From Actinomycetota bacterium (GTDB taxonomy: Bacteria; Actinomycetota; Actinomycetes; Mycobacteriales; Mycobacteriaceae), in contig JAFDWN010000002.1 of NCBI GenBank assembly GCA_018268465.1, forward strand, positions 159,154 to 223,153: a DNA stretch of 64,000 nt, written 5' to 3'. Positions 1 to 64,000 of this stretch are shown here, piece by piece. The notes under the pieces were generated by a model. That model did no database searches. It had not been told where the DNA came from and was given only the letters and a program-made list of their open reading frames with translations. Each line of letters starts with the position of its first letter. Position 1 is the stretch's first letter. The translations under genes and the position numbers were made by a program.

Positions 1-96
1 AACTCCCCTCCTGGCCGGAGCAGCGAGAAAAGTTGGCGCAGAACGGATTCCGTATCCTCGACGGAGCACAGCACCAATGAGCAGACCACGAACGGG

Positions 97-831
97 TTAT
101 CGACCGTTGTGCTCATCGGCCAGTCCCTGCAATCGTGTGAGTGTTTCGTGCGGAGACGCATCGAGGCCGATGATCGCCGACGCGATCTGTCCGCAGCACA
201 CCGCGCGCATCACCCGATCGGTGAACGCCTCCGCATCACCCCACGGCAGATAGGGCCGGGAGATCAGCAGCGCCGCCACCCCGTGCACCGCGGTCCACAG
301 TTCCAGGGCCAGCGCGGTCGGATCCCCTGCGGGATAGACCCCCTCGGCGATCAGTGCCTGCACCGAACCCCGCAGATGCATGAACGCCGAACTGGTCAGC
401 GTCATATCGACGTCGCTGCCGGGCCGACCTTCGCCCATCGTGGCGATCCGGTAGAGCTCGGGGGTTTTCAGGGCGAACCGGACGTAGGCCAGCCCCTGGG
501 CGCGCAGCACCTCGATCGTCGAGGGTGTGCCCTGCGCCGTGCTGCCGGCCGCTCGCTGCATCTCGTCGTCGAGCTTCTCGAAATAGCGGGCGCATACCGC
601 GTCCAGCAGCGCGTCCTTGTCGGCGAAGTGCAGGTAGATCGACGGCGGCGTCACGCCCACCCGCTGCGCCACCGACCGGATGGACACCGCCTTGGCGTGA
701 CCGGTGGTGAGCAGGAGGTGCGTGGTGGCGTCGAGGATCTCGTCGCGCAGTTGCTCACCGGAGCCGCGCGGCGCCCGCCGCCGGCGGACACCCGCGTCGT
801 CGTGGCCGCGTTTGAGCCGCTGGATCGACAC
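97..831 (-). CDS. TetR family regulator of the mmpL operon
   Basis: TetR-type repressor of 244 aa. The N-terminal helix-turn-helix reads SIRSVAQRVGVTPPSIYLHF followed by the usual DKDALLDAV helix; the C-terminal half is an all-alpha ligand domain of the WHG type. I chose the GTG at 831 because it lies one base past the mmpL stop codon (835-833), giving tight translational coupling; upstream codons would run back into mmpL. As the distal gene of an mmpL-tetR operon it most likely represses its own transcript through the palindrome at 3153-3169. The ligand is unknown. Confidence 0.85.
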   Translation of the reverse strand: MSIQRLKRGHDDAGVRRRRAPRGSGEQLRDEILDATTHLLLTTGHAKAVSIRSVAQRVGVTPPSIYLHFADKDALLDAVCARYFEKLDDEMQRAAGSTAQGTPSTIEVLRAQGLAYVRFALKTPELYRIATMGEGRPGSDVDMTLTSSAFMHLRGSVQALIAEGVYPAGDPTALALELWTAVHGVAALLISRPYLPWGDAEAFTDRVMRAVCCGQIASAIIGLDASPHETLTRLQGLADEHNGR

Positions 832-832
832 A

Positions 833-3109
833 TCAACCAGTATCTGCGACCGACGCTGCGGGTTTCCTCTGTGGCGGGTCGTCGGGTGGCGACTCGCTGA
901 TCCCGATGCGTGCATGCAGTCGGGCCAAGGGCGCCGGGGCCCACCAGTTCCACCGGCCCATCAGGTGCATGAACGCGGGTACCAGCAGCATTCGGACCAG
1001 TGTCGCGTCGGCGAGGACGGCCAGGGTGAGGCCGAGCCCGAACATCCGCATGAATGCGACCTGGGCGGCAATGAGCGCGGCGAACGAGATCGACATCAAC
1101 AACGCCGCGGCCGTGACGACACGGCCGGTGTGGGCCAGGCCGAGCGCGACGCTCTCGTCGTTGTCGGTGGGGCCCTGCGGTGAACTGAGCCAATGCTCCC
1201 GGATCCGCGACACCAGGAACACCTCGTAGTCCATCGACAGTCCGAAGGCGATGCAGAACAGCAGCACCGGCAGATTGGCGACCAGAGTTCCGGTCGAGGT
1301 GGTGCCCAATGCGCCGAGATGGCCGTCCTGGAAGATCCACACGAGGGCGCCGAACGCCGCCGACAGCGACAACACGTTGAGCACCAGCGCCTTGAGCGGC
1401 AGCACCACGCTGCCGGTGAGCAGGAACAGCAGCACGAACGTGATCGCGGCGATCACCCCGAGGACCAGCGGCAGCCGTGACGTGATCGCCCCCGCGCTGT
1501 CACGGTTGATCTGTGCGACACCGGTGAGCTGAACGTCCGCTCCACCCGGCGGTGCGACCGCGTGCAGCTGGTCCAATTGCGCATCCGAGGCGTCGCTGAA
1601 CAGGGCCGCGTCGCTGGATACGGTCAAGTAGGCGCTGCCGTCGGCCATACCCGTTCCCGCCGACGGCGGTCCGGCGGGCGCGCCGCCGACGAAGGTGCCG
1701 CCGGGCGCGGACACCGACGACACGTCGGCCACCTGCGACAGCCGGGCGGCATAGCCGTCGATGTCGGCAGGCGTCAGCCCGGAGGTGTCGGGGATGACGA
1801 CGGTGACGTTGGCCGACGAGTCGACGGCGAAGGCACTGCGCAGGTCGTCGCCTACCTGGCGCGCCGAGGCCGAGTCCGGCAGCACGCGGTCGTCGGGGAA
1901 ACCCCACTTGATCCCGAGGAAGGGCGCGCCGAGCACCAGCAGCAGTGTCACGACCGCCACGGCGATCGGGATCGACCGCCGCATGACGAACTTGGCCAGG
2001 CGGTACCAGAAGGTCTGTTCGACCGGTCGCGGCACCGGCTCGGGACGTCCGGCGACGCGGCGCACGAAACGGCGCACGTCCAGGGCATCGATGCGGTCGC
2101 CGAGCAGTGCGATCGCCGCGGGCGCCACGATGGTCGCAGCGGCGGCGGCGAAGGCCACCACGGCGATCCCGGCGTACGCGAAGGATTTGAGGAAATACAT
2201 CGGGAACAGCACCATCGCGATCATCGAGAGCGCGACGGTCAGGGCCGAGAACAGCACGGTCCGGCCGGCGGTGGTCATCGTCCGCACCAGTGCCCGGTCC
2301 CGGTCGGCGCCCGCGGCGAGTTCGTCGCGGTATCGGCTCACGATCAGCAGCGTGTAGTCGATGGCCAGTGCCAGCCCCATCGCCACGGTCAGGTTCAGCG
2401 CGAAGATCGAGACGTCGGTGACGAGGGTGACGGCGCGCAGTACGGCCAGCGAGCCGAGGATGGCGAACCCGCCGACCGCGAGCGGCAGCGCGGCGGCGAA
2501 CAGCCCGCCGAACACCCACACGAGCACCACGAAGCTCAGCGGAATCGCGATGGATTCCATCATCAACAGGTCTTTTTCGCTTTGGCCGTTGACCTGGACG
2601 TAGGTCATCACCTCGCCGCCCGCGCGGACCGCGATGCCGTCGCGGTCGTACACCAGCCGGTCGGTCAGCTCCTTGGCGTGCTGCTGCGCGCCGGTCTCCC
2701 CGCCGGTGATGCCCGCGACGATCAGCCCGATCCTGCCGTCCTTGCTGACGAGGGCGGATGCCCCCGGCGGCGGCGCGGTCCACGCGGAGGTGACGTTCGC
2801 GACGTAGGGCGACGCCTGCAGTTGGGTGGCGATGTCGGTGCCGACGGCGCGCGCGGCCTCGCTGTGCGCACTGCCCCCGGGTCGGTCGTCGGTCACGGTG
2901 ATGACGAGCTGCATATCCCCGCGGCTGAACTTGTCGACGAGCAGCGCGGTGGCTTGGGCGGATTCCGACGTCGGGTCGTTGAACCCGCCCGCGGACAGTT
3001 TGTCGGCCACCGGGACACCGAAAATGCCCGCGGCCACCATCACCAGCGCCGCGATGGCCAGAATGCGCCGCGGCGCGGCGATGGCCAGATATGCGATGCG
3101 TTGCAGCAC
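833..3109 (-). CDS. MmpL/RND family transporter
   Basis: Inner-membrane RND transporter of 758 aa with two MMPL domains, each a periplasmic loop followed by a block of membrane helices. It starts with a positive N-terminus and one helix (MLQRIAYLAIAAPRRILAI). The proton-relay signature appears twice: LALAIDYTLLIVSRYRDEL in the first half and GLSMDYEVFLVSRIREHW in the second. It is shorter than the lipid-exporting MmpL3/7/8 class and resembles the drug- or lipid-related MMPL proteins common in actinomycetes. It is first gene of an operon with the tetR at 97-831. Substrate not deducible. Confidence 0.9.
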   Translation of the reverse strand: MLQRIAYLAIAAPRRILAIAALVMVAAGIFGVPVADKLSAGGFNDPTSESAQATALLVDKFSRGDMQLVITVTDDRPGGSAHSEAARAVGTDIATQLQASPYVANVTSAWTAPPPGASALVSKDGRIGLIVAGITGGETGAQQHAKELTDRLVYDRDGIAVRAGGEVMTYVQVNGQSEKDLLMMESIAIPLSFVVLVWVFGGLFAAALPLAVGGFAILGSLAVLRAVTLVTDVSIFALNLTVAMGLALAIDYTLLIVSRYRDELAAGADRDRALVRTMTTAGRTVLFSALTVALSMIAMVLFPMYFLKSFAYAGIAVVAFAAAAATIVAPAAIALLGDRIDALDVRRFVRRVAGRPEPVPRPVEQTFWYRLAKFVMRRSIPIAVAVVTLLLVLGAPFLGIKWGFPDDRVLPDSASARQVGDDLRSAFAVDSSANVTVVIPDTSGLTPADIDGYAARLSQVADVSSVSAPGGTFVGGAPAGPPSAGTGMADGSAYLTVSSDAALFSDASDAQLDQLHAVAPPGGADVQLTGVAQINRDSAGAITSRLPLVLGVIAAITFVLLFLLTGSVVLPLKALVLNVLSLSAAFGALVWIFQDGHLGALGTTSTGTLVANLPVLLFCIAFGLSMDYEVFLVSRIREHWLSSPQGPTDNDESVALGLAHTGRVVTAAALLMSISFAALIAAQVAFMRMFGLGLTLAVLADATLVRMLLVPAFMHLMGRWNWWAPAPLARLHARIGISESPPDDPPQRKPAASVADTG

Positions 3110-3152
3110 GGCACCCCCTTCGGCCGCAGCGTCCTCGAAGTTATCGGCGGTA

Positions 3153-3169
3153 ACTTATCAACGATAAGT
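3153..3169. promoter_or_regulatory. Palindromic TetR operator upstream of mmpL
   Basis: ACTTATC-AAC-GATAAGT is a perfect inverted repeat with 7-bp arms and a 3-bp spacer, 44 bp upstream of the mmpL start. An overlapping pair AGTTA-7 bp-TAACT (3139-3155) shares its left arm. Size, symmetry and position fit a TetR dimer site; the tetR downstream of mmpL is the obvious binder (inference). Confidence 0.65.
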
Positions 3170-3361
3170 CAGTGGCGTCAACGCCCGGCTGCCCTCAATG
3201 ACGTGGTTCGGGCCGTCAGGGTTCACCGGGCTCCGACGCGGCGGGTCACTTCGTGTGACGCGATCCCGCCGCCTCCGGCACCGGCGTTCACCGGGCCGCG
3301 CGGAACCTACCCGGAAGTAGGATTGCCACCATTTTCCGAATCGAGACTCAAAGATTCCTTA

Positions 3362-3517
3362 ATGGTTACCCATACGCTCGTTGTCATGTGGATCGACGAC
3401 ACCAGTGCCGATGTCATCAAGGTCGACTTCGACGCCCTCTACCACGGCGATGTCCTCGTCGAGGGTGATACCTCGGAGCAGTTCGACGACTGGGGCCTGC
3501 TGCCCTTCGCGGTCTGA
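3362..3517 (+). CDS. Possible small acidic protein
   Basis: Open frame of 51 aa beginning MVTHTLVVMWIDD and ending DDWGLLPFAV, in the gap between mmpL (minus) and the SDR gene (minus). It is acidic (many Asp/Glu) and composition-wise looks like protein rather than random high-GC frame. No good ribosome-binding site precedes ATG 3362; the in-frame ATG at 3386 is an alternative. No family recognised; could be a non-gene. Confidence 0.35.
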   Translation: MVTHTLVVMWIDDTSADVIKVDFDALYHGDVLVEGDTSEQFDDWGLLPFAV

Positions 3518-3693
3518 GCCCGGGTGCGTCCTCGCGGCGCACCCCTGCCGAGCCCGTTTGCTCAGTGCTGCTCGTGACCGACGGCCGCCGTCAGCCGACG
3601 ACCTCCACCACCGCAGTCACGCCGCACTCCGATCCAAGCCACGTCATCGGGACCCACTGCTCTTCGCGCAAGCGCTCATCGGGACCAATCTGC

Positions 3694-4446
3694 TCATCGC
3701 GGCGCCATGCGGATGGCCCCGTCCAACCTGATCACCTCACCATTGAGCATCGGATTCTCGACGATGTGCACCGCCAGCGCGCCGTATTCGTCGGGATCCC
3801 CCAGCCGGGCCGGATGCGGCACCTGCTGACCCAGCGATCGCTGCGCCTCCTCGGGTAACGACCCCAGCAGCGGGGTCTTGAACAGGCCCGGCGCGATCGT
3901 CACCACCCGGATCAGCTCACGGGCCAGATCCCGGGCGATCGGCAGCGTCATCCCGACGACACCGCCCTTGGACGCGGAATAGGCGGCCTGGCCGATCTGG
4001 CCGTCGAACGCGGCCACCGACGCGGTGTTGATGATGACACCGCGCTCCTCCCCCAGCGGTTCGGTCTTGGCAATCCGCTCGGCGGCCAGGCGCAGCACGT
4101 TGAACGTACCCACCAGATTGACCTGGATGATCCGGGTGAACTCCTCGAGCGGAAATGCGCCGTTGCGGCTCAGCGTCTTGATGGCGTTGCCGATACCCGC
4201 GCAGTTGACGTTGATCCTCAGCGCGCCCATGTCCTCGGCGACGTCCAGCGCGGCCGAGACGGATTCCGGATCGGTGACGTCGGCTTGGACGAACCGGGCA
4301 CGGCCACCCAACTCACTGACCTTCTCCTCACCCCTGAGATCGATCACGACAACGGCCGCGCCCCGGTCGAGCAGGCGTTTCGTGGTCGCCAGCCCCAAAC
4401 CGGACGCACCGCCGGTCACCACCGCCACAGCGTCTTTTATCTCCAC
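3694..4446 (-). CDS. SDR family 3-hydroxyacyl-CoA dehydrogenase-like
   Basis: Classical short-chain dehydrogenase of 250 aa. Visible elements are the nucleotide-binding [15 protein letters not shown] near the N-terminus, NCAGIGNA, the catalytic serine in NTASVAAF and the YSASK catalytic pair. The [10 protein letters not shown] and PGLFKTPLL stretches resemble type II 3-hydroxyacyl-CoA dehydrogenases (HSD10-like, acting on branched short-chain 3-hydroxyacyl-CoA). It lies 56 bp downstream of the CaiB-type gene on the same strand, consistent with a shared role in acyl-CoA metabolism. Substrate is inferred from family resemblance only. Confidence 0.85.
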
Positions 4447-4502
4447 CGGAGCGACTCCCTTCTGCCGCGGGTCGCGAACTCGACCCTTGATTGGTTGGTT
4501 GA

Positions 4503-5597
4503 CTACGCCCAGTCGCGCAAGACCGCCTCGGTATCGCCACCCGGCTCCCCCGGCGGGGTGGGTGCGGCAAGCACACTGCGGGAGAACCGAGGCGCAGGCG
4601 ACGGCTGGAGGTGCTCCCCGTCGCGGTAGAAGGTGGCGCGTTCGGACACGTGCGGTTCGGTCTCGACCTCACCGAAGGCCAGCACCGGGGTCACGCACGC
4701 GTCGCTGTCGGCGAACACCTTGGCCCAGTGGTCGCGGTCATGAGACGCGAACGCCTCGGCGAGGCGCGCCCGCAGTTGGGGCCAGCGGCCGATGTCGTTC
4801 TGGCCGGGCAGATCCGCCGCGGCCAGGCCGAGTCCGTCGAGCATCGCGGCATAGAACTGCGGTTCGATGGCACCGACGGCGACGTAGCGCCCATCGGCGC
4901 AGGTATAGGTGTCGTAATAGGGCGCGCCGCCGTCGAGCATGTTTACCCCGCGCACATCGGACCACATCCCGGACGCGCGGAACGCCCAGATCATCTGCAT
5001 CAACACGCTCGAGCCGTCGACCATGGCGGCGTCCACCACCTGCCCCTTACCCGACACCTGCCGTTCGAACAGCGCCGCGAGGACGCCGACGACGAGGAAG
5101 AGCGACCCGCCCCCGAAGTCGCCGGTGAGATTCAGCGGCGGAACCGGGCGCTCACCGGCCCGCCCGATCGCGTGCAGCAGGCCGTTGAGCGAGATGTAGT
5201 TGATGTCGTGTCCGGCCCTGGCGCTGCGCGGCCCGCTCTGCCCCCAGCCGGTCATCCGGGCGTAGATCAGCCGTTCGTTGACCTTCGCGCAGTCGTCGGG
5301 TCCGAGCCCCAGCCGCTCGGTCACGCCGGGGCGGAATCCCTCGATCAGCACGTCGGCCTTGGCGATCAATCCCAGGACGAGGTCACGGCCTTCCTCGTTC
5401 TTCAGGTCGGCGGCCACCGACCGCCGGTTGCGCAGGGTGGCGTCGCGGCGGGCAGCGGGCGCATCGGGTCCCCCCGCACGCGGCCGCTCGACTCGCACGA
5501 CGTCGGCGCCGAGGTCGCCCAGGATCATCGCTCCGTGCGGACCCGGCCCGATGCCGGCCAACTCGATCACCCTCAGACCCTGCAATGGTCCCGCCAT
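4503..5597 (-). CDS. CaiB/BaiF family, alpha-methylacyl-CoA racemase-like
   Basis: Class III CoA-transferase fold protein of 364 aa. It starts [20 protein letters not shown], carries the typical [19 protein letters not shown] segment and ends with an acidic tail. The residues used by mycobacterial alpha-methylacyl-CoA racemase are recognisable: His in AGHDINY, Asp in TGDFGGGS and Glu in AIEPQFY. The enzyme epimerises (2R)- and (2S)-methylacyl-CoA, needed before beta-oxidation of branched chains such as the sterol side chain. It is the first gene of a pair with the SDR downstream. Confidence 0.85.
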
Positions 5598-5850
5598 GCT
5601 GCCGCCCTTCTGAAGTTTTGACCGCCAAGATAGTTTACTTATATAACCATGTGCGCTGGCCGCGGGATGCGCCGCCCGTCACATCGAGGGTGCCGGAATG
5701 ACGTCCGCCGGCACAAGCAACCTGGCCACCCACCGCGCTGGTCGGGTCTGCGGGCCCGGCGCCGAACGGGCCGTCCGTCCGCCCGCCGCCGGGACGACGG
5801 CCGCGAAAATCAGTGGACCGGCCCATGGGCACTCCGTCACCATCGATTGT
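5598..5850. other. Divergent intergenic region
   Basis: 253 bp between the CaiB gene (minus) and the MFS gene (plus). It includes an AT-rich patch around 5626-5645 (TTTACTTATATAACC) that probably holds promoter elements for the minus-strand gene. The rest is GC-rich with no convincing gene or palindrome. Confidence 0.4.
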
Positions 5851-7140
5851 GTGAGTACGCAATTCGACCTTCAGCAGCCGGTGCAGCCGCCCGGCGGCTG
5901 GCGGGTACTCGCGCCGTTCCGCTTCCGCGAGTACCGGCTGCTGATCGCCGCGGTGTCGATCTCGATTTTCGCCGAAGGCATGTGGGCTGTCGTGATGGCG
6001 TTGCAGGTCATCGACCTGAGCAACGACCCGGCGTCATTGTCGCTGGTCGCGACGTGCCTGGGCGCCGGCCTGGTGTGCTTCGTCCTGGTCGGAGGTATCG
6101 CCGCGGACCGGTTCAACCAGCGCACGATCATCATTGCCGTCGAAGCGGTCAACATGATCGCGGTGTCGGCGGTGGCAGCACTGGGAACCTTTGGGGTGCT
6201 TCGCATTTGGCACATGGCGGTGGCCGCCGCCGTGCTGGGCATCGCCGCGGCGTTCTTCTTCCCGGCCTACAGCGCGATCCTGCCCAGGATCCTGCCGGCT
6301 GAGCAGTTGCTGGCCGCCAACGGTGTGGAAGGCGTCGTCCGGCCGGTGCTCCAGGGGGCCGTCGGCCCGGCCGTCGCGGGCGTCCTGATCGGCCTGACGT
6401 TCCCGACGCTGGGCGCCACCACGGTGGCCGCGCTGTTCGCTGTCGGACTGACGCTGCTGATCGCCACCCGGCCGCCGCGCCAGCCGGTCGCGGACGTTCA
6501 CGGTCCCACCGAGCACCGCCACGCCCTCACCGATCTGCGCGAAGGATTCGTGTTCATGCTGCGCACCCCGTGGCTGCTGTGGACCCTGCTGTTCGCCAGC
6601 ATCTTCGTGCTCGTGGTGCTCGGCCCGATCGAGGTGCTCCTGCCGTTCATCGTGCAGGACCGCTTCGCCGACGGTGCCAGGACCTACGGATTCATCCTCG
6701 CGTTCTTCGGCGTGGGCAGCGCCATCGGCGCGCTGGCGGTGTCGTCCGCGCGGCTGCCACGGCGCTACCTGACCGTGATGATGGCGATGTGGAGCCTCGG
6801 CTCGCTGCCGCTGGTGATCCTCGGCGTCACGTCGTCGTTCCCGGTGATGGCCGCCGCGACGTTCGTCATCGGTGTCACCGACGGTGCGGGCATGGTCATC
6901 TGGGGGACGCTGCTGCAACGGCGCGTGCCGAGGCACATGCTCGGCCGCATCTCGAGCCTGGACTTCTTCGTCTCGCTGGCGTTCATGCCGTTGTCGTTCG
7001 CGATCGTCGGCCCGTTGTCGAAGGTGGTGCCGATGCACGTCATCTTCCTCGTCGCGGGCGTCGTCCCGGTGTTGCTGGCCGCGGTCGCGATGACGGCGGC
7101 ACGGATGCCGCGCGACGAGATCGCCAATCCGTTGCGGTGA
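5851..7140 (+). CDS. MFS transporter (EntS-like)
   Basis: Major facilitator of 429 aa with about twelve hydrophobic segments. The cytoplasmic loop 2-3 motif appears as GGIAADRFNQR, and the arrangement (FRFREYRLL at the N-terminus, early ATCLGAGLVCF) is that of the EntS/MFS_3 exporters, which pump siderophores or drugs. The frame stays open upstream, but GTG 5851 immediately precedes the conserved start region; earlier residues are low-complexity Ala/Gly/Pro. It ends 18 bp before a strong hairpin terminator. Substrate unknown. Confidence 0.85.
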   Translation: MSTQFDLQQPVQPPGGWRVLAPFRFREYRLLIAAVSISIFAEGMWAVVMALQVIDLSNDPASLSLVATCLGAGLVCFVLVGGIAADRFNQRTIIIAVEAVNMIAVSAVAALGTFGVLRIWHMAVAAAVLGIAAAFFFPAYSAILPRILPAEQLLAANGVEGVVRPVLQGAVGPAVAGVLIGLTFPTLGATTVAALFAVGLTLLIATRPPRQPVADVHGPTEHRHALTDLREGFVFMLRTPWLLWTLLFASIFVLVVLGPIEVLLPFIVQDRFADGARTYGFILAFFGVGSAIGALAVSSARLPRRYLTVMMAMWSLGSLPLVILGVTSSFPVMAAATFVIGVTDGAGMVIWGTLLQRRVPRHMLGRISSLDFFVSLAFMPLSFAIVGPLSKVVPMHVIFLVAGVVPVLLAAVAMTAARMPRDEIANPLR

Positions 7141-7158
7141 CACCGGGGCCAAACAGCA

Positions 7159-7195
7159 ACTGAGGGGCATCCGCAACAGGCGGATGCCCCTCAGT
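7159..7195. terminator. Bidirectional hairpin terminator
   Basis: Perfect 16-bp stem, ACTGAGGGGCATCCGC pairing with GCGGATGCCCCTCAGT, around a 5-base loop, midway between the converging MFS gene (ends 7140) and the small secreted protein gene (ends 7215). No U-run follows on either strand, which is usual for mycobacterial terminators. Confidence 0.8.
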
Positions 7196-7214
7196 CGGGG
7201 TCGATCGGCGCTCG

Positions 7215-7427
7215 CTAGCGCAGCCCGGGCCCAACCCGTGGGACGCTCGCGTCCGGGCGGACGATGTCGAGCCATGGGCGGTGGCCGATCCCGTGCGACA
7301 CGTTCTCGGTGGTCGGGACGATCGGATCGGTGGTGGTGTCGGTGTTGGCCTGAGCCGGGGAGGCGAGTCCGAGGATCGCCGCCGCCAGTCCACTGGCAGT
7401 TACTGCGGCAATGCCGAACTTCTTCAT
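7215..7427 (-). CDS. Small secreted protein
   Basis: Short exported protein of 70 aa. It has a classical signal peptide (KKF, then a hydrophobic Ala/Gly/Leu core ending SPAQA) with likely signal peptidase I cleavage before NTDTTTDPIV; the mature part is only about 43 residues and has no recognised domain. ATG 7427 is preceded by a purine-rich GAGGAAAGCAGAG stretch. Such tiny secreted proteins are common in mycobacteria; function unknown. Confidence 0.7.
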   Translation of the reverse strand: MKKFGIAAVTASGLAAAILGLASPAQANTDTTTDPIVPTTENVSHGIGHRPWLDIVRPDASVPRVGPGLR

Positions 7428-7697
7428 GCTGGTTTCTCTGCTTTCCTCTACTACTCGTTTACTACTCGTTCGTTGCTCGCACCGGGACACGGCTACTCCG
7501 CCGCCGGTTTTTGGAGCGGGTCGAGGCAGGCGGCCCTTACCTCGCCTGACAAGGAGAACGCCGTGGTCAGAGCATTCATTCCGGTGGCAGGATTTCACCG
7601 GGGTGTGGCAGAAGTGCGCCGCGACGCCGGTGACGGCAACGACTACAGCGCATCCACATGACCCGTGTCACACACCGGGCCGCCGGGGGTGCGGCAC

Positions 7698-8654
7698 TCA
7701 GCTCCCCTGGTAGATCTTGCGGTAACTGGTGGGTGACAGCCCGACCCCGCGGCGAAGGTGGTGACGCAGGTTGCCACCGGAGCCGAGCCCCGAGCGGCGG
7801 GCCACCTCGTCGATGGGCAGATCGTGCGACTCCAGCAGTTCCCGCGCGCGGTCGACGCGGCGGTTACGGATCCACACCCCAGGAGACTGACCGGTCTCGT
7901 CGCGGAATCGCCGGTTGAATGTGCGCGGGCTCATCCTGGCGTGACCGGCGAGCACGTCGACGGTCAGCTCCTCGTCGAGGTGCCGCAGCGCCCATTCCCG
8001 GGTGGCTGCGGTCGACTGCTGGTCGGCCACGGGGAGGTGGTGGTCGATGAACTGCGCCTGCCCGCCTTCCCGCCATGGCGGCACCACGCAGTACCTGGCG
8101 ACGGTGTTGGCGACCTGCGCCCCGTGGTCGGCTCGGATGATGTGCAGGCACAAATCGATGCCTGCGGCCAGTCCGGCGGAGGTGAGCACGTCGCCGTCGT
8201 CGACGAAGAGGACGTTCTCGTCGATCCTGACGTCGGGGTGCAACCGGCGCATGTCCTCGGCGAACTGCCAGTGGGTCGTCGCGGGACGCCCGGCGAGTAG
8301 GCCCGCGGCGGCCAGCAGGAAGGCCCCCGTGCAGATCGACACCATCCGGGTGCCGGGACGGATCCGCGCAAATGCGTCCGCCACAGGCGGCGCAAGCACG
8401 CCCTCGGTACGGGCGGGCGCGTAGCGGGTGCCGGGGATCACGACGGTGTCGGCGGTGTCGAGGATCTCGGGGCCCGCCTCGGGAAGCAGGGCGAAACCGG
8501 AAGTGGCGGCGACCGGGCCGGGGGTCACCGCGCAGCAGGTGACGTCGTAAAGAGGTCGCCCGTCGCCGTCGGTGGCGTAGCCGAACAGGGTCGGCGCGAT
8601 GGCGGCGTCGAAGCCGACCACCGGCGGCACGAGCAGGACGACGACTCGATGCAT
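7698..8654 (-). CDS. GlxA-like AraC family regulator with DJ-1/PfpI domain
   Basis: Transcription factor of 318 aa with two parts. Residues about 1-165 form a DJ-1/PfpI class-I amidotransferase-like domain (VVVLLVPPVVGFDAA, nucleophile-elbow SICTGAFLLAAAGL). Residues about 210-315 carry the double AraC helix-turn-helix (VLAGHARMSPRTFNRRF and IDEVARRSGLGSGGNLRHH). The architecture is that of GlxA/FtrA activators, whose sensing domain has lost amidase activity. It is divergent from the MFS gene at 8737, the likely target. Confidence 0.85.
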   Translation of the reverse strand: MHRVVVLLVPPVVGFDAAIAPTLFGYATDGDGRPLYDVTCCAVTPGPVAATSGFALLPEAGPEILDTADTVVIPGTRYAPARTEGVLAPPVADAFARIRPGTRMVSICTGAFLLAAAGLLAGRPATTHWQFAEDMRRLHPDVRIDENVLFVDDGDVLTSAGLAAGIDLCLHIIRADHGAQVANTVARYCVVPPWREGGQAQFIDHHLPVADQQSTAATREWALRHLDEELTVDVLAGHARMSPRTFNRRFRDETGQSPGVWIRNRRVDRARELLESHDLPIDEVARRSGLGSGGNLRHHLRRGVGLSPTSYRKIYQGS

Positions 8655-8664
8655 ACCACCAGTT

Positions 8665-8699
8665 TGGCATGTTTTTAACGAATACTGTCATTCATGCCA
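8665..8699. promoter_or_regulatory. Inverted repeat in the GlxA-like/MFS divergent promoter
   Basis: TGGCATG (8665-8671) and CATGCCA (8693-8699) form perfect 7-bp arms separated by 21 bp, two helical turns, in the 82-bp gap between the divergent regulator and MFS starts. Flanking CCAG/CTGG bases extend the symmetry imperfectly. The spacing suits two half-sites of a dimeric AraC-type regulator (inference). Confidence 0.45.
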
Positions 8700-8736
8700 C
8701 TGGCGGCCCGTCGGCCGCAACGGCGAGAGTGTTCCG

Positions 8737-10035
8737 GTGACAGTTACCGATGCCAGACGCCGCACACCCCGCACCCGTATCCACTGGGCATGGGTGATCG
8801 CCGCGGTCAGCTTCGTCGCACTGCTCGGCGCCGCAGGTTTCCGGTCGGTGCCCGGGGTGATGATGAATCCGCTGCACCAGGAGTTCGGCTGGTCGCACGG
8901 CACCGTCGGGCTGGCCATGTCGGTCAACATGATGTTGTTCGGCCTGACCGCCCCGTTCGCGGCGGCGCTGATGGACCGCTTCGGCGTGCGCCCGGTGTTG
9001 ACTGCCGCGCTGCTGCTGATCGCCACGGGCTCGGCAGCCAGCGTCACGATGACGGCGAGTTGGCAGCTGGTGATCCTGTGGGGCGTCCTGGTCGGCATCG
9101 GCACGGGGGCGATCTCGATGGGTTTCGTCGCGACGATCGCCACCCGCTGGTTCGAGGCGCGCCGCGGCCTGGTCACCGGGGTACTCACCGCCGCGAGCGC
9201 GACGGGGCAGCTGATCTTCCTGCCGATCGTCGCCGAGATCACCACCCGTCACGGTTGGCGCTGGGCGTCGCTGCTGGTCGCGGCGTCGGCACTGGCCGTG
9301 GTGCCGCTGGTCGCGGTGTTCATGCGCAACCACCCCCAGGATCTCGGGCTGACGGCATACGGTGCGGCGCCGTCGGCGGCGGCGCCGGAACCGGTGCCGG
9401 CCAGCAGCTTCAGGGCGGCCTTCGACGGACTGCTGATCGGCGCGCGGGTGCGCGTGTTCTGGCTGCTGGCGGCGTCCTTCGCGATCTGCGGGATGACCAC
9501 CAACGGGCTGATCGGCACCCATTTCATCCCCGCGGCCAACGATCACGGCATGCCGACGACCGTGGCCGCCGGACTGCTGGCCACGATCGGCGTCCTCGAC
9601 GTCGCGGGCACGGTGTTCTCGGGGTGGCTGACCGACCGGATCGATCCGCGTGTACTGCTCGTCGTCTACTACACGGGCCGCGGCGTCTCGCTGCTGCTGT
9701 TGCCGTCGCTGCTCTCACCGCACGCCGAACCCAGTACCTGGGTGTTCGTGATCTTCTACGGCCTGGACTGGGTCGCCACCGTGCCACCGACGATCGTGCT
9801 GTGCCGCACCTACTTCGGCACCCGCTCCCCGGTGGTGTTCGGCTGGGTGTTCGCCTCGCATCAGGTCGGCGCGGCGATTGCCGCGGCGGGTGCGGGCAAG
9901 CTGCGCGATCTGCAGGGCGACTACGACATGGCGTTCTACACGGCCGCGGGATTGTGCCTGGTCGCGGCGGTGCTGTGCCTGAGCATCCCGCGCACCCCGC
10001 GGACCGTCGGCGAACCCGCTGCCGACGCCGGCTGA
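8737..10035 (+). CDS. MFS transporter (monocarboxylate porter-like)
   Basis: Major facilitator of 432 aa with twelve predicted membrane segments. The first helix begins HWAWVIAAVSFVALLG, and the loop 2-3 motif is MDRFGVRPVL. The pattern of the N-half (HQEFGWSHGTVGLAMSVNM) is typical of MCT/oxalate-formate-like porters in actinomycetes. GTG 8737 is chosen because it sits about six bases after GCGAGAG and directly before MTVTDARRR; the frame is open further upstream but would run through the promoter and into the divergent regulator gene. Probably controlled by the adjacent GlxA-like protein; substrate unknown. Confidence 0.85.
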   Translation: MTVTDARRRTPRTRIHWAWVIAAVSFVALLGAAGFRSVPGVMMNPLHQEFGWSHGTVGLAMSVNMMLFGLTAPFAAALMDRFGVRPVLTAALLLIATGSAASVTMTASWQLVILWGVLVGIGTGAISMGFVATIATRWFEARRGLVTGVLTAASATGQLIFLPIVAEITTRHGWRWASLLVAASALAVVPLVAVFMRNHPQDLGLTAYGAAPSAAAPEPVPASSFRAAFDGLLIGARVRVFWLLAASFAICGMTTNGLIGTHFIPAANDHGMPTTVAAGLLATIGVLDVAGTVFSGWLTDRIDPRVLLVVYYTGRGVSLLLLPSLLSPHAEPSTWVFVIFYGLDWVATVPPTIVLCRTYFGTRSPVVFGWVFASHQVGAAIAAAGAGKLRDLQGDYDMAFYTAAGLCLVAAVLCLSIPRTPRTVGEPAADAG

Positions 10036-10189
10036 GACCAATCCGATAACCCACAGGTCAGAGCATCAATGGTGGCTGTTCGCCGGGTCGCCGACTTTGC
10101 CGTTACCGATTTGTGCCCTTACCATCCGATGCGGTGCCGCCATTGCGATGCGGCCCGACCAGCGACCTGAACCGCGTGAGGAGCCGAAC

Positions 10190-10975
10190 GTGAAGACTCG
10201 CACCAGCAAGGCACTGGGCGCGACCGTGGGAATTGCCGCGATCGCTCTGTCGTTGCCGTTGGCGATCACCGCCTATGCCCAGCCGCCGGCCGAGCCGACG
10301 TCGGTGGACCAGATCCCCGACCCGCAGGGCCCGCAGTGCGACGCCTTCAAGAAGGAAGTGCCCGGGTACAAGAGCCTGGCCAGCCAGCCGATCGGCTCGG
10401 CGCTCGCCGCCATCCCGATGCTCAGCACATTCAACGCCGCGGTCTCGGGTCAGCTGAACCCCGCGGTCAACATCGTTCCGGTGCTCGACAACGGTCCGTA
10501 TGTGGTGTTCGCGCCGACCAACGACGCGTTCGCCGCGCTGCCGCCGGAGCAGCTCGACGCGCTCAAGGCCGATCCGGCCGCGCTGACGACGCTGGACTAC
10601 TACCACGTCTTCCTGGGACTGCTGGGCCCCGACGACGTGCGGGGTCAGCGGCCGACCCAGCAGGGTGAGCAGATCAAGGTGACGGGCAAGGGCGGCGACA
10701 TCACCGTCAACGACTCCGCCAAGGTGCTCTGCGGCGGGATCCAGGCCAACAACGCCAGGATCTACATCATCGACAAGGTGCTGGATCCGGCGTCTCCGCC
10801 CGAGCCGCTCAGCTCGTCGGGGACGTCCACCACGTCCACCACCTCCACTACCTCCGCCGCGGCGACCGAGCCCGGTGCGGCCGAGGCCACCGTGGAGTCC
10901 ACTGTCGAAACCCCGGCGGACATCAGCATCCCCGAGACCATCACCGAGACGGGCACCGAGACGCCTGCGGCGTAG
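10190..10975 (+). CDS. Fasciclin (FAS1) domain secreted protein
   Basis: Exported protein of 261 aa. A signal peptide (KTRTSKALGATVGIAAIAL, cleavage near AYAQP) precedes a single FAS1 domain at about residues 65-205, marked by the conserved YVVFAPTNDAFAALPPEQL and LDYYHVFLG. The tail is a Ser/Thr-rich linker of TTST repeats and an acidic Thr/Glu end, suggesting a cell-wall-exposed or glycosylated stalk. The family includes the mycobacterial MPT70/MPT83 antigens. GTG 10190 follows GAGGAGCC, a good ribosome-binding site. Confidence 0.85.
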   Translation: MKTRTSKALGATVGIAAIALSLPLAITAYAQPPAEPTSVDQIPDPQGPQCDAFKKEVPGYKSLASQPIGSALAAIPMLSTFNAAVSGQLNPAVNIVPVLDNGPYVVFAPTNDAFAALPPEQLDALKADPAALTTLDYYHVFLGLLGPDDVRGQRPTQQGEQIKVTGKGGDITVNDSAKVLCGGIQANNARIYIIDKVLDPASPPEPLSSSGTSTTSTTSTTSAAATEPGAAEATVESTVETPADISIPETITETGTETPAA

Positions 10976-10988
10976 CGGGGCCGGTGCG

Positions 10989-11255
10989 CTAGCGGCCCGT
11001 GCGTTCGCGGTGCCGGCACCCCGGCCAGCAGCACGGCCGCCGCATACCGTCCTCCAGTTCCTCCTGGGTCCGGCGGATGCGGCGTGCCCGGGTCACCTCT
11101 TGTTTGGCATCCTCGACCCAGCAGATGAACTCGTTGCGGGCCAGCGGTGTGATGTCTTTCCAGGCGGCCAGCGCCGCCGAGTTGGCGATCAGCGCCTTGC
11201 GCAGGTCCGCCGGGAGGGTGTGCACCACCCCGCCGGGTACTCGCGTGCCGCTCAC
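10989..11255 (-). CDS. YdeI/OmdA family small protein
   Basis: Protein of 88 aa similar to the YdeI/OmpD-associated (bacteriocin-protection) family. The signature is the block LPADLRKALIANSAALAAWKD followed by FICWVEDAKQEVTRARRIRR. It ends in a Cys-containing basic tail. GTG 11255 places MSGTRVPGG at the start; a longer version from 11315 is possible. It converges with the fasciclin gene with only 13 bp between stops. Biochemical role unestablished. Confidence 0.7.
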   Translation of the reverse strand: MSGTRVPGGVVHTLPADLRKALIANSAALAAWKDITPLARNEFICWVEDAKQEVTRARRIRRTQEELEDGMRRPCCWPGCRHRERTGR

Positions 11256-11442
11256 CGTCCCGAGACTACCCGCGGCGCCCCGGCGCGAGTTGGACGACCC
11301 GCGCACGGTATCCAAAAGCGAAGGCGCGGAACGTATCTCAACGTTCCTGTTGGTCGCGGCACGCTGTTCGACGGTAGGATCCGACGGATACGCCGCATCG
11401 AAACGCGACTTCGCCAGCGGCCCCGACGTAGAGGAGGTCGCC

Positions 11443-11874
11443 GTGAGCGAGAAAACCGGACCGGCTCTGACCGGCGTTCACCACGTTTCGCTGACGGTCA
11501 CCGATCTCGAGGCCAGCCTGGCGTGGTATCAGCGGGTGTTCCAGACCGAACGGCCGGATCTGAAGGTCCCCCATTACGGGCGTGAGGAGACGGGATACAG
11601 CGTGCTGTTGCCCGAGCCGCGTTCGGGTCTGGTGTTCTCGCTGCATAGCAACACCGGCAACGACGGAGAACGCTTCGACGAGGCCCGCACGGGTCTGGAT
11701 CATGTGTCCTTCGGGGTGAACGGCCGTGCGACGTTGCAGGCCTGGGCGGCGTGGCTGGATGAACTCGGAGTCCCCAACACCGGCATCGTCGACGAAACCG
11801 ATCCGTTCCCGTACTCGACCGTGGTCTTCCGCGACCCCGACAACATCCAGCTGGAGGTCATCGCCGTCGGCTGA
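11443..11874 (+). CDS. VOC superfamily (glyoxalase-like) protein
   Basis: Protein of 143 aa with the paired beta-alpha-beta-beta-beta units of the vicinal oxygen chelate fold. Likely metal ligands are His in HHVSLTV, His in LDHVSFGV and the terminal Glu in NIQLEVIAV. The spacing matches glyoxalase/bleomycin-resistance proteins and small dioxygenase-like enzymes. GTG 11443 follows a strong GAGGAGG at 11431. It stands alone between convergent neighbours, so the substrate cannot be guessed from context. Confidence 0.8.
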   Translation: MSEKTGPALTGVHHVSLTVTDLEASLAWYQRVFQTERPDLKVPHYGREETGYSVLLPEPRSGLVFSLHSNTGNDGERFDEARTGLDHVSFGVNGRATLQAWAAWLDELGVPNTGIVDETDPFPYSTVVFRDPDNIQLEVIAVG

Positions 11875-11953
11875 ACCACCGACGCGTCGAATCAGCTTGG
11901 GCGACACACTGTTTCACTCCAGGCTGCGCTTGCCGGGCCCATCCGCCGGATGG

Positions 11954-12760
11954 CTACCTGGCCTGCCACACCGGTGTGCGCTTTTCGGCGAAGGCACGCG
12001 GTCCCTCCCTGGCGTCCTCGGAGGCCAGCAGCGCGCCGAGGGCACGCGCCGTGCGCGCCCAGCCGGGCTCGTCGCCGGTGACCACATCGTCGTCGACGCC
12101 GTACGCCACCCGCTTGCTGGCCTGAACCGCCAGCGGCGCGTTGGCCGCGACCCGAGCCGCGAGCACCAGCGCAGCGTCCAGAGCCGCATTGCCCCCGGCG
12201 TCGGCGCTGTCGGCGATCTCGTTGATCAGACCCCATGTCAGCGCGTCGGAGGCGGGTATGGGGTCACCGGTGAACATCATCTGCATCGCGATCTTGCGCG
12301 GCAACTGGTCGGCGATGCGGAAGGCGCCACCCGCCGCGGCGATGAGGCCCAGTTTGACCTCGGGCAGCCCGAATACCGCGTGGGTGTCGGCGACCACGAG
12401 ATCACTGGCCAGCGCCAGTTCCGTGCCGCCGCCAAGCGCCAGTCCGTTGACGGCAGCGATGGTGGGCTTGTCGACGAAATGCCTTACGTATCCGGCGAAT
12501 CCCCATTCGGGGTGCTCGGGGTGCAGCAGATTCTCACCGCGGTGGATCGCCTTGATATCGGCTCCCGCACAGAAGGTCCCGCCCGTCCCCGTGAGTACGA
12601 CGACGCGCACCTGCGGATCGCGGTTCGCCCGTTCGAGCGCGTCGCCCAGCGCCGTACTCACCGCGGCGTCGACGGCGTTTCGGGCGTGCGGCCGGTTGAG
12701 GGTGAGGACGGTGACGGCGCCCCGGGTCTCGGTGAGCACCACGTCCGCGGGTTCGGCCAT
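11954..12760 (-). CDS. Enoyl-CoA hydratase/isomerase (crotonase) family
   Basis: Crotonase-fold enzyme of 268 aa. The oxyanion-hole segments are visible: FCAGADIKAI and NGLALGGGTELALASD, with the catalytic-region GLPEVKLGLIAAAGG. The family hydrates or isomerises enoyl-CoA thioesters in beta-oxidation and related pathways. It is divergent from a FadR-like GntR gene with a perfect palindrome between them, so it is probably regulated by that protein in response to an acyl-CoA (inference). Confidence 0.88.
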   Translation of the reverse strand: MAEPADVVLTETRGAVTVLTLNRPHARNAVDAAVSTALGDALERANRDPQVRVVVLTGTGGTFCAGADIKAIHRGENLLHPEHPEWGFAGYVRHFVDKPTIAAVNGLALGGGTELALASDLVVADTHAVFGLPEVKLGLIAAAGGAFRIADQLPRKIAMQMMFTGDPIPASDALTWGLINEIADSADAGGNAALDAALVLAARVAANAPLAVQASKRVAYGVDDDVVTGDEPGWARTARALGALLASEDAREGPRAFAEKRTPVWQAR

Positions 12761-12830
12761 CGCACCGCTCCTTCGGGGTCGATATGCGGCGGTGGGTGAA
12801 CGCCCGATCGCCGACGCCAGTTAGAAGACA

Positions 12831-12849
12831 AAGTTCACTAGGTGAACTT
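12831..12849. promoter_or_regulatory. GntR/FadR-type operator
   Basis: AAGTTCACTAGGTGAACTT is a perfect inverted repeat with 8-bp arms and a 3-bp centre, between the crotonase start (12760) and the GntR start (12943). It is 71 bp from one and 94 bp from the other, and the only strong palindrome there. Likely operator for both divergent transcripts. Confidence 0.65.
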
Positions 12850-12942
12850 ACCGCTTGGGTGGCCGCCGGGCGGGTTCGAGGTGGTTTACTGAGCGGGATC
12901 GCTTGCCGCGAAGCCGGCGGGAATGCCGCACCAGGGAGAATC

Positions 12943-13734
12943 GTGTCACGAACCAGTCCGTCGGCGCCGCTGCTCGGGGCGGACGTGTCGGCCTCGCGCG
13001 CGGCCGTCCGGACCCCGAAGACCGCAGAACTGGTCGCAGGGACCTTACGCCGGATGATCGTGGACGGAACGCTCAAGGACGGCGACTTCCTGCCCAACGA
13101 GGCCGAGCTGATGGCGCATTTCGGCATCAGCCGCCCCACCCTGCGGGAAGCGGTGCGGGTCTTGGAGTCCGAACGTCTCGTCGAAGTGCGGCGCGGGTCG
13201 CGCACCGGTGCGCGGGTGTGCGTGCCGGGTGCGGAGATCGTCGCGCGGCCCGCCGGACTGCTGCTCGAATTGTCCGGTGCCACAGTCGCCGACGTGATGC
13301 TGGCGCAGGCAGCCATCGAACCGATGGCGGCACGGCTGCTGGCCGAATCGGGGGCGGTGGAGGCCTTCGACGAACTCGACCGCATGCTCGGCGAGATGGT
13401 GCCCGCGGGCTGGAAGTCCGAACAACTCGCCGAGGCCACCGGCGCCTTCCATCTGCGCGTCGTGCAACTGTCGGGCAACGAGACGCTGAGCATTGTGGCG
13501 GGCATGCTCAACGAGCTGACCGTGCGGCATACCGCCTTCGTCATGAAGGAGGGCCCGACGGTGTCCAAGGCGGACTACGACAAACTCATGCGGTCCTACC
13601 GCAGGCTGATGCAATTCGTGCGTGCGGGTGACGGAGCCGGGGCCGAGGCGCACTGGCGCAAACACCTCGATACCGCCCGCGGAGCGCTGCTGAAGGGCCT
13701 GGAGGACATCCGGGTCCGCGACGTGGTCAGCTGA
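12943..13734 (+). CDS. GntR family regulator, FadR-like (FCD)
   Basis: Regulator of 263 aa. The winged helix-turn-helix at about residues 25-95 contains LPNEAELMAHFGISRPTLRE and the wing LESERLVEVRRGSRTGARV; the C-terminal all-helical FCD domain begins near VADVMLAQAAIEPMAARLL. FadR-subfamily proteins bind acyl-CoA or small organic acids and release their palindromic operator. GTG 12943 follows GGGAGAA. Divergent from the crotonase gene with the operator at 12831-12849; stop codon lies 4 bp from the convergent DUF3556 stop. Confidence 0.87.
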   Translation: MSRTSPSAPLLGADVSASRAAVRTPKTAELVAGTLRRMIVDGTLKDGDFLPNEAELMAHFGISRPTLREAVRVLESERLVEVRRGSRTGARVCVPGAEIVARPAGLLLELSGATVADVMLAQAAIEPMAARLLAESGAVEAFDELDRMLGEMVPAGWKSEQLAEATGAFHLRVVQLSGNETLSIVAGMLNELTVRHTAFVMKEGPTVSKADYDKLMRSYRRLMQFVRAGDGAGAEAHWRKHLDTARGALLKGLEDIRVRDVVS

Positions 13735-13738
13735 CGGT

Positions 13739-15472
13739 TCACATCCGCACCGGATGCTCGGCGTGCACCGGCACGTCGTCGTCCCAGGGCTGGCGGGCCA
13801 CCATGTCGGCGACACACACGTACCCTCGTTCGAATTCGCCTGTGGCGGCGTCGACCAGCCGGTACCGCTGGATCTTTCGGTGGATCGGCTGGGCGTCGAG
13901 CAGTACCACTCGCACCTCGCCCGGTTCGAACCGGCAGCGTTCCTGCATGGCGGCGATCAACTGTTCGTTGTGCAGATGGCCGTCCCCGAAGTTCCAGCCG
14001 ATCGCCGTGCTGCAGATGCGCTCTCCGTCGGTGATCGTGTAGTCCCCCTCCCGCCGTCCGGCCATGGCCCGGTGTACGAGCGTGAACAGGGCGCGGCCGT
14101 GGGTGTTGAACGCGCGGAATGCGTAACCGAGGTAGATCGGGATCTGCGCGGCCTCCTTGCTGCCGTAGAACCGTTCCAGTTGCGCGGCGGGCATGCTGGC
14201 GATCGCGACCAGCCCCGCGCTGATCTTCGCTTCGGCCGACGCGGTGACGCACCACATCGTGGTATCCCAGTTGCCCGCGTAGTACCGCATTCCGGGCAGG
14301 AAGGAGATCTTGTTCGGGAACACATTGCCCGCGATGACGGTGCCCGCCAGTACGGCGAAGAGAATGGCAACGGGCACAGGGCGGTTGACGTCGGCGATGC
14401 CGACATCGGCGTGGGCGACGAAGAGTGTCAGCACACCGAAGATCATGAAGACGTTCCACTCCAGCGGCACGCCCATCGGGATGGCGGTGAGGATCGCGAG
14501 GTGGAAACAGACCATGACGAACGCGGCCACCGCCGTCACCCAGCCGCCGCCGGAGAAGAACAGCACGAGGGGCACGCACATCTCGACGGCCGTACCGCCG
14601 TGGGCGACCAGCCGCGCCAGACGCCCGGGCCGCAGGTCATCGGGGAAATCCTCGAAGAACAGCCGTTTGAGGAAACGCGGCCGCACCACCGGGCTGTTCG
14701 ACATCATCGTCGAGACCACGAACGGGAAATGTTTGTTCAGCTTCGACGTCGCCGCGCCCAGCCAGATCACCAGCAGGACGACCTTCGCGGCGACGATCAT
14801 GTCGGCGCCGGCGAACAGGAACGTCACCGTCAGCGCGCCGTAGACCTCCCCGCGGGCGGCCAGGAAGATGACCTTGTCACGCAGGCCGAGTACCGTCAGC
14901 AGCGCCAGGACCGCCGCGATCTGCCACCTCGGCAACACGCCGATCTCGGTGCCCAGCGCGGGATCCGGGCCCGTCCCGTCGGAGAACAACGCGACCAGCA
15001 GCACCACCAGCAGCGCCGCGTAGAGCGCCACATCGACCGGTGTGCGTCCGGCGCCCTTGGTGAGCGGCACGCGGGCCGGCCACGGGGGCAGCCGAATGGT
15101 GCCTGGGCGCAGCCAGTACAGGATCGAGCCCAACGGCGGGAAGAACCGGTTGTTCAGCGGGCCGAACCCGCAGCCGAGGCCGACGACCTCGAAGAGCATC
15201 GTGTACAGCACGACCTTCTGGAATACGATCGGCTCCGACCACCACGCGGCCACGTCGGTGAATCCGTCGATGCCCGTGGTGGCCAGCGCGAACAGCCATC
15301 CGCCGAGGATGTAGAGCAGAATCTTGACGACGTAGAACAGATGCAGCGCCACCGGCGTGCCGAAACCCACCTCCGCCCAGTGCCGGGCCATCGGGCGGAT
15401 CTTCTCGGCGCGGGTGCCCTTGCTCCATTCGGCCATGTCGACCACCGGCAGGTTGGGCGTGAGGAATCCCAT
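13739..15472 (-). CDS. DUF3556 polytopic membrane protein
   Basis: Membrane protein of 577 aa of the DUF3556 family found mainly in mycolate-containing actinomycetes. It opens MGFLTPNLPVVDMAEWSKGT, has roughly nine to ten hydrophobic segments between residues 45 and 380, and a soluble C-terminal part of about 190 aa (from PNKISFLPGMRYYAGNWD). Function is unknown. Its start lies four bases from a 32-bp perfect palindrome with a KstR-type core, which links it by inference to sterol or cholesterol catabolism or its membrane handling. Confidence 0.85.
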   Translation of the reverse strand: MGFLTPNLPVVDMAEWSKGTRAEKIRPMARHWAEVGFGTPVALHLFYVVKILLYILGGWLFALATTGIDGFTDVAAWWSEPIVFQKVVLYTMLFEVVGLGCGFGPLNNRFFPPLGSILYWLRPGTIRLPPWPARVPLTKGAGRTPVDVALYAALLVVLLVALFSDGTGPDPALGTEIGVLPRWQIAAVLALLTVLGLRDKVIFLAARGEVYGALTVTFLFAGADMIVAAKVVLLVIWLGAATSKLNKHFPFVVSTMMSNSPVVRPRFLKRLFFEDFPDDLRPGRLARLVAHGGTAVEMCVPLVLFFSGGGWVTAVAAFVMVCFHLAILTAIPMGVPLEWNVFMIFGVLTLFVAHADVGIADVNRPVPVAILFAVLAGTVIAGNVFPNKISFLPGMRYYAGNWDTTMWCVTASAEAKISAGLVAIASMPAAQLERFYGSKEAAQIPIYLGYAFRAFNTHGRALFTLVHRAMAGRREGDYTITDGERICSTAIGWNFGDGHLHNEQLIAAMQERCRFEPGEVRVVLLDAQPIHRKIQRYRLVDAATGEFERGYVCVADMVARQPWDDDVPVHAEHPVRM

Positions 15473-15475
15473 GAC

Positions 15476-15507
15476 CCATCAGACTAGAACGCGTTCTAGT
15501 CTGATGG
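15476..15507. promoter_or_regulatory. KstR-like 32-bp perfect palindrome
   Basis: Thirty-two bases with perfect dyad symmetry (16-bp arms, no spacer). The core at 15485-15498, TAGAACGCGTTCTA, fits the KstR consensus TnnAACnnGTTnnA. It sits immediately upstream of the DUF3556 start codon at 15472, so bound repressor would block the promoter or leader. Confidence 0.75.
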
Positions 15508-15650
15508 TCCCGGATCGCCGAGCGAACTCGAAACCGGTTCGGACGTCGGCCCACCCACCGTGCGCCGACGACACCTCGCCGTGGACCTCCGCGGCCGAGT
15601 CCGAGGCGCCCGTGGGCGAATCGCCGCACCCCCTATGTGAGCGCCCGCCC

Positions 15651-16916
15651 TCAGCCCAGCGCGGCGTCCAGCCGCGCGACGTAGGCGTCCAGGCCGTCCG
15701 CGCCGCCGATCGCCGGATCGGAGGCGTGCACACTGACCGCCACCGTATCGCCGATCCCGTGCACGCCGTGGGTCACGCCCATCATCGGCGACAGCGCCGG
15801 ATACCCCGCGGTCACCACGACCGGAGCACCGCCGAACGCCAGGTCGGCGGCACCGCGGTCGACACTGGACACCACCGTGTTGCCGGTCGCGGTGTCCGAC
15901 CGCACAGTCGGGTCGAATTGCGCGACACCCCAGCGCAGCAGCGGGGCGGGCACCGCGGCGAAGGCGTCGCCGGCGGCGCGCATCCCGGGATGGCGGGCCC
16001 GGAGTCGCCGCCGCGCGAGTTCCGCGGAGATACGTTCGGCCCGTTCGTCGACGGCCAGGCCGGGAAACAGACCCACCCCGACGTTGCCGAAATGGTTCTG
16101 CGCACGCCGCGGTCCCACCTTGGCCATCGGCACCTCCGCACCCAACGTCGCGGGGTCTTCGCCGAGGTCGCGCAGATGCGCCCCCAGGGCCGACGAGACC
16201 GCGGCCAGGACGGCGACGGTGACCGTCGGCCCCGAGAGCGTGCTGCGGTGGCGGACCAGCGTACGGATACGGCATGTCCCGTCGGGACGGCTGTTGGTCC
16301 GCAGTACCGGCCGCGAATCCGCCTGCGGCGGAACCAGTCCCGATTCGACGTCGGATACGAGACGGCGATGGGTGCGGGCGGCCCGCAGCGCGCGGGCGGG
16401 CAGCGCCGCGCAGCGCAGCGGGGGCGGCGACCGCACCGACGTCACCGGCGCGCACCGACCGAACAGCCACGCCGCCAACCCCGACGCCCACACGCCGTCG
16501 GCCAGCGCGTGCCCGGCCTGCAATACGGCGACGGTGCCGGGACCCGCGACCCCCGGCACCCCTTCGACACCGGCAAACACGTGCAGCCGCCAGCACATCT
16601 CGGTGAGGTCGAGTTGCCGCCCGGCCAGCGCGGCGACTGCGGCGAGGCATCCCGCCCAGGTGGGATCGTCGAGTTGGTGCACGGCGAAATGGGAATCCCC
16701 GACGCCGCCCCGCACCCACGCCGGGTAGGTCAGGAATCCACGCTCGGCCACCCGGATTCGCAGGTCGTCGCACTCGCCGGCCCGAGCGCGCACCTGCCGC
16801 AGCGCCGCCCGCAGATCGGCTGGCGCACCGGCGAAGCCGTAGAGCAGGAACTGGTCGTTGGGAATCTTGGCGGACATCCAGTAGGCCTGGGCGTCGACCG
16901 CCGCCAGCCGGCGCAT
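15651..16916 (-). CDS. WS/DGAT-like acyltransferase
   Basis: Protein of 421 aa resembling the wax ester synthase/diacylglycerol acyltransferase family, with a C-terminal DUF1298-type half (SVDRGAADLAFGGAPVV, SPMMGVTHGVHGIGDTVAVS). The catalytic HHxxxDG motif is changed to GHALADG at residues 135-141, keeping the second His and the Asp-Gly. It is shorter than typical Tgs proteins (about 450-470 aa). It starts 2 bp after the stop of the epoxide-hydrolase-like gene, so the two are an operon. Activity on acyl-CoA is inferred. Confidence 0.7.
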   Translation of the reverse strand: MRRLAAVDAQAYWMSAKIPNDQFLLYGFAGAPADLRAALRQVRARAGECDDLRIRVAERGFLTYPAWVRGGVGDSHFAVHQLDDPTWAGCLAAVAALAGRQLDLTEMCWRLHVFAGVEGVPGVAGPGTVAVLQAGHALADGVWASGLAAWLFGRCAPVTSVRSPPPLRCAALPARALRAARTHRRLVSDVESGLVPPQADSRPVLRTNSRPDGTCRIRTLVRHRSTLSGPTVTVAVLAAVSSALGAHLRDLGEDPATLGAEVPMAKVGPRRAQNHFGNVGVGLFPGLAVDERAERISAELARRRLRARHPGMRAAGDAFAAVPAPLLRWGVAQFDPTVRSDTATGNTVVSSVDRGAADLAFGGAPVVVTAGYPALSPMMGVTHGVHGIGDTVAVSVHASDPAIGGADGLDAYVARLDAALG

Positions 16917-16918
16917 CG

Positions 16919-17854
16919 CTAGCGTGCCGGCCCGACGAAGTCGAGGATGCGCCGCGCCACGACCTCGGGCTGTTCGAGCTGCAGGAAGTGCCCGGCCCTC
17001 GCGACGATGGCCAGATCACCGCCGGGCGGCAGCACCGGCGGCACCCGGTAGGCGAAATCGACACTCATACAGCCGTCGTCGCTGCCGTGCAGGTACAGCG
17101 TCGGCACGCGCAGGGCGCCGGTGAAATAGGGATGAAGCGGCGCGTATCGGCCGGGCAGGCCGCGCTGCCGGACCAGGTGACGGTAGGCGCTGACGGCGGC
17201 GCGGATGTTGTCCGGCGCACCGATGGCCCGCAGGACGTCGGGCAGATCGGTGTGCGCATCGTATCCCGGTGACCACCGCCGCCACAGCAGCGGTATCAGC
17301 CGCGGCACGAATCGTTCTGGCAGCCAGGGCAATTGAAAGAACACGAGATACCAGAACCGGAGCAGCTGCGGTGGCAGCAGCACGGGCAGCGACCGTCGCA
17401 GACCAGTACCCCGGCGTGGCCAGCACGCCCGGGAGGGCGGAACCGACATGAGCACCGCGCTGCTGAACGGGCTGTCCGGCAGGGCGGCCAGCCCCGCACC
17501 CGTCATCGCGCCCCAGTCATGCCCGACGAGCACGTCTCGTCCGGTGGGCCCCACCGCGGCCAGGACCCGCAACGCATCGTCCATCAACGCGCCGATGTGG
17601 TAGCTCGAGTCCGACGGCACCGACGACGGCGCGTACCCCCGCATGAACGGGGCGACCACACGCCAGCCCGCGTCAGCCAGGATGGGTGCGACCTTGCGCC
17701 AGCCGTGCGCCGAATCGGGAAAACCGTGCAGGCACAGTGCAATCGGCGCGTCGGACGGCCCCCATGTCAGCGCGTGCAGCCGCCCGGCGGGGGTGTCGAC
17801 ATGGATCCGCTGAACCGTCGCGGGGGCGACGCCCCCGCCCTCGAAGGTCTGCAT
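16919..17854 (-). CDS. Alpha/beta hydrolase, epoxide hydrolase-like
   Basis: Alpha/beta hydrolase of 311 aa. The oxyanion-hole LHGFPDSAHGWR and nucleophile elbow VGHDWGAMTG are clear; the nucleophile is Asp, not Ser, as in epoxide hydrolases and haloalkane dehalogenases. The catalytic acid (SDDGCMSVDF region) and final His (RAGHFLQLEQP) follow. ATG 17854 is preferred to frame extensions that run into the divergent tetR promoter. First gene of a pair with the WS/DGAT-like gene; divergent from the tetR at 17980. Confidence 0.8.
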   Translation of the reverse strand: MQTFEGGGVAPATVQRIHVDTPAGRLHALTWGPSDAPIALCLHGFPDSAHGWRKVAPILADAGWRVVAPFMRGYAPSSVPSDSSYHIGALMDDALRVLAAVGPTGRDVLVGHDWGAMTGAGLAALPDSPFSSAVLMSVPPSRACWPRRGTGLRRSLPVLLPPQLLRFWYLVFFQLPWLPERFVPRLIPLLWRRWSPGYDAHTDLPDVLRAIGAPDNIRAAVSAYRHLVRQRGLPGRYAPLHPYFTGALRVPTLYLHGSDDGCMSVDFAYRVPPVLPPGGDLAIVARAGHFLQLEQPEVVARRILDFVGPAR

Positions 17855-17904
17855 GGTCGAAGTATCCGCCAGCTGATCCCGGGCCCCGGCGGCACCCCCT
17901 GACC

Positions 17905-17920
17905 GCGTCCGCTCGGACGC
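17905..17920. promoter_or_regulatory. Palindrome in tetR/hydrolase divergent promoter
   Basis: GCGTCCG-CT-CGGACGC, a perfect 16-bp inverted repeat in the 125-bp gap between the divergent hydrolase (start 17854) and tetR (start 17980). A likely TetR operator, though such GC-rich symmetry is less distinctive than AT-containing sites. Confidence 0.45.
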
Positions 17921-17979
17921 CCGCGACGAAACCTGCGGAACGCTGCTCGGCAAGGGTGCGGACGAGCTAGCGTTTCCGC

Positions 17980-18615
17980 ATGACAACCGTGGCTCTGCCG
18001 GGCGAACCGACTAATGGCGCTGCGGTACACACGCTTCGGGAACACAGCGTGCGTCGGTGGGCCAGTACCGACGCCACCCAGCAGCGGATACTCGACGCCG
18101 CCACCGACGTCTTCGCGGCGCGCGGTTTCGCTGCGTCGACCATGGCGGACATCGTCTCTCGGTCTGGCGCCAGCGTCGGCAGTATCTACCACCACTTCGG
18201 CGGCAAGAAGGAACTGTTCCTCGCGATCTTCGAGCGGCTGGCCGCCGAGATCGACCAGAGCATCGACACGGCCACCGACGAAACGGATCCGGCCGACCGG
18301 CATCGCACGTTCGAGGTGAGCGCACGGGCCTACCTGGAGGCGATGTGGACGCATCGACGAGCCGCCGTGGTGATGGCCGCCGACGACAGTCCCGCCGGGT
18401 TCGAGGCGGTGCGGCGTGGCAGCATGCTCAGGGGTTTCCACCGCTGGATGTCGGTGCTCGAACCGGACACATCGCCGCGCGGGCGGCTGTTGACCCGGGT
18501 GCTCATCGCCGTGCTCGCCGAGGCGTCGGCGATGGTCATCACGTGTGAGGACGCCGCCGATGTCGCACCCATCACCGACGCGACGGTGGAGTGGATCGCC
18601 CGCCTGACGGGGTGA
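17980..18615 (+). CDS. TetR family regulator
   Basis: TetR-type repressor of 211 aa. The DNA-binding domain spans about residues 33-80 (QQRILDAATDVFAARGFAAS, SGASVGSIYHHFGGKKELF); the remainder is helical ligand domain. Divergent from the hydrolase-WS/DGAT pair with a palindrome between them, so that pair is the probable target. Convergent with the VOC gene, 3 bp between stops. Confidence 0.85.
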   Translation: MTTVALPGEPTNGAAVHTLREHSVRRWASTDATQQRILDAATDVFAARGFAASTMADIVSRSGASVGSIYHHFGGKKELFLAIFERLAAEIDQSIDTATDETDPADRHRTFEVSARAYLEAMWTHRRAAVVMAADDSPAGFEAVRRGSMLRGFHRWMSVLEPDTSPRGRLLTRVLIAVLAEASAMVITCEDAADVAPITDATVEWIARLTG

Positions 18616-18618
18616 ACG

Positions 18619-19092
18619 TCAGACGGCGGCGACCGCCGCCTCCAGGTCGGCGATGACGATCTTGCGCATCCCGAGCATCGCCCTGGTCGCCGCCTCGGCG
18701 CGGACCGGATCGGGGCCGTTGACCAGTTCCAGCAACCGGTCGGGCACGATCTGCCAGCTCAGGCCGAACCGGTCCTTGAGCCACCCGCAGTGGGATTCCT
18801 CGCCGCCATCGACGAGGCGGCCCCAGTAGTAGTCGACCTCGTCCTGGTCGGCGCAGCCGATCATGAACGACACGGCCTCGCTGAACGGGAACTGCGGGCC
18901 CCCGTTGATACCGATGAAGCGGGTGCCGTCGAGGACGAACGTGCCCGACACCACCTCACCGGGTGTGCCGGGCCCGGCCTCGGTGTACCGGTTCACCTCC
19001 TCGATGCGGGAATTGGGGAAGATCGACGTGTAGAACCGGGCGGCCTCCTCGAGGTTGTTGTCGAACCAGAGCGACGGTGTGATCGACGGCAT
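18619..19092 (-). CDS. PhnB-like VOC family protein
   Basis: Protein of 157 aa of the PhnB/3-demethylubiquinone-methyltransferase-like branch of the VOC superfamily. Typical blocks are ITPSLWFDNNLEEAARFYTS, FPNSRIEEVNRY, the FIGINGGPQFPFSEAVSFMI strand and DRFGLSWQIVP. Despite the old family name these are not methyltransferases; most have no assigned reaction. Confidence 0.82.
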   Translation of the reverse strand: MPSITPSLWFDNNLEEAARFYTSIFPNSRIEEVNRYTEAGPGTPGEVVSGTFVLDGTRFIGINGGPQFPFSEAVSFMIGCADQDEVDYYWGRLVDGGEESHCGWLKDRFGLSWQIVPDRLLELVNGPDPVRAEAATRAMLGMRKIVIADLEAAVAAV

Positions 19093-19305
19093 GTGCCCTC
19101 CTGGCGTTTCACGGGTGTCTCGGGTTCAGACCTCGTCGGGGTCGCGAACTCATCGTTGCCCCTCGACATCGCTTGGCGGCGCGGACCGCCGCCGAATCGA
19201 TCACCGCGAGGTCAGATTCCCGGGCGGGCCGCCCGCTGTCGGGTCCGGGGACGGCGTCAATCTTGCCTGGGTATGTTATGTCCGGGGCCCGCCGAGAGGA
19301 TGTCC

Positions 19306-20160
19306 GTGAGCAGCAGACGCAGCGAAGCGCAGACGGTGGAGTTTCGTGGCGTCGACGACGTCACGCTGATCGCCGACGAGTGGAATCGCGGGGTGTCGGA
19401 TCGGCCGACGGTCGTGCTGTTGCACGGTGGCGGCCAGAACCGCCATTCCTGGAAGAACACCGGCCAGATCCTCGCCGACCAGGGCCTGCATGTGGTCGCA
19501 CTGGACACCCGTGGACACGGGGACAGCGACCGGTCGCCGTCGGGTAACTACTCGGTGGAGGTGCTGTGCTCGGACGCGCTGGAGGTGATCGGGCAGATCG
19601 GCGGACCCGCCGTGCTGGTCGGCGCCAGCATGGGTGGTCTGACCGGTATCCTCGCGGCCCATCAGGCCGGCCCGCAGACCGTCACGAAACTCGTGCTCGT
19701 GGACGTGGTGCCGCGCTACGAGAAGAGCGGCAGTGCCCGGATCCGCGATTTCATGTTCAACCATGTGCACGGTTTCGACTCCCTGGAGCAGGCTGCCGAC
19801 GCGGTCGCGGCGTACCTGCCGCACCGCGACAGGCCGCGCAGCCCGGAGGGTCTCAAGAAGAATCTGCGGCGCCGCGACGGCCGGTGGTATTGGCACTGGG
19901 ATCCGGCATTCCTGACCAAACCGGAGGACGATCCGGGTTCACGGGCGGACAAGCTGGAGCAGGCGGCCATGGATCTGACCATCCCGATCCTGTTGCTGCG
20001 AGGGAAGCTCTCGGACGTGGTGAGCGCCGAAGGGGTACAGGACTTCCTGGCAAAGGTGCCAGGGGCGGAGTTCGTCGAACTGTCCGAGGCGGGCCACACC
20101 GCCGCGGGCGACGACAACGACGCCTTCTCCGAAATCGTCGTGGAGTTCGTGAACCGATGA
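19306..20160 (+). CDS. Alpha/beta hydrolase
   Basis: Hydrolase of 284 aa with HGGGQNRHSWKNTG (oxyanion hole), DTRGHGDSDRS, nucleophile elbow VGASMGGLTG with Ser, and a C-terminal AGHTAAGDDNDAF His. ATG 19300 and GTG 19306 are both in frame; GAGAGG at 19294-19299 abuts the ATG but is six bases from the GTG, so GTG 19306 is the better start. Its stop overlaps the start of the next gene (ATGA at 20157-20160), implying coupled translation with the fusion enzyme. Confidence 0.82.
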   Translation: MSSRRSEAQTVEFRGVDDVTLIADEWNRGVSDRPTVVLLHGGGQNRHSWKNTGQILADQGLHVVALDTRGHGDSDRSPSGNYSVEVLCSDALEVIGQIGGPAVLVGASMGGLTGILAAHQAGPQTVTKLVLVDVVPRYEKSGSARIRDFMFNHVHGFDSLEQAADAVAAYLPHRDRPRSPEGLKKNLRRRDGRWYWHWDPAFLTKPEDDPGSRADKLEQAAMDLTIPILLLRGKLSDVVSAEGVQDFLAKVPGAEFVELSEAGHTAAGDDNDAFSEIVVEFVNR

Positions 20161-23108
20161 CCACAGATCGCCGCACCGCCGGTTTCAACTTTCTCGAAGA
20201 GCCCGAACTCCCCGCACCACAGGTCAGCGACTCCGCCGCCCGCGACGTGCTCGATACGCATTTCGGCATCCGCGCGGACGCGACATCGCTTGGCAGCCAG
20301 CAGGACAAGAACTTCCTCGTCCGTGGCGACGGTGACGAGATACTCGGGGTTCTCAAGGTCGCCAATCCGGCGTTCAACGCCACCGAACTCGCGGCGCAGG
20401 ACGAGGCCGCGGACATCATCGCCGCGGCGGAGCCCACGCTGCGCGTCGCCGTGCCGTTGCCCAACGTGAACGGCGAGAAGTGCACCGTCATCAGCGGTTT
20501 GCTGGACACGCCGGCCCATGTGCGGCTGCTGCGGTATCTGGCGGGTGGCACCCTGCTGCAGGCGGGTTACCTGCCGCCGGCGACGGTGGCGGGTATGGGT
20601 GAACTGGCCGGGCGGGTCAGCCGGGCGCTCGCGGACTTCCGCCACCCCGGCCTGGATCGGATTCTGCAGTGGGATCTGCGCTACGGCATCGATGTGGTCG
20701 ACGAACTCGCCTCCCACGTGGCCGATCCCGATCACCGCGAGCGACTCCTCGCGGCGGCCCACGAAGCCTGGGCGCGGTTGGGCACACTGGCGGATAGGTT
20801 GCCGCGCCAGGCGGTTCATCTCGACCTCACCGACGCCAACGTGGTGGTGACGCGTATCGAGGGCGGCGGCCTGCGTCCCGACGGTGTGATCGACTTCGGT
20901 GATCTCACCGATAGCTGGGCGGTCTCGGAACTGGCCATTACCTTGTCGTCGGTGCTGCAGCACCCGGGCAGCGGACCGGCGTCGATCCTGCCGGGAGTGC
21001 TTGCCTTCCACGGCATCCGGCCGCTCAACGAGGACGAGGTCGAGGCGCTGTGGCCGCTGCTGGTGTTGCGCACGGCCGTGCTGATCGTCAGTGGGGCGCA
21101 GCAGGCCACCATCGATCCCGACAACGAGTACATCACCGAGCAGTCCGACGGTGAGTGGCGCATGTTCGAGCAGGCCACGTCGGTGCCGATGGCTGTGGTC
21201 ACGGCCCTGATCAGAGCGGACCTCGGAATAGCTTTGCCCGCCAGCGTATTCGACACCGCCACTCCGCTTGTCGACGGGGTGCCGGCTTCGTCCGTCGCCA
21301 CGCTGGACCTATCGGCCACGTCGGAGCTGTTCGATTCGGCGTTCACGCCGGGCGGCTGGTTACCGGCCGACATCGAGGACGAATTCGCCGGTGCGACAAT
21401 CGATGACGGCGCCGCGCTGGTGGTCACCCGATTCGGGCAGCCCCGGTTGACCCGTGCGCCGGCGTTGAGTCAGGACAGTCCCGCGGTGGTACCCACCGGT
21501 GTGAGCATGTGGTCCGCGGATGCCGTCAACCTGGTGGCGCCGTGGGACGGCGAGGTCGTCGGGTGGGGACCCGATGGGCTGACGTTGCGTGGGCGGGACG
21601 TCGAGCTGACGGTGACCGGGGTCGATCCTGCGGTGGGCGCGGGCGCCCTGCGTCGCGGGGACGTACTGGCGCAGGCCGGGCCGCGGCGGCGCGCCGAGCT
21701 CGCGGTGCGCCCGGTCGGTGCACCACCCGCGCCGCTGCTCGTCGCCGCGGATATGGCACCGGGCTGGCTGGCGCTGGCCCGCGATCCCTGGCCGCTGCTC
21801 GGGTTGTCGTCGCCGGGCGTCGAGGCGGCCGGGGATCTGATGGCCCGCCGGGATCGGACATTCGCCCCGGTGCAGGAGCACTACTACCGCAGACCTCCGC
21901 AGATCGAGCGGGGCTGGCGCCACTTCCTGATGTCCACCGCGGGCCGCTGCTATCTGGACATGGTCAACAATGTCACGGTCCTCGGGCACGCCCATCCCCG
22001 GATCGCCGACACGGCGGCCCGCCAGTTACGCACACTGAACACCAACTCGCGTTTCAACTACGCCGCGGTCGTCGAATTCAGCGAGCGGCTGGCGGCCCTG
22101 CTTCCCGAGCCGCTGGACACGGTGTTCCTGGTGAACTCGGGTTCGGAGGCCAGCGATCTGGCGCTTCGCCTGGCGATGGCCGCGACGAGCCGGCGCGATG
22201 TGGTCGCGATGCGCGAGGCGTACCACGGGTGGACCTATGCCACCGACGCGGTGTCGACGTCGACCGCCGACAATCCCAATGCTCTTGCCACCCGCCCTGA
22301 TTGGGTGCATACCGTGGAGTCGCCCAACAGCTTCCGCGGAAAGTACCGGGGCGCCGCGGTGAGCCGTTACGCCGACGAGGCGGTGGCGCAGATCGAGGAT
22401 CTCGCGGCCCGAGGCACACCACCGGCGGGGTTCATCTGCGAGACCGTGTACGGCAACGCCGGCGGGATGGCGTTGCCCGACGGCTATCTCGAGCGGGTCT
22501 ACGCCGCGGTGCGCGGCCTCGGCGGGCTGGCCGTCGCCGACGAGGTGCAGGTCGGCTACGGCCGCCTGGGTGAATGGTTCTGGGGGTTCGAACAGCAGGG
22601 TGTGGTTCCCGACATCGTGTCCATGGCGAAGTCGACGGGCAACGGCTATCCACTGGGGGCCGTGATCACGACCCGGGCGATCGCGGATGCGTTCCGGACC
22701 CAGGGCTACTTCTTCTCGTCCACCGGGGGCAGCCCGCTGTCGTGCGCAATCGGCATCACCGTGCTCGACGTGCTGCGCGACGAGGATCTGCAGGGCAACG
22801 CGGCGCGGGTGGGCGCCCATCTCAAGTCCCGGCTCGTGGCGCTGCGGGACAAGCATCCGATCGTGGGCACGGTGCACGGCGTGGGCTTGTATCTCGGTGT
22901 CGAGATGGTCCGCGACCCGGTCACGCTGGAGCCCGCAGGCGAGGAGACATCGGCGATCTGCGACCGGATGCTCGAACTCGGGGTCATCATCCAGCCCACC
23001 GGCGACCACCAGAACATCCTGAAAACCAAGCCGCCCTTGTGTATCGACATCGAGTCGGCCGACTTCTACGCCGACACCCTCGACCGGGTGCTGACCGAAG
23101 GCTGGTAG
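20157..23108 (+). CDS. Kinase / M23-like / class III aminotransferase fusion
   Basis: 983-aa three-part protein. Residues about 1-350 are an aminoglycoside-phosphotransferase-like kinase with HLDLTDANV (H221) and IDFGDLTDSW. Residues about 385-520 are a beta-rich segment like an M23/LytM peptidase module, but no His/Asp metal set is evident, so probably inactive. Residues about 560-983 are a class III PLP aminotransferase (GHAHPRI, NSGSEASDLALRL, ADEVQVGYGRLG, Schiff-base Lys 825 in SMAKSTGNGYP). Related animal enzymes are hydroxylysine kinase and phospholyases acting on phosphohydroxylysine or phosphoethanolamine; by analogy this fusion may phosphorylate an amino alcohol or amino acid and then eliminate phosphate. 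Coupled to the upstream hydrolase. Confidence 0.85.
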   Translation: MTTDRRTAGFNFLEEPELPAPQVSDSAARDVLDTHFGIRADATSLGSQQDKNFLVRGDGDEILGVLKVANPAFNATELAAQDEAADIIAAAEPTLRVAVPLPNVNGEKCTVISGLLDTPAHVRLLRYLAGGTLLQAGYLPPATVAGMGELAGRVSRALADFRHPGLDRILQWDLRYGIDVVDELASHVADPDHRERLLAAAHEAWARLGTLADRLPRQAVHLDLTDANVVVTRIEGGGLRPDGVIDFGDLTDSWAVSELAITLSSVLQHPGSGPASILPGVLAFHGIRPLNEDEVEALWPLLVLRTAVLIVSGAQQATIDPDNEYITEQSDGEWRMFEQATSVPMAVVTALIRADLGIALPASVFDTATPLVDGVPASSVATLDLSATSELFDSAFTPGGWLPADIEDEFAGATIDDGAALVVTRFGQPRLTRAPALSQDSPAVVPTGVSMWSADAVNLVAPWDGEVVGWGPDGLTLRGRDVELTVTGVDPAVGAGALRRGDVLAQAGPRRRAELAVRPVGAPPAPLLVAADMAPGWLALARDPWPLLGLSSPGVEAAGDLMARRDRTFAPVQEHYYRRPPQIERGWRHFLMSTAGRCYLDMVNNVTVLGHAHPRIADTAARQLRTLNTNSRFNYAAVVEFSERLAALLPEPLDTVFLVNSGSEASDLALRLAMAATSRRDVVAMREAYHGWTYATDAVSTSTADNPNALATRPDWVHTVESPNSFRGKYRGAAVSRYADEAVAQIEDLAARGTPPAGFICETVYGNAGGMALPDGYLERVYAAVRGLGGLAVADEVQVGYGRLGEWFWGFEQQGVVPDIVSMAKSTGNGYPLGAVITTRAIADAFRTQGYFFSSTGGSPLSCAIGITVLDVLRDEDLQGNAARVGAHLKSRLVALRDKHPIVGTVHGVGLYLGVEMVRDPVTLEPAGEETSAICDRMLELGVIIQPTGDHQNILKTKPPLCIDIESADFYADTLDRVLTEGW

Positions 23109-23135
23109 CGGATAGCGCCCCCGCCGCCCCCTCTC

Positions 23136-23201
23136 CCCGCGAACGTGCGCAAACTCCTGCATTCACTCGGCGTGTCGGCCGCGGACACGCACGCTCGCGG
23201 G
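23136..23201. repeat. Dispersed 66-bp palindromic repeat, copy 1
   Basis: Begins CCCGCGAACGTGCGC and ends GCTCGCGGG; the ends pair as an imperfect stem (13 of 14 bases), with the inner block GTGTCGGCCGCGGACAC. It lies between converging gene ends. A second copy of the same length and orientation is at 33416-33481, with identical flanks and a different 15-base centre. Confidence 0.8.
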
Positions 23202-23224
23202 AGGAAAGGGGCGGGGCCGGATTA

Positions 23225-24025
23225 CTACTCCGGAATGCCGGCGCTTCTGCGGGTCAGCCAGGCCAGCGAGGTGTCGGCGACGTCACGCCATCCATGATCG
23301 ACGGTCAGGGAGTGTCCGCGTCCTTCGAACTCGTGAAAGTCGGTGATAGCGGCCGACTTCCGGTACAGCTTGTGCGCCGCCCTGGCGCTGACGAAGGGCA
23401 CCGTGTGATCCGCGGTGCCGCCGGTGATCAGCAACGGGCCGCGCGCCCCCTCGGCGGTGTCGACCTTCGCCGGCGAGTTCGGCGTGAAGTTGGCCGTCGC
23501 GGCCTCGAACAACGGCTTACCCGGCGACGGAATCGACCACTGTTCCCACAGTGCGTCGGACTCGGCGGCATCGAGCGCATTGCCGAACCCGTAGCGCCAC
23601 TGGGATACGGTCAGGCCTTTGGCGCGCCCGCGGTTGGCCGGGTTGCCCAGCACGGGGAAGGCCGAACGTAACTGTGCGAACGGCAGCGGCTTGACCCCCT
23701 TGATCGGTGCGGGATCGATGGCGATCGCCGCGGCGGCCCGGTGCTGCGCCAGCAGCTTCTGGGCGACGAGCCCGCCGAAGGAGTGTCCGATCACCACCGG
23801 GGGTGTGTCGAACTGCTCGAGGATCTTCGCGAAGTGCTCCGTCAGATCGTCGATGCCGAACCCGGCTTGCGCGGCGGGATTTCGGCGGGTGCCCTCGACG
23901 GTCGGTTCCTCGCCCGGCCAGGCCGGGGCGATCGCCTGATATCCGTTGGCGGCGAAGTGGTCGATCCAGGGTTGCCAGGCGGTGTGTGAAATCCACAGTC
24001 CGTGGATGAAGACGACGTTGGTCAT
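23225..24025 (-). CDS. Alpha/beta hydrolase
   Basis: Hydrolase of 266 aa. Starts directly with FIHGLWISHTAWQPW (HG oxyanion motif), nucleophile elbow VIGHSFGGLVAQ with Ser, acid near GGTADHTVPF, and His in GRGHSLTVDHGW. The layout is of lipase/esterase-like hydrolases of the AB_hydrolase_6 type. Divergent from the UbiD gene across 251 bp that contain a 23-bp near-palindrome. Substrate unknown. Confidence 0.82.
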   Translation of the reverse strand: MTNVVFIHGLWISHTAWQPWIDHFAANGYQAIAPAWPGEEPTVEGTRRNPAAQAGFGIDDLTEHFAKILEQFDTPPVVIGHSFGGLVAQKLLAQHRAAAAIAIDPAPIKGVKPLPFAQLRSAFPVLGNPANRGRAKGLTVSQWRYGFGNALDAAESDALWEQWSIPSPGKPLFEAATANFTPNSPAKVDTAEGARGPLLITGGTADHTVPFVSARAAHKLYRKSAAITDFHEFEGRGHSLTVDHGWRDVADTSLAWLTRRSAGIPE

Positions 24026-24085
24026 GACGGGTCCTGTCGGTGGTGTCGGCGTCGTTCGGATGGGTGTCCAGGGGTCCTGTCGAGG

Positions 24086-24108
24086 CTTATAGAACGACGT
24101 TATATAAG
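24086..24108. promoter_or_regulatory. 23-bp near-perfect palindrome
   Basis: CTTATAGAACG-A-CGTTATATAAG: 10 of 11 arm positions pair. It lies 61 bp upstream of the hydrolase start and 169 bp upstream of the UbiD start. Its AT-rich content stands out from surrounding DNA; the size suits a TetR-type operator. The adjacent regulator genes at 26345 and 27053 are candidates. Confidence 0.55.
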
Positions 24109-24276
24109 CAACGCAATGCCCTCAACGGACTTTGGGATGGGCTTATTTCCCGGGACGCCGGTGACCGTCGCCACACGAAATAATGTTGACGCCGTTCGCA
24201 TTCATCCCTAATGTGAACAGCGTTCGCTTATGCGATTTCGCTCCGCGGACGGGACCGCCCAGACGAGGAAACGACC

Positions 24277-25740
24277 ATGACCGACCTGAATGACCTGCGC
24301 GACTATCTCGACGCACTGAACGAACTCGGCGACCTGCGGGTGATCGACCGTGAGGTCGACCCCACCCTCGAACTCGGCGCCACCATCCGACTGTCTTACG
24401 AGCGCCGCGCACCGGCACCCCTGTTCACCCGGGTCTCCGGTGCCCAGAACACGGGCTGCCGGATCCTGGGCGCGCCCGCCGCACTGAGCTCCGTGGACGC
24501 CACGCGTTACGCCCGAGTGGCACTCTCGGTCGGGCTCGACGCCGACGCGACCGCCCAGCAGATCCTCGAACACCTCTCGGCCGCCACCCTGCGACCCGCG
24601 ATCCAGCCCGTCGTGGTCGACAGCGGCGCCTGCCAGCAGCACGTCCTCCTTGGCGATCGGGCGAGCCTGGCCGATTTCCCCAAGCCGCTGCTGCACGAGG
24701 GTGACGGCGGACCGTACGTCAACACCTGGGGCACCATCGTCGCCCGCACCCCGAACGGACAGTTCACCAGCTGGTCGATCGCGCGGATCATGTACCTCGA
24801 CGACACCCATATGACCGGCCTGGTTGCGCCGGGCCAGCACATCCACTCGGTGTGGAGCCAATGGCAGGCGCTCGGACAGCCCATGCCGTACGCATTGGTG
24901 CAGGGTGGCCACCCCGCCATTCCCTTCGTCTCCGGGATGCCACTGCCCGACGGTGTCGAAGAGGTCGGCTACCTGGGAGCACTTCTGGGCCGGCCGGTGG
25001 AGCTGGTGCGCTGCCAGACCAATGACTTGCTGGTGCCCGCCGACGCGGAGATCGTGATCGAGGGCCGTCTGTCGATCGGTCGCGATGCGACCGAAGGTCC
25101 GATGGGCGAGTACGCCGGGTACCAACCGGGCGAGACCAGCCTACAACCGGTGTACACCATCGACGCCATCACTCATCGCGACAACCCGATCTGGCCGGCG
25201 GTTGCCGAAGGCGAACCCGTCGACGAATACCACACCGTCACCGGAATCACCGGTTCCGCGGACTGCCTCGGCGCCCTGCGTGCCGCCGGACTTCCCGTGA
25301 CAGCGGTGTGGGCGCCGCCGGAAATGGCGATGCACGCCATGGTCATCACGGTCGCGCAACAGTGGCGGGACGGACTTCCCGGAGTCGGCTCCGAAGAGCT
25401 GACCCGGAGGATCTTCGACGTCTTGCGGACACGCAGGTTCTCCCACCACATGCCGCGGTTCTACGTGCTCGACGACGACATCGACCCGGCCGATCTGTCC
25501 GAACTCGTATGGGCTCTGGCTACCCGCGTGCATCCGACGGCGCGGCAGTTCACCGACTGCGATGTCATCGTGCCTCTCATCGCGTGTTACACCGACGAGG
25601 AACGCCACCACGGGCGTGCCGCCCGAACCGTCCACGACGCGCTGCAGCCGGCACCCGAAGGTCGTTGGCGGCGAGCCGGTTTCGACCACATCTACCCCGA
25701 CGACGTGCGCCACCGGGTGCTCGCGTCCTGGCCCGAGTAA
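24277..25740 (+). CDS. UbiD family prenyl-FMN decarboxylase
   Basis: UbiD-type decarboxylase of 487 aa, full length for the family. It catalyses reversible non-oxidative decarboxylation of aromatic or alpha,beta-unsaturated acids using prenylated FMN. Cofactor-region motifs are SWSIARIMYLDDTHMTGLV and the conserved acidic loop EGPMGEYAGYQPGE. ATG 24277 follows GACGAGGAAACG. The UbiX partner follows 9 bp downstream, which supplies the cofactor. Substrate specificity cannot be read from sequence; neighbouring hydrolase, ALDH, LysR and TetR genes suggest catabolism of an aromatic acid. Confidence 0.9.
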   Translation: MTDLNDLRDYLDALNELGDLRVIDREVDPTLELGATIRLSYERRAPAPLFTRVSGAQNTGCRILGAPAALSSVDATRYARVALSVGLDADATAQQILEHLSAATLRPAIQPVVVDSGACQQHVLLGDRASLADFPKPLLHEGDGGPYVNTWGTIVARTPNGQFTSWSIARIMYLDDTHMTGLVAPGQHIHSVWSQWQALGQPMPYALVQGGHPAIPFVSGMPLPDGVEEVGYLGALLGRPVELVRCQTNDLLVPADAEIVIEGRLSIGRDATEGPMGEYAGYQPGETSLQPVYTIDAITHRDNPIWPAVAEGEPVDEYHTVTGITGSADCLGALRAAGLPVTAVWAPPEMAMHAMVITVAQQWRDGLPGVGSEELTRRIFDVLRTRRFSHHMPRFYVLDDDIDPADLSELVWALATRVHPTARQFTDCDVIVPLIACYTDEERHHGRAARTVHDALQPAPEGRWRRAGFDHIYPDDVRHRVLASWPE

Positions 25741-25749
25741 GGACACCTG

Positions 25750-26364
25750 ATGAAGCGATTGATCGTCGCGATGACCGGGGCCACCGGCGCCCCGTTCGGG
25801 GTGCACCTGTTGCAGACCCTTCGCGAAATCCCCGACGTCGAAAGCCATCTGGTCCTGAGTAAATGGGCACGGGCCACCATCGAGCTGGAGACCGAGTACA
25901 GCGTGCGTGAGGTGCAGGCCCTAGCCGATGTCGTACACGGGCCGGGCGACCAGGCGGCCGTCATCTCCTCCGGATCGTTCCGAACCGACGGCATGGTCAT
26001 CGCGCCATGCAGCATGAAGACCCTCGCGGGAATCCGTACGGGCTACGCCGACGGTCTGATCGGCCGCGCCGCCGATGTCGTACTGAAGGAGAAGCGCCGA
26101 CTGGTCCTGGTCGCGCGGGAGACGCCGCTGTCGGAGATTCACCTCGACAACATGTTGGCGCTGGCACGGATGGGAGCCGTCATCCTGCCTCCGATGCCGG
26201 CGTTCTACAACCAGCCCGCAAGTATCGACGACATGGTCGGCCACATCACCGCCCGGGTCCTCGACCAGTTCGGGCTGGATGCGCCCGAGGCGCGGCGCTG
26301 GGAGGGCATGCCGTCGGCTCGCCGGGCCGTGGCTGACCCCAGGCCTATTCGCTCGGCGAGCTGA
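25750..26364 (+). CDS. UbiX-like flavin prenyltransferase
   Basis: Protein of 204 aa that makes prenylated FMN from FMN and dimethylallyl phosphate for UbiD. Motifs: MTGATGAPFGVHLLQTL at the N-terminus, VISSGSFRTDGMVIAPCSMK (phosphate-binding Ser and conserved CSMKT), RETPLSEIHLDNM and PPMPAFYNQPAS. It starts 9 bp after ubiD on the same strand, an operon. Its last 20 bp overlap the convergent tetR. Confidence 0.9.
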   Translation: MKRLIVAMTGATGAPFGVHLLQTLREIPDVESHLVLSKWARATIELETEYSVREVQALADVVHGPGDQAAVISSGSFRTDGMVIAPCSMKTLAGIRTGYADGLIGRAADVVLKEKRRLVLVARETPLSEIHLDNMLALARMGAVILPPMPAFYNQPASIDDMVGHITARVLDQFGLDAPEARRWEGMPSARRAVADPRPIRSAS

Positions 26365-26965
26365 CCAGCGCCCGGTTGATGAAGTCGAGGGCGTTGCCGA
26401 TCTCCGCCTCCGCCGCGGCGTCGTCGAGCCGGCTCAACGGCCCCCCGTCGATCAGCAATTCGGCCAGACCGTGCACCGTCGCCCACACCGCCGTCTCCGC
26501 ACCGGGGCGCCTGGCCGGCGGCATCGCACCGCTGGACACCATGCCGTCGAGCGCCTCGGCCAGCAGCCCGAAGGACTGCGATGCATCGGCTCGGGGGGTG
26601 TTCGCGTCGAAGGCGGTGTGGAACAGCCCCGGTTCGGTACGGGCGAAGTGAAGGTACCCGCGCCCCAAGGCATTCAGTCGGGCCACCGCCCGGGCCGCGG
26701 GATCGTCGCGCACCTCGACCGACTCGGCGCGCATGGCCGCGGTCAGTTCGTGTTGCGCACGAAGTTTGACCGCCGCGACGAGGTCGCGGTGGTCGGCGAA
26801 GTGCCGGTAGGCCGAGCTGACCGAAACGCCCACGATCCGTGCCGCTTCCCGGATGACGATCGCCTGGGGACCGCTGCGGCGGGCCAGGCCGGTCGCCGCA
26901 TCGACCAAGGCGTTGGCGAGGTCACCGTGGTGATAGGACGACCGCTTCGCCGTCGGAGGCGTCAT
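26345..26965 (-). CDS. TetR family regulator
   Basis: Repressor of 206 aa: HHGDLANALVDAATGLARRS then the helix-turn-helix IREAARIVGVSVSSAYRHF at about residues 38-56, followed by a TetR_C ligand domain with WATVHGLAELLIDGG. The 3' end overlaps ubiX antisense by 20 bp. Possibly regulates the decarboxylase cluster. Confidence 0.85.
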   Translation of the reverse strand: MTPPTAKRSSYHHGDLANALVDAATGLARRSGPQAIVIREAARIVGVSVSSAYRHFADHRDLVAAVKLRAQHELTAAMRAESVEVRDDPAARAVARLNALGRGYLHFARTEPGLFHTAFDANTPRADASQSFGLLAEALDGMVSSGAMPPARRPGAETAVWATVHGLAELLIDGGPLSRLDDAAAEAEIGNALDFINRALVSSPSE

Positions 26966-27052
26966 CGGACATCCTTACGGGGTCAGCAAAGTGAACGATG
27001 TCCACATCATAGCCGTCGGGCAGACGGCACCCGAGCCGATTCGGCGCTGCGC

Positions 27053-28018
27053 TCAGATAGCTTGCGGCGCAACGCCGTTCTCGGCGGGGAACCCCGTCAG
27101 GCTGCGCGCGTGCGGGATCGGGGACAGCGAAGCGACCGCGGTCGCGATGTCGACGAACTCGCGGACGAGATCGGTTTCGGCGTCGGTGCGCCACGCGACG
27201 GACAGCATCGACGGCGGGAGATCGGTCACGGGCATGAAGGCCAGCCCCGGCCGGCCGTAGAAACGTTGCGTCGATGCTTGCGTGAACGCCACGCCGCGCT
27301 CGGACATGATCGCTTCGAAGCACTCGTCGACGGTCGACACCTCGGCGCCGAGTTTGACCGGCATCCCTCCCCGGCTGTCCACCGCCAGCCAGAAATCGCG
27401 CCATTCGTCCGGCGAACGACGACCCACGAATGCCTCGTCGACGAGTTGACCCACGCTGAGCTGAGTATGACCGGCCAGGTGTGAATGCTCCGACACGACC
27501 AGCATCCGGGACTCGACGAAAAGCGGTTCGATGCCCAGCCAATCCTGGACGAGCAACGGTGGCCGCACGAACGCGACATCGACCGAACCGTCGGCGAGCC
27601 CGACGTAGGGATCGCTGAAGTCATGTGAGCGCATCTCGACGTCGACGGTCGGATGCAGGTCGTGGAAAGCGTTCAGGATCTGCGGTGTCAGCTCCGCGGC
27701 GGCATTGGCCTGGAACCCGACCACGAGCCGACGGCGAATCGGGCTGCGGCCCACATCCTTGGTCAGCGAGGCGACCCGCTCCGCCTCCACGAGGAGCCGC
27801 CGACTACCGTCCAGCAACACCTCACCGGCCGGGGTGAGCGCGACACTGCGGCTCGACCGGACGAGCAGAGGGGTGTTCAGCGAGTGCTCGAGCTTGCGGA
27901 TCTGGACGCTCAGCGAGGGCTGGGCAATGTGCAGCCGGGCAGCCGCGCGGCCGAAATGCAGTTCCTCGGCAACGGCGACGAAGTACGCCAAAAGCCGTAG
28001 ATCCAGCGCGGGGTACAT
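27053..28018 (-). CDS. LysR family regulator
   Basis: LysR-type regulator of 321 aa. The winged HTH occupies residues 1-65 (LRLLAYFVAVAEELHFGRAA, HIAQPSLSVQIRKLE), then a linker helix and the periplasmic-binding-like effector domain from about residue 95 (RRLVVGFQANAAAELTPQIL). It is divergent from the SCP2-like gene with 140 bp between starts, the standard arrangement for a LysR regulator controlling a catabolic operon (SCP2-like, hydrolase, ALDH). Confidence 0.88.
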   Translation of the reverse strand: MYPALDLRLLAYFVAVAEELHFGRAAARLHIAQPSLSVQIRKLEHSLNTPLLVRSSRSVALTPAGEVLLDGSRRLLVEAERVASLTKDVGRSPIRRRLVVGFQANAAAELTPQILNAFHDLHPTVDVEMRSHDFSDPYVGLADGSVDVAFVRPPLLVQDWLGIEPLFVESRMLVVSEHSHLAGHTQLSVGQLVDEAFVGRRSPDEWRDFWLAVDSRGGMPVKLGAEVSTVDECFEAIMSERGVAFTQASTQRFYGRPGLAFMPVTDLPPSMLSVAWRTDAETDLVREFVDIATAVASLSPIPHARSLTGFPAENGVAPQAI

Positions 28019-28158
28019 CCGTCGAGACTAGCTGACCAGCACCGATACGACCATTAGTTGTTGCCTATCGACGGTTCGCCGACAGGTATTGGACGGATGG
28101 CGCCGATCACAGTTGTGATGGCCATGTCAGATTCCGCACGACCAGCAAGGGAACCACC

Positions 28159-28565
28159 ATGACAGTCACGACATCCGACCTGGGGTTGGCCGACTGGGCC
28201 GCCGAGTTCAGTCGGGCCAGCAACAACGACCCGGAGATCAACGCGCACGGCAAATACTTCACCACCTCCTATCTGCTGGACATGACCGACCACTGGTTCG
28301 TCGTCGAAGTCAGTCGCGGCGAGGTCGTCAACATCACGATCGATCCCGGACCACTCGACGTGCCCTACGCCTTCGCCCTGCGGGCCAGTGCCAACACCTG
28401 GCGACATTTCGGCGTCCGGTGCCCGAGCCGATGTACCACGGCATCTGGGCCGCAAGCTTCCAGCGGGATCTCAAACTCGAAGGCGAGGTCTTGGCGCTCA
28501 TGCAGAACCTGCGGTGCATCACCCGCCAGATCGAAATCCTGCGCACGGTCGGCGTTCCGGTCTGA
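28159..28565 (+). pseudogene. Frameshifted SCP2-like small protein gene
   Basis: The frame from ATG 28159 encodes an SCP2-like start (LADWAAEFSRASNNDPEINA, WFVVEVSRGEVVNITIDPG) as far as NTWRHFG near 28412. Homologous-looking sequence then continues one frame away: PEPMYHGIWAASFQRDLKL to EILRTVGVPV, stopping with TGA at 28563. One missing base around 28411-28418 would restore a protein of about 135 aa. Without correction translation reads through a basic nonsense tail. Either a real 1-bp deletion, a sequencing error or, less likely, programmed slippage. SCP2 assignment is by pattern only. First gene after lysR. Confidence 0.7.
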
Positions 28566-28621
28566 GCCGCCCCGCCCCCTTCCCGAGACAACCACCCACC
28601 AACCACACCGAAGGACACCCC

Positions 28622-29488
28622 ATGAGCAAGATCTCCCCCGTCACCGGGCACTACGTCGACGTCGACGTGGACGGCCTGCTGTACAAGGTCTTCTACCTCG
28701 AGAACGGCCAGGGCCAGCCACTGGTCTGCCAGCACACCGCCGGCTGCCACAACCACCAGTGGCGCGGTCTGCTCGAGGACGAGGAGATCACCAGGGACTA
28801 CCGGGTCATCGCCTACGACCTGCCGCGCCACGGTAAGTCCGACCCGCCGGAGAACACCCAGTGGTGGACCGAGGAGTACCGGCTGTCTGCCGACCACTAC
28901 GCGAATTTCATCGTCGCGCTTGTGGATGCGCTCGAACTCGAGAACCCGATCTTCATGGGTTCGTCGTTCGGCGGCAACGTCGCCCTGCAGTTGGCGCTCC
29001 GCCGCCCGGACCGTTTCGCCGGCGTGATCCCGGTCGAGGGGGCCGACTACTCCCCCGGATTCCACCTGGACTGGTGGCAGCACCCGCATGCCAACGCCGC
29101 GCAGGTGTGCGCAAGCGGTGTCTGGGATCTGATGGCCCCCCAGTCCCCGGAGGCCGACCGGTGGAAGACCTGGTTCTACTACACCCAGGGTTCGGAGGCG
29201 TTCAAGGGCGACCTGTACTTCTACTCCGTCGACCATGATCTGCGCGACAAGCTCGACCAGATCGACGGCGTGGCATGCCCGGTGGTGATGCTGACCGGCG
29301 ACTACGACTATCTGACCACTCCCGAGGACAGCGCCCGCACCGCGTCGCGGATCACCAACGGGCAGTTCATCGAGATGAAGGGCATCGGGCACTTCCCGAT
29401 GAGTGAGAACCATGCCGTGTTCCGCACGTACCTGATTCAGGCGCTCGAACTGCTCAAGACCGCGACACCCGCGGCAGCCCTGTCCTGA
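28622..29488 (+). CDS. Alpha/beta hydrolase
   Basis: Hydrolase of 288 aa. CQHTAGCHNHQWRG replaces the usual HGxP oxyanion loop, followed by YDLPRHGKSD, the nucleophile elbow FMGSSFGGNVA with Ser, acid around TGDYDYLTTPED and His in GIGHFPMSEN. In the operon divergent from lysR, between the SCP2-like gene and the ALDH. C-C bond hydrolase or esterase activity on a ring-cleavage product is a guess from context. Confidence 0.85.
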   Translation: MSKISPVTGHYVDVDVDGLLYKVFYLENGQGQPLVCQHTAGCHNHQWRGLLEDEEITRDYRVIAYDLPRHGKSDPPENTQWWTEEYRLSADHYANFIVALVDALELENPIFMGSSFGGNVALQLALRRPDRFAGVIPVEGADYSPGFHLDWWQHPHANAAQVCASGVWDLMAPQSPEADRWKTWFYYTQGSEAFKGDLYFYSVDHDLRDKLDQIDGVACPVVMLTGDYDYLTTPEDSARTASRITNGQFIEMKGIGHFPMSENHAVFRTYLIQALELLKTATPAAALS

Positions 29489-29572
29489 CGAATCCCGGCT
29501 CTCGCCCGCCCGCGCACCGCCGCGCAGGGCGGGCGAGGCAGCGACCGACCTCTCACGCACACGGAGGACACA

Positions 29573-31048
29573 GTGACGTCATCATCGACAACGTCGACAC
29601 CGCAACCGCAGATCCCGCACGGCGCCTTACTCATCGGAGGTCACTGGGCGACTGCCCGGGCCGGTGCCACCATGGCAGTGGTCGACCCGGCGACCGGCGA
29701 GCACCTCGCCGATGTCGCCGACGCGAGCGTTGCCGACGGGCTGCGTGCACTGGACAGCGCGGACGAGGCGCAGGCGGGATGGGCGGCCACCGCGCCGGGT
29801 GTGCGGGCCGAACTCCTGCGTGCGGTCTACGACGCCATCGTCGCCCGCTCGGACGCGTTCGCCGCGGTCATGGTCGCCGAGATGGGTAAACCGTGGGATG
29901 AGGCGGTCGGCGAAGTCCACTACGGCGCCGGCTTCTTCCGGTGGTTCGCCGAGGCCGCCAACCGCCTGCACCTCGAAGGGCAGTTCGGTCTGGAGCCCGG
30001 CGGGAAGTACCGCATCGCGGTGTCGAAGCGACCGGTCGGCCCGTGTCTGCTGATCACGCCGTGGAACTTCCCGCTCGCGATGGCGACGCGCAAGATCGCA
30101 CCGGCCCTCGCCGCCGGGTGCACGGCGATTCTCAAACCTGCCGAGCAGACCCCGCTGACCAGCCTGTTGCTCGCCCAGACCATGGTCGACGCCGGAATCC
30201 CGGCGGGGGTGGTGAACGTGGTGACCACGTCCAACTCGCCGGATGTGGTCGGCGCGATCATGAAAGACCCACGTATCCGCAAGGTTTCGTTCACCGGGTC
30301 CACCCAGGTCGGCAAGGCGTTGTTGCGTCAGGCCGCCGACCACGTGATGAACACGTCGATGGAACTGGGCGGGAACGGACCGCTGCTGGTCTTCGCGGAC
30401 GCCGATCTCGACGTGGCCGTCGACGCGGCCGTCGACGCGAAGTTCCGCAACGGAGGTCAGTCCTGTGTCGCCGCGAACCGCATCTTCGTTGACCGTGTCA
30501 TCGCCGACGAATTCGTGACGCGATTCGCCGAACGGGTGGCAGGTATCCGCGTCGGCGCCGGCACGGACCGCTCCACCGAGCTGGGCCCGCTCATCGACGC
30601 ACGGCAGCTTGCGAAAGTCGCTGCGCTGGTGCGTGATGCGACCGACAAGGGAGCCACCTGCGTGACCGGAGGACGAGAGGTCGAGCGGCCCGGGTACTTC
30701 TACGCGCCGACGGTGCTGCGTTCGATCCCCCTCGACGCCGCGATCCGCACCGAGGAGATCTTCGGCCCCGTCGCCCCGATCTACGAATTCGACGACGAGC
30801 TGAGCGCGGTCACGCAGGCCAACGCCACCCCGTATGGATTGGCTTCCTACGTCTTCACCCGCGACCTGGCCCGCGCTCATCGTGTCGCCGACGCACTGGA
30901 CACCGGGATGACCGGGATCAACCTCGGCGTGGTCAGCAACCCCGCCGCGCCGTTCGGCGGCACGAAGGCGTCCGGGGTGGGGCGGGAAGGCGGGATCGAA
31001 GGCCTCGATGCGTATCTGGAAACCAAGTACACCGGCATTGCGCTCTGA
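29573..31048 (+). CDS. Aldehyde dehydrogenase, succinate-semialdehyde type
   Basis: NAD(P)-dependent aldehyde dehydrogenase of 491 aa, full length. Cofactor and catalytic motifs: PWNFPLAMATRKIAPALAAG, the general base Glu in MELGGNGPL, and the nucleophile Cys in GGQSCVAANRIFV. The ending (PFGGTKASGVGREGGIEGLD) is typical of the succinate/glutarate semialdehyde group. GTG 29573 follows ACGGAGGACACA. Likely last enzyme of the catabolic operon, oxidising an aldehyde to an acid. Confidence 0.9.
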   Translation: MTSSSTTSTPQPQIPHGALLIGGHWATARAGATMAVVDPATGEHLADVADASVADGLRALDSADEAQAGWAATAPGVRAELLRAVYDAIVARSDAFAAVMVAEMGKPWDEAVGEVHYGAGFFRWFAEAANRLHLEGQFGLEPGGKYRIAVSKRPVGPCLLITPWNFPLAMATRKIAPALAAGCTAILKPAEQTPLTSLLLAQTMVDAGIPAGVVNVVTTSNSPDVVGAIMKDPRIRKVSFTGSTQVGKALLRQAADHVMNTSMELGGNGPLLVFADADLDVAVDAAVDAKFRNGGQSCVAANRIFVDRVIADEFVTRFAERVAGIRVGAGTDRSTELGPLIDARQLAKVAALVRDATDKGATCVTGGREVERPGYFYAPTVLRSIPLDAAIRTEEIFGPVAPIYEFDDELSAVTQANATPYGLASYVFTRDLARAHRVADALDTGMTGINLGVVSNPAAPFGGTKASGVGREGGIEGLDAYLETKYTGIAL

Positions 31049-31216
31049 CGGTCGCTGCGCGGGTATAGGCGCCGAATGGGTTGATGCGACAGCGAGGTCG
31101 CCGGTGGCGGCATAAGGTCTGATGGGCAGTGCCTCCGCCGGCACGGGCTGGCGGAATCGTCACGGCACCTCGACCCGCCGGCGGTGACCGGCGTCCGTCG
31201 ACCACGGAGGATTGCG

Positions 31217-32734
31217 ATGAGCCAGCGATGCCGCATCGACGAGTTGCGCACGCTGTTCCTGTTCGAACATCTCACCGACGAGCAGCTGGAGATGTTGTGC
31301 ACCGACGGCCGAGTGGAGGCGTACCCACCCGGGCCGTTGTACGCAGAGGGTGAGCCGGCCGAACTGTTCTATGTCCTGCTGGACGGCGAACTGGTCATGT
31401 CGGGACGGGCGGGCGGTGTCGACGTGCTGACCAACCGCACTTCTCAGCGAGGCGTGTACTGCGGCGCCTGGTCGGCGTACGTGCCGGGAGCGGAACCGCA
31501 GTACCAGGTGTCGGTGCGCCTCACCCGGCCGTCACGTTTTTTCGTGCTCGAGGCCGGCGCGTTCGCGCGGTTCATGCAAACGCAGTTCCCGATGGCGGTG
31601 CACCTGCTGGGCGGGCACACGCTCGGCGGGTTGCGGCAGCGGCAGCTGCTCAGCCAGCAGGAGAAACTCCTGGCACTGGGCACCATCACCGCGGGCTTGA
31701 CCCATCAGCTGAACAATCCGGCGGCGGCGATCACCGGGGCGATTTCGGACCTACGGACAGGCACCGGGGCGATGCGGGAAGAGCTGGCCACCGTGGTCCG
31801 TGACGGGATGACCGCGGAGGGGTTGCTGGCCCTCATCACGCTCCAGGACGAGGTCGTCGAGCAGATTCCGAAGTCGAAGTCGCAGCCCCGCAGTGCGTTA
31901 CACCGTTCCGATCGCGAAGACGCGTTGTGCGAATGGCTGGACGATCACGGTATCGATGACAGCTGGCAGTTGTCACCGACATTGGCCGAGGCCGGCCTCG
32001 ACACCGACTGGCTCGACGGGGTGGCCGAGTTGGTCACCTCCGCCACGGGACACGCCGGCACGCTGCGCGCCGCGCTCGGATGGCTTACCCACACCGTCAA
32101 TGCCGAACTGAGAATGTACGACGTCGCCGATGCGGCAGGGCGCATCTCCACGTTGGTGGCCGGGGCCAAACAGTACTCACAGATGGACCGCGGGGCGTAT
32201 CAGAGTGCCGATGTCCACGACTTACTGCGCAGCACGATGGTGATGTTCGGCGACAAGATCGGCGACGGCAAGCCGGTCTCCTGGGTCTGTGACTGGGATC
32301 CGGCGTTGCCTCAAATACTCTGCTATCCGGGCGATCTCAACCAGGTCTGGACCAACATCATCGACAACGCACTGGAGGCCATGGATGGGCGGGGCACCGT
32401 GACGCTGCGGACCGCCCGGGAGGGCGACGACATCGTCCGCATCGAGATCCGCGACGACGGCTGCGGTATCGCCGACGAACACGTCGACCACGTCTTCACC
32501 CCGTTCTTCACCACCAAGCCGTCGGGCAAGGGCTCCGGACTCGGCCTCGACATCGCCTGGCGAATCATCGTGGACAAACATCGCGGGAACCTGTACGTCC
32601 AGTCGGGGCCGGGCGACACGCGATTCGTCGTGCTATTGCCGTTGACCGCACCCGCCCCGCCGCTGCCCATGCCGTCCGCGCCGGAGGACACCGCGGACCC
32701 TATGGGCGACGGGACGCAGCGATCCCCTCGATGA
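31217..32734 (+). CDS. Histidine kinase with N-terminal cyclic-nucleotide-binding domain
   Basis: Protein of 505 aa without membrane segments. Residues about 1-130 form a cNMP-binding-like beta-roll (LFEHLTDEQLEMLCTDGRVE, GELVMSGRAGGVDVL). The phospho-acceptor is H163 in LTHQLNNPAAAI, a variant H-box; the HATPase domain has NIIDNALEAM, DDGCGIADEHVDHVF and GLGLDIAW. A long insert (about residues 190-310) separates H-box and ATPase domain. ATG 31217 follows GGAGG at 31206. No response regulator lies next to it. Ends by overlapping the convergent tetR by 35 bp. Confidence 0.85.
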   Translation: MSQRCRIDELRTLFLFEHLTDEQLEMLCTDGRVEAYPPGPLYAEGEPAELFYVLLDGELVMSGRAGGVDVLTNRTSQRGVYCGAWSAYVPGAEPQYQVSVRLTRPSRFFVLEAGAFARFMQTQFPMAVHLLGGHTLGGLRQRQLLSQQEKLLALGTITAGLTHQLNNPAAAITGAISDLRTGTGAMREELATVVRDGMTAEGLLALITLQDEVVEQIPKSKSQPRSALHRSDREDALCEWLDDHGIDDSWQLSPTLAEAGLDTDWLDGVAELVTSATGHAGTLRAALGWLTHTVNAELRMYDVADAAGRISTLVAGAKQYSQMDRGAYQSADVHDLLRSTMVMFGDKIGDGKPVSWVCDWDPALPQILCYPGDLNQVWTNIIDNALEAMDGRGTVTLRTAREGDDIVRIEIRDDGCGIADEHVDHVFTPFFTTKPSGKGSGLGLDIAWRIIVDKHRGNLYVQSGPGDTRFVVLLPLTAPAPPLPMPSAPEDTADPMGDGTQRSPR

Positions 32735-33317
32735 GTAGGTCGAGGAGGATCTCATAGGACGCATCGGCATCCGGTGTCTGCCCGATGCCGGCCTGCTCGA
32801 TGGTCACGGCCCCGTGCACCGCGCTCCAGACCGCCTGCGCCACCTCGGTGGAATCCTCTTCAGCCACCGCGAGCCCTCGGACCAATTCGATCAGCGTGCC
32901 GAACGCCGCACGCCCGTGCGCGGCGACCGCAGATGTCGTCACCTGCAGCGGACTGCCGCTGGCGAAGATGAGTGAGTACCGCGCGGGATGGCCAAGGGCG
33001 AAGCCCCGATACCCGCGGCAGGCCAGGCGAAATCGGCGCTGCGGGTCAGGCGATTCCGTCCCGGCGGGCACGTCGATGGCGTCGGCCAGTTCGTCCAGGG
33101 CCCGCGCCGCCAGCGCGACGCGCAGCCCTTCTTTGTTGCCGAATCTGTTGTAGACGCCCATGGGGGCGACGTTGGCCTCGCGGGCGACGGCGCGGATGGT
33201 CACCTCGTGTGCGCCTGCCCGGTCGAGCACCGCCTCCGCTGCGTTCAGGAGTGCGGCCGACACCTGTTCGCTTGCAGTCCGGCTGCGGGCAAGCCGTTTG
33301 CCTGCACTGTCCGTCAC
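32700..33317 (-). CDS. TetR family regulator
   Basis: Repressor of 205 aa. HTH region: NAAEAVLDRAGAHEVTIRAV then EANVAPMGVYNRFGNKEGL; C-terminal domain typical of TetR_C_13 (WSAVHGAVTIEQAGIG). GTG 33317 follows GAGGTGGGG. The tail overlaps the kinase gene on the opposite strand. Target unknown. Confidence 0.82.
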   Translation of the reverse strand: MTDSAGKRLARSRTASEQVSAALLNAAEAVLDRAGAHEVTIRAVAREANVAPMGVYNRFGNKEGLRVALAARALDELADAIDVPAGTESPDPQRRFRLACRGYRGFALGHPARYSLIFASGSPLQVTTSAVAAHGRAAFGTLIELVRGLAVAEEDSTEVAQAVWSAVHGAVTIEQAGIGQTPDADASYEILLDLLIEGIAASRRP

Positions 33318-33415
33318 GCACCCCACCTCGGTTGGCCGGTCAGATTTTCGTGTCCATGATGCCGGTGTGTGCGTGCGCGCCGCGCGCGCCGTACGCGCCG
33401 CGCTGTGCCGTCCCA

Positions 33416-33481
33416 CCCGCGAACGTGCGCAAACTCGTCGAAAACGCCGGTGTGTCGGCCGCGGACACGCACCCTCGCGGG
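33416..33481. repeat. Dispersed 66-bp palindromic repeat, copy 2
   Basis: Same length and outer sequence as 23136-23201: CCCGCGAACGTGCGC at the left, GTGTCGGCCGCGGACAC inside and CCTCGCGGG at the right; the 15-base centre differs. It ends 7 bp before the stop of the TetR gene at 33488, in the gap between two minus-strand tetR genes. Confidence 0.8.
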
Positions 33482-33487
33482 AAAAGA

Positions 33488-34087
33488 TCAGAGGCCGAGT
33501 TCGGACGCGAAGTAGGACCGTGCGATGTGCTTGGCCTCGACCGACGGCACCGCGCGCACGACCATCTGCGCACCGAGACCGTCGATCATCGTCAGCAGCC
33601 GCCGTGCGGTCACGTCGGGGTCGGCGACCCGGAACTCGCCCCCGGCGCTGCCGGCGCGCACGATCGCGGCGATGTAGTCCAACCATTGCTCCGTGAGCGC
33701 ATTGGCCGCGGCGGCCAGCGCCGCGTTGCGCCGGCCCAGACTCCAGGCCTCCAGCCACAGCGCGCTGGCATCCTCGCTGGAATCGTCGAGCAGATAGTCG
33801 GTGAGCGCCTCGATCTGCGCCGCGGGTGTCGCCGCACCCTCCACCACGTCCCTCGCCGCCGCGAAATCGGCATGCGCCGCGGCCAGGAACGCGTCGGTGA
33901 TCAGCTGTTCGGCCGACGAGAAGTAGTGGCTGACCAGGCCCGGCGTGACGCCGAGGTCTGTCGCCACCCGGCGCAGCGTCACCGCCGACAACCCTTCGGC
34001 CGCACTGATCTCCACGGCCCTGGCCAGCAGTTCACCGTGCCGTTCGGCAGGCAGCTTCCGCTTCGCGTCGCGCACCCCGGCAGTCAA
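33488..34087 (-). CDS. TetR family regulator, BetI-like
   Basis: Repressor of 199 aa: LPAERHGELLARAVEISAAE, the HTH TLRRVATDLGVTPGLVSHYF, and a C-terminal domain of the BetI/TetR_C_6 type (ALWLEAWSLGRRNAALAAAA). TTG 34087 is chosen because GGGAAGGA stands five bases upstream; a GTG at 34129 would place the N-terminus over the promoter. Divergent from the NCS1 permease with an AT-rich palindrome between, so it likely controls uptake of a nucleobase-type substrate. Confidence 0.82.
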   Translation of the reverse strand: MTAGVRDAKRKLPAERHGELLARAVEISAAEGLSAVTLRRVATDLGVTPGLVSHYFSSAEQLITDAFLAAAHADFAAARDVVEGAATPAAQIEALTDYLLDDSSEDASALWLEAWSLGRRNAALAAAANALTEQWLDYIAAIVRAGSAGGEFRVADPDVTARRLLTMIDGLGAQMVVRAVPSVEAKHIARSYFASELGL

Positions 34088-34118
34088 TTCTGTCCTTCCC
34101 CTTGACGGACGTACCAGC

Positions 34119-34148
34119 TTATTGAACACTACATCAATACTATTGAAC
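34119..34148. promoter_or_regulatory. TetR/NCS1 divergent operator
   Basis: AT-rich patch with TATTGAAC directly repeated at 34120-34127 and 34141-34148 (21-bp period, two helical turns) and a perfect palindrome TCAATA-C-TATTGA at 34134-34146. Lies between the divergent tetR and permease starts. Confidence 0.55.
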
Positions 34149-34175
34149 TACCCATCAACAACAGATCGGCAGCCC

Positions 34176-35630
34176 ATGACGACCACCGCGTATCCGCCCG
34201 ACAGCGCGACCCCGGGTGAACACCCGACCACCGGCTCCGACCGGGCCGGGGCGATCGAAACGACCGGTGTGGAATACCTGCCCGAGAGCGAACGGGACTC
34301 CAATCCCCGCAATCTCGGCGCGGTGTTCCTCGGCGCCAACCTGACGTGGACCAATGTCGTGTTCGGAGCGTTCGCCGTACTGTTCGGGCTCACCTTCTGG
34401 CAGACGGTGACGTCGATGGTCGCCGGAACCGCGCTGGGCACACTGGCGATCCTGCCCACCGCGACGATCGGGCCGCGCACCGGCACCAACATGACCGTCT
34501 CCAGCGGTGCCTTCTTCGGCATCCGCGGGCGGTTCATCGGCTCCGGACTTGCACTCGCGATCGCCATGGGATTCGCCGCGGTGACGGTCTGGACCAGCGG
34601 GGACGCGATCGTCGCCGCGGCGCACCGGTTGCTCGGGATGCCGGAGAGCGACCTGGTGCGCGCGGCGGCGTATGCCGCGGTCGCCGCCCTGATGGTGACC
34701 GTGGCGCTGTACGGCCACGCCACCATCGTCGCCATGCAGAAGGTGGTCGTACCCGTCGTCGGGGTGCTGATGATCGCCGGCGTGGCGGCCTTCGCCGGGG
34801 ACTTCTCCCCCGGCACCGGCGGGGACTACGCGCTGGGCGGGTTCTGGCAGACGTGGGCCCTGTGCGCGGCGCTGTTCGCCGCGGCGCCGCTGTCCTACGG
34901 ACCCACCATCGGCGACTACACCCGGCGCATCTCGGCGCGGCGTCACCCCAACCGCACGATCTGCGCCGCGCTGGGCGCCGGAATGTTCGTCGGGGTGATG
35001 CTGCCCAGCCTGTTCGGGGCGTTCACCGCGCTCTGCTTCGTCAACCCCACCGATTCCTACCTCGACGACCTCGTCACCGCGGCCCCGGTCTGGTACGTGC
35101 TGCCGATCGTCGTCATTTCACTGCTGGGCGGACTCAGCCAGGGCGTATTGTGTGTCTACGCAAGCGGTTTGGACCTCGAAGGCCTGACACCTCGGTTGCG
35201 GCGCACGCAGACCACCGTCATCACCGCGGCCGTCGCGATCGTGCTTCTCTACGTCGGCGTGTTCGTCTTCGACGCCGTCGAGTCGGTCACGGCGATGACG
35301 GTGGCGCTCAACGCGATCATCACGCCCTGGGTCGCGATCATGGCGATCGGCGCACTGCGGACCACGGTGTACGACCCGGTCGACCTGCAGGCGTTCGCCG
35401 ACGGCCGCCGGGGCGGGCGCTATTGGTTCACCGGAGGCTGGAACATCCCCGCGGTCCTGGCCTGGTCGCTGGGCGCGGCGTTCGGTGTGCTGGCGGTCAA
35501 CACCGAGTTGTACGTCGGCCCGCTGGCCGGTATCGCGGGCGGCGTGGACGTGAGCACCGTCGGCTCGGCCGTGCTCGCCGGGGTCGTCTACCTCACCGCG
35601 CGGCGGTTCACGCCGTCCGAACCCCGTTGA
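34176..35630 (+). CDS. NCS1 family cytosine/purine permease
   Basis: Nucleobase:cation symporter-1 family protein of 484 aa with about twelve membrane segments. Markers: SNPRNLGAVFLGANLTWTNV before TM1, the GPRTGTNMTVSSGAFFGIRG loop and SYGPTIGDYTRRI in the middle. Family members import cytosine, purines, allantoin or hydantoins with H+ or Na+. ATG 34176; no strong ribosome-binding site. Regulated presumably by the divergent BetI-like TetR. Its stop codon is part of a hairpin terminator. Confidence 0.88.
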   Translation: MTTTAYPPDSATPGEHPTTGSDRAGAIETTGVEYLPESERDSNPRNLGAVFLGANLTWTNVVFGAFAVLFGLTFWQTVTSMVAGTALGTLAILPTATIGPRTGTNMTVSSGAFFGIRGRFIGSGLALAIAMGFAAVTVWTSGDAIVAAAHRLLGMPESDLVRAAAYAAVAALMVTVALYGHATIVAMQKVVVPVVGVLMIAGVAAFAGDFSPGTGGDYALGGFWQTWALCAALFAAAPLSYGPTIGDYTRRISARRHPNRTICAALGAGMFVGVMLPSLFGAFTALCFVNPTDSYLDDLVTAAPVWYVLPIVVISLLGGLSQGVLCVYASGLDLEGLTPRLRRTQTTVITAAVAIVLLYVGVFVFDAVESVTAMTVALNAIITPWVAIMAIGALRTTVYDPVDLQAFADGRRGGRYWFTGGWNIPAVLAWSLGAAFGVLAVNTELYVGPLAGIAGGVDVSTVGSAVLAGVVYLTARRFTPSEPR

Positions 35631-35684
35631 TTCTGCGCACCGATCGCCCCGGGGCCCAAAGCGCGATCTCACCGCAGAATCAAC
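35626..35684. terminator. Long hairpin between converging genes
   Basis: Outer arms GTTGATTCTGCG (35626-35637) and CGCAGAATCAAC (35673-35684) pair perfectly over 12 bp; an inner GATCGC/GCGATC pair extends the stem. The hairpin covers both stop codons, of the permease and the small membrane protein, so it probably stops transcription from both sides. Confidence 0.7.
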
Positions 35685-35862
35685 GCGGTCGGTCCTGCCC
35701 CTCGCGCCGCATGTCGGCCTCGGCCAGTCGCTGGTGTAACCGGCCGCGGATGTCCTCGGGCGTGTAGGACCTGCGGCGCCGTTCGTCTCGCGCCACCAGC
35801 ACCCCGCCGGCCACCACACCCGCGGCTCCGGCCAGTCCGATCCACTTCCAGATACTGCGCAT
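35680..35862 (-). CDS. Small membrane-anchored protein
   Basis: Protein of 60 aa: one N-terminal membrane helix (SIWKWIGLAGAAGVVAGGVL) followed by a charged tail with ERRRRSYTPEDIRGRLHQRL. The tail pattern recurs in small mycobacterial membrane proteins of unknown function. No close operon partner. Confidence 0.6.
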   Translation of the reverse strand: MRSIWKWIGLAGAAGVVAGGVLVARDERRRRSYTPEDIRGRLHQRLAEADMRREGQDRPR

Positions 35863-35888
35863 GCACAGAGTATGTCTAGGCTGCGGAC

Positions 35889-36611
35889 GTGGATGCGCAC
35901 ACGGTGTCGTTGCAGCGGGCCCTCGACGAAACCCGAACCGGGGACATCTGGTTGTTCCGGGGCGGGTCGCGTCCCGACCGCGCGATCCAGACGTTGACGA
36001 ACAGCCCCGTCAACCACGTGGGCATGACGGTCGCCATCGACGACCTGCCGCCGCTGATCTGGCATGCCGAGCTGGGCGACAAACTCACCGACATGTGGAC
36101 CGGGACCAACCACCGCGGTGTCCAGCTCAACGATGCCCGCCAGGTCGTCGAGCGGTGGTTCCACTCCTACGGCCAGCGGTGCTGGCTGCGCCAGCTCACC
36201 CCCTACGCCACGCGCGAGCAGGAGGATCAGCTGCTGCGGGTGATCGCCCGTATGAACGGCACCGCGTTCCCGACGACTGCGCGGCTCACCGGCCGCTGGC
36301 TGCGCGGCAGGCTTCCGGTGGCCGCCGACTTCACCCGCGGAATCCCCTTCGTGCACAAGAAGGTTAGCGAGTCGGCGCACCGCAGGAAGGCCGCGAAGAC
36401 GAACGTCGGCCTGGAGACCGCGTATTGCGCGGAAACCGTCGCGATCACTTACGAGGAGATGGGCCTGCTCGCCACCGAGAAGAACTACAACTGGTTCGAC
36501 CCCGGGTCCTTCTGGAGTGGTGACAACCTGCCGTTGAACGCGGGCTACCGGCTCGGCGACGAGATCACGGTCGTGGTCGAACCGGCCGGCCCACCGTCTA
36601 GTCGATGGTGA
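35889..36611 (+). CDS. Permuted NlpC/P60 (YiiX-like) hydrolase-like protein
   Basis: Protein of 240 aa. GDIWLFRGGSRPDRAIQTLT near the N-terminus, a His in NSPVNHVGMTV and a Cys in TAYCAETVAITYEEMG match the order seen in circularly permuted papain-like (YiiX/C92-type) proteins, where His precedes Cys. Such proteins are thought to hydrolyse amide or ester bonds in cell wall or lipid; activity here is inferred. GTG 35889. Its 3' end overlaps the convergent monooxygenase-like gene by 14 bp. Confidence 0.6.
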   Translation: MDAHTVSLQRALDETRTGDIWLFRGGSRPDRAIQTLTNSPVNHVGMTVAIDDLPPLIWHAELGDKLTDMWTGTNHRGVQLNDARQVVERWFHSYGQRCWLRQLTPYATREQEDQLLRVIARMNGTAFPTTARLTGRWLRGRLPVAADFTRGIPFVHKKVSESAHRRKAAKTNVGLETAYCAETVAITYEEMGLLATEKNYNWFDPGSFWSGDNLPLNAGYRLGDEITVVVEPAGPPSSRW

Positions 36612-36924
36612 TCTCCCCCATCTTCGACCAGCCCGTCGCGCTGAGGTTCTCACTGATGATGCTGGGCGTCGAAGCCAGCGCCTGCGGCACCTCCGTCAGG
36701 AACCGTTTGAAGTGGTCGGAACCGACGTGGGCGCCGCCCGCGTCACCGTCCCGGAAGCCTTCCACCAGGACGTAGACGGCCGGGTCGTCGAGACTGCGGG
36801 ACCATTCGAACCACAGATTGCCGTCTTCGGCACGCGTCGCCGCGGTGAACGGTGCCACCAGTTCCGGAAAGCGCTCCGTCCATTCCGGCTTCGTTTCGAA
36901 CTTCACGACGATGAAGATCATCAC
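36598..36924 (-). CDS. ABM-domain quinol monooxygenase-like protein
   Basis: 108 aa, a single antibiotic-biosynthesis-monooxygenase domain: MMIFIVVKFETKPEWTERF, then EDGNLWFEWSRSLDDPAVYV and HVGSDHFKRFLTEVP. These dimeric ferredoxin-like proteins oxidise quinols or act on heme-like substrates without cofactors. No clear operon partner. Confidence 0.82.
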   Translation of the reverse strand: MMIFIVVKFETKPEWTERFPELVAPFTAATRAEDGNLWFEWSRSLDDPAVYVLVEGFRDGDAGGAHVGSDHFKRFLTEVPQALASTPSIISENLSATGWSKMGEITID

Positions 36925-37108
36925 TGCCTCCTAGTCGGGTGTCCTCAACCGCAACATACGCGATGCCGTCGTCGGCCCGTGTCCAGGCTCCGTACAGAAA
37001 TTCCGGCTGGCCGGTATCCATGTTTGGTGGTCAGCCGTGAGGTATCGGCGTCCGGTCGCGGCCACTCTTGGGTGGACAGAAAGTCCGGCCTGCCCGAGGG
37101 AGCGCCGC

Positions 37109-37684
37109 GTGCCCGAGCAGATATCCGCCACTGTGGCGACACCGACCCTGCAGCGACCGACCGACCGGCCCGACGGACCGCGTGCGTGCGTCCAGGAGTT
37201 GTACGACGACCACGCCGAGGCGCTGCGACGCTATGTGTTCCGGCTGACCAGCGACCGCGCCCGCGCCGAGGACGTGGTGCAGGAGACCCTCCTGCGCGCC
37301 TGGCGGCACCTCACACTCACCGACGGAGAGCAACCCGTGCGCTCCTGGCTGTTCACGGTGGCGCGCAACATCGTCATCGACCAGAGCCGCACCGGGCGCT
37401 ACCGCAACGAGATCGTCTGGGCCGACACCACGGACATCGGCGACCGGAACGGACCCGATGAGGTGTCCGCCGCCCTGGACCGGATGCTGGTGACCGAGGC
37501 GCTGTCGCGGCTGCCCGAGATGCACCGCGCGGTGCTGATGCGCGCCTTCTACTTCGGCTGGACATCCGCCCAGATCGCCGACGAACTCGGGATCGCCGAG
37601 GGCACCGTGAAGTCGCGGCTGCACTATGCGCTGCGCAAGCTGAAGCTGATCTTCGCCGAGATGGGTGTGACACCCGGGCAGTAA
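37109..37684 (+). CDS. ECF sigma factor
   Basis: RNA polymerase sigma-70 family factor of 191 aa. Region 2 is LRRYVFRLTSDRARAEDVVQ plus ETLLRAWRHL; region 4 is LPEMHRAVLMRAFYFGWTSA followed by IADELGIAEGTVKSRLHYAL. GTG 37109 follows GAGGGAGCG. No anti-sigma factor (zinc-finger membrane protein) follows; the next gene is a LuxR regulator after about 300 bp. Regulation therefore is not evident locally. Confidence 0.88.
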   Translation: MPEQISATVATPTLQRPTDRPDGPRACVQELYDDHAEALRRYVFRLTSDRARAEDVVQETLLRAWRHLTLTDGEQPVRSWLFTVARNIVIDQSRTGRYRNEIVWADTTDIGDRNGPDEVSAALDRMLVTEALSRLPEMHRAVLMRAFYFGWTSAQIADELGIAEGTVKSRLHYALRKLKLIFAEMGVTPGQ

Positions 37685-37987
37685 CGTCCCCACTTCGTCG
37701 CCGACCACGGTTCCACCCACCGTATTTCGACATCGGTTCGACGTCTCCGCCGCGGCAGGCAAACCGACGACAGGATGGCCGAAGTCGTTGGGCCCGAACG
37801 GTTTCGCGTCGACGACCGGAACCGCGTCGCGCCGACCGCTCCTGGCCGCGCCGGGCGGCCGACAACCGCCGTGGGCCATCCGATCCACCGCGACAGGCGC
37901 ACCGGCGGCCCGGTACCATCTGTTGGGCCGGACCAGTCCATATCGCCCGCGGTAGACCGGATGCGGTGCGTGAAGGGCGTGAGGAAG
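37685..37987. other. Intergenic region, no gene seen
   Basis: About 300 bp between the ECF sigma gene and the LuxR gene. The LuxR frame is open through part of it, but the residues are low-complexity Arg/Pro/Gly. No palindrome or clear promoter was recognised. Confidence 0.4.
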
Positions 37988-40777
37988 ATGGCGAACAAGG
38001 GCCGGGAGGCACCGCTGCGCGGCCGCACCGCCGAATGCCAGACGCTGCGCACCGTGTTGTCCAACGCCCGATCCACCAGTGAGGTGCTGGTGATCCGTGG
38101 CGAGGCGGGCGTGGGCAAGACCGCGCTACTGGAGTTCCTGGCCGAACAGGCGTCGGGATTCCAGACCTCCCAGGTCGCCGGCGTCGAATCGGATATGGAA
38201 CTGCCCTTCGCGGGATTACAGCAGCTGTGCGCCCCGCTGCTGAGCCACCTCGACGAGTTGCCCGAACCCCAGCGCGAGGCATTGAACGTTGCCTTCGGCC
38301 GCGGGGCGGGTCCGACCCCGGATCGCTTCCTCGTCGGCCTGGCGGTGCTGAGCCTGATGGCCGCCGCGACCACCGGCCAACCGCTGTTGTGTGTCGTCGA
38401 CGACGCCCAGTGGCTCGACGAGGTGTCGGTGCAGACCCTCGGCTTCGTCGCGCGGCGTCTGCTCGCCGATCCGGTCGCCCTGGTGTTCGGGGTTCGCACC
38501 ACCGGCCGCCCGGTGCTGGCCGGGCTGCCCGAACTGGTGATCGGCGGTCTCTCCGATCGCGACGCCCGCGAGCTGCTCGATTCGGTCGTCCTCGGCCGCC
38601 TCGACGTGCGGGTGCGCGACCGCATCGTCGCCGAGACACGGGGTATTCCGCTGGCGCTGGTGGAGGTGCCCCGGAACATCACCGCCGCCGAACTTGCCGG
38701 CGGTTTCGGGGAAACCGGGGTGCGTCCGTCGGCGGGGCAGATCGAGGAGAGTTTCGTGCGGCGAATCCGGTCGCTGCCCGCGGCGACCCGGCGCCTGCTT
38801 CTCGTGGCGGCCGCCGAACCGGTCGGTGACGCCGCGCTGTTCCTGCGCGCCGCCGCGGGACTGGGCGTCCCGGTCGACGCGCTGGCGCCCGCCGAGGCCA
38901 CGGGCATCATCGAATTCGGCCCGCGGATGCGCTTCCACCATCCACTGGTGCGCTCGGCGGCCTACCGCGCCGCGGACCTGGCGGACCGCCGGGCGGTGCA
39001 CCGGGCGCTCGCCGACGCGACCGATGCGGTCACCGACCCCGACCGCCGGGCCTGGCACGCCGCGAACGCCACCGCCGGAGCCGACGATGCCGTGGCGGAC
39101 GAACTGGAATCGTCTGCCGGCCGGGCGCAGAGCCGGGGCGGGATCGCTGCGGCCGCCGCATTTCTGGAGCGTGCCACCATCCTGACGGCCGATCCGGCGC
39201 GGCGCGGCGCCAGGGCGCTCGCCGCCGCCACGGCCAAACGTGACGCGGCGGCGCCCGAATCGGCGGACGAACTCCTGGCCATCGCTGAACTGACGCCGCT
39301 GTCGGAGTTGCAGCGGGCGCGGGTGACGCGGTTGCGGGCCCAGATGGAATTCGCCCGCAGTCGCGGCGGCGGCGCCGGGGCTCCCGGGCTGTATCAGGCC
39401 GCCACGCAGCTGCTCGACGCCGCCAGGGGGCTGGAGACCCTCGACGACGATCTGGCACGGGAGACCCATCTCGAGGCGCTGGCCGCGGCGATGTACGCGG
39501 GGCGACTCGGTCAGCCCGGCGCGCTGAGCCAGGTGGCCGAGGCCGCGGCCGCCGTGGCCGGCCGGGCCACGGAGCCCCTCCGGCCCATCGATCTGTTGTT
39601 GAGCGGCATGGCGAATCGGATCGCCGGTGGCGTGAGCGCCGGTTCCGGACCGTTGCGTAAGGCCCTGGAGCTGATGTGCGGGCAGGGGCTGGACGGCAAC
39701 GGCCAGGTCATGCGCGGGATGTCGCTGGATCTGGCGATCGTGCAGGAATCCGCCGCCGGTGAATTGTGGGACGACGCGATCTACCGGCAGCTGGCCACAG
39801 ACACGGTTCGCCACGCCCGTGACGCCGGCGCGTTGGCCATACTTCCGGCCGCACTCGGTTTCCGGGCGGGAGTCCACATGCTGTCCGGCGAATTCGCCAC
39901 GGCGGCAAATCTTTTGGCGGAAGCCGCCTCGATCACCACGGCTGCGGGTTATTCGCCGCTGCGTTATCACACGCTCACGCTGGCCGCCTGGCGGGGCGAT
40001 CCCGCCGAGGCCGTCGCCCTGGTGAAGGCGGCCGCGGCCGACGGGACCGCCAGGGGTGAAGGCCGGGTTCTCGGCGCGACAGGGTATCTGTCCGCCGTAC
40101 TCTTCAACGGCCTCGGCCGATACGACGAGGCCTTCGAGGCCGCCCGCGAAGGCTGCGATTACGAGGATCTCGGCATTCACAGCTGGTGTCTGTACGAGCT
40201 GATCGAGGCAGCGGCCCACACCGGCCGGCAGGATGAGGGCACGGCGGCCGTGCGACGGCTCGACGAGCGGGCGGGTGCGAGCGGCACCGACTGGGGCCTG
40301 GGTGCGGCGGCAAGCGCACGAGCCCTGCTGGCCGACAACGAGAATGCCGAACACCACTACACCGAAGCCATCGAGCGGCTTGAACGCACCCGCGTCGTCC
40401 TGCATCTCGCCCGCGTCCGGCTGAGTTACGGCGAATGGCTGCGCCGCGTCAACCGCCGACTCGACGCCCGCAAGCAGCTCAACACCGCTCATGAGATGTT
40501 CACCCGCATGGGCGCGATGGCCTTCGCGGAGCGGACCCGCCGAGAGCTGACCGCCAGCGGTGCCAAGGTGCGCAAACAGCCACTGAGCACGGGCGACGAG
40601 TTGACCGCACAAGAGGCGCAGATAGCCCGGATGGCCGCCGAGGGGCTGACCAATCAGGAGATCGGCGCGCAGCTGTTCATCAGTACGCACACCGTGGAAT
40701 GGCACCTCAGAAAGGTGTTCGTCAAGCTGGGTATCAGCTCGCGCCGCCAGCTGCGCACCGTGTCCTGGGCCAGCTGA
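37988..40777 (+). CDS. Large ATP-binding LuxR family regulator (LAL)
   Basis: Regulator of 929 aa. AAA/STAND ATPase at the N-terminus with Walker A GEAGVGKTALL (about residues 38-48) and Walker B LLCVVDDAQWLD; a long helical TPR-like middle; and a C-terminal LuxR helix-turn-helix (LTAQEAQIARMAAEGLTNQE, STHTVEWHLRKVFVKLGIS). LALs are ATP-dependent activators that respond to an inducer. ATG 37988 follows AAGGG/GAGGA purine stretches; ATG 37961 is an alternative. No obvious linked target. Confidence 0.85.
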   Translation: MANKGREAPLRGRTAECQTLRTVLSNARSTSEVLVIRGEAGVGKTALLEFLAEQASGFQTSQVAGVESDMELPFAGLQQLCAPLLSHLDELPEPQREALNVAFGRGAGPTPDRFLVGLAVLSLMAAATTGQPLLCVVDDAQWLDEVSVQTLGFVARRLLADPVALVFGVRTTGRPVLAGLPELVIGGLSDRDARELLDSVVLGRLDVRVRDRIVAETRGIPLALVEVPRNITAAELAGGFGETGVRPSAGQIEESFVRRIRSLPAATRRLLLVAAAEPVGDAALFLRAAAGLGVPVDALAPAEATGIIEFGPRMRFHHPLVRSAAYRAADLADRRAVHRALADATDAVTDPDRRAWHAANATAGADDAVADELESSAGRAQSRGGIAAAAAFLERATILTADPARRGARALAAATAKRDAAAPESADELLAIAELTPLSELQRARVTRLRAQMEFARSRGGGAGAPGLYQAATQLLDAARGLETLDDDLARETHLEALAAAMYAGRLGQPGALSQVAEAAAAVAGRATEPLRPIDLLLSGMANRIAGGVSAGSGPLRKALELMCGQGLDGNGQVMRGMSLDLAIVQESAAGELWDDAIYRQLATDTVRHARDAGALAILPAALGFRAGVHMLSGEFATAANLLAEAASITTAAGYSPLRYHTLTLAAWRGDPAEAVALVKAAAADGTARGEGRVLGATGYLSAVLFNGLGRYDEAFEAAREGCDYEDLGIHSWCLYELIEAAAHTGRQDEGTAAVRRLDERAGASGTDWGLGAAASARALLADNENAEHHYTEAIERLERTRVVLHLARVRLSYGEWLRRVNRRLDARKQLNTAHEMFTRMGAMAFAERTRRELTASGAKVRKQPLSTGDELTAQEAQIARMAAEGLTNQEIGAQLFISTHTVEWHLRKVFVKLGISSRRQLRTVSWAS

Positions 40778-40900
40778 GCGCGGCCGCACCGCCGCACCCG
40801 GGCCACGAAACGCCGACCACGAACTTCCAAGGGTTCACTTCGCGCCGCCGGACGTCAGGCTGAGTTCCACAGTCCGACACCAACAACCGGGAGGCTCGTC

Positions 40901-41539
40901 GTGAAGGTCGTGGGCATCGGCGACACAGGTCTCATCGGATCCACCGCTGTGAGACGGCTCACACCCGGATGCGTCGAGTCGGATACACAGCTGGCGGCAC
41001 GTTTCGTCCGTGACGCGCTGCCACTGCGCGACGCGCTCTTCCGCAAGGCCCGCTGGTTGACCCGTTGCGAGGCCGATGCCGAAGACCTCCTGCAGGACAC
41101 GCTGTTACACGCGTTCGCGGGCTTCCGCAGTTTCGAGGCGGGCACCAACCTCAATGCCTGGATGTTCCGGATCCTGCACAACCGGTGGATCAGCAGCTAC
41201 CGCCGCCGGCAGCGGCGCCCCGCCGAGGTCCCGGTGGACACCATCACCGACCGCGATCTGGCGGGCAGCGCGTCGCATCAGTCGGCCGAGGTAGGTTCCG
41301 CGGAGGCCGAGGCGCTGGCGGCGTACCCCGACGCTGCGCTGCACGCTGCATGGGTGGAGCTGCCGGAGGGGTTCCGGACCGCCTTGTACTACGCGGATGC
41401 CCTCGGTTACACCTACGCCGAAACCTCTGCGCTGCTGGGCATTCCGATCGGTACGGTGATGTCCCGGACTTCACGCGGCCGGGAGCGGCTGCGGGCGGCG
41501 CTGGGCGGCACCCGATCCCCCGGACGGCGCGCCGCCTGA
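40901..41539 (+). CDS. ECF sigma factor with Rossmann-like leader
   Basis: Protein of 212 aa. From about residue 30 it is a standard ECF sigma factor: region 2 LFRKARWLTRCEADAEDLLQ plus DTLLHAFAGFRSF, region 4 ELPEGFRTALYYADALGYTY and GIPIGTVMSRTSRGRERL. The first 23 residues, KVVGIGDTGLIGSTAVRRL, look instead like the start of an NmrA/extended-SDR NAD(P)-binding fold (TGxxGxxxA). GTG 40901 has a good GGGAGG six bases upstream, so the leader seems translated. Probably a deletion fused an oxidoreductase start to the sigma gene. Heads an operon with SDR, cupin and a membrane protein; no anti-sigma. Confidence 0.82.
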   Translation: MKVVGIGDTGLIGSTAVRRLTPGCVESDTQLAARFVRDALPLRDALFRKARWLTRCEADAEDLLQDTLLHAFAGFRSFEAGTNLNAWMFRILHNRWISSYRRRQRRPAEVPVDTITDRDLAGSASHQSAEVGSAEAEALAAYPDAALHAAWVELPEGFRTALYYADALGYTYAETSALLGIPIGTVMSRTSRGRERLRAALGGTRSPGRRAA

Positions 41540-41566
41540 TGCGACCATGAGAATCAGGAGATATCA

Positions 41567-42289
41567 ATGGAATTGAGCGCCCAGACCGCGCTGGTCACCG
41601 GCGGCACCGCCGGGATCGGGCTGGCATGCGCGCGGCTGCTGGCCCGCGAAGGCGCCTCGGTCGTCATCACCGGCCGGGACCCGCACCGCGGCACGGCCGC
41701 CGCCGCGCGAATCGACCGGGGCGCACGGTTCGTCCAAGCCGACCTGTCCGACCTCGATTCGGTGATGTCGCTGGTCCAGCAGGTCGGCGATGTCGACATC
41801 CTCGTGAACAACGCCGCCAGCTTCCCCGGCGCGATGACCGTCGACCAGGATGTGGCATCGTTTCAGGCCACATTCGACACCAACGTCCGGGGGACGTACT
41901 TCCTGGCCGCCGGCCTCGTGCCGGGCATGGTCAGGCGGGGCCGCGGGAGCATCGTCAACGTGACGTCGATGGTCGCGTCGAAAGGCGTTCCCGGCGCGTC
42001 GGTCTACAGCGCGTCCAAGGCCGCGGTGGAATCCCTCACCCGCACGTGGGCGGCCGAACTCGGCGTGCACGGCGTGCGGGTGAACAGCGTCGCCCCGGGA
42101 CCGACCGACACCGAGGGTGTCGTCGCCGAATGGGGAGAAACCAACGACGAACTCGGCCGCGCACTGCCTTTGGGCCGCACCGCTCAACCCGAGGAGATCG
42201 CCGAGGCGGTGCTGTTCCTCGCCTCACCGCGCTCCAGTTTCGTCACCGGCTCCACGCTGCACGCCGACGGTGGCGGCACCGCCATCTGA
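41567..42289 (+). CDS. SDR family oxidoreductase
   Basis: Classical short-chain dehydrogenase of 240 aa: TGGTAGIGLACARLL (cofactor), NNAASFPG, catalytic Ser in NVTSMVASKG, YSASKAAVES and the closing FVTGSTLHADGGGTAI typical of FabG-like enzymes. ATG 41567 follows AGGAGATATCA. It lies 27 bp after the ECF sigma gene and 22 bp before the cupin gene, so it is co-transcribed and likely in the same response. Confidence 0.87.
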   Translation: MELSAQTALVTGGTAGIGLACARLLAREGASVVITGRDPHRGTAAAARIDRGARFVQADLSDLDSVMSLVQQVGDVDILVNNAASFPGAMTVDQDVASFQATFDTNVRGTYFLAAGLVPGMVRRGRGSIVNVTSMVASKGVPGASVYSASKAAVESLTRTWAAELGVHGVRVNSVAPGPTDTEGVVAEWGETNDELGRALPLGRTAQPEEIAEAVLFLASPRSSFVTGSTLHADGGGTAI

Positions 42290-42311
42290 CACCTCTGAAG
42301 GGAGCAACCCG

Positions 42312-42749
42312 ATGTCCGACGACGCCAACGGATCTCAGCACACCTCTGCGCGCAGCGACGCGTGGAAGACGGCGATCACGGTGCTGCAGGAGGTGTCGCC
42401 ACCGGCGATCGGTGCAGACACGCACGCGATGACGGTCCTCGTGGAGTATCCGCCCGGCGACCCCGGGGCGCCGCCGCACCGCCACCCGGGCGGGCCGGCC
42501 TTCGGGTACATGGTCGAAGGCGAGATGCTCTTCGAGCTGGAAGGCGAAGCGCCCCGGGTCATCCGCGCCGGGGAGACGTTCTGGGAGCCCGGTGGTGACG
42601 TCATCCACTACCAGGACGGCAACAACCGTACCGACATCCCGAGCCGGTTTGTCGTCACGATGTTCTGCCGGCCCGACGAGCCGATGCTGGTGCTCGTCGA
42701 CGACGACGAACTGGCTGCCCGCCGCTCGCGGCGGGTACCTCCCGGGTGA
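42312..42749 (+). CDS. Cupin domain protein
   Basis: Small cupin of 145 aa. Motif 1 is PPGAPPHRHPGGPAFGYMVEGE-like (HRHPGG with metal-binding His residues and Glu in the VEGE strand), motif 2 around ETFWEPGGDVIHYQDGNN. A single beta-barrel metal-binding domain; could be a small dioxygenase, quercetinase-like or a sensor. ATG 42312 follows GGGAGCAAC. Third gene of the sigma operon. Confidence 0.82.
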   Translation: MSDDANGSQHTSARSDAWKTAITVLQEVSPPAIGADTHAMTVLVEYPPGDPGAPPHRHPGGPAFGYMVEGEMLFELEGEAPRVIRAGETFWEPGGDVIHYQDGNNRTDIPSRFVVTMFCRPDEPMLVLVDDDELAARRSRRVPPG

Positions 42750-42809
42750 CCTCGCCGCGCTGGCGAGCGCGGGTGAGAGCACCGGCACGGGCTGGGTAAC
42801 CTGGGCCGC

Positions 42810-43163
42810 ATGGAAGTACTACGCAACGTAATAGTTCTGCTGCACATCGTAGGCTTCGCGGTCACGTTCGGGGCCTGGGCGGCCGAGGTGGCGGCGGCGC
42901 GCTTCCGGTTCACCCGGCTGATGGACTACGGCCTGCTGGTTTCCCTCCTGACCGGCCTGGCGCTGGCGGCGCCGTGGCCGGCGGGTATCGATCTCAACTA
43001 CCCCAAAATCGGCGTCAAGCTGGTGATCCTGCTCGTCCTCGGGGCCGTGCTCGGGATGGGTAGCGCCCGGCAGCGGCGCAGCGGCGAACCCGTCGTCCGC
43101 CCGATGTTCTTCGCCGCTGGGGCACTGTCGTTCGCGGCGGCGGCGGTCGCCGTCATCTGGTGA
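42810..43163 (+). CDS. Small polytopic membrane protein
   Basis: 117 aa, almost entirely hydrophobic with about four membrane helices (VLLHIVGFAVTFGAWAAEVA, LLVSLLTGLALAAPWP, VKLVILLVLGAVLGMG, FFAAGALSFAAAAVAVIW) and short basic loops. Unknown function. Separated from the cupin by 60 bp; marks the left border of the lower-GC island. Confidence 0.7.
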   Translation: MEVLRNVIVLLHIVGFAVTFGAWAAEVAAARFRFTRLMDYGLLVSLLTGLALAAPWPAGIDLNYPKIGVKLVILLVLGAVLGMGSARQRRSGEPVVRPMFFAAGALSFAAAAVAVIW

Positions 43164-43329
43164 CCGGCCGGATTGGTTGTCACGGCATGGTCCGGGTCCT
43201 CCAACCGCTTCGAGATGTCCCTGTGTCGTGTACGTCGGGAGATTCGTAGCGACCTTGAACGCGCGTGTGGCTAGGGTTCGGAGACGCCCGACAGCGTTCT
43301 GGTCGAGGACACGCGAAACGAGGAACGAG

Positions 43330-44190
43330 ATGGCACTGGGTCGCGCTTTCATCCGATCGAACGAACGGCAGAACTTGCGGTCGCGCCCTCCGAGCTCGCA
43401 ATCGGTCCCCTTCGTCAACAATGACGCGGATCCAACACCGGACCTACTACCGAGCCGCCCAATATGTTTGGTAATCGCGAGCGCTTCGGATACGGGCGCC
43501 AAGTGCTTCTCCGAGCTATACGGCGATCATGGCGTGACCCTCGTGACGCCACAGGACCTGGCGCGATCAGGTTGGAACTATGTCGTGGGTCATGGCTCTC
43601 GCTCCACGGCGTCGATCGGCGAGAGGTCGCTCGAAGCGCGCGATGTCAGATACGTCGTCACTCGATTGTCGCGTGTTCGACCTGACGACCTCACATGCAT
43701 AGTGCCCGAAGACCGGACGTACGTGGCAGCGGAGATGACAGCGTTCTTACTTGCTTGGCTGTCGGAGTTGGGCTGCCCCGTTATCAATCGCCCGACACCG
43801 CGATCCTTGTCAGGACCGGGCTGGTCGCACGAGGAATGGGTACAGAACGCAGTCCGAATAGGGGTTCCGATCGAGCCTGCACGGCGCAGGATCCCCCTAT
43901 CAGGCATCGCTGCCACCAATTCGTTGAACCGATCTGCTGTGTTAGTGACGGTGGTGGGGCGGAGGACCCTTGGACGAGCGGACCCAACCGTGCATCAAGC
44001 CGCGATTGCGTTGGCCCAGGCGGCCGGAACTGAGTTGCTCAGTGTTCGCTTCGATGGGGCAGGCGACGGCGCGCGCGTCCTGGAAGCAGATCCGTGGGTC
44101 GACCTCGGTGACGATGAGACACGCGAGGCTGTCGCGCAGCACATGACGAGCCCAGCGGCCCGGCCAACTGACGGCGAGACACCATGTTGA
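43330..44190 (+). CDS. Partner protein of ATP-grasp ligase, unknown function
   Basis: Protein of 286 aa, no family assigned. After a polar N-terminus, ICLVIASASDTGAKCFSELY looks like the first strand of a Rossmann-like fold, and LGCPVINRPTPRSLSGPGWS resembles the linker ahead of ATP-grasp domains; no complete ATP-binding set is present. ATG 43330 follows GAGGAACGAG. Its last seven bases overlap the start of the ATP-grasp gene (ATGTTGA), implying coupled synthesis and possibly a complex. Codon use includes TTA and ATA codons that are rare in the rest of the window, indicating horizontal transfer. Confidence 0.7.
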   Translation: MALGRAFIRSNERQNLRSRPPSSQSVPFVNNDADPTPDLLPSRPICLVIASASDTGAKCFSELYGDHGVTLVTPQDLARSGWNYVVGHGSRSTASIGERSLEARDVRYVVTRLSRVRPDDLTCIVPEDRTYVAAEMTAFLLAWLSELGCPVINRPTPRSLSGPGWSHEEWVQNAVRIGVPIEPARRRIPLSGIAATNSLNRSAVLVTVVGRRTLGRADPTVHQAAIALAQAAGTELLSVRFDGAGDGARVLEADPWVDLGDDETREAVAQHMTSPAARPTDGETPC

Positions 44191-45113
44191 ACGTGCTGTG
44201 GGGTATCGCAGAGGACGATTCCCTGACAGCAGTGCGCCGTGCGCTCGAGCGCCGCCATGCGCGGTACTTCTTTCTGGACCAACGGATGTTGCTGAATTGC
44301 GAAGTCGAGACTTCTGTCGACGACACGGTCCGCGGTTTGGTGCGGATCAGGGACCAGGTCTGCGATCTCGCCGAGGTGAAGTCGGTCTATCTTCGCAATT
44401 ATGCGTTAGCACTGCTCACCGAGTTCCGACAGGTTGGTGGAACGGGCATCGCTTGGCAGCGCACTCAAGCGGTCGACGATGCGTTGCGCTCGTGGGTGGA
44501 GGTTACACCGGCCTTGGCGATCAATCGGTTCTCCGCGATGGCTGCAGCCGAATCCAAGCCCTACCAATCACGGCTGATCCGCTCGGCGGGCTTCTATACG
44601 CCTGCCACTCTGATCACGACGGATGCTGAAGCGGCACATGAATTTTGGAAACGCAACGGAACGGTGGTCTACAAGTCGATCAGTGGGACGCGCAGCATAG
44701 TTTCCCGCCTGGGAAGTGGTCACGCCGACCGGTTCACCGACATCCGCTGGTGTCCTACTCAGTTTCAGCAGTACATCGCCGGGCGCGATTTCCGCGTCCA
44801 TGTCGTGGGAGCCGAAGCCTTTGCCTGCCAGATTGATTCCAATGCAGACGACTATCGCTATGCCGCACGCAATGGCGGTTCGGTCCGGCTGAGTCCCTGC
44901 CGGCTTCCACAGGATTGCACCGATCGATGTGTTGCACTTGCCACCCAGTTCGGTTTCACCGTGGCGGGTGTCGATCTCCGGCAAACCCGCCAGGGCCAGT
45001 GGTACTGCTTCGAGATAAACGGCTCGCCGACCTTCACCTACTACGAGGCACCGACATCTCAAGCTGTCGCCGACGCGATAGCGAACCTGATGGTCGCCGC
45101 CGCTCCCACCTGA
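44184..45113 (+). CDS. ATP-grasp ligase (RimK/graspetide-synthetase-like)
   Basis: ATP-grasp enzyme of 309 aa. SVYLRNYALALLTEF and PALAINRFSAMAAAESKPYQ match the N-terminal domain of MvdD/TgmB-like peptide maturases; the ATP-binding lysine lies in VVYKSISGTRS, the hinge in FQQYIAGRDFRVHVVG, and the Mg2+ ligands Glu/Asn in CFEINGSPTF. Such enzymes form amide or ester bonds between carboxylates and amines or hydroxyls on peptides. Co-translated with the upstream partner. No precursor peptide was recognised nearby. Lower GC than neighbours (31 G+C in the 60 bases from 44641). Confidence 0.75.
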   Translation: MLNVLWGIAEDDSLTAVRRALERRHARYFFLDQRMLLNCEVETSVDDTVRGLVRIRDQVCDLAEVKSVYLRNYALALLTEFRQVGGTGIAWQRTQAVDDALRSWVEVTPALAINRFSAMAAAESKPYQSRLIRSAGFYTPATLITTDAEAAHEFWKRNGTVVYKSISGTRSIVSRLGSGHADRFTDIRWCPTQFQQYIAGRDFRVHVVGAEAFACQIDSNADDYRYAARNGGSVRLSPCRLPQDCTDRCVALATQFGFTVAGVDLRQTRQGQWYCFEINGSPTFTYYEAPTSQAVADAIANLMVAAAPT

Positions 45114-45214
45114 CCGTTCCGTCGGAACACATTCCTGGGACGTACCTATTCGGCGCATCGCCCGAACAGGATGCGTGTTTTCAATGGATGTCCCGATTCC
45201 GCCGAACTACCGAG

Positions 45215-45733
45215 TCAGTCGGAGACCGGTACCAGATCCGTGCCTTCGTCGATCTTGTGGGATGTGGGAATGAAACGCGAACCGTGGGCCAGCACAAAGT
45301 TGAACGAACCGGTACCGTCGTGCCCCCCTCCTCGGACGCAGGATCCCGGATTCCCACCGAAGAACAACACGCTGCATTTGCGACAGAACCGCCAGCCCCC
45401 TTGAGTGCCTGCGACGACCGAGATGTCATGGGGCAGGAAGAAATCGAACGAGCCGGTCGAATCGTGGTCGCCGCCCCTGGAGCAGGGTCCAGGGTTACCC
45501 CCGGTCGGAGCAAAGGACATGCTGTTGCATTTCCTACAGAAGCCCCAATCAGGCTGCCCCGGCGGCGTTCCGGCCTGGTCCCGAAACGGCAATGAGAATT
45601 CAAAGCCCTGTGCAACGTGCCGATAGCCAGGCCCGGGGCTACCCGCCGGGCACCACCCGCCGTCGCTGTCGTTGCCACTGAAGAACATGCTGCTGCAGCT
45701 TTGGCAGAAGTACCAATGAGATTGCTGACCCAT
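45215..45733 (-). CDS. Cysteine-repeat protein (three WxFCxxC repeats)
   Basis: 172-aa soluble protein made of three repeats of about 45 residues. Each has W-x-F-C-x-x-C, a Phe-rich strand, a further Cys in G-x-C or WCPAG and an ending like HDSTGSFDFFLPH. Repeats begin WYFCQSCSSMFF, WGFCRKCNSMSF and WRFCRKCSVLFF. The pattern recurs in unassigned actinobacterial proteins; the CxxC-Cys sets suggest a structural metal such as zinc. ATG 45733 follows a GGGGGG run. Converges with the ATP-grasp gene, 101 bp apart. Confidence 0.75.
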   Translation of the reverse strand: MGQQSHWYFCQSCSSMFFSGNDSDGGWCPAGSPGPGYRHVAQGFEFSLPFRDQAGTPPGQPDWGFCRKCNSMSFAPTGGNPGPCSRGGDHDSTGSFDFFLPHDISVVAGTQGGWRFCRKCSVLFFGGNPGSCVRGGGHDGTGSFNFVLAHGSRFIPTSHKIDEGTDLVPVSD

Positions 45734-45842
45734 AATCCCCCCAGACACAGATTGGTCTCTAAAGCTACTCAGGTCATGGCTCACTGGCAAGCATTTCTCG
45801 ACACTCCAGGGCCATCTCGCACCGCGCGCTTCACCCTTACGA

Positions 45843-46445
45843 TCAGCGTTCGACAGTCCTTCCGGCGACCAGTCCCGGCTGCCTGTCGCCCAGCCGCTCG
45901 GCGGCGTGCAGCCGCATCGTCTCAATCATCAGCACTTCGTCGAGGCGTTGCAGAATGGCTTCACGGCAAGCACTTTCGCCTTCGGCTTTCTGCGGGATGA
46001 GGCCGACCAGACGGCTCAGGCAAGCGGAACCCGGTTCGTCCCTGCGCACCGGGAAGTCCCGCGGCAACAGCGACACTCAGCAGAGCGGCATTCGCCGGAT
46101 CGAACCTGAAGGAACCGCCCAGCATCCGCATCTTGACCGGTTCCGACTCCGGCCCCGTAGCGGGTGCGGCGGTCGGGATCGATTGCCCAGAAGGTGGTTT
46201 CGCGCGCATCGAGTCGCAGCTGCCGCTGACCGTGAATCCCGGGGTCCCGGGCGGTAGCAGGAAGTCTCCGCACGGCAACTCGATCGGGTCGAGGCCACCG
46301 GGTTCGAGTAGGCACGCCCCCGGGCATCAAACAGAACGCGGGATCGCCGTAGCGCGGGCTTGCGGATGCTCCACGGGCCGCCGCCGCCGGCCACGACATT
46401 GGCCAGCACCCCTTCGGGGCGCAGCAGCGACATCAGCGCGTCCAT
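45843..46445 (-). pseudogene. AraC-family regulator remnant (cupin-6 domain)
   Basis: Recognisable coding pieces lie in three frames on the minus strand: MDALMSLLRPEGVLANVVAG with GGGGPWSIRKP (from 46445), then LPCGDFLLPPGTPGFTVSG and MRMLGGSFRFDPANAALL (about 46320-46050), then AILQRLDEVLMIETMRLHAA and GDRQPGLVAG to a stop at 45843. Together they match the N-terminal cupin-6 part of AraC-type regulators. The DNA-binding domain is missing and at least two frameshifts separate the pieces: a decaying gene. Confidence 0.75.
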
Positions 46446-46499
46446 TGGGGCGGCGGCGGTCTGCGGCACCTCGCCGAGGGTGTCCGAGTATCCACGCCG

Positions 46500-46914
46500 T
46501 ATGCCGCCCCCGGGCGAGAGCCTCGTCCTCGACGGGGTTAGTCCGGTCATCCGCTCGGTGCCACTGCTGGCGAACCGGGCCGAAGGACCGTAGCCCGGTT
46601 CCACCAGCCTCAACCGCACGCCGACGAAGCCGAGTTCGAGCGCGATCGACCCGGTGAGACCCTCGATGGCCGCCTTGCTGGCGACGTAGGCGGCGCCAGC
46701 GGCATCGCCGCGAGTGTCACGCTCGACGTGACGTTGACGATCGCACCCGACTGCCGCGTACGCATCTGCGCGATCACCGCCTGAGTCATCGTTATGACAC
46801 CGAAGGAGTTGGTGTCTAACAACTCCCGAATTGCGCCATCGGGGTCGCCTCGAATGCGCCGATGGCGCCGATGATGCCCGCGTTGTCGACGAGGACGGCG
46901 ATGGGTCCGACTCA
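46500..46914 (-). pseudogene. SDR oxidoreductase remnant
   Basis: Minus-strand pieces of a short-chain dehydrogenase: VLVDNAGIIGAIGAFEATPM (about 46900-46850), then after a frameshift DTNSFGVITMTQAVIAQMRT and NVTSSVTLAAMPL, then after another frameshift AAYVASKAAIEGLTGSIALE and LVEPGYGPSARF. Catalytic S-YxxxK residues survive but the frame does not. The N-terminal Rossmann part is absent: similarity stops near 46915, about 70 bp before the methyltransferase start, as if cut by arrival of the restriction-modification genes. Confidence 0.78.
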
Positions 46915-46985
46915 GCGCCGACTTTCCGGCCCCCCGGGGGGTGTCCTAGGCCGGATTGTCGGTGGCGCAGGGCAAGATTCTCACC

Positions 46986-48644
46986 ATGACGTCCGGGGGT
47001 GACACAGCGGCGCTGCGTAAGGCGCGCGGCGCCTTCTTCACCCCAGAGGCGGTCGCCCGATACATCACCGAATGGGCGGTTCGCAGCACCGCAGATCGGA
47101 TCCTCGAGCCCTCATGCGGAGAGGCCGCATTCCTGCTGTCGGCCGTCAACCGCCTGGCCACGCTGCGGTCGGCCCCCGAGGATCAGTACGCCGCGCTCGA
47201 CGGCATCGAGCTGCACCGCGGCTCCGCGCGGGCCGCGCGCAAGCTGCTGCGCGACGCTGGGGTCGACGCCCGCGTGACGGTCGGCGACTTCTTCTGCGTC
47301 GACCCGACCGCCTCGTATGACGTTGTGATCGGCAACCCGCCCTACATCCGGTATCAGGACTTCTCCGGCGCGGCCAGGGCGCGGTCGCGGGAGGCAGCGC
47401 TGCGGGCGGGCGTGGGTTTGACGAATCTCGCCTCCAGCTGGGCGGCGTTCGCGGTGCACTCGGCACTGTTCCTCAAACCCGGCGGTCGGATGGGTCTGGT
47501 TCTGCCAGCCGAACTGCTGAGCGTGAACTACGCCGCCGAGGTCCGCCGGTTCCTGCTGGCGTCATTCGCGCGCGTCGACCTCGTGCTGTTCACCGAGCGG
47601 GTGTTTCCCGACGCTCAGGAGGAGGTGCTGCTCCTGCTGGCCGACGGCTATCTGTCGGGGCCGACCGCGCACGCCTCCGTCTACCAGGCGCGCAACGCCG
47701 CCCACCTGGCGGCGATCCCCGCCGGGCGTACCTGGACACCCACCCGGCCCGAGGAGAAGTGGACACCGTCGCTGCTCTCGGCCGACGCGCTGGACACCTA
47801 CACGGGTCTGCTGTCGAGCGGCGGCTTCACCGTGCTCGAAACCTGGGGTGACACGACGCTGGGCATGGTCACCGGCAACAACAAGTACTTCGCGCTCTCA
47901 CCCGCCCGCGTTGCCGACCTCGGCCTCGAAGCAACCGACGTCTTGCGGCTGTCGCCGCCCGGCAGTCGGCACCTGCGCGGCTTGGCGTTCGGCACCGCCG
48001 CGCACAACGCGCTCGGCCGCAACGGCTCTGCCACCGCGTTGTTCCGGCCGTCGGGCGAGCCGTCGCCGGCAGCGTGGGCGTACATCGCCGCGGGGGAAGC
48101 CGCCGGGGTCCACACCGCGTACAAGTGCCGCGTGCGCACGCCGTGGTGGCGCGTGCCGAACCTGGCCCCGGCCGATCTGCTCCTCACGTATATGAACGCC
48201 GACACCCCCCGGCTGTCGACCAACGCCGCCAGGGCCGCACATCTCAACTCCGTGCACGGCGTCTACCTGGCCCCGAAGGTACGCAAGCTCGGCAAGGCGC
48301 TGCTTCCCCTCGCCTCGCTCACCTCGATGACACTGGTGGGAGCCGAGACGGTGGGGCGCGCGTACGGCGGGGGGATGCTCAAACTGGAGCCCCGCGAGGC
48401 CGACCGCCTGCCGGTGCCGCCACCGGCGCTCGTCGAGGCCGCAACCGATCAGCTCAAGAAGCTCCGCCCGCAGGTCGCCGGGCTTCTGCGCAGCGGCAAC
48501 CTCATCGGCGCCTCGAAGCTGGTCGATGCGGTGCTGCTCGTCGGCGAGCTGGGTATGCAGCGCGCCGACGTGCGGGTTCTGCGGGAGGCACACGCCGAAC
48601 TGACCGCCCGCCGCGTCGCACGGGGGCGTCGTGGCGCGAATTGA
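46986..48644 (+). CDS. N6-adenine DNA methyltransferase (Eco57I/TaqI-like)
   Basis: Gamma-class N6-adenine methyltransferase of 552 aa. Motif X is KARGAFFTPEAVARYI, the AdoMet-binding motif I is EPSCGEAAFLLSAV, and the catalytic motif IV is VIGNPPYIRYQDF; a long C-terminal part (from about residue 270) should recognise the target. An NPPY motif identifies adenine N6 modification. ATG 46986 is used; a TTG 30 bp earlier is possible. Overlaps the downstream nuclease gene by 14 bp, so this is a type II-like restriction-modification pair. Confidence 0.85.
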   Translation: MTSGGDTAALRKARGAFFTPEAVARYITEWAVRSTADRILEPSCGEAAFLLSAVNRLATLRSAPEDQYAALDGIELHRGSARAARKLLRDAGVDARVTVGDFFCVDPTASYDVVIGNPPYIRYQDFSGAARARSREAALRAGVGLTNLASSWAAFAVHSALFLKPGGRMGLVLPAELLSVNYAAEVRRFLLASFARVDLVLFTERVFPDAQEEVLLLLADGYLSGPTAHASVYQARNAAHLAAIPAGRTWTPTRPEEKWTPSLLSADALDTYTGLLSSGGFTVLETWGDTTLGMVTGNNKYFALSPARVADLGLEATDVLRLSPPGSRHLRGLAFGTAAHNALGRNGSATALFRPSGEPSPAAWAYIAAGEAAGVHTAYKCRVRTPWWRVPNLAPADLLLTYMNADTPRLSTNAARAAHLNSVHGVYLAPKVRKLGKALLPLASLTSMTLVGAETVGRAYGGGMLKLEPREADRLPVPPPALVEAATDQLKKLRPQVAGLLRSGNLIGASKLVDAVLLVGELGMQRADVRVLREAHAELTARRVARGRRGAN

Positions 48645-49374
48645 CGACCTGCTCATCGCGGCGATCAAAGCCGCCGGCCCGAAACCCCCCGACGACGCCC
48701 CGCAGGGCCAGAAGAACCCGTGGGGCAACACCATCAGCAACACCCTCGCGCGCGCGATCGCCCAGGAGTTACGCGAGCGGGGCATGGACGGGGCCCGACC
48801 GGGAGAGCCGGGGGACACCGGACTGTCGGGCGCCGAGCGGCGGCTCGCCGGCGGACTCGGCGCCAAGAAGGTCGACGTCACCTGGGCGACCGCCGAATCG
48901 GGCTTGATGCTGGCCTGTTCGGTCAAGACCATCATGTTCCGCGACGGCGTCGGAGGGCACTTTCAGAAGAACCTCACCAACCGGCGCGGCGACCTCCTGT
49001 TCGAGTCGACGACATTGCACCGCCGGTTCCCGTTCGCGGTGGTGGCCGGTTTCTTCTTCTTCGACATCGGTGCGGCCAGTGATCAGACGGCGCGGCGCAA
49101 CAGCACCTTCGAGAACGTCTTCCCCCGGTTCCGCTTGTTCACCGGCCGCGCCGACCCGGCCGACCGCGACGAGCAATTCGAACGGCTGTATGTGCTGTTG
49201 ATCGACTCGAACCCCGCCGCGCCGTCGGTCGTCTGCCACGAGGTGAACAGTCCCGACGAGCCGGTCGCCCTCGGTGTCGTCTTCGACGAGCTCATCGAAC
49301 TGACCGCCGAGCGCAACTTCGACATGTACGAGACGACGGGCGACGGCGCCATCAGGAAAGCCCGCAGCAAATAG
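48631..49374 (+). CDS. Putative restriction endonuclease
   Basis: 247-aa protein. The core KKVDVTWATAESGLMLACSV then KTIMFRD has the Asp-strand-Val-Lys spacing of a PD-(D/E)xK nuclease, followed by GHFQKNLTNRRGDLLFESTT and the FPFAVVAGFFFFD strand. Starts at GTG 48631 inside the methyltransferase 3' end. Tight overlap with an adenine methyltransferase and this core point to the cognate nuclease; the recognition site is unknown. Confidence 0.72.
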   Translation: MARIDDLLIAAIKAAGPKPPDDAPQGQKNPWGNTISNTLARAIAQELRERGMDGARPGEPGDTGLSGAERRLAGGLGAKKVDVTWATAESGLMLACSVKTIMFRDGVGGHFQKNLTNRRGDLLFESTTLHRRFPFAVVAGFFFFDIGAASDQTARRNSTFENVFPRFRLFTGRADPADRDEQFERLYVLLIDSNPAAPSVVCHEVNSPDEPVALGVVFDELIELTAERNFDMYETTGDGAIRKARSK

Positions 49375-49380
49375 GTGTTG

Positions 49381-49405
49381 CGGCTACCCGTTGAACCGGG
49401 ACACC
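49381..49405. repeat. Degenerate copy of ychF 3' end (copy C)
   Basis: CGGCTACCCGTTGAACCGGG on the plus strand: its complement reads like the last codons and stop of ychF (Val-Val-x-Arg-Phe-Asn-x-stop) with one codon missing. Begins 6 bp after the endonuclease gene and precedes the toxin module. Compare 50430-50453 and the true ychF end at 51094-51118. Confidence 0.65.
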
Positions 49406-49456
49406 ACAGTCCGGCACCGAACGACAATTGATCTGCCGATGTACCGGCCGGCCTTG

Positions 49457-50023
49457 TCATCGCGTCAGAGCCTCCGGCGTCCATGCAGGCCAGCGGGGCA
49501 AACCAAGGAGTAGACCGTGCTGGTACGTCGCACACAGCCGGAACGGCGTACGTGCGGTGCTGTTGTCGAAGACCTCCACTACGTCGACGATTCCGATCGC
49601 TACGCGGAGGTGGCCCCACAATCGGTCGTAGCGCTCCCGGATCTTCGCCTCCGGCACACCAGGGCCGCCGCGGCGCACTCGCTCACGAACGCGCTGAACG
49701 GTCAGCTCGACGGGAATCATGACCACGTGCAGATGGACGAGGTAGCCGGCTGCCGCCGCGTCCGAGACAAGCTGAACCTTGCTCGGGTGCGAGAACACGG
49801 TCTCCGAAATGAAGGACTTCCCGGCAGCAATCCGCTCGCGTCGTTGCCCTTCTGCGATCTTTGCGGCCTTGTATGCGTGCTCGCCCTGCGCATCGGGCCA
49901 CCGCGAGGCCGCGATCTCGTCAGCGTTGATGAACGGCAGGCGCGTCGCGGGCGCCAGAACGTCGTGCACGTAGCTCGACTTCCCCGCCCCGTTCGGCCCT
50001 GCGAGCAGATGCAGCAGGGGCAT
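49457..50023 (-). CDS. Zeta-toxin family kinase
   Basis: 188-aa P-loop protein: LAGPNGAGKSSYVHDVLAP (Walker A), NADEIAAS, KSFISETVFSHPSKV, and a C-terminal RYDRLWGHLRVAI basic helix. Zeta toxins phosphorylate UDP-N-acetylglucosamine or related sugars and block wall synthesis. Its ATG shares one base with the antitoxin stop (TGATG at 50025-50021), so translation is coupled. Together a type II-style toxin-antitoxin module. Confidence 0.82.
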   Translation of the reverse strand: MPLLHLLAGPNGAGKSSYVHDVLAPATRLPFINADEIAASRWPDAQGEHAYKAAKIAEGQRRERIAAGKSFISETVFSHPSKVQLVSDAAAAGYLVHLHVVMIPVELTVQRVRERVRRGGPGVPEAKIRERYDRLWGHLRVAIGIVDVVEVFDNSTARTPFRLCATYQHGLLLGLPRWPAWTPEALTR

Positions 50024-50382
50024 CAGTCACGAGCTGGGTGAACGAGGAGATTGCCGTGCTCGTCGATCTCCGAGTAGGACTCGCCAGCCGCCGTGAACGC
50101 GGCTTCGTAGTTCAGCTCACTCCGCAGGGCCGTCACCCGGTCGGCCCATTCCTCGCGAACGATCGCCTGTTCCTGCTCGCCGAGCGAATCATACGAGCCG
50201 GTGCCGGTGAGCACCTTGGTGATCGCGCGGTGGTTCACCCGCGGTGACATTTCCAGCTCACGTCCAATACGCGCCCAGTGCGCGATCTGCTGCGGCACAG
50301 TCCGCGAAGTGACGGCCGCCGCCGCGACGGCGGCCTCGTACACGTCTGCGGGAAGTCGGGTCGGCTGACTGGCCCTGGCCAC
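50023..50382 (-). CDS. ParD-like antitoxin of the zeta toxin
   Basis: 119-aa protein: RLPADVYEAAVAAAAVTSRT, QQIAHWARIGRELEMSP and an acidic C-terminal part (ESYSEIDEHGNLLVHPARD) suited to bind the toxin. The N-terminal half resembles ParD-like/ribbon-helix-helix antitoxins. First gene of the operon; a palindrome lies 11-25 bp upstream. Confidence 0.75.
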   Translation of the reverse strand: MARASQPTRLPADVYEAAVAAAAVTSRTVPQQIAHWARIGRELEMSPRVNHRAITKVLTGTGSYDSLGEQEQAIVREEWADRVTALRSELNYEAAFTAAGESYSEIDEHGNLLVHPARD

Positions 50383-50392
50383 GATCCGAATG

Positions 50393-50407
50393 GTAGCACC
50401 GTGCTAC
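50393..50407. promoter_or_regulatory. Toxin-antitoxin operator
   Basis: GTAGCAC-C-GTGCTAC, a perfect inverted repeat with 7-bp arms and 1-bp centre, 11 bp upstream of the antitoxin start. Antitoxin dimers typically bind such sites to repress their own operon. Confidence 0.65.
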
Positions 50408-50429
50408 GCCACCAACACGCGCGATACTT

Positions 50430-50453
50430 GCTACACGTTGAACCGACTCCACC
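50430..50453. repeat. Degenerate copy of ychF 3' end (copy B)
   Basis: GCTACACGTTGAACCG followed by ACTCCACC matches the ychF terminus at 51095-51118 exactly apart from a 2-bp deletion (24 bases shared). Lies between the zeta module promoter and vapC. Confidence 0.72.
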
Positions 50454-50474
50454 GAATGGCGCAGCCGAACAACG

Positions 50475-50843
50475 TCAGTCTTCGAACAGTCGGATGTCCA
50501 CTTTTTTGGACGCAGCTTTCAACCGTTTGTCCCTGGTCCATAGTCGGGCACCCTCGACCACGGCGACCGAAGCCATCAGATGGGCATCGACAGCGCTCAG
50601 TCCACGCCCCCAGAGTCTTCGCAGCTCAACGAGATGCAGGACCTCGTCATGCCGCGCGGCCGGAAACTGCCACAGGTTCCCCAGCAGGTCGAGCACGATC
50701 TCCCGACGGGCGATCGAACCAAGCGCCAACTCCTCGACAACCAATGGATGGCAGCCGACTCCATCCAGCTGCAACTGTTCGACCAGCCTGGGCTCCGCGG
50801 CGTGAAGATGATCGATCCACACCGCGGTGTCGACCAGAATCAC
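50475..50843 (-). CDS. vapC: VapC-type PIN-domain toxin
   Basis: 122-aa PIN ribonuclease: ILVDTAVWIDHLHAAEPRLV (first catalytic Asp), VVEELALGS (Glu), RGLSAVDAHLMASVA and LWTRDKRLKAASKK (further acidic residues). Overlaps vapB by 4 bp. Corresponds by position next to ychF to M. tuberculosis vapC32 (Rv1114). Confidence 0.85.
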   Translation of the reverse strand: MILVDTAVWIDHLHAAEPRLVEQLQLDGVGCHPLVVEELALGSIARREIVLDLLGNLWQFPAARHDEVLHLVELRRLWGRGLSAVDAHLMASVAVVEGARLWTRDKRLKAASKKVDIRLFED

Positions 50844-51034
50844 TCCGTGGTCCGCCGCCGCGGCGCGGCCTTCGCCTCGGAATCCGATCCGCCCAGCGCG
50901 GCGAGACGGCGGGCACTCTCCACCCGAATGAGTGTCTGCAATCCCTGCTTGAGCAGCGCCACATTTTCGTGCACACCGGTCAACTCGGCAGCCTTGGCGA
51001 GCAACTCGTCATCGATGGTGACCGTGGTTCTCAT
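50840..51034 (-). CDS. vapB: VapB-type antitoxin
   Basis: 64-aa antitoxin with an N-terminal ribbon-helix-helix (MRTTVTIDDELLAKAAELTG) and a charged tail EAKAAPRRRTTE for toxin binding. ATG 51034 has GAGGTG just upstream. A perfect palindrome at 51051-51063 precedes it. Equivalent in position to vapB32 (Rv1113). Confidence 0.83.
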   Translation of the reverse strand: MRTTVTIDDELLAKAAELTGVHENVALLKQGLQTLIRVESARRLAALGGSDSEAKAAPRRRTTE

Positions 51035-51050
51035 TAGGACACCTCCGTGC

Positions 51051-51063
51051 GCATCATTGATGC
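51051..51063. promoter_or_regulatory. vapBC operator
   Basis: GCATCA-T-TGATGC, a perfect inverted repeat 17 bp upstream of vapB, in the 60-bp gap to the ychF stop. Likely bound by the VapB(C) complex. Confidence 0.6.
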
Positions 51064-51093
51064 ATTTCATGGTGCCACAGAGGCGGTGGTCCG

Positions 51094-51118
51094 GCTACAC
51101 GTTGAACCGGAACTCCAC
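51094..51118. repeat. ychF 3' end, parent of copies B and C
   Basis: GGCTACACGTTGAACCGG then AACTCCA: the antisense of the last codons of ychF (stop at 51095-51097). Shared with 50430-50453 and 49381-49405. Confidence 0.72.
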
Positions 51119-52168
51119 CACATCCCCGTCGGCCATGACGTAGTCCTTGCCCTCCATCCGCACCTTGCCCGCGGCTTTGGCGGCGGCCATCGACCCGGCG
51201 TCGACCAGGTCGTCGAACGACACGATCTCGGCCTTGATGAAACCCTTCTCGAAGTCGGAGTGGATCACCCCGGCCGCCTTGGGGGCGGTATCGCCCTGGT
51301 GAATCGTCCAGGCCCGGGCTTCTTTCGGGCCTGCGGTCAGATAGGTCTGCAGCTTGAGCGTGTGGAATCCCGCCCGTGCCAGCGCGTCCAGTCCGCGTTC
51401 GGACTGCCCGATCGATTCGAGCAGCTCGGCGGCGGATTCGTCGTCGAGTTCCTGCAGCTCGGCCTCGATCTTGGCGTCCAGGAACACCGCGTCGGCCGGC
51501 GCCACCAACTCCCGCAGCGAGGCGACCCGCGCCTCGTCGGTGAGGACGGCCTCGTCGGCGTTGAACACGTACAGGAACGGCTTGGTGGTCAGCAGGTTCA
51601 ACTCACGCAGCAGCGTGGTGTCCGCGCCCGCACCGAATAGGGTCGTGCCGCTGTTGAGCACCTCCTGGGCCGCCACGGCGGCGTCGTACACCGGCTTGCG
51701 GTCCTTGTGGGTGCGGGCCTCCTTCTCCAGCCGCGGCACAGCCCGCTCCAACGTCTGCATGTCGGCGAGGATCAGCTCGGTCTCGATCACCTCGATGTCG
51801 GACCGCGGATCGACCCGCCCGTCGACATGCACCACGTCGTCGTCGGTGAACACCCGCACCACCTGGCAGACGGCATCGCATTCGCGGATGTTGGCGAGGA
51901 ACTTGTTGCCGAGGCCCGCCCCCTCCGACGCGCCCTTGACGATGCCGGCGATGTCGACGAACGTCACCGGCGCCGGCACCGTCTTCTCGGATCCGAACAG
52001 CGTCGCGAGCTGGTCGAGCCGGGGATCCGGCAGCGGAACCACGCCCTCGTTCGGTTCGATGGTCGCGAACGGATAGTTGGCTGCCAGCACGTTGTTGCGC
52101 GTCAGCGCATTGAACAGAGTCGACTTTCCGACGTTCGGCAAACCGACGATTCCCAGGTTCAGGCCCAC
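51095..52168 (-). CDS. ychF: Redox-regulated ATPase YchF (Obg family)
   Basis: 357 aa, standard length. GLPNVGKSTLFNALT (P-loop), FVDIAGIVKGASEGAGLGNK (switch), coiled coil around residues 130-200, and the TGS-like C-terminal domain ending DVVEFRFNV. YchF/OLA1 proteins prefer ATP over GTP and associate with ribosomes. Orthologue of Rv1112 by synteny (ispH, Rv1111c-like and vapBC neighbours). The 3' end is the source of the two scars in the accessory region. Confidence 0.95.
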   Translation of the reverse strand: MGLNLGIVGLPNVGKSTLFNALTRNNVLAANYPFATIEPNEGVVPLPDPRLDQLATLFGSEKTVPAPVTFVDIAGIVKGASEGAGLGNKFLANIRECDAVCQVVRVFTDDDVVHVDGRVDPRSDIEVIETELILADMQTLERAVPRLEKEARTHKDRKPVYDAAVAAQEVLNSGTTLFGAGADTTLLRELNLLTTKPFLYVFNADEAVLTDEARVASLRELVAPADAVFLDAKIEAELQELDDESAAELLESIGQSERGLDALARAGFHTLKLQTYLTAGPKEARAWTIHQGDTAPKAAGVIHSDFEKGFIKAEIVSFDDLVDAGSMAAAKAAGKVRMEGKDYVMADGDVVEFRFNV

Positions 52169-52252
52169 AGGGAAGACAGTCTAGGGCGCTGTGACGGGCA
52201 CGCCGGACCGCGCTGTCACCGCGCGCCGAGAAAGAGCCGGTACGGTCGACGT

Positions 52253-53401
52253 GTGTCAGGACAGCGCGCACGGTCTGCGGTGGCCGCCGACCACCGCTCC
52301 GCGCATCCCAATATCGCGGGTCTGCCGTGGTGGGGCGCCGTGCTCGTGGCGGTAACCGCCACCGCGATCGGCTTCGCCTTCGATGCCGGGTCGGGCCAGC
52401 GCGAGCTGGGTTTCGCCTTCGCGGCGTGCTACGCCATCGGCTGCGTCCTGGCGGTCCTGGCGGTCCGGCAGGACGGCTTGTTCACCGCCGTGATCCAGCC
52501 GCCGCTAATTCTGTTCGTCAGCGTTCCGGGGTCCTATTTCCTATTCCACAGCGGCCAGCTCGACGGCATCAAGGACCTGCTGATCAACTGTGGCTACCCG
52601 CTCATCGAACGCTTCCCGCTGATGTTCTTCACCTCCGCGGTGGTGCTGCTCATCGGGATGGCGCGCTGGTACTACGGGATGTCGGCCAAGCAGGCCACTC
52701 CCAACAGCGACGGCGGATCGGCCGGCCGCGTGGCCCGCGCCGGGTTCCTCGCCGCGGCCACCGCCAAGGTGTCGGCGCTGGTGGCGCGTCCGGCCCGGCG
52801 CCCGACTGACGACGACGAAGCCGCCGCCGACGACGCACCCCGCCGCCGGCATTCGGCGGACCGCCCGCGGCGCACCGCCCGGCCCGCGCCGGGCGAGGCC
52901 ACCCGCACGGCGCGCCGACCAGCCGCGCAGCGATCGGCTGCGTCACGCTCGCGCCACGCCCGCCCGCCCGAGACGGAGATCATCGAACCGGTCGCCGACC
53001 GGCCGCGGCGACCCCGGTCGGCCCGCAGCGCCGAACCGCCCGCCGAACCCCGCCGCCGATCGCGCAGTCAGGCGCCGCGGGAGCGCACCCAGCCTCCCGC
53101 GGACCGGCGCTCACCCTATGAGCCCTACGAGCGCCCCGAACGCCGGCGCCGGTACGACGATCGCGCCGAGGCGCGGTACCAGGACCGCTACGGCGACTAC
53201 ACAGGCGACGACAGTGGTTACGAGGGCGACTACGGGCCGCCCGAACCCCGCCGCGCCGACGGCGGAGGAACGACCCACCACCCCATTTCGCGGGTGCGCT
53301 ACCGCAGCGACGACGCCGGCGACGGTGCCGACCGCGGCGGCCACCGGACGGCACCGCGGGCACGCAGGCGCGACGCCGGGGCCTGGGAGTACGACGTCTG
53401 A
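52253..53401 (+). CDS. Membrane protein, Rv1111c-like
   Basis: 382 aa: four membrane helices in residues about 20-145 (WWGAVLVAVTATAIGFAFDA, FAFAACYAIGCVLAVLAV, FTAVIQPPLILFVSVPGSYF, LMFFTSAVVLLIGMARWY) followed by about 230 residues of Arg/Pro/Glu-rich low-complexity tail without hydrophobic segments, probably cytoplasmic and disordered. GTG 52253. Same place and orientation as Rv1111c relative to ychF and ispH. Function unknown. Confidence 0.8.
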   Translation: MSGQRARSAVAADHRSAHPNIAGLPWWGAVLVAVTATAIGFAFDAGSGQRELGFAFAACYAIGCVLAVLAVRQDGLFTAVIQPPLILFVSVPGSYFLFHSGQLDGIKDLLINCGYPLIERFPLMFFTSAVVLLIGMARWYYGMSAKQATPNSDGGSAGRVARAGFLAAATAKVSALVARPARRPTDDDEAAADDAPRRRHSADRPRRTARPAPGEATRTARRPAAQRSAASRSRHARPPETEIIEPVADRPRRPRSARSAEPPAEPRRRSRSQAPRERTQPPADRRSPYEPYERPERRRRYDDRAEARYQDRYGDYTGDDSGYEGDYGPPEPRRADGGGTTHHPISRVRYRSDDAGDGADRGGHRTAPRARRRDAGAWEYDV

Positions 53402-53422
53402 CGCGCAAACCCGGGCGGTACG

Positions 53423-54424
53423 TCAGCGCCGCGGTGGGCGGATCTCCCTGGGCAGCGCGAACACCAGAGTCTCGTTGGCCGTCGTCACCGGCTGCACCGT
53501 GTCGTACCCGAGTTCGGCGAGCCGCTCGAGCACGCCGCGCACCAGCACCTCCGGCACCGACGCACCTGAGGTGACACCGACGGTGGTCACACCGTCGAGC
53601 CACGCCGGGTCGATGTCGTCGGCGTAGTCGACCAGATAAGCGGCCTCCGAGCCGGCGCCCAGCGCCACCTCGACCAGCCGCACCGAGTTCGACGAGTTGC
53701 GTGAGCCGACCACGACCACCAGTTCGCACTCCGGCGCCATGGCCTTGACCGCGACCTGGCGGTTCTGCGTCGCGTAGCAGATGTCGTCGCTGGGCGGGTC
53801 CTGCAGCGTCGGGAACTTCTCCCGCAGCCGCCGCACGGTCTCCATGGTCTCGTCGACGCTCAGCGTGGTCTGCGACAACCAGATCACCTTGTTCAGGTCA
53901 CGCACCGTCACGCCGTCGACGGCGTCGGGCCCGTCCACCAGCTGGACGTGATCGGGCGCCTCACCGGCGGTGCCGACCACCTCCTCGTGCCCCTCGTGGC
54001 CGATCAGCAGGATGTCGTAATCGTCGCGGGCGAACCGCTTGGCCTCGTTGTGCACCTTGGTGACCAGCGGGCAGGTGGCATCGATGACGCGCAGGTTGCG
54101 CTCGGCGGCGGTGGTGTGCACCGTCGGCGCGACGCCGTGGGCGGAGAACACCACGATCGCCCCTTCGGGCACCTCGTCGGTCTCGTCGACGAAGACCGCG
54201 CCGGCCTTGGCCAGCGTCTCCACCACGTGGCGGTTGTGCACGATCTCGTGCCGGACGTACACGGGTGCGCCGTGTTTCTCCAGCGCACGTTCGACGGTCT
54301 CGACGGCCCGGTCCACACCGGCGCAGTATCCGCGCGGCTCGGCAAGCAGCACCCGCTTACCGGAAACACCGCCACTGACCGAGCTCGACGCGCCCGGAAT
54401 CCCCATGTTGACTGTCGGCGGCAT
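53423..54424 (-). CDS. ispH: 4-hydroxy-3-methylbut-2-enyl diphosphate reductase
   Basis: IspH (LytB) of 333 aa, last enzyme of the MEP isoprenoid pathway, making IPP and DMAPP with a 4Fe-4S cluster. Cluster cysteines are visible in [22 protein letters not shown] and [11 protein letters not shown]; also [15 protein letters not shown] 54424 gives the length of the mycobacterial LytB2 enzyme (Rv1110 by synteny). Divergent from the lipid-droplet-type gene. Confidence 0.95.
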
Positions 54425-54477
54425 GGTCACAGGGTACTGACCCGCAGGGACCGGAGGCCAGCCGTAGGCTGGGCGCC

Positions 54478-55044
54478 ATGGCAACTGCACCGTATGGGGT
54501 CCGTCTGCTGGTTGGCGCGGCGGTGACCGCGCTCGAGGAAACCCGCAAGCTTCCGCAAACCATTCTGATGTACCCGATGACACTTGCCAGCCAGGCCGCA
54601 CACATCGTGATGCTCATCCAGCAGAACATCGCCGACCTCGTCATCAAGGGCGACGAAACCCTGGACACGCTCTTTCCGCCCCGGGCCGAGAAGGCCGAGT
54701 GGGCGACGTTCGACGAGGATCTGGACGACGAGCTGACCTCCCCCGCCGAGGAACGCCTGACCGAGGGACGCTTCGCGCTGTACAGCACCGGTGAGCCCGA
54801 ACAACCGGCCAATGCGGCACCCACCCCCGCGGCCAAGGAAGCCGCGCTGGCCCGCGCGGACGCCCCCGACATCGTCGTCGAGCTGGACTACGAATCACTG
54901 ACCCTGGCGCAGCTGCGGGCCCGGCTGCCATCCCTGCGCGTCGCCGACCTGGAGGCGCTGCTCGCCTACGAGGGCGCCACCAAGGCGCGTGCACCGTTCC
55001 AGACGCTGCTGGCCAACAGGATCACCCGCGCGACCGCCAAGTGA
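54478..55044 (+). CDS. Rv1109c-like protein (lipid droplet-associated annotation)
   Basis: 188 aa: [40 protein letters not shown] and an acidic middle ([10 protein letters not shown]) with an Ala-rich stretch and a terminal SAP-like helix pair ([20 protein letters not shown]). Conserved next to xseA in mycobacteria; homologues are often labelled lipid droplet-associated. Its TGA overlaps the xseA GTG (GTGA at 55041-55044). Confidence 0.75.
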
Positions 55045-56291
55045 CCGCCCCGGGACCACCCAATTCCGCGGAGAATCCGTGGCCCGTGCGCGCGGTGGCC
55101 ATTCGGGTCGCGGGCTGGATCGACAAGCTGGGCACGGTGTGGGTCGAGGGCCAGCTGACCCAGCTGAAGGTGCGACCGGACGCCAAGACCGTCTTCATGG
55201 TGTTGCGTGACCCCGCCGCGGACATGTCGCTGACCCTGACCTGTCCGCGCGGCCTGGTGCGCGACGCCCCGGTCACCCTGGCCGAGGGCACGCAGGTGAT
55301 CGTGTGTGGCAAGCCCACGTTCTACACCGGCCGCGGCTCGTTCTCGTTGCGGGTCAGCCAGATTCGCGCCGTGGGTGTCGGCGAGCTACTCGCCCGCATC
55401 GAGCGGCTGCGCAAACTGCTCGACGCCGAGGGCTTGTTCGACCCTCGGCTCAAACGGCCGATTCCGTTCCTGCCGAACACGATCGGCCTCATCACCGGAC
55501 GCGCCTCGGCCGCGGAACACGACGTGGTGAGCGTGGCTGCGGCCCGATGGCCCGCGGTACGCTTCGCGGTCCGCAACACCGCGGTGCAGGGCCCGAATGC
55601 GGTTCCCCAGATCGTCGCGGCGCTGGCCGAACTCGACAGGGACACGGCGGTGGACGTCATCGTCATCGCGCGCGGCGGCGGCAGCGTCGAAGACCTGCTG
55701 CCGTTCTCCGACGAGACACTGTGCCGGGCCATCTCCGCATGCCGGACACCGGTGGTCAGCGCCGTCGGCCACGAGCCGGACAACCCGATCTGTGACCTCG
55801 TCGCCGATCTGCGTGCGGCCACCCCGACCGATGCCGCGAAACGGATCGTCCCCGACGCGTCGGCAGAACGAGCGCTGGTCGCCGATTTGCGCCGAAGGAG
55901 CGCGCGCGCTCTGCGCAACTGGGTCAGCCGGGAGGCCCACGTCGTGGCGCAGTTACGCAGCCGCCCGGTCCTCGCGCAGCCGCTGGCCGGGCTCGACTCG
56001 AGGGCCGACGACATCCACCGGGCACGGGCGGCCGCGCGCCGCGACATCACCCGGCTGATCGCCGCGGAGACCGACCGGATCGGGCATCTGTCGGCGCGGC
56101 TGACCACCCTGGGGCCGGCGGCAACGCTGGCCCGCGGCTATGCCGTGGTGCAGGCCGCCGGCCAGGTGCTGCGCTCCGTCGCCGACGCCCCCGCCGGGAC
56201 CGCGCTGCGGATCCGGGTCGCCGACGGGGCGTTACTGGCGACATCCAACGGCTCCGACGACCACAGGCGGGGAGAACATGAAGCCCACTAG
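55041..56291 (+). CDS. xseA: Exodeoxyribonuclease VII large subunit
   Basis: 416 aa. N-terminal OB-fold ([19 protein letters not shown]), then the catalytic region [18 protein letters not shown]-type ([20 protein letters not shown]), [20 protein letters not shown] and a coiled-coil-rich end. Degrades single-stranded DNA with XseB. GTG 55041 overlaps the upstream stop; xseB starts inside its 3' end. Confidence 0.95.
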
Positions 56292-56490
56292 TGAACTCGG
56301 GTACGAAGAGGCGCGGGACGAGCTCATCGCCGTCGTGCAGCGGCTCGAACAGGGCGGGCTGGATCTCGACCAGTCGCTGACCCTATGGGAAAGAGGCGAA
56401 GAACTGGCCAAACGGTGCGAGGAGCACTTAGCCGGAGCACGCGAACGGGTCGAGAAGGCGCTGGCCGCCAAGGACGACGACGAGAGCTGA
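56278..56490 (+). CDS. xseB: Exodeoxyribonuclease VII small subunit
   Basis: 70 aa, usual size: [40 protein letters not shown] and ending AKDDDES. Two helices that assemble around XseA. ATG 56278 lies 14 bp before the xseA stop and follows GGGGAGAAC, so the subunits are co-translated. Confidence 0.95.
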
Positions 56491-56523
56491 TCGGCCCGGC
56501 GATCATCGCAGCGGACTCGAAAC

Positions 56524-56537
56524 TAGAACACGTTTCA
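56524..56537. promoter_or_regulatory. KstR-like operator of the 3beta-HSD gene
   Basis: TAGAACACGTTTCA fits the KstR consensus TnnAACnnGTTnnA. It lies 15 bp upstream of the 3beta-HSD start codon and 33 bp after xseB. The dyad is imperfect at the right end. Confidence 0.7.
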
Positions 56538-56552
56538 TTTATAGTCGCCGGC

Positions 56553-57653
56553 ATGGGCGATGCTGCATTGACGACCGACCTCGGGTGCGTACTGGTCACC
56601 GGTGGCGCCGGGTTCGTCGGCGCCAACCTGGTGACCGAACTCCTGGACCGCGGCCACGAGGTGCACGCCTTCGACCGCGCACCCTCGCCCCTGGCCGAGC
56701 ATCCACGCCTGCGGGTCCTGCAGGGCGACATCCGCGACCCGGGCGACGTCGCCATGGCCGTCGACGGCGTCGACACCGTGTTCCACACCGCGGCGATCAT
56801 CGAGTTGATGGGCGGCGGCTCGGTAAGCGACCAGTACCGCGAGCGAAGCTTCGCGGTCAACGTCGGGGGCACCGAGAACCTGGTGCGTGCGGGTCAGGCC
56901 GCCGGTGTGAAACGGTTCGTCTACACCGCGTCCAACAGTGTGGTGCTCGGCGGTGAGCCGATTGCGGGCGGCGACGAAAACCTGCCCTACACCACGCGTT
57001 TCAACGATCTATACACCGAAACCAAGGTGGCCGCGGAGAAATTCGTGCTGGCGCAGAACGATGTCTCGGGGATGCTGACCTGCTCGATCCGCCCCAGCGG
57101 TATCTGGGGTCGCGGCGACCAGACGATGTTCCGCCGGCTGTTCGAACGGCTGATCGCCGGTCACGTCAAAGTTCTCGTCGGCAACCGACACGCACGGCTC
57201 GACAACTCCTACATCGACAACCTGGTGCACGGCTTCATCCTCGCGGCCGAACACCTGGTGCCCGGTGGCACGGCCCCCGGCCAGGCGTATTTCGTCAACG
57301 ACGGCGAACCCGTCAACATGTTCGAGTTCGTGCGCCCGGTGGTGCGGGCCTGTGGGCAGCCGTGGCCACGCATCTGGGTGCCCGGCTGGCTGGTGATGCC
57401 GGCGATGCGCCTGTGGCAATGGCTGCACTTCCGGTGCGCGCTACCCGCCCCGCCACTGGAACCGCTGGCCGTTGAGCGACTCTCCAGCGACAACTACTTC
57501 TCGATCGCCAAGGCCCGACGCGACCTGGGCTACGAACCGCTGTTCACCACCGAGCAGGCGATGCGGGCGTGCATGCCGTACTACACCCGCCTGTTCGACA
57601 CCATGACGACCGACGCGCAGAGGACACCGGCCACCATCCGGGCGAAGAGCTGA
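56553..57653 (+). CDS. 3beta-hydroxysteroid (cholesterol) dehydrogenase
   Basis: 366-aa extended SDR of the 3beta-HSD/isomerase family: LVTGGAGFVGANLVTELLDR (cofactor), VFHTAAIIELMGGG, FVYTASNSVVLGG and the catalytic YTETK. A membrane-associated hydrophobic stretch (VPGWLVMPAMRLWQW) follows. By synteny with Rv1106c and by the KstR-type site upstream it should oxidise cholesterol and pregnenolone to the 3-keto-4-ene forms, the first step of sterol degradation. ATG 56553. Confidence 0.9.
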   Translation: MGDAALTTDLGCVLVTGGAGFVGANLVTELLDRGHEVHAFDRAPSPLAEHPRLRVLQGDIRDPGDVAMAVDGVDTVFHTAAIIELMGGGSVSDQYRERSFAVNVGGTENLVRAGQAAGVKRFVYTASNSVVLGGEPIAGGDENLPYTTRFNDLYTETKVAAEKFVLAQNDVSGMLTCSIRPSGIWGRGDQTMFRRLFERLIAGHVKVLVGNRHARLDNSYIDNLVHGFILAAEHLVPGGTAPGQAYFVNDGEPVNMFEFVRPVVRACGQPWPRIWVPGWLVMPAMRLWQWLHFRCALPAPPLEPLAVERLSSDNYFSIAKARRDLGYEPLFTTEQAMRACMPYYTRLFDTMTTDAQRTPATIRAKS

Positions 57654-57872
57654 AACGCCGCGGGCCGGGGCGTCGGGAGCCGCCGTAGCACGCATCGGGA
57701 TCTGACATCTCGGCCACGCCGGACAGGTCCAGCGAACTCGACATCATCCCTTCCGGGTGACGCCATCAACCGTCCGAGGTGGCAACGTGGTGGCGTGCAC
57801 CGCTTCCGGGCAGGACCTGCCGCGCTCTCCCGCCGGAGCACGGTAGCGCAGGTGGCTCTCTACACTGCGACC
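57654..57872. other. Intergenic region
   Basis: 219 bp between the 3beta-HSD gene and the LuxR regulator. No gene or convincing palindrome; the LuxR frame is open from 57795. Confidence 0.4.
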
Positions 57873-60482
57873 ATGCCGCATGCGGGCGAGACACCCCTAC
57901 TCCGCCCGGTGCCGTGGTTCCTGGCCACCGCCCCGTCACCGGGTTCGGAGATGGTCGAGCGAACCGCCGTCACCACACTGCTCGACCGTTGTGTCGACAC
58001 GCACCACGTCGCCATGCTCTCGGCGCCCAGTGGCTTCGGCAAAACGGTGGCGGTCAGCCAGTGGGCCGCGCGCCGTGCCCGCGCGACGCCCGGATCGGTG
58101 GCCTGGGTGACGTTGACGGAGCGGCTGACAGATGTGGCCGATGTGCTGCGCGCAACCCTGACCGCGCTGGAAGGTGCCGCACGCCAACGCGACGACGAGG
58201 CGATGCTGCGCGCCCTCTCGGCGGTCTACCGATCCCCCACCTACGACGCCGCGATAGCCGCAACCGCAGCGCTCGCTTCCGGGGTGCCGGTGACACTGAT
58301 CATCGACGACTTCCACCACGCCCGCGACACGCTGGCCGGAGCCGGCCTGAACAGTTATGTCGAGCACTGTCCGCAATGGTTGCGACTGGTCCTGCTGACC
58401 ACCGACACCGTCGGGCCCGAACTGACGCGGTTGCGGATCCACGGACGAATGGCGGTGATCACCGCCAAGGAACTGGCCATGACGGCCGAGGAGGTCGGCA
58501 CCGCGGCGGCTCTGCTCGGCCGCCCTGTCGACGCACGCGAAGCACAGACGATGCTGGCGACGACCGGAGGCTGGCCGGCAGCGGTGCGGATGCAATTGCT
58601 CAGCGGCCAGGACAGCCCGGCGTTCGACGCGGACACGGACTTGACCGAGTACATCCGCTCGGCGGTGCTGGCCCGGTTGCGTCCCGATCTTGCGGAGTTC
58701 GTGCTGAGCACCACGGTCACACCGCGAGTCGACGGCGCCCTGCTCGCGGCGCTGTGGGGCCGACCCGACCATGCGGCGCTGATCAGCGAATGTGCGTCGT
58801 CGGGTTTGTTCATCGAGCGCTTCGGCAGTCCCGCAGGGGCTGTCTACCAATGGCATTCCATGTTCGCGACGCACTGCCAGTCGATTCTGCGGGCACAGGA
58901 TCCGCGTCGCTGGCGGATGCTCAACGAGGTGGTGGCACAAGAGCTGCAGGGACGGTATCCGCTGCAGGCCGTCAGCCATGCCATCCTCGCCGAGGACGCG
59001 CCGCTGACCACGCAGATCCTCACCGACCGTTGGCTCGAACTGCTGCTGCAGTCCAATGCCGAAGCACTAGACCGCGCCTGCATCGCGGCCATGTCCGCAC
59101 TCGGCGAACACCCCGAGCTGTTGATGATCCGCGCCTGTTGCCGCGACATCGCCGGCGACACCACCGGTGCGCGGCATCTGCTCGCACGTGCGAAGGTCCT
59201 GGACCCAGGTCAAACCATGTCGCCCCGCATGGATTTCATCGCGGCTCTCACCGAGGTGCTGGTCTCCAACGACCACGAGGCGATGACGAAGGCCGCCAGC
59301 TGCGCGGAGGCCTGGCTCGACGACCGGACCGTGGTCGGCGCGTCGGTGTACCCGTGCGCACTGTTCCTCCTCGGCTGGGCCAACTCGCGGTTGCGCCGCG
59401 CTGAGCGCGGAAGTGCGCAACTCGAATCAGCCGTCCATGAGTGCACGGCGGCCGGGATGGCCGAACTGGCCGAACGCGCCCGCCAGGCGCTGACCTTCGC
59501 GGCCGCCCAGTCCGGGGACTTCGACCGGGCCCTTGCGGTCTTGCGGCGGGGCGGAATCACCGCGGATACCGCACCGGCACTGTGGTTGACGCACGACGGC
59601 GACGGCATCGAACGGTTCGCCGAAGGGTGGGTGCACTTCTGGCGCGCGGAGGTGGACGCCGCACGCGACGCGTTCCTCGAGGTCGGCGCCGGCGCCGGCA
59701 GCGGCTATCCCGATATCGCGCGCGCGATGCTGGCATTCGCCGCCGCAGCTGTCGGTGACCGCGACTCGCTGGATCGCGCGGAATCGGCGTTGGGCCGCAT
59801 CGCCGACACCGACACCCACGGGGTGCCCTGGACGAGCTACCGGTTGACCGCTCGCGCCCGCCTTGCCGAAGCGCGCGGCGAACCGTCCCGCGCCCTGGAG
59901 TTGGCCGCACAACTCGTCGGCCGCAGCCACGTCCCGATGATGTCGGCGCTCGCATCTGGGATCAGCTGTCGACTCGGCGACACGGACCTGGCCAGGGCGC
60001 TGGCTCGGGCTGCGACGGACCCGCAGGCCCAGCCCTACAGCCGCGTCTACGGTCACCTCACCGTGGCGCTGCTGGACACCGACCACGACGAGCTGGAACG
60101 TGCGCTGGCGTTGGGCGCTGAACAGCGGATCCTGTTGCCGTTCGCGGAGTATCCCGATACCGCCTGCCTGAACTTGCTGATCGCGCACCGCAATCGCACG
60201 GCGCATGGGCGATTCCTCGACGACGCCCTGGTGGTGACCAGTCGCGCCGGACAACGTCGTGAACGCCAGGGCCCGGCGCCCCTGACGCCACGCGAGGTCG
60301 AGGTGTTGACGTACCTGCGCACCCCGATGACCGCCGAGGAGATCGCCGTGCGGCTGTCCGTCTCGGTGAACACGCTCAAAACCCACCAGCGCGCGATCTA
60401 TCGCAAGCTGGGGGTGGCCAACCGCCGTGAGGCAGTGCATGCGGCCGGCCGATTGCCGATATTGCAGCCGCAGAACGAATAG
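57873..60482 (+). CDS. MalT-like LuxR family regulator
   Basis: 869-aa STAND ATPase regulator. P-loop SAPSGFGKTVAVSQW, Walker B LIIDDFHHARDTL, winged-helix region (VLARLRPDLAEFVLSTTVTP), TPR-like helices and a C-terminal LuxR HTH (LTPREVEVLTYLRTPMTAEE, VSVNTLKTHQRAIYRKLGV). ATG 57873 chosen; an upstream ATG at 57795 is possible. It precedes the sulfatase operon by 65 bp on the same strand, so it may activate or be co-transcribed with it. Confidence 0.85.
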   Translation: MPHAGETPLLRPVPWFLATAPSPGSEMVERTAVTTLLDRCVDTHHVAMLSAPSGFGKTVAVSQWAARRARATPGSVAWVTLTERLTDVADVLRATLTALEGAARQRDDEAMLRALSAVYRSPTYDAAIAATAALASGVPVTLIIDDFHHARDTLAGAGLNSYVEHCPQWLRLVLLTTDTVGPELTRLRIHGRMAVITAKELAMTAEEVGTAAALLGRPVDAREAQTMLATTGGWPAAVRMQLLSGQDSPAFDADTDLTEYIRSAVLARLRPDLAEFVLSTTVTPRVDGALLAALWGRPDHAALISECASSGLFIERFGSPAGAVYQWHSMFATHCQSILRAQDPRRWRMLNEVVAQELQGRYPLQAVSHAILAEDAPLTTQILTDRWLELLLQSNAEALDRACIAAMSALGEHPELLMIRACCRDIAGDTTGARHLLARAKVLDPGQTMSPRMDFIAALTEVLVSNDHEAMTKAASCAEAWLDDRTVVGASVYPCALFLLGWANSRLRRAERGSAQLESAVHECTAAGMAELAERARQALTFAAAQSGDFDRALAVLRRGGITADTAPALWLTHDGDGIERFAEGWVHFWRAEVDAARDAFLEVGAGAGSGYPDIARAMLAFAAAAVGDRDSLDRAESALGRIADTDTHGVPWTSYRLTARARLAEARGEPSRALELAAQLVGRSHVPMMSALASGISCRLGDTDLARALARAATDPQAQPYSRVYGHLTVALLDTDHDELERALALGAEQRILLPFAEYPDTACLNLLIAHRNRTAHGRFLDDALVVTSRAGQRRERQGPAPLTPREVEVLTYLRTPMTAEEIAVRLSVSVNTLKTHQRAIYRKLGVANRREAVHAAGRLPILQPQNE

Positions 60483-60547
60483 CGTTGCATCAGCACCCGT
60501 CACGGCCTCCATCAACCTTCGACTGCCGAGAGCGAGGACGACCGCAC

Positions 60548-62101
<1,554 letters not shown>

Positions 62102-62103
62102 AT

Positions 62104-62997
62104 TTGCTCGACTCATGGAATGACGGACCGACGAAGTCGGCGATCGTCGACTTCGTCGGTCGGGCCGTCAACGAGGTGGCGCCCGAAGACCGCGTGGCCG
62201 TCTTCGACAACGACGGCACCCTGTGGGTGGAGAAACCCGCGTACATCCAGCTGGACTTCCTGGTGCGCAGGCTGGCCGATCAGGCGGCCGCCGACCCTGC
62301 GCTGAAGGACAAGCAGCCCTACACCGCCGCCGCATCCGGCGATCTGGCCTGGTTCGGCGACGCCGTCACCAAGCACTACAACGGCGATGACAGTGCACTG
62401 AAAATGCTTGCCGGAGGCCTGCTTTCGGCCTACCAGGGGCTGTCCGTGGAGGACCACGCGGCGCGGGTGGTGTCGTTCTTCGACGACGCCCGCCATCCCA
62501 CCCTCGACCGCCTGTACACCCAGTGCGGGTACCTGCCGATGGTGCAGCTGCTGCGTTACCTGGAGACCAACGGCTTCACCAACTACATCGTCTCCGGTGG
62601 TGGCCGCGATTTCATGCGACCCGTCACGTCGCAGATGTACGGGGTACCCCCGGAGCGGGTGGTGGGCAGTTCGGTCGGGCTCGACTTCGTCGACGGCCAG
62701 TTGGTCACCACGTCGAAGCCGGAGTTCCTCAACGACGGTCCGGTCAAACCGGTCCGGATCTGGGGCCGCACCGGGCGGCGACCCATCCTCGCGGCGGGAA
62801 ATTCCAACGGCGACATCGAGATGCTGCAGTACACGGCCGCCGGATCCGGGCCCGCACTGGGCCTGCTCGTGCGCCACGACGACGCCGACCGCGAGTTCGA
62901 CTACACCGCCGGCGCCGAGAAGGCCTTCGAGCTGGCCGCGTCGAACGGCTGGACGGTGGCCAGCATCCGCGACGACTGGGTGTCGGTCTTTGCCTAG
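62104..62997 (+). CDS. HAD superfamily hydrolase
   Basis: 297-aa haloacid dehalogenase-type phosphatase. Catalytic DxD as FDNDGTLW (D35/D37), motif II Ser in YIVSGGGRDFM, and motif IV NSNGDIEMLQY. PSP/SerB-like fold. TTG 62104 is preferred: GAAGGA lies six bases upstream and only 2 bp separate it from the sulfatase stop. Probably removes phosphate from a product or partner of sulfatase action. Confidence 0.83.
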   Translation: MLDSWNDGPTKSAIVDFVGRAVNEVAPEDRVAVFDNDGTLWVEKPAYIQLDFLVRRLADQAAADPALKDKQPYTAAASGDLAWFGDAVTKHYNGDDSALKMLAGGLLSAYQGLSVEDHAARVVSFFDDARHPTLDRLYTQCGYLPMVQLLRYLETNGFTNYIVSGGGRDFMRPVTSQMYGVPPERVVGSSVGLDFVDGQLVTTSKPEFLNDGPVKPVRIWGRTGRRPILAAGNSNGDIEMLQYTAAGSGPALGLLVRHDDADREFDYTAGAEKAFELAASNGWTVASIRDDWVSVFA

Positions 62998-63044
62998 TCT
63001 CATTCTCCTGTCCTCAGCGCGGTCTCGACGCGGTCAGGACGGCC

Positions 63045-63926
63045 GTGGCTGACGACCGGGTGTGGATCCCCGCACAGACAGCGGTGCTGGGCTCCGGCAG
63101 TCACTACCCCGAGGAAGCGCCGACCCGCGAGGTGACCGTCGACGGTTTCTGGATGCACAAACACCAGGTGACCAATGGGGACTTCACCCAATTCGTCGAC
63201 GCCACGGGCTATCTCACCGTCGCCGAACGTCCGCTGAACCCCGCCGACTATCCGGGGGCTCCACCGCAGAACCTGCAGCCGGGCTCGTTGGTATTCCGCC
63301 GCACTACCGGCCCGGTGGATCTGCGGCATCTGAGCCAGTGGTGGACCTGGACGCCGGGCGCCTGCTGGAACCATCCGCGCGGACCACGCTCGTCGGTCCG
63401 CGGCCGCGAGGACCACCCCGTGGTGCACGTCGCGTTCGAGGACGCGCAAGCCTATGCCGACTGGGCGGGTCTGGCGCTGCCCACCGAGGACGAGTGGGAA
63501 GTCGCCGCCCGCGGGGGTCTGCCCCACACGACCTACACCTGGGGTGACGAACCCGAACGCCGCGGCCGGCCACTGGCCAACTACTGGCACGGCGAATTCC
63601 CATACCTCCCCGACACGGGCTACGGCCAAAGCACGCCGGTCGGGAGCTTCCCACCCAACGACTACGGTCTGCACGATATGGCCGGAAATGTGTGGGAGTG
63701 GACCACCGACTGGTACGCAGACCCGCAATCAACCGAATCATGTTGCGCCGAAGACAGTTACGATCCCGCTCAGCCACAGTTCGCGGTGCCCCGCAAAGTG
63801 GTCAAGGGTGGGTCGTTCCTCTGCGCGGACAGCTACTGCATGCGCTACCGGCCCGCGGCACGACGACCCCAGGCAGTCGACACGGGGATGAGCCACATCG
63901 GCTTTCGCTGCATCGAGAGGGCCTGA
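63045..63926 (+). CDS. Formylglycine-generating enzyme (FGE-sulfatase family)
   Basis: 293 aa. PEEAPTREVTVDGFWMHKHQ VTN-type start, HPVVHVAFEDAQAYADWAGL, LPTEDEWEVAARGGL, and DMAGNVWEWTTDWY. The copper-binding cysteines lie in GGSFLCADSYCMRYRPAARR, the motif of authentic FGE, which converts the sulfatase Cys to formylglycine. GTG 63045 follows AGGAC. Being in one operon with the sulfatase it should activate Cys 55. Confidence 0.9.
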   Translation: MADDRVWIPAQTAVLGSGSHYPEEAPTREVTVDGFWMHKHQVTNGDFTQFVDATGYLTVAERPLNPADYPGAPPQNLQPGSLVFRRTTGPVDLRHLSQWWTWTPGACWNHPRGPRSSVRGREDHPVVHVAFEDAQAYADWAGLALPTEDEWEVAARGGLPHTTYTWGDEPERRGRPLANYWHGEFPYLPDTGYGQSTPVGSFPPNDYGLHDMAGNVWEWTTDWYADPQSTESCCAEDSYDPAQPQFAVPRKVVKGGSFLCADSYCMRYRPAARRPQAVDTGMSHIGFRCIERA

Positions 63927-63981
63927 ACAGGCTCGTACATCCTGAGCACGCCCATCACGACCGTACGTTGAGAGGAACATC

Positions 63982-64000
63982 ATGCCCACCCCACCCGGTA
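63982..64000 (+). CDS. Start of a further gene, cut by window end
   Basis: ATG 63982 follows GAGAGGAAC and encodes MPTPPG before the window ends. It probably continues the sulfatase operon; product unknown. Confidence 0.5.

Follow-up and report, generated by a model that had tools for sequence, protein, structure and literature searches.

The 3' end of ychF as a putative attachment site for mobile elements and small toxin-antitoxin cassettes in mycobacteria

Tandem composites and recombinase-less pseudo-SCC occur among SCC elements, CIMEs and composite integrative elements have non-autonomous segments lying in tandem between attachment sites, and phiRv1 is a mycobacterial prophage-like element with a serine integrase. 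The SCC/ECC elements at rlmH are the closest known system to the locus described here. As set out in passages of PMC6222049, SCC/ECC use large serine recombinases (LSRs), have their attB in the 3' region of the housekeeping gene rlmH, and possess att sites that span about 50 bp and contain imperfect inverted repeats, as well as remnants with attL and attR. Excerpts of PMC10654092 describe candidate mycobacterial PICIs with serine integrases; the name ychF has 0 occurrences in the main text of that paper, its attB Table S2 aside. The attB of a pneumococcal prophage is situated on the upstream side of ychF, in the interval that separates it from the preceding gene, with an effect on the promoter (passages of PMC6375853 and PMC8637289). 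Among the literature matches listed, mostly open-access, none describes integration at the ychF 3' end.

The locus considered here lies in a stretch of 64,000 nucleotides of mycobacterial DNA (the window), in which ychF is followed by two small gene pairs and further copies of its own 3' end. Comparison of related loci leads us to propose, with a probability of roughly 0.85, that the ychF 3' end is an attB reused by mobile elements, and that the additional copies in the window are scars of the vapBC and parD-zeta cassettes. The features, in window coordinates, are as follows.

51095..52168, minus strand: ychF, host gene of the putative attachment site (Pfam PF06071, 9.9e-39; PF01926, 7.2e-22)
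51095..51118, minus strand: ychF 3' end, putative attB-type site, recombination axis inferred in codons GTG GTG GAG
50431..51094, minus strand: cassette 1, VapBC plus trailing copy; copy-edged unit also in L162 (89.7%) and L165 (84.6%)
50840..51070, minus strand: predicted VapB antitoxin (PF09957, 6.8e-11)
50475..50843, minus strand: predicted VapC toxin, PIN domain (PF01850, 2.1e-5; NCBIfam VapC, 6e-5, under its cut-off)
50431..50477, minus strand: second copy plus P-type left half (50453-50477), putative attR-type scar whose right half has lost 2 bp
49384..50430, minus strand: cassette 2, ParD-like/zeta plus trailing copy; copies at both of its edges in the window
50023..50382, minus strand: predicted ParD-like antitoxin (PF11903, 2e-14)
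49457..50023, minus strand: predicted zeta-type toxin kinase (PF06414, 9.7e-12)
49384..49427, minus strand: third copy (49384-49407; 21/24) plus degenerate left half (49408-49427); model E 0.002
46956..49374, plus strand: methyltransferase gene and partner gene (R-M pair), outside the outermost copy

By Pfam, VapB with VapC and the ParD-like protein with zeta are predicted to be paired type II toxin-antitoxin modules, and the bracketing of both by copies, proposed in a preliminary description of this DNA, is borne out by coordinates and Pfam together. The R-M pair does lie beyond the outer copy, as that description had it, but no copies bracket it and it may be no part of the array. Its first gene matches PF02384, PF22837 and PF07669, and its second has no Pfam match. 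In the other fetched loci there is no match to the R-M genes, no homologue of the zeta cassette and no DNA match to the window past +1711. The window itself contains no homologue of either the tyrosine-integrase or the LSR family discussed below (best E 0.63), in agreement with the earlier remark that no integrase is nearby.

On its own strand, ychF ends in GTGGAGTTCCGGTTCAACGTGTAG (51095-51118). The second copy, at about 50431-50454, is this end with 2 bp deleted, and the third (49384-49407) agrees with the gene end at 21 of 24 bases. Allowing at most 3 mismatches, the window contains GCTACACGTTGAACCG 3 times where 0.47 occurrences are expected, a count reached in 1 of 100 shuffles. The copies are real: GCTACNCGTTGAACCG has exactly 3 occurrences in the 6,875,363-bp genome, all at the ychF locus of the window (51095, 50431 and 49384), and its reversed pattern has 0. 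The repeat length of 24 bp given previously is, however, too short, as the second copy runs on at its left into a second half-site of non-ychF sequence; the same continuation is present, in degenerate form, in the third. A sequence model of this longer site of about 50 bp, made from 23 sequences of which the window's second copy is one, returns E-values of 4e-11 for the second copy, 4e-8 for the gene's own end and 0.002 for the third copy, and a scan of the whole genome with it finds no further site above background, the next best place having an E of 0.25.

An exact search for the 24-bp motif in relatives is misleading: it is found in 19 of 396 genomes of the genus, only the source genome having 3 copies, a result that looked negative since genomes differ in the codons used at the ychF end. 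As the window's codon choice is confined to those 19 genomes, each genome was tested with its own ychF end. A further copy at most 8 kb downstream was then found in 18 of the 60 loci that are nearest within the genus, against 0 of 80 reversed-sequence controls; 39 of the 60 have neither a copy nor an altered tail. Among ten viral-contig loci, five contain ychF sequence that represents ordinary gene ends (L255 and L259 were left unclassed). The copies resemble the ychF end, as they would if they had arisen by local tandem duplication of it or by chance, the former having been offered in the preliminary description as an alternative to insertion. This origin is barely credible: the three copies in 6.9 Mb are all adjacent, the reversed-sequence controls are empty, cassettes shared between loci are edged by copies, and ychF sequence is absent from the copies as a set beyond about base -30 on the upstream side, some having an integrase half-site there instead. 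Tandem duplication was rejected on this copy length. By eye, the copies of L196, L201 and L211 (+1367) reach slightly further into ychF-like sequence.

The boundaries of the units are informative as to insertion. The vapBC unit is found with copies at its edges in three loci, twice not at ychF, and 22 of 524 DNA matches finish on a copy in both partners, as compared with a mean of 0.002 for random placement, although these 22 pairs come from 11 loci and hence are not independent; with the boundary test moved to seven shifted positions, 0 matches end on copies in both partners. Both edges are conserved to within a few bases, at differing array positions, in the vapBC (window, L162, L165), methyltransferase (L165, L211) and HNH-like (L149, L174) units. 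Filled and unfilled sites can also be compared, the sequence right after ychF in L170 corresponding to that after the copy at +1328 in L177 (86.7%). This comparison comprises 40 rows, 25 of them with a partner lacking a detected copy, and some such partners hold a cassette with a decayed far copy (vapBC in L190), so that they are no true empty sites; the L137 comparisons agree only within about 20 bp. In most pairs the divergence of the cassette is about that of the host, and recent transfer is therefore not shown. The serial insertion with an att-like scar that had been suggested is supported by the cassettes edged by copies, by the recurrence of one cassette at different places in the arrays, by the occurrence of filled as well as unfilled sites, and by recombinases next to such copies in relatives, and the comparison of related loci likewise supports the ychF 3' end as an accessory-gene landing site.

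As to the recombinase, a gene of one LSR clade adjoins a perfect ychF-end copy in 11 of its 12 closest genus matches (L278 being without one) and in 0 of 18 others, and Resolvase and Recombinase domains were confirmed in the LSRs of L251 and L253, both viral contigs, and of L300. The LSR-bearing elements that end on copies at ychF are prophage- or satellite-like, measure about 10-17 kb and have terminase or replication genes, with terminase or primase genes in two sampled elements. In 8 of 8 LSR genomes the ychF alignment ends at base 1061-1064 of 1074, and the LSR genomes tested have the final residues of YchF swapped for another tail; the FNV end of YchF is intact beside window-type cassettes. 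A P|P' junction adjoins the LSR of L271, and in L257 an LSR and a cassette-type left half occur at one copy. An LSR element would integrate as B|P' (attL, with the altered YchF tail) and P|B' (attR) about an axis inferred within the codons GTG GTG GAG, and window-type cassettes would combine a P-type half with a B-type one (P|B'). The source genome yields no member of this LSR clade at E <= 1e-60, and therefore the window array is probably a fossil.

The half-sites are consistent in part with such a recombinase. Serine integrases have a zinc-ribbon motif displaced by 5 bp between the two sites, at 16-24 in attP and 11-19 in attB (passages of PMC3783163), and this shift is found in part of the half-sites here. 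A start of TCAACGT at +18 is seen in 21 of the 81 left halves, where shuffled sequence would give 0.83, and in 8 of 14 altered-tail right halves, and 78 of the 81 right halves have the motif starting at +13. The remaining 60 left halves do not have it at +18, and 43 are without it at any offset (5/7), and therefore more than one route must exist. Among 12 LSR-adjacent halves, six have the motif at +18 with at least 5/7 and two more with 4/7; L268, L273, L277 and L253 lack it there. With a weight matrix built from cassette left halves (random 99.9% point 3.2), six of the LSR-adjacent halves score 20.9-25.2, five 1.6-9.9 and one -1.5, and 66 ychF left halves score at most 3.0. Some cassette copies bear an LSR-type left half-site.

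A separate family of tyrosine integrases, as its gene neighbourhoods show, also uses the ychF 3' end. Of its order-wide matches outside the genus, 10 of 11 adjoin a copy of the ychF end (nine of these loci also contain ychF itself), as do 3 of 12 genus loci among the matches listed. The integrase gene lies next to the gene end with a far core repeat in L052 (Amycolatopsis), L071 (Blastococcus) and L231, plus the decayed L232. Arrays are also present in environmental strains of Rhodococcus (L074), Dietzia (L095) and Janibacter (L076). It was first assumed to be the recombinase of the window cassettes, for which these neighbourhoods speak, and was rejected because the far ends of four of its elements, which lack the cassette left half-site, score -28.7 to -33.6 with the weight matrix. 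Furthermore, the homologue in the source genome, on contig C34, clusters with integrases that were not seen at ychF. Placement of the window cassettes by this family rather than by an LSR is accordingly improbable. Still less probable is integron-like capture through folded single-strand attC sites, which would fit single-gene units that carry a site at their 3' end and the nested inverted repeats seen by eye in the site. Integron-type folding was rejected on RNAalifold, in which the 23 sites share 0 consensus pairs. No integron integrase came to light in these comparisons: the window has no homologue of the ychF-site tyrosine integrase, and that enzyme reaches 39-54 bits against integron-integrase models with cut-offs of 265-435. 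The 5-bp shifted motif fits serine integrases.

The cassettes could alternatively be decay products of full LSR or tyrosine-integrase elements that lost all but the cargo beside the far attachment site. Integrase-bearing elements do stand within the same arrays (L231 reads ychF, methyltransferase cassette, copy, integrase, copy), a degraded integrase gene is present in L158 and L232, and the sequence before the far copy of L271, downstream of its LSR, nearly equals that before the L197 copy. This explanation seems rather unlikely, as the FNV end of YchF is intact beside window-type cassettes and altered in the LSR genomes tested, and as the vapBC, methyltransferase and HNH-like units keep both edges at different array positions, so that movement as a unit is needed after any trimming. 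We slightly favour a role in trans for an LSR of the ychF-specific clade, which would insert the P|B' cassettes. With P|B' on the cassette, insertion would restore the FNV-stop end of ychF and leave P|B' on the far side. Serine integrases recombine only the pairing of attB with attP, as stated in parts of PMC3783163, and insertion of P|B' in trans is therefore unexplained by known chemistry. More tentatively, the system may be a serine-recombinase counterpart of the integron, with the ychF 3' end as a general cassette platform throughout Actinomycetota, in which LSRs of phage satellites act in trans to insert circular one- or two-gene P|B' cassettes at ychF, the cargo being toxin-antitoxin, defence and metabolic genes, and in which every arrival would restore the conserved gene end and regenerate the target.

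Reuse of the ychF end as attB would explain how small toxin-antitoxin and accessory modules build up at one address in mycobacteria and other Actinomycetota with no transposase or integrase nearby, and offers a rule for finding cassette edges in any genome, namely its own ychF end plus the P-type left half where present. Integration rewrites the C-terminus of a universal GTPase, YchF, and the LSRs with their ychF sites are predicted natural attP/attB pairs. If the trans mechanism is true, this would be a platform for gene cassettes that relies on a serine recombinase.

Compared with known systems, the pneumococcal prophages share ychF as the neighbour gene, their attB being upstream and not at the 3' end. 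The mycobacterial PICIs and phiRv1 resemble the LSR elements, which are about 10-17 kb long and have terminase or replication genes, and differ in that the site of the LSR elements is the ychF 3' end, which may overlap with the attB sites of Table S2. Like integrons, the ychF arrays are made of small cassettes with a recombination site at one end of each; unlike integrons, they have no integron integrase found or folded site, and their target is the end of a housekeeping gene. The ychF units differ from CIMEs in containing one or two genes and in that some recur with the same edges elsewhere. With respect to SCC/ECC, the target is ychF (PF06071) instead of rlmH, and one LSR, rather than CcrAB, stands beside the site, its similarity to these recombinases being weak (40-89 bits versus CcrA/B/C NCBIfam cut-offs of 700-900). 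Many ychF-site units measure 0.5-1.5 kb and contain one or two genes, often a toxin-antitoxin pair, the YchF C-terminus is altered, two sampled elements have terminase or primase genes, the site is shared with a tyrosine-integrase family, and the hosts are Actinomycetota. Direct-repeat att sites at a gene's 3' end delimit the elements in both systems, a likeness to SCC/ECC that concerns how they work and does not make the ychF elements members.

The gene for YchF, a universal GTPase, ends on the minus strand in the 24 bases GTGGAGTTCCGGTTCAACGTGTAG (VEFRFNV-stop), and its closest relatives are mycobacterial. Two altered copies of this end lie downstream of it in the 6.88-Mb, 72-contig genome, at distances given as +n bp from the ychF end:

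ychF: minus strand, ends at 51095
VapBC pair (PF09957, PF01850): between copies
Second copy of the ychF end: +640, with a 2-bp deletion
ParD-like antitoxin and zeta-type kinase (PF11903, PF06414): between copies
Third copy of the ychF end: +1687, 21/24 bases matching
Eco57I-like N6 methyltransferase gene and a partner gene without a Pfam match: 46956-49374, strand opposite ychF, beyond the outermost copy

The preliminary description, in which such copies bracket the vapBC and zeta modules, is borne out. The methyltransferase gene and its partner, probably a restriction-modification or related pair, sit outside the outermost copy, as that description has it, and are not bracketed by copies. The methyltransferase gene overlaps its partner by a few bases, and a short ORF at 46610-46822, labeled by eye as like a short-chain dehydrogenase fragment, adjoins the methyltransferase start. 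As to chance matches, the exact motif is absent elsewhere in this genome, and a longer-site sequence model run over it found nothing further above background. The window contains neither a large serine recombinase (LSR) nor a ychF-site tyrosine integrase, in agreement with the earlier remark that no integrase is near. Since both enzymes are missing from the window and the copies are damaged, the array is probably a fossil.

The suggested check was to look for the 24-bp motif in relatives. In its exact form it is rare (19/396 genus genomes) because synonymous codons differ, and each locus was therefore searched for its own version of the ychF end over as much as 8 kb downstream; copies detected in this way are common in related loci. 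A further copy is present in 18 of the 60 nearest same-genus loci (at least two in 7); 6 of the 60 have an altered YchF C-terminus and 21 have either; the corresponding numbers for 20 hand-picked loci are 9, 2, 8 and 13. Control scans of these loci with reversed or reverse-complement sequence each gave 0/80. In a set of 80 named ychF loci, copies were found in 8/18 mycobacterial and 16/62 other actinobacterial loci (controls, 0), with copy-bearing records including Nocardia, Rhodococcus, Dietzia, Corynebacterium, Janibacter, Prauserella and Arthrobacter. The longest arrays seen are in loci L206 (+180, +1015, +1641) and L211 (+645, +1367, +4814, +7462). A Corynebacterium jeikeium record (L070) has four copies within 6.4 kb (9057-15459), and two similar ORFs in separate units, at about 9084-9497 and 14333-14917.

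After removal of 3 duplicates from 161 loci, the regions downstream of ychF in the remaining 158 were compared all against all. Between copy-bearing loci, 524 DNA matches reached 250 bp or more, and for 22 of them the match stops no more than 6 bp from a copy end in each partner. Random placement, repeated 1000 times, gave a mean of 0.002 such matches and a maximum of 1, and seven shifts gave none; the 22 pairs draw on 11 loci and cannot be counted as independent. The window's VapBC unit, taken from 1-2 bp past the ychF stop through the whole second copy, aligns with L162 (3708-4376, 89.7%) and L165 (716-1384, 84.6%), in both of which it lies away from ychF; its left copy in L162 is degenerate. 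A methyltransferase unit (L165, L211) and an HNH-like unit (L149, L174; labeled by eye) likewise change position with both edges kept. A HigBA-like unit starts one base past a copy or ychF in Rhodococcus (L074), Dietzia (L095), Mycolicibacter (L033) and a same-genus locus (L146), and a Corynebacterium unit (L070) shares its first bases. In 40 alignments, the sequence directly after ychF in one genome follows a far copy in another, the partner having no detected copy in 25 of them; the cleanest (L170 and L177, 86.7%) has its edge within 2 bp. Judged by these sequence comparisons, the copies mark where cassettes begin and end. In most pairs the cassettes have diverged about as much as their hosts, and much of the spread may therefore be old; for the HNH-like unit the identity is 94.3%, versus 90.6% for a 234-bp ychF piece.

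Units bounded by copies number 76, in 52/158 loci, with a median of 1.1 kb and 45 under 1.5 kb. From units up to 3.5 kb, 100 of 124 predicted proteins were taken, and among the 25 commonest of 124 Pfam families the most frequent are HTH_3 (6), PIN (6), methyltransferases (5) and Abhydrolase_6 (4), followed by DUF1801, SnoaL_2 and VapB (3 each) and Phd/YefM and HigB-like (2 each). The PADLOC models AbiD and PifA each matched one cassette protein.

Viral contigs scanned with the ychF end gave 10 loci, and in three (L251, L253, L257) an LSR begins ~45 bp from the copy. With the L257 LSR as query, a match at E <= 1e-60 was found in 42/297 same-genus genomes and not in the genome studied here. A perfect copy lies near the LSR start in 11 of the best 12 among 30 returned loci, at 25-42 bp in ten (including L272, which has a farther copy as well) and at ~860 bp in L271. 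The exception, L278, has no copy, and the other 18, including a 57% fragment in L293, have no perfect copy near the LSR. In 11 genomes that have both genes on the same contig, the LSR is found within 9.7-17 kb of ychF, on its downstream side; in genome G045 it is split into two pieces. In 8/8 LSR genomes tested, the ychF alignment halts at base 1061-1064 of 1074 and YchF has another, mostly lysine-rich, tail. Rewritten YchF C-termini, such as FRHGATTKPSK and FRFGTTSTSKG, were seen in L138, L148, L162-L164, L176, L192-L198, L201 and L306-L313. Two sampled LSR elements contain a terminase (L300) or a primase-polymerase (L298), and thus look prophage- or satellite-like.

Some of the cassette copies have a second conserved half on their upstream side, with the consensus TGACGTTNATCGGCGACGGAA-NGTG. 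This consensus and its weight matrix come from 23 sites chosen by eye from 81; 2 of the 23 score negative when left out of the matrix. Twelve LSR-adjacent halves score 20.9-25.2 (6), 1.6-9.9 (5) and -1.5 (1), relative to a random 99.9% point of 3.2 from a pool that included a few true sites. For four tyrosine-integrase ends the scores fall between -28.7 and -33.6, and none of 66 ychF left halves exceeds 3.0. Counted from the putative axis TGG|TGGAG, TCAACGT starts at +13 in 78/81 right halves, which follows from site selection, and at +18 in 21/81 left halves, which played no part in that selection (0.83 expected; related cassettes included). At +18 it is matched at no fewer than 5/7 bases in 8/14 altered-tail junctions, the other six having 4/7 at 17-18. 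Among the 12 LSR-adjacent halves, six have at least 5/7 and two 4/7 at +18; it was not seen there in L268, L273, L277 and L253, the first three having GCAACAA at this position (by eye). In serine integrases, the zinc-ribbon motif is placed at 16-24 in attP and 11-19 in attB, according to PMC3783163. Because the offsets match this shift, window-type copies can be interpreted as P|B', of attR type, and altered tails as B|P', of attL type, where B and P denote attB- and attP-type left halves and B' and P' the right halves. At its LSR, L271 has a P|P' junction, which a later insertion into the attR of an LSR element would be expected to produce.

LSR elements account for both attL and attR. A cassette that lies next to an intact ychF end (FNV-stop) and has one P and one B half is not what an ordinary attB x attP reaction yields. 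We favor, with a probability of roughly 0.5-0.6, the reading that an LSR acting in trans on hybrid sites would insert the cassettes; that they arose instead by trimming of LSR elements ranks second, as a rather doubtful alternative. Most copies have no clear P half, and a few, in L196, L201 and L211 (+1367), resemble B|B' by eye; copies must therefore arise by more than one route.

The site is also used by a phage-type tyrosine integrase (PF00589) that points at ychF. Order-wide (13/200 genomes matched), it lies beside a ychF-end copy in 10/11 matches outside the genus, nine of these loci including ychF itself (L246 is the exception). Within the genus (16/392 genomes matched), 3 of 12 returned loci have it at a copy, with one decayed integrase in addition, and four named ychF loci have it as well; a phylum-wide draw found it in 3/296 genomes, the sole new locus not being at ychF. 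Only the right part of the site is common to these elements. In the integrase tree, ychF-site and other integrases are clustered (2 changes versus 10 expected from shuffles) and do not form one clade each. An intact tyrosine integrase in the genome studied here (L224, G000:C34:1-16000, at 944-1843, near the contig start) is 53-56% identical to the ychF-site integrase and belongs to a group not found at ychF. In L257, one ychF-end copy forms the border between a tyrosine-integrase gene and the LSR element, which has a terminase gene and what look by eye like portal and capsid genes. The tyrosine-integrase element beside ychF in L231 has, at 7104-9344, an ATPase-like gene directly followed by a second gene, resembling, by eye, a two-gene defense pair.

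A literature search, with the site table of PMC10654092 outside the comparison, turned up no account of integration at the ychF 3' end. That mycobacterial prophage survey describes satellites with serine integrases. A pneumococcal prophage near ychF sits upstream of the gene, in contrast to the 3' end used here. The nearest relative by way of working is SCC/ECC at rlmH (PMC6222049), from which the ychF array differs in target, recombinase and cassette scale.
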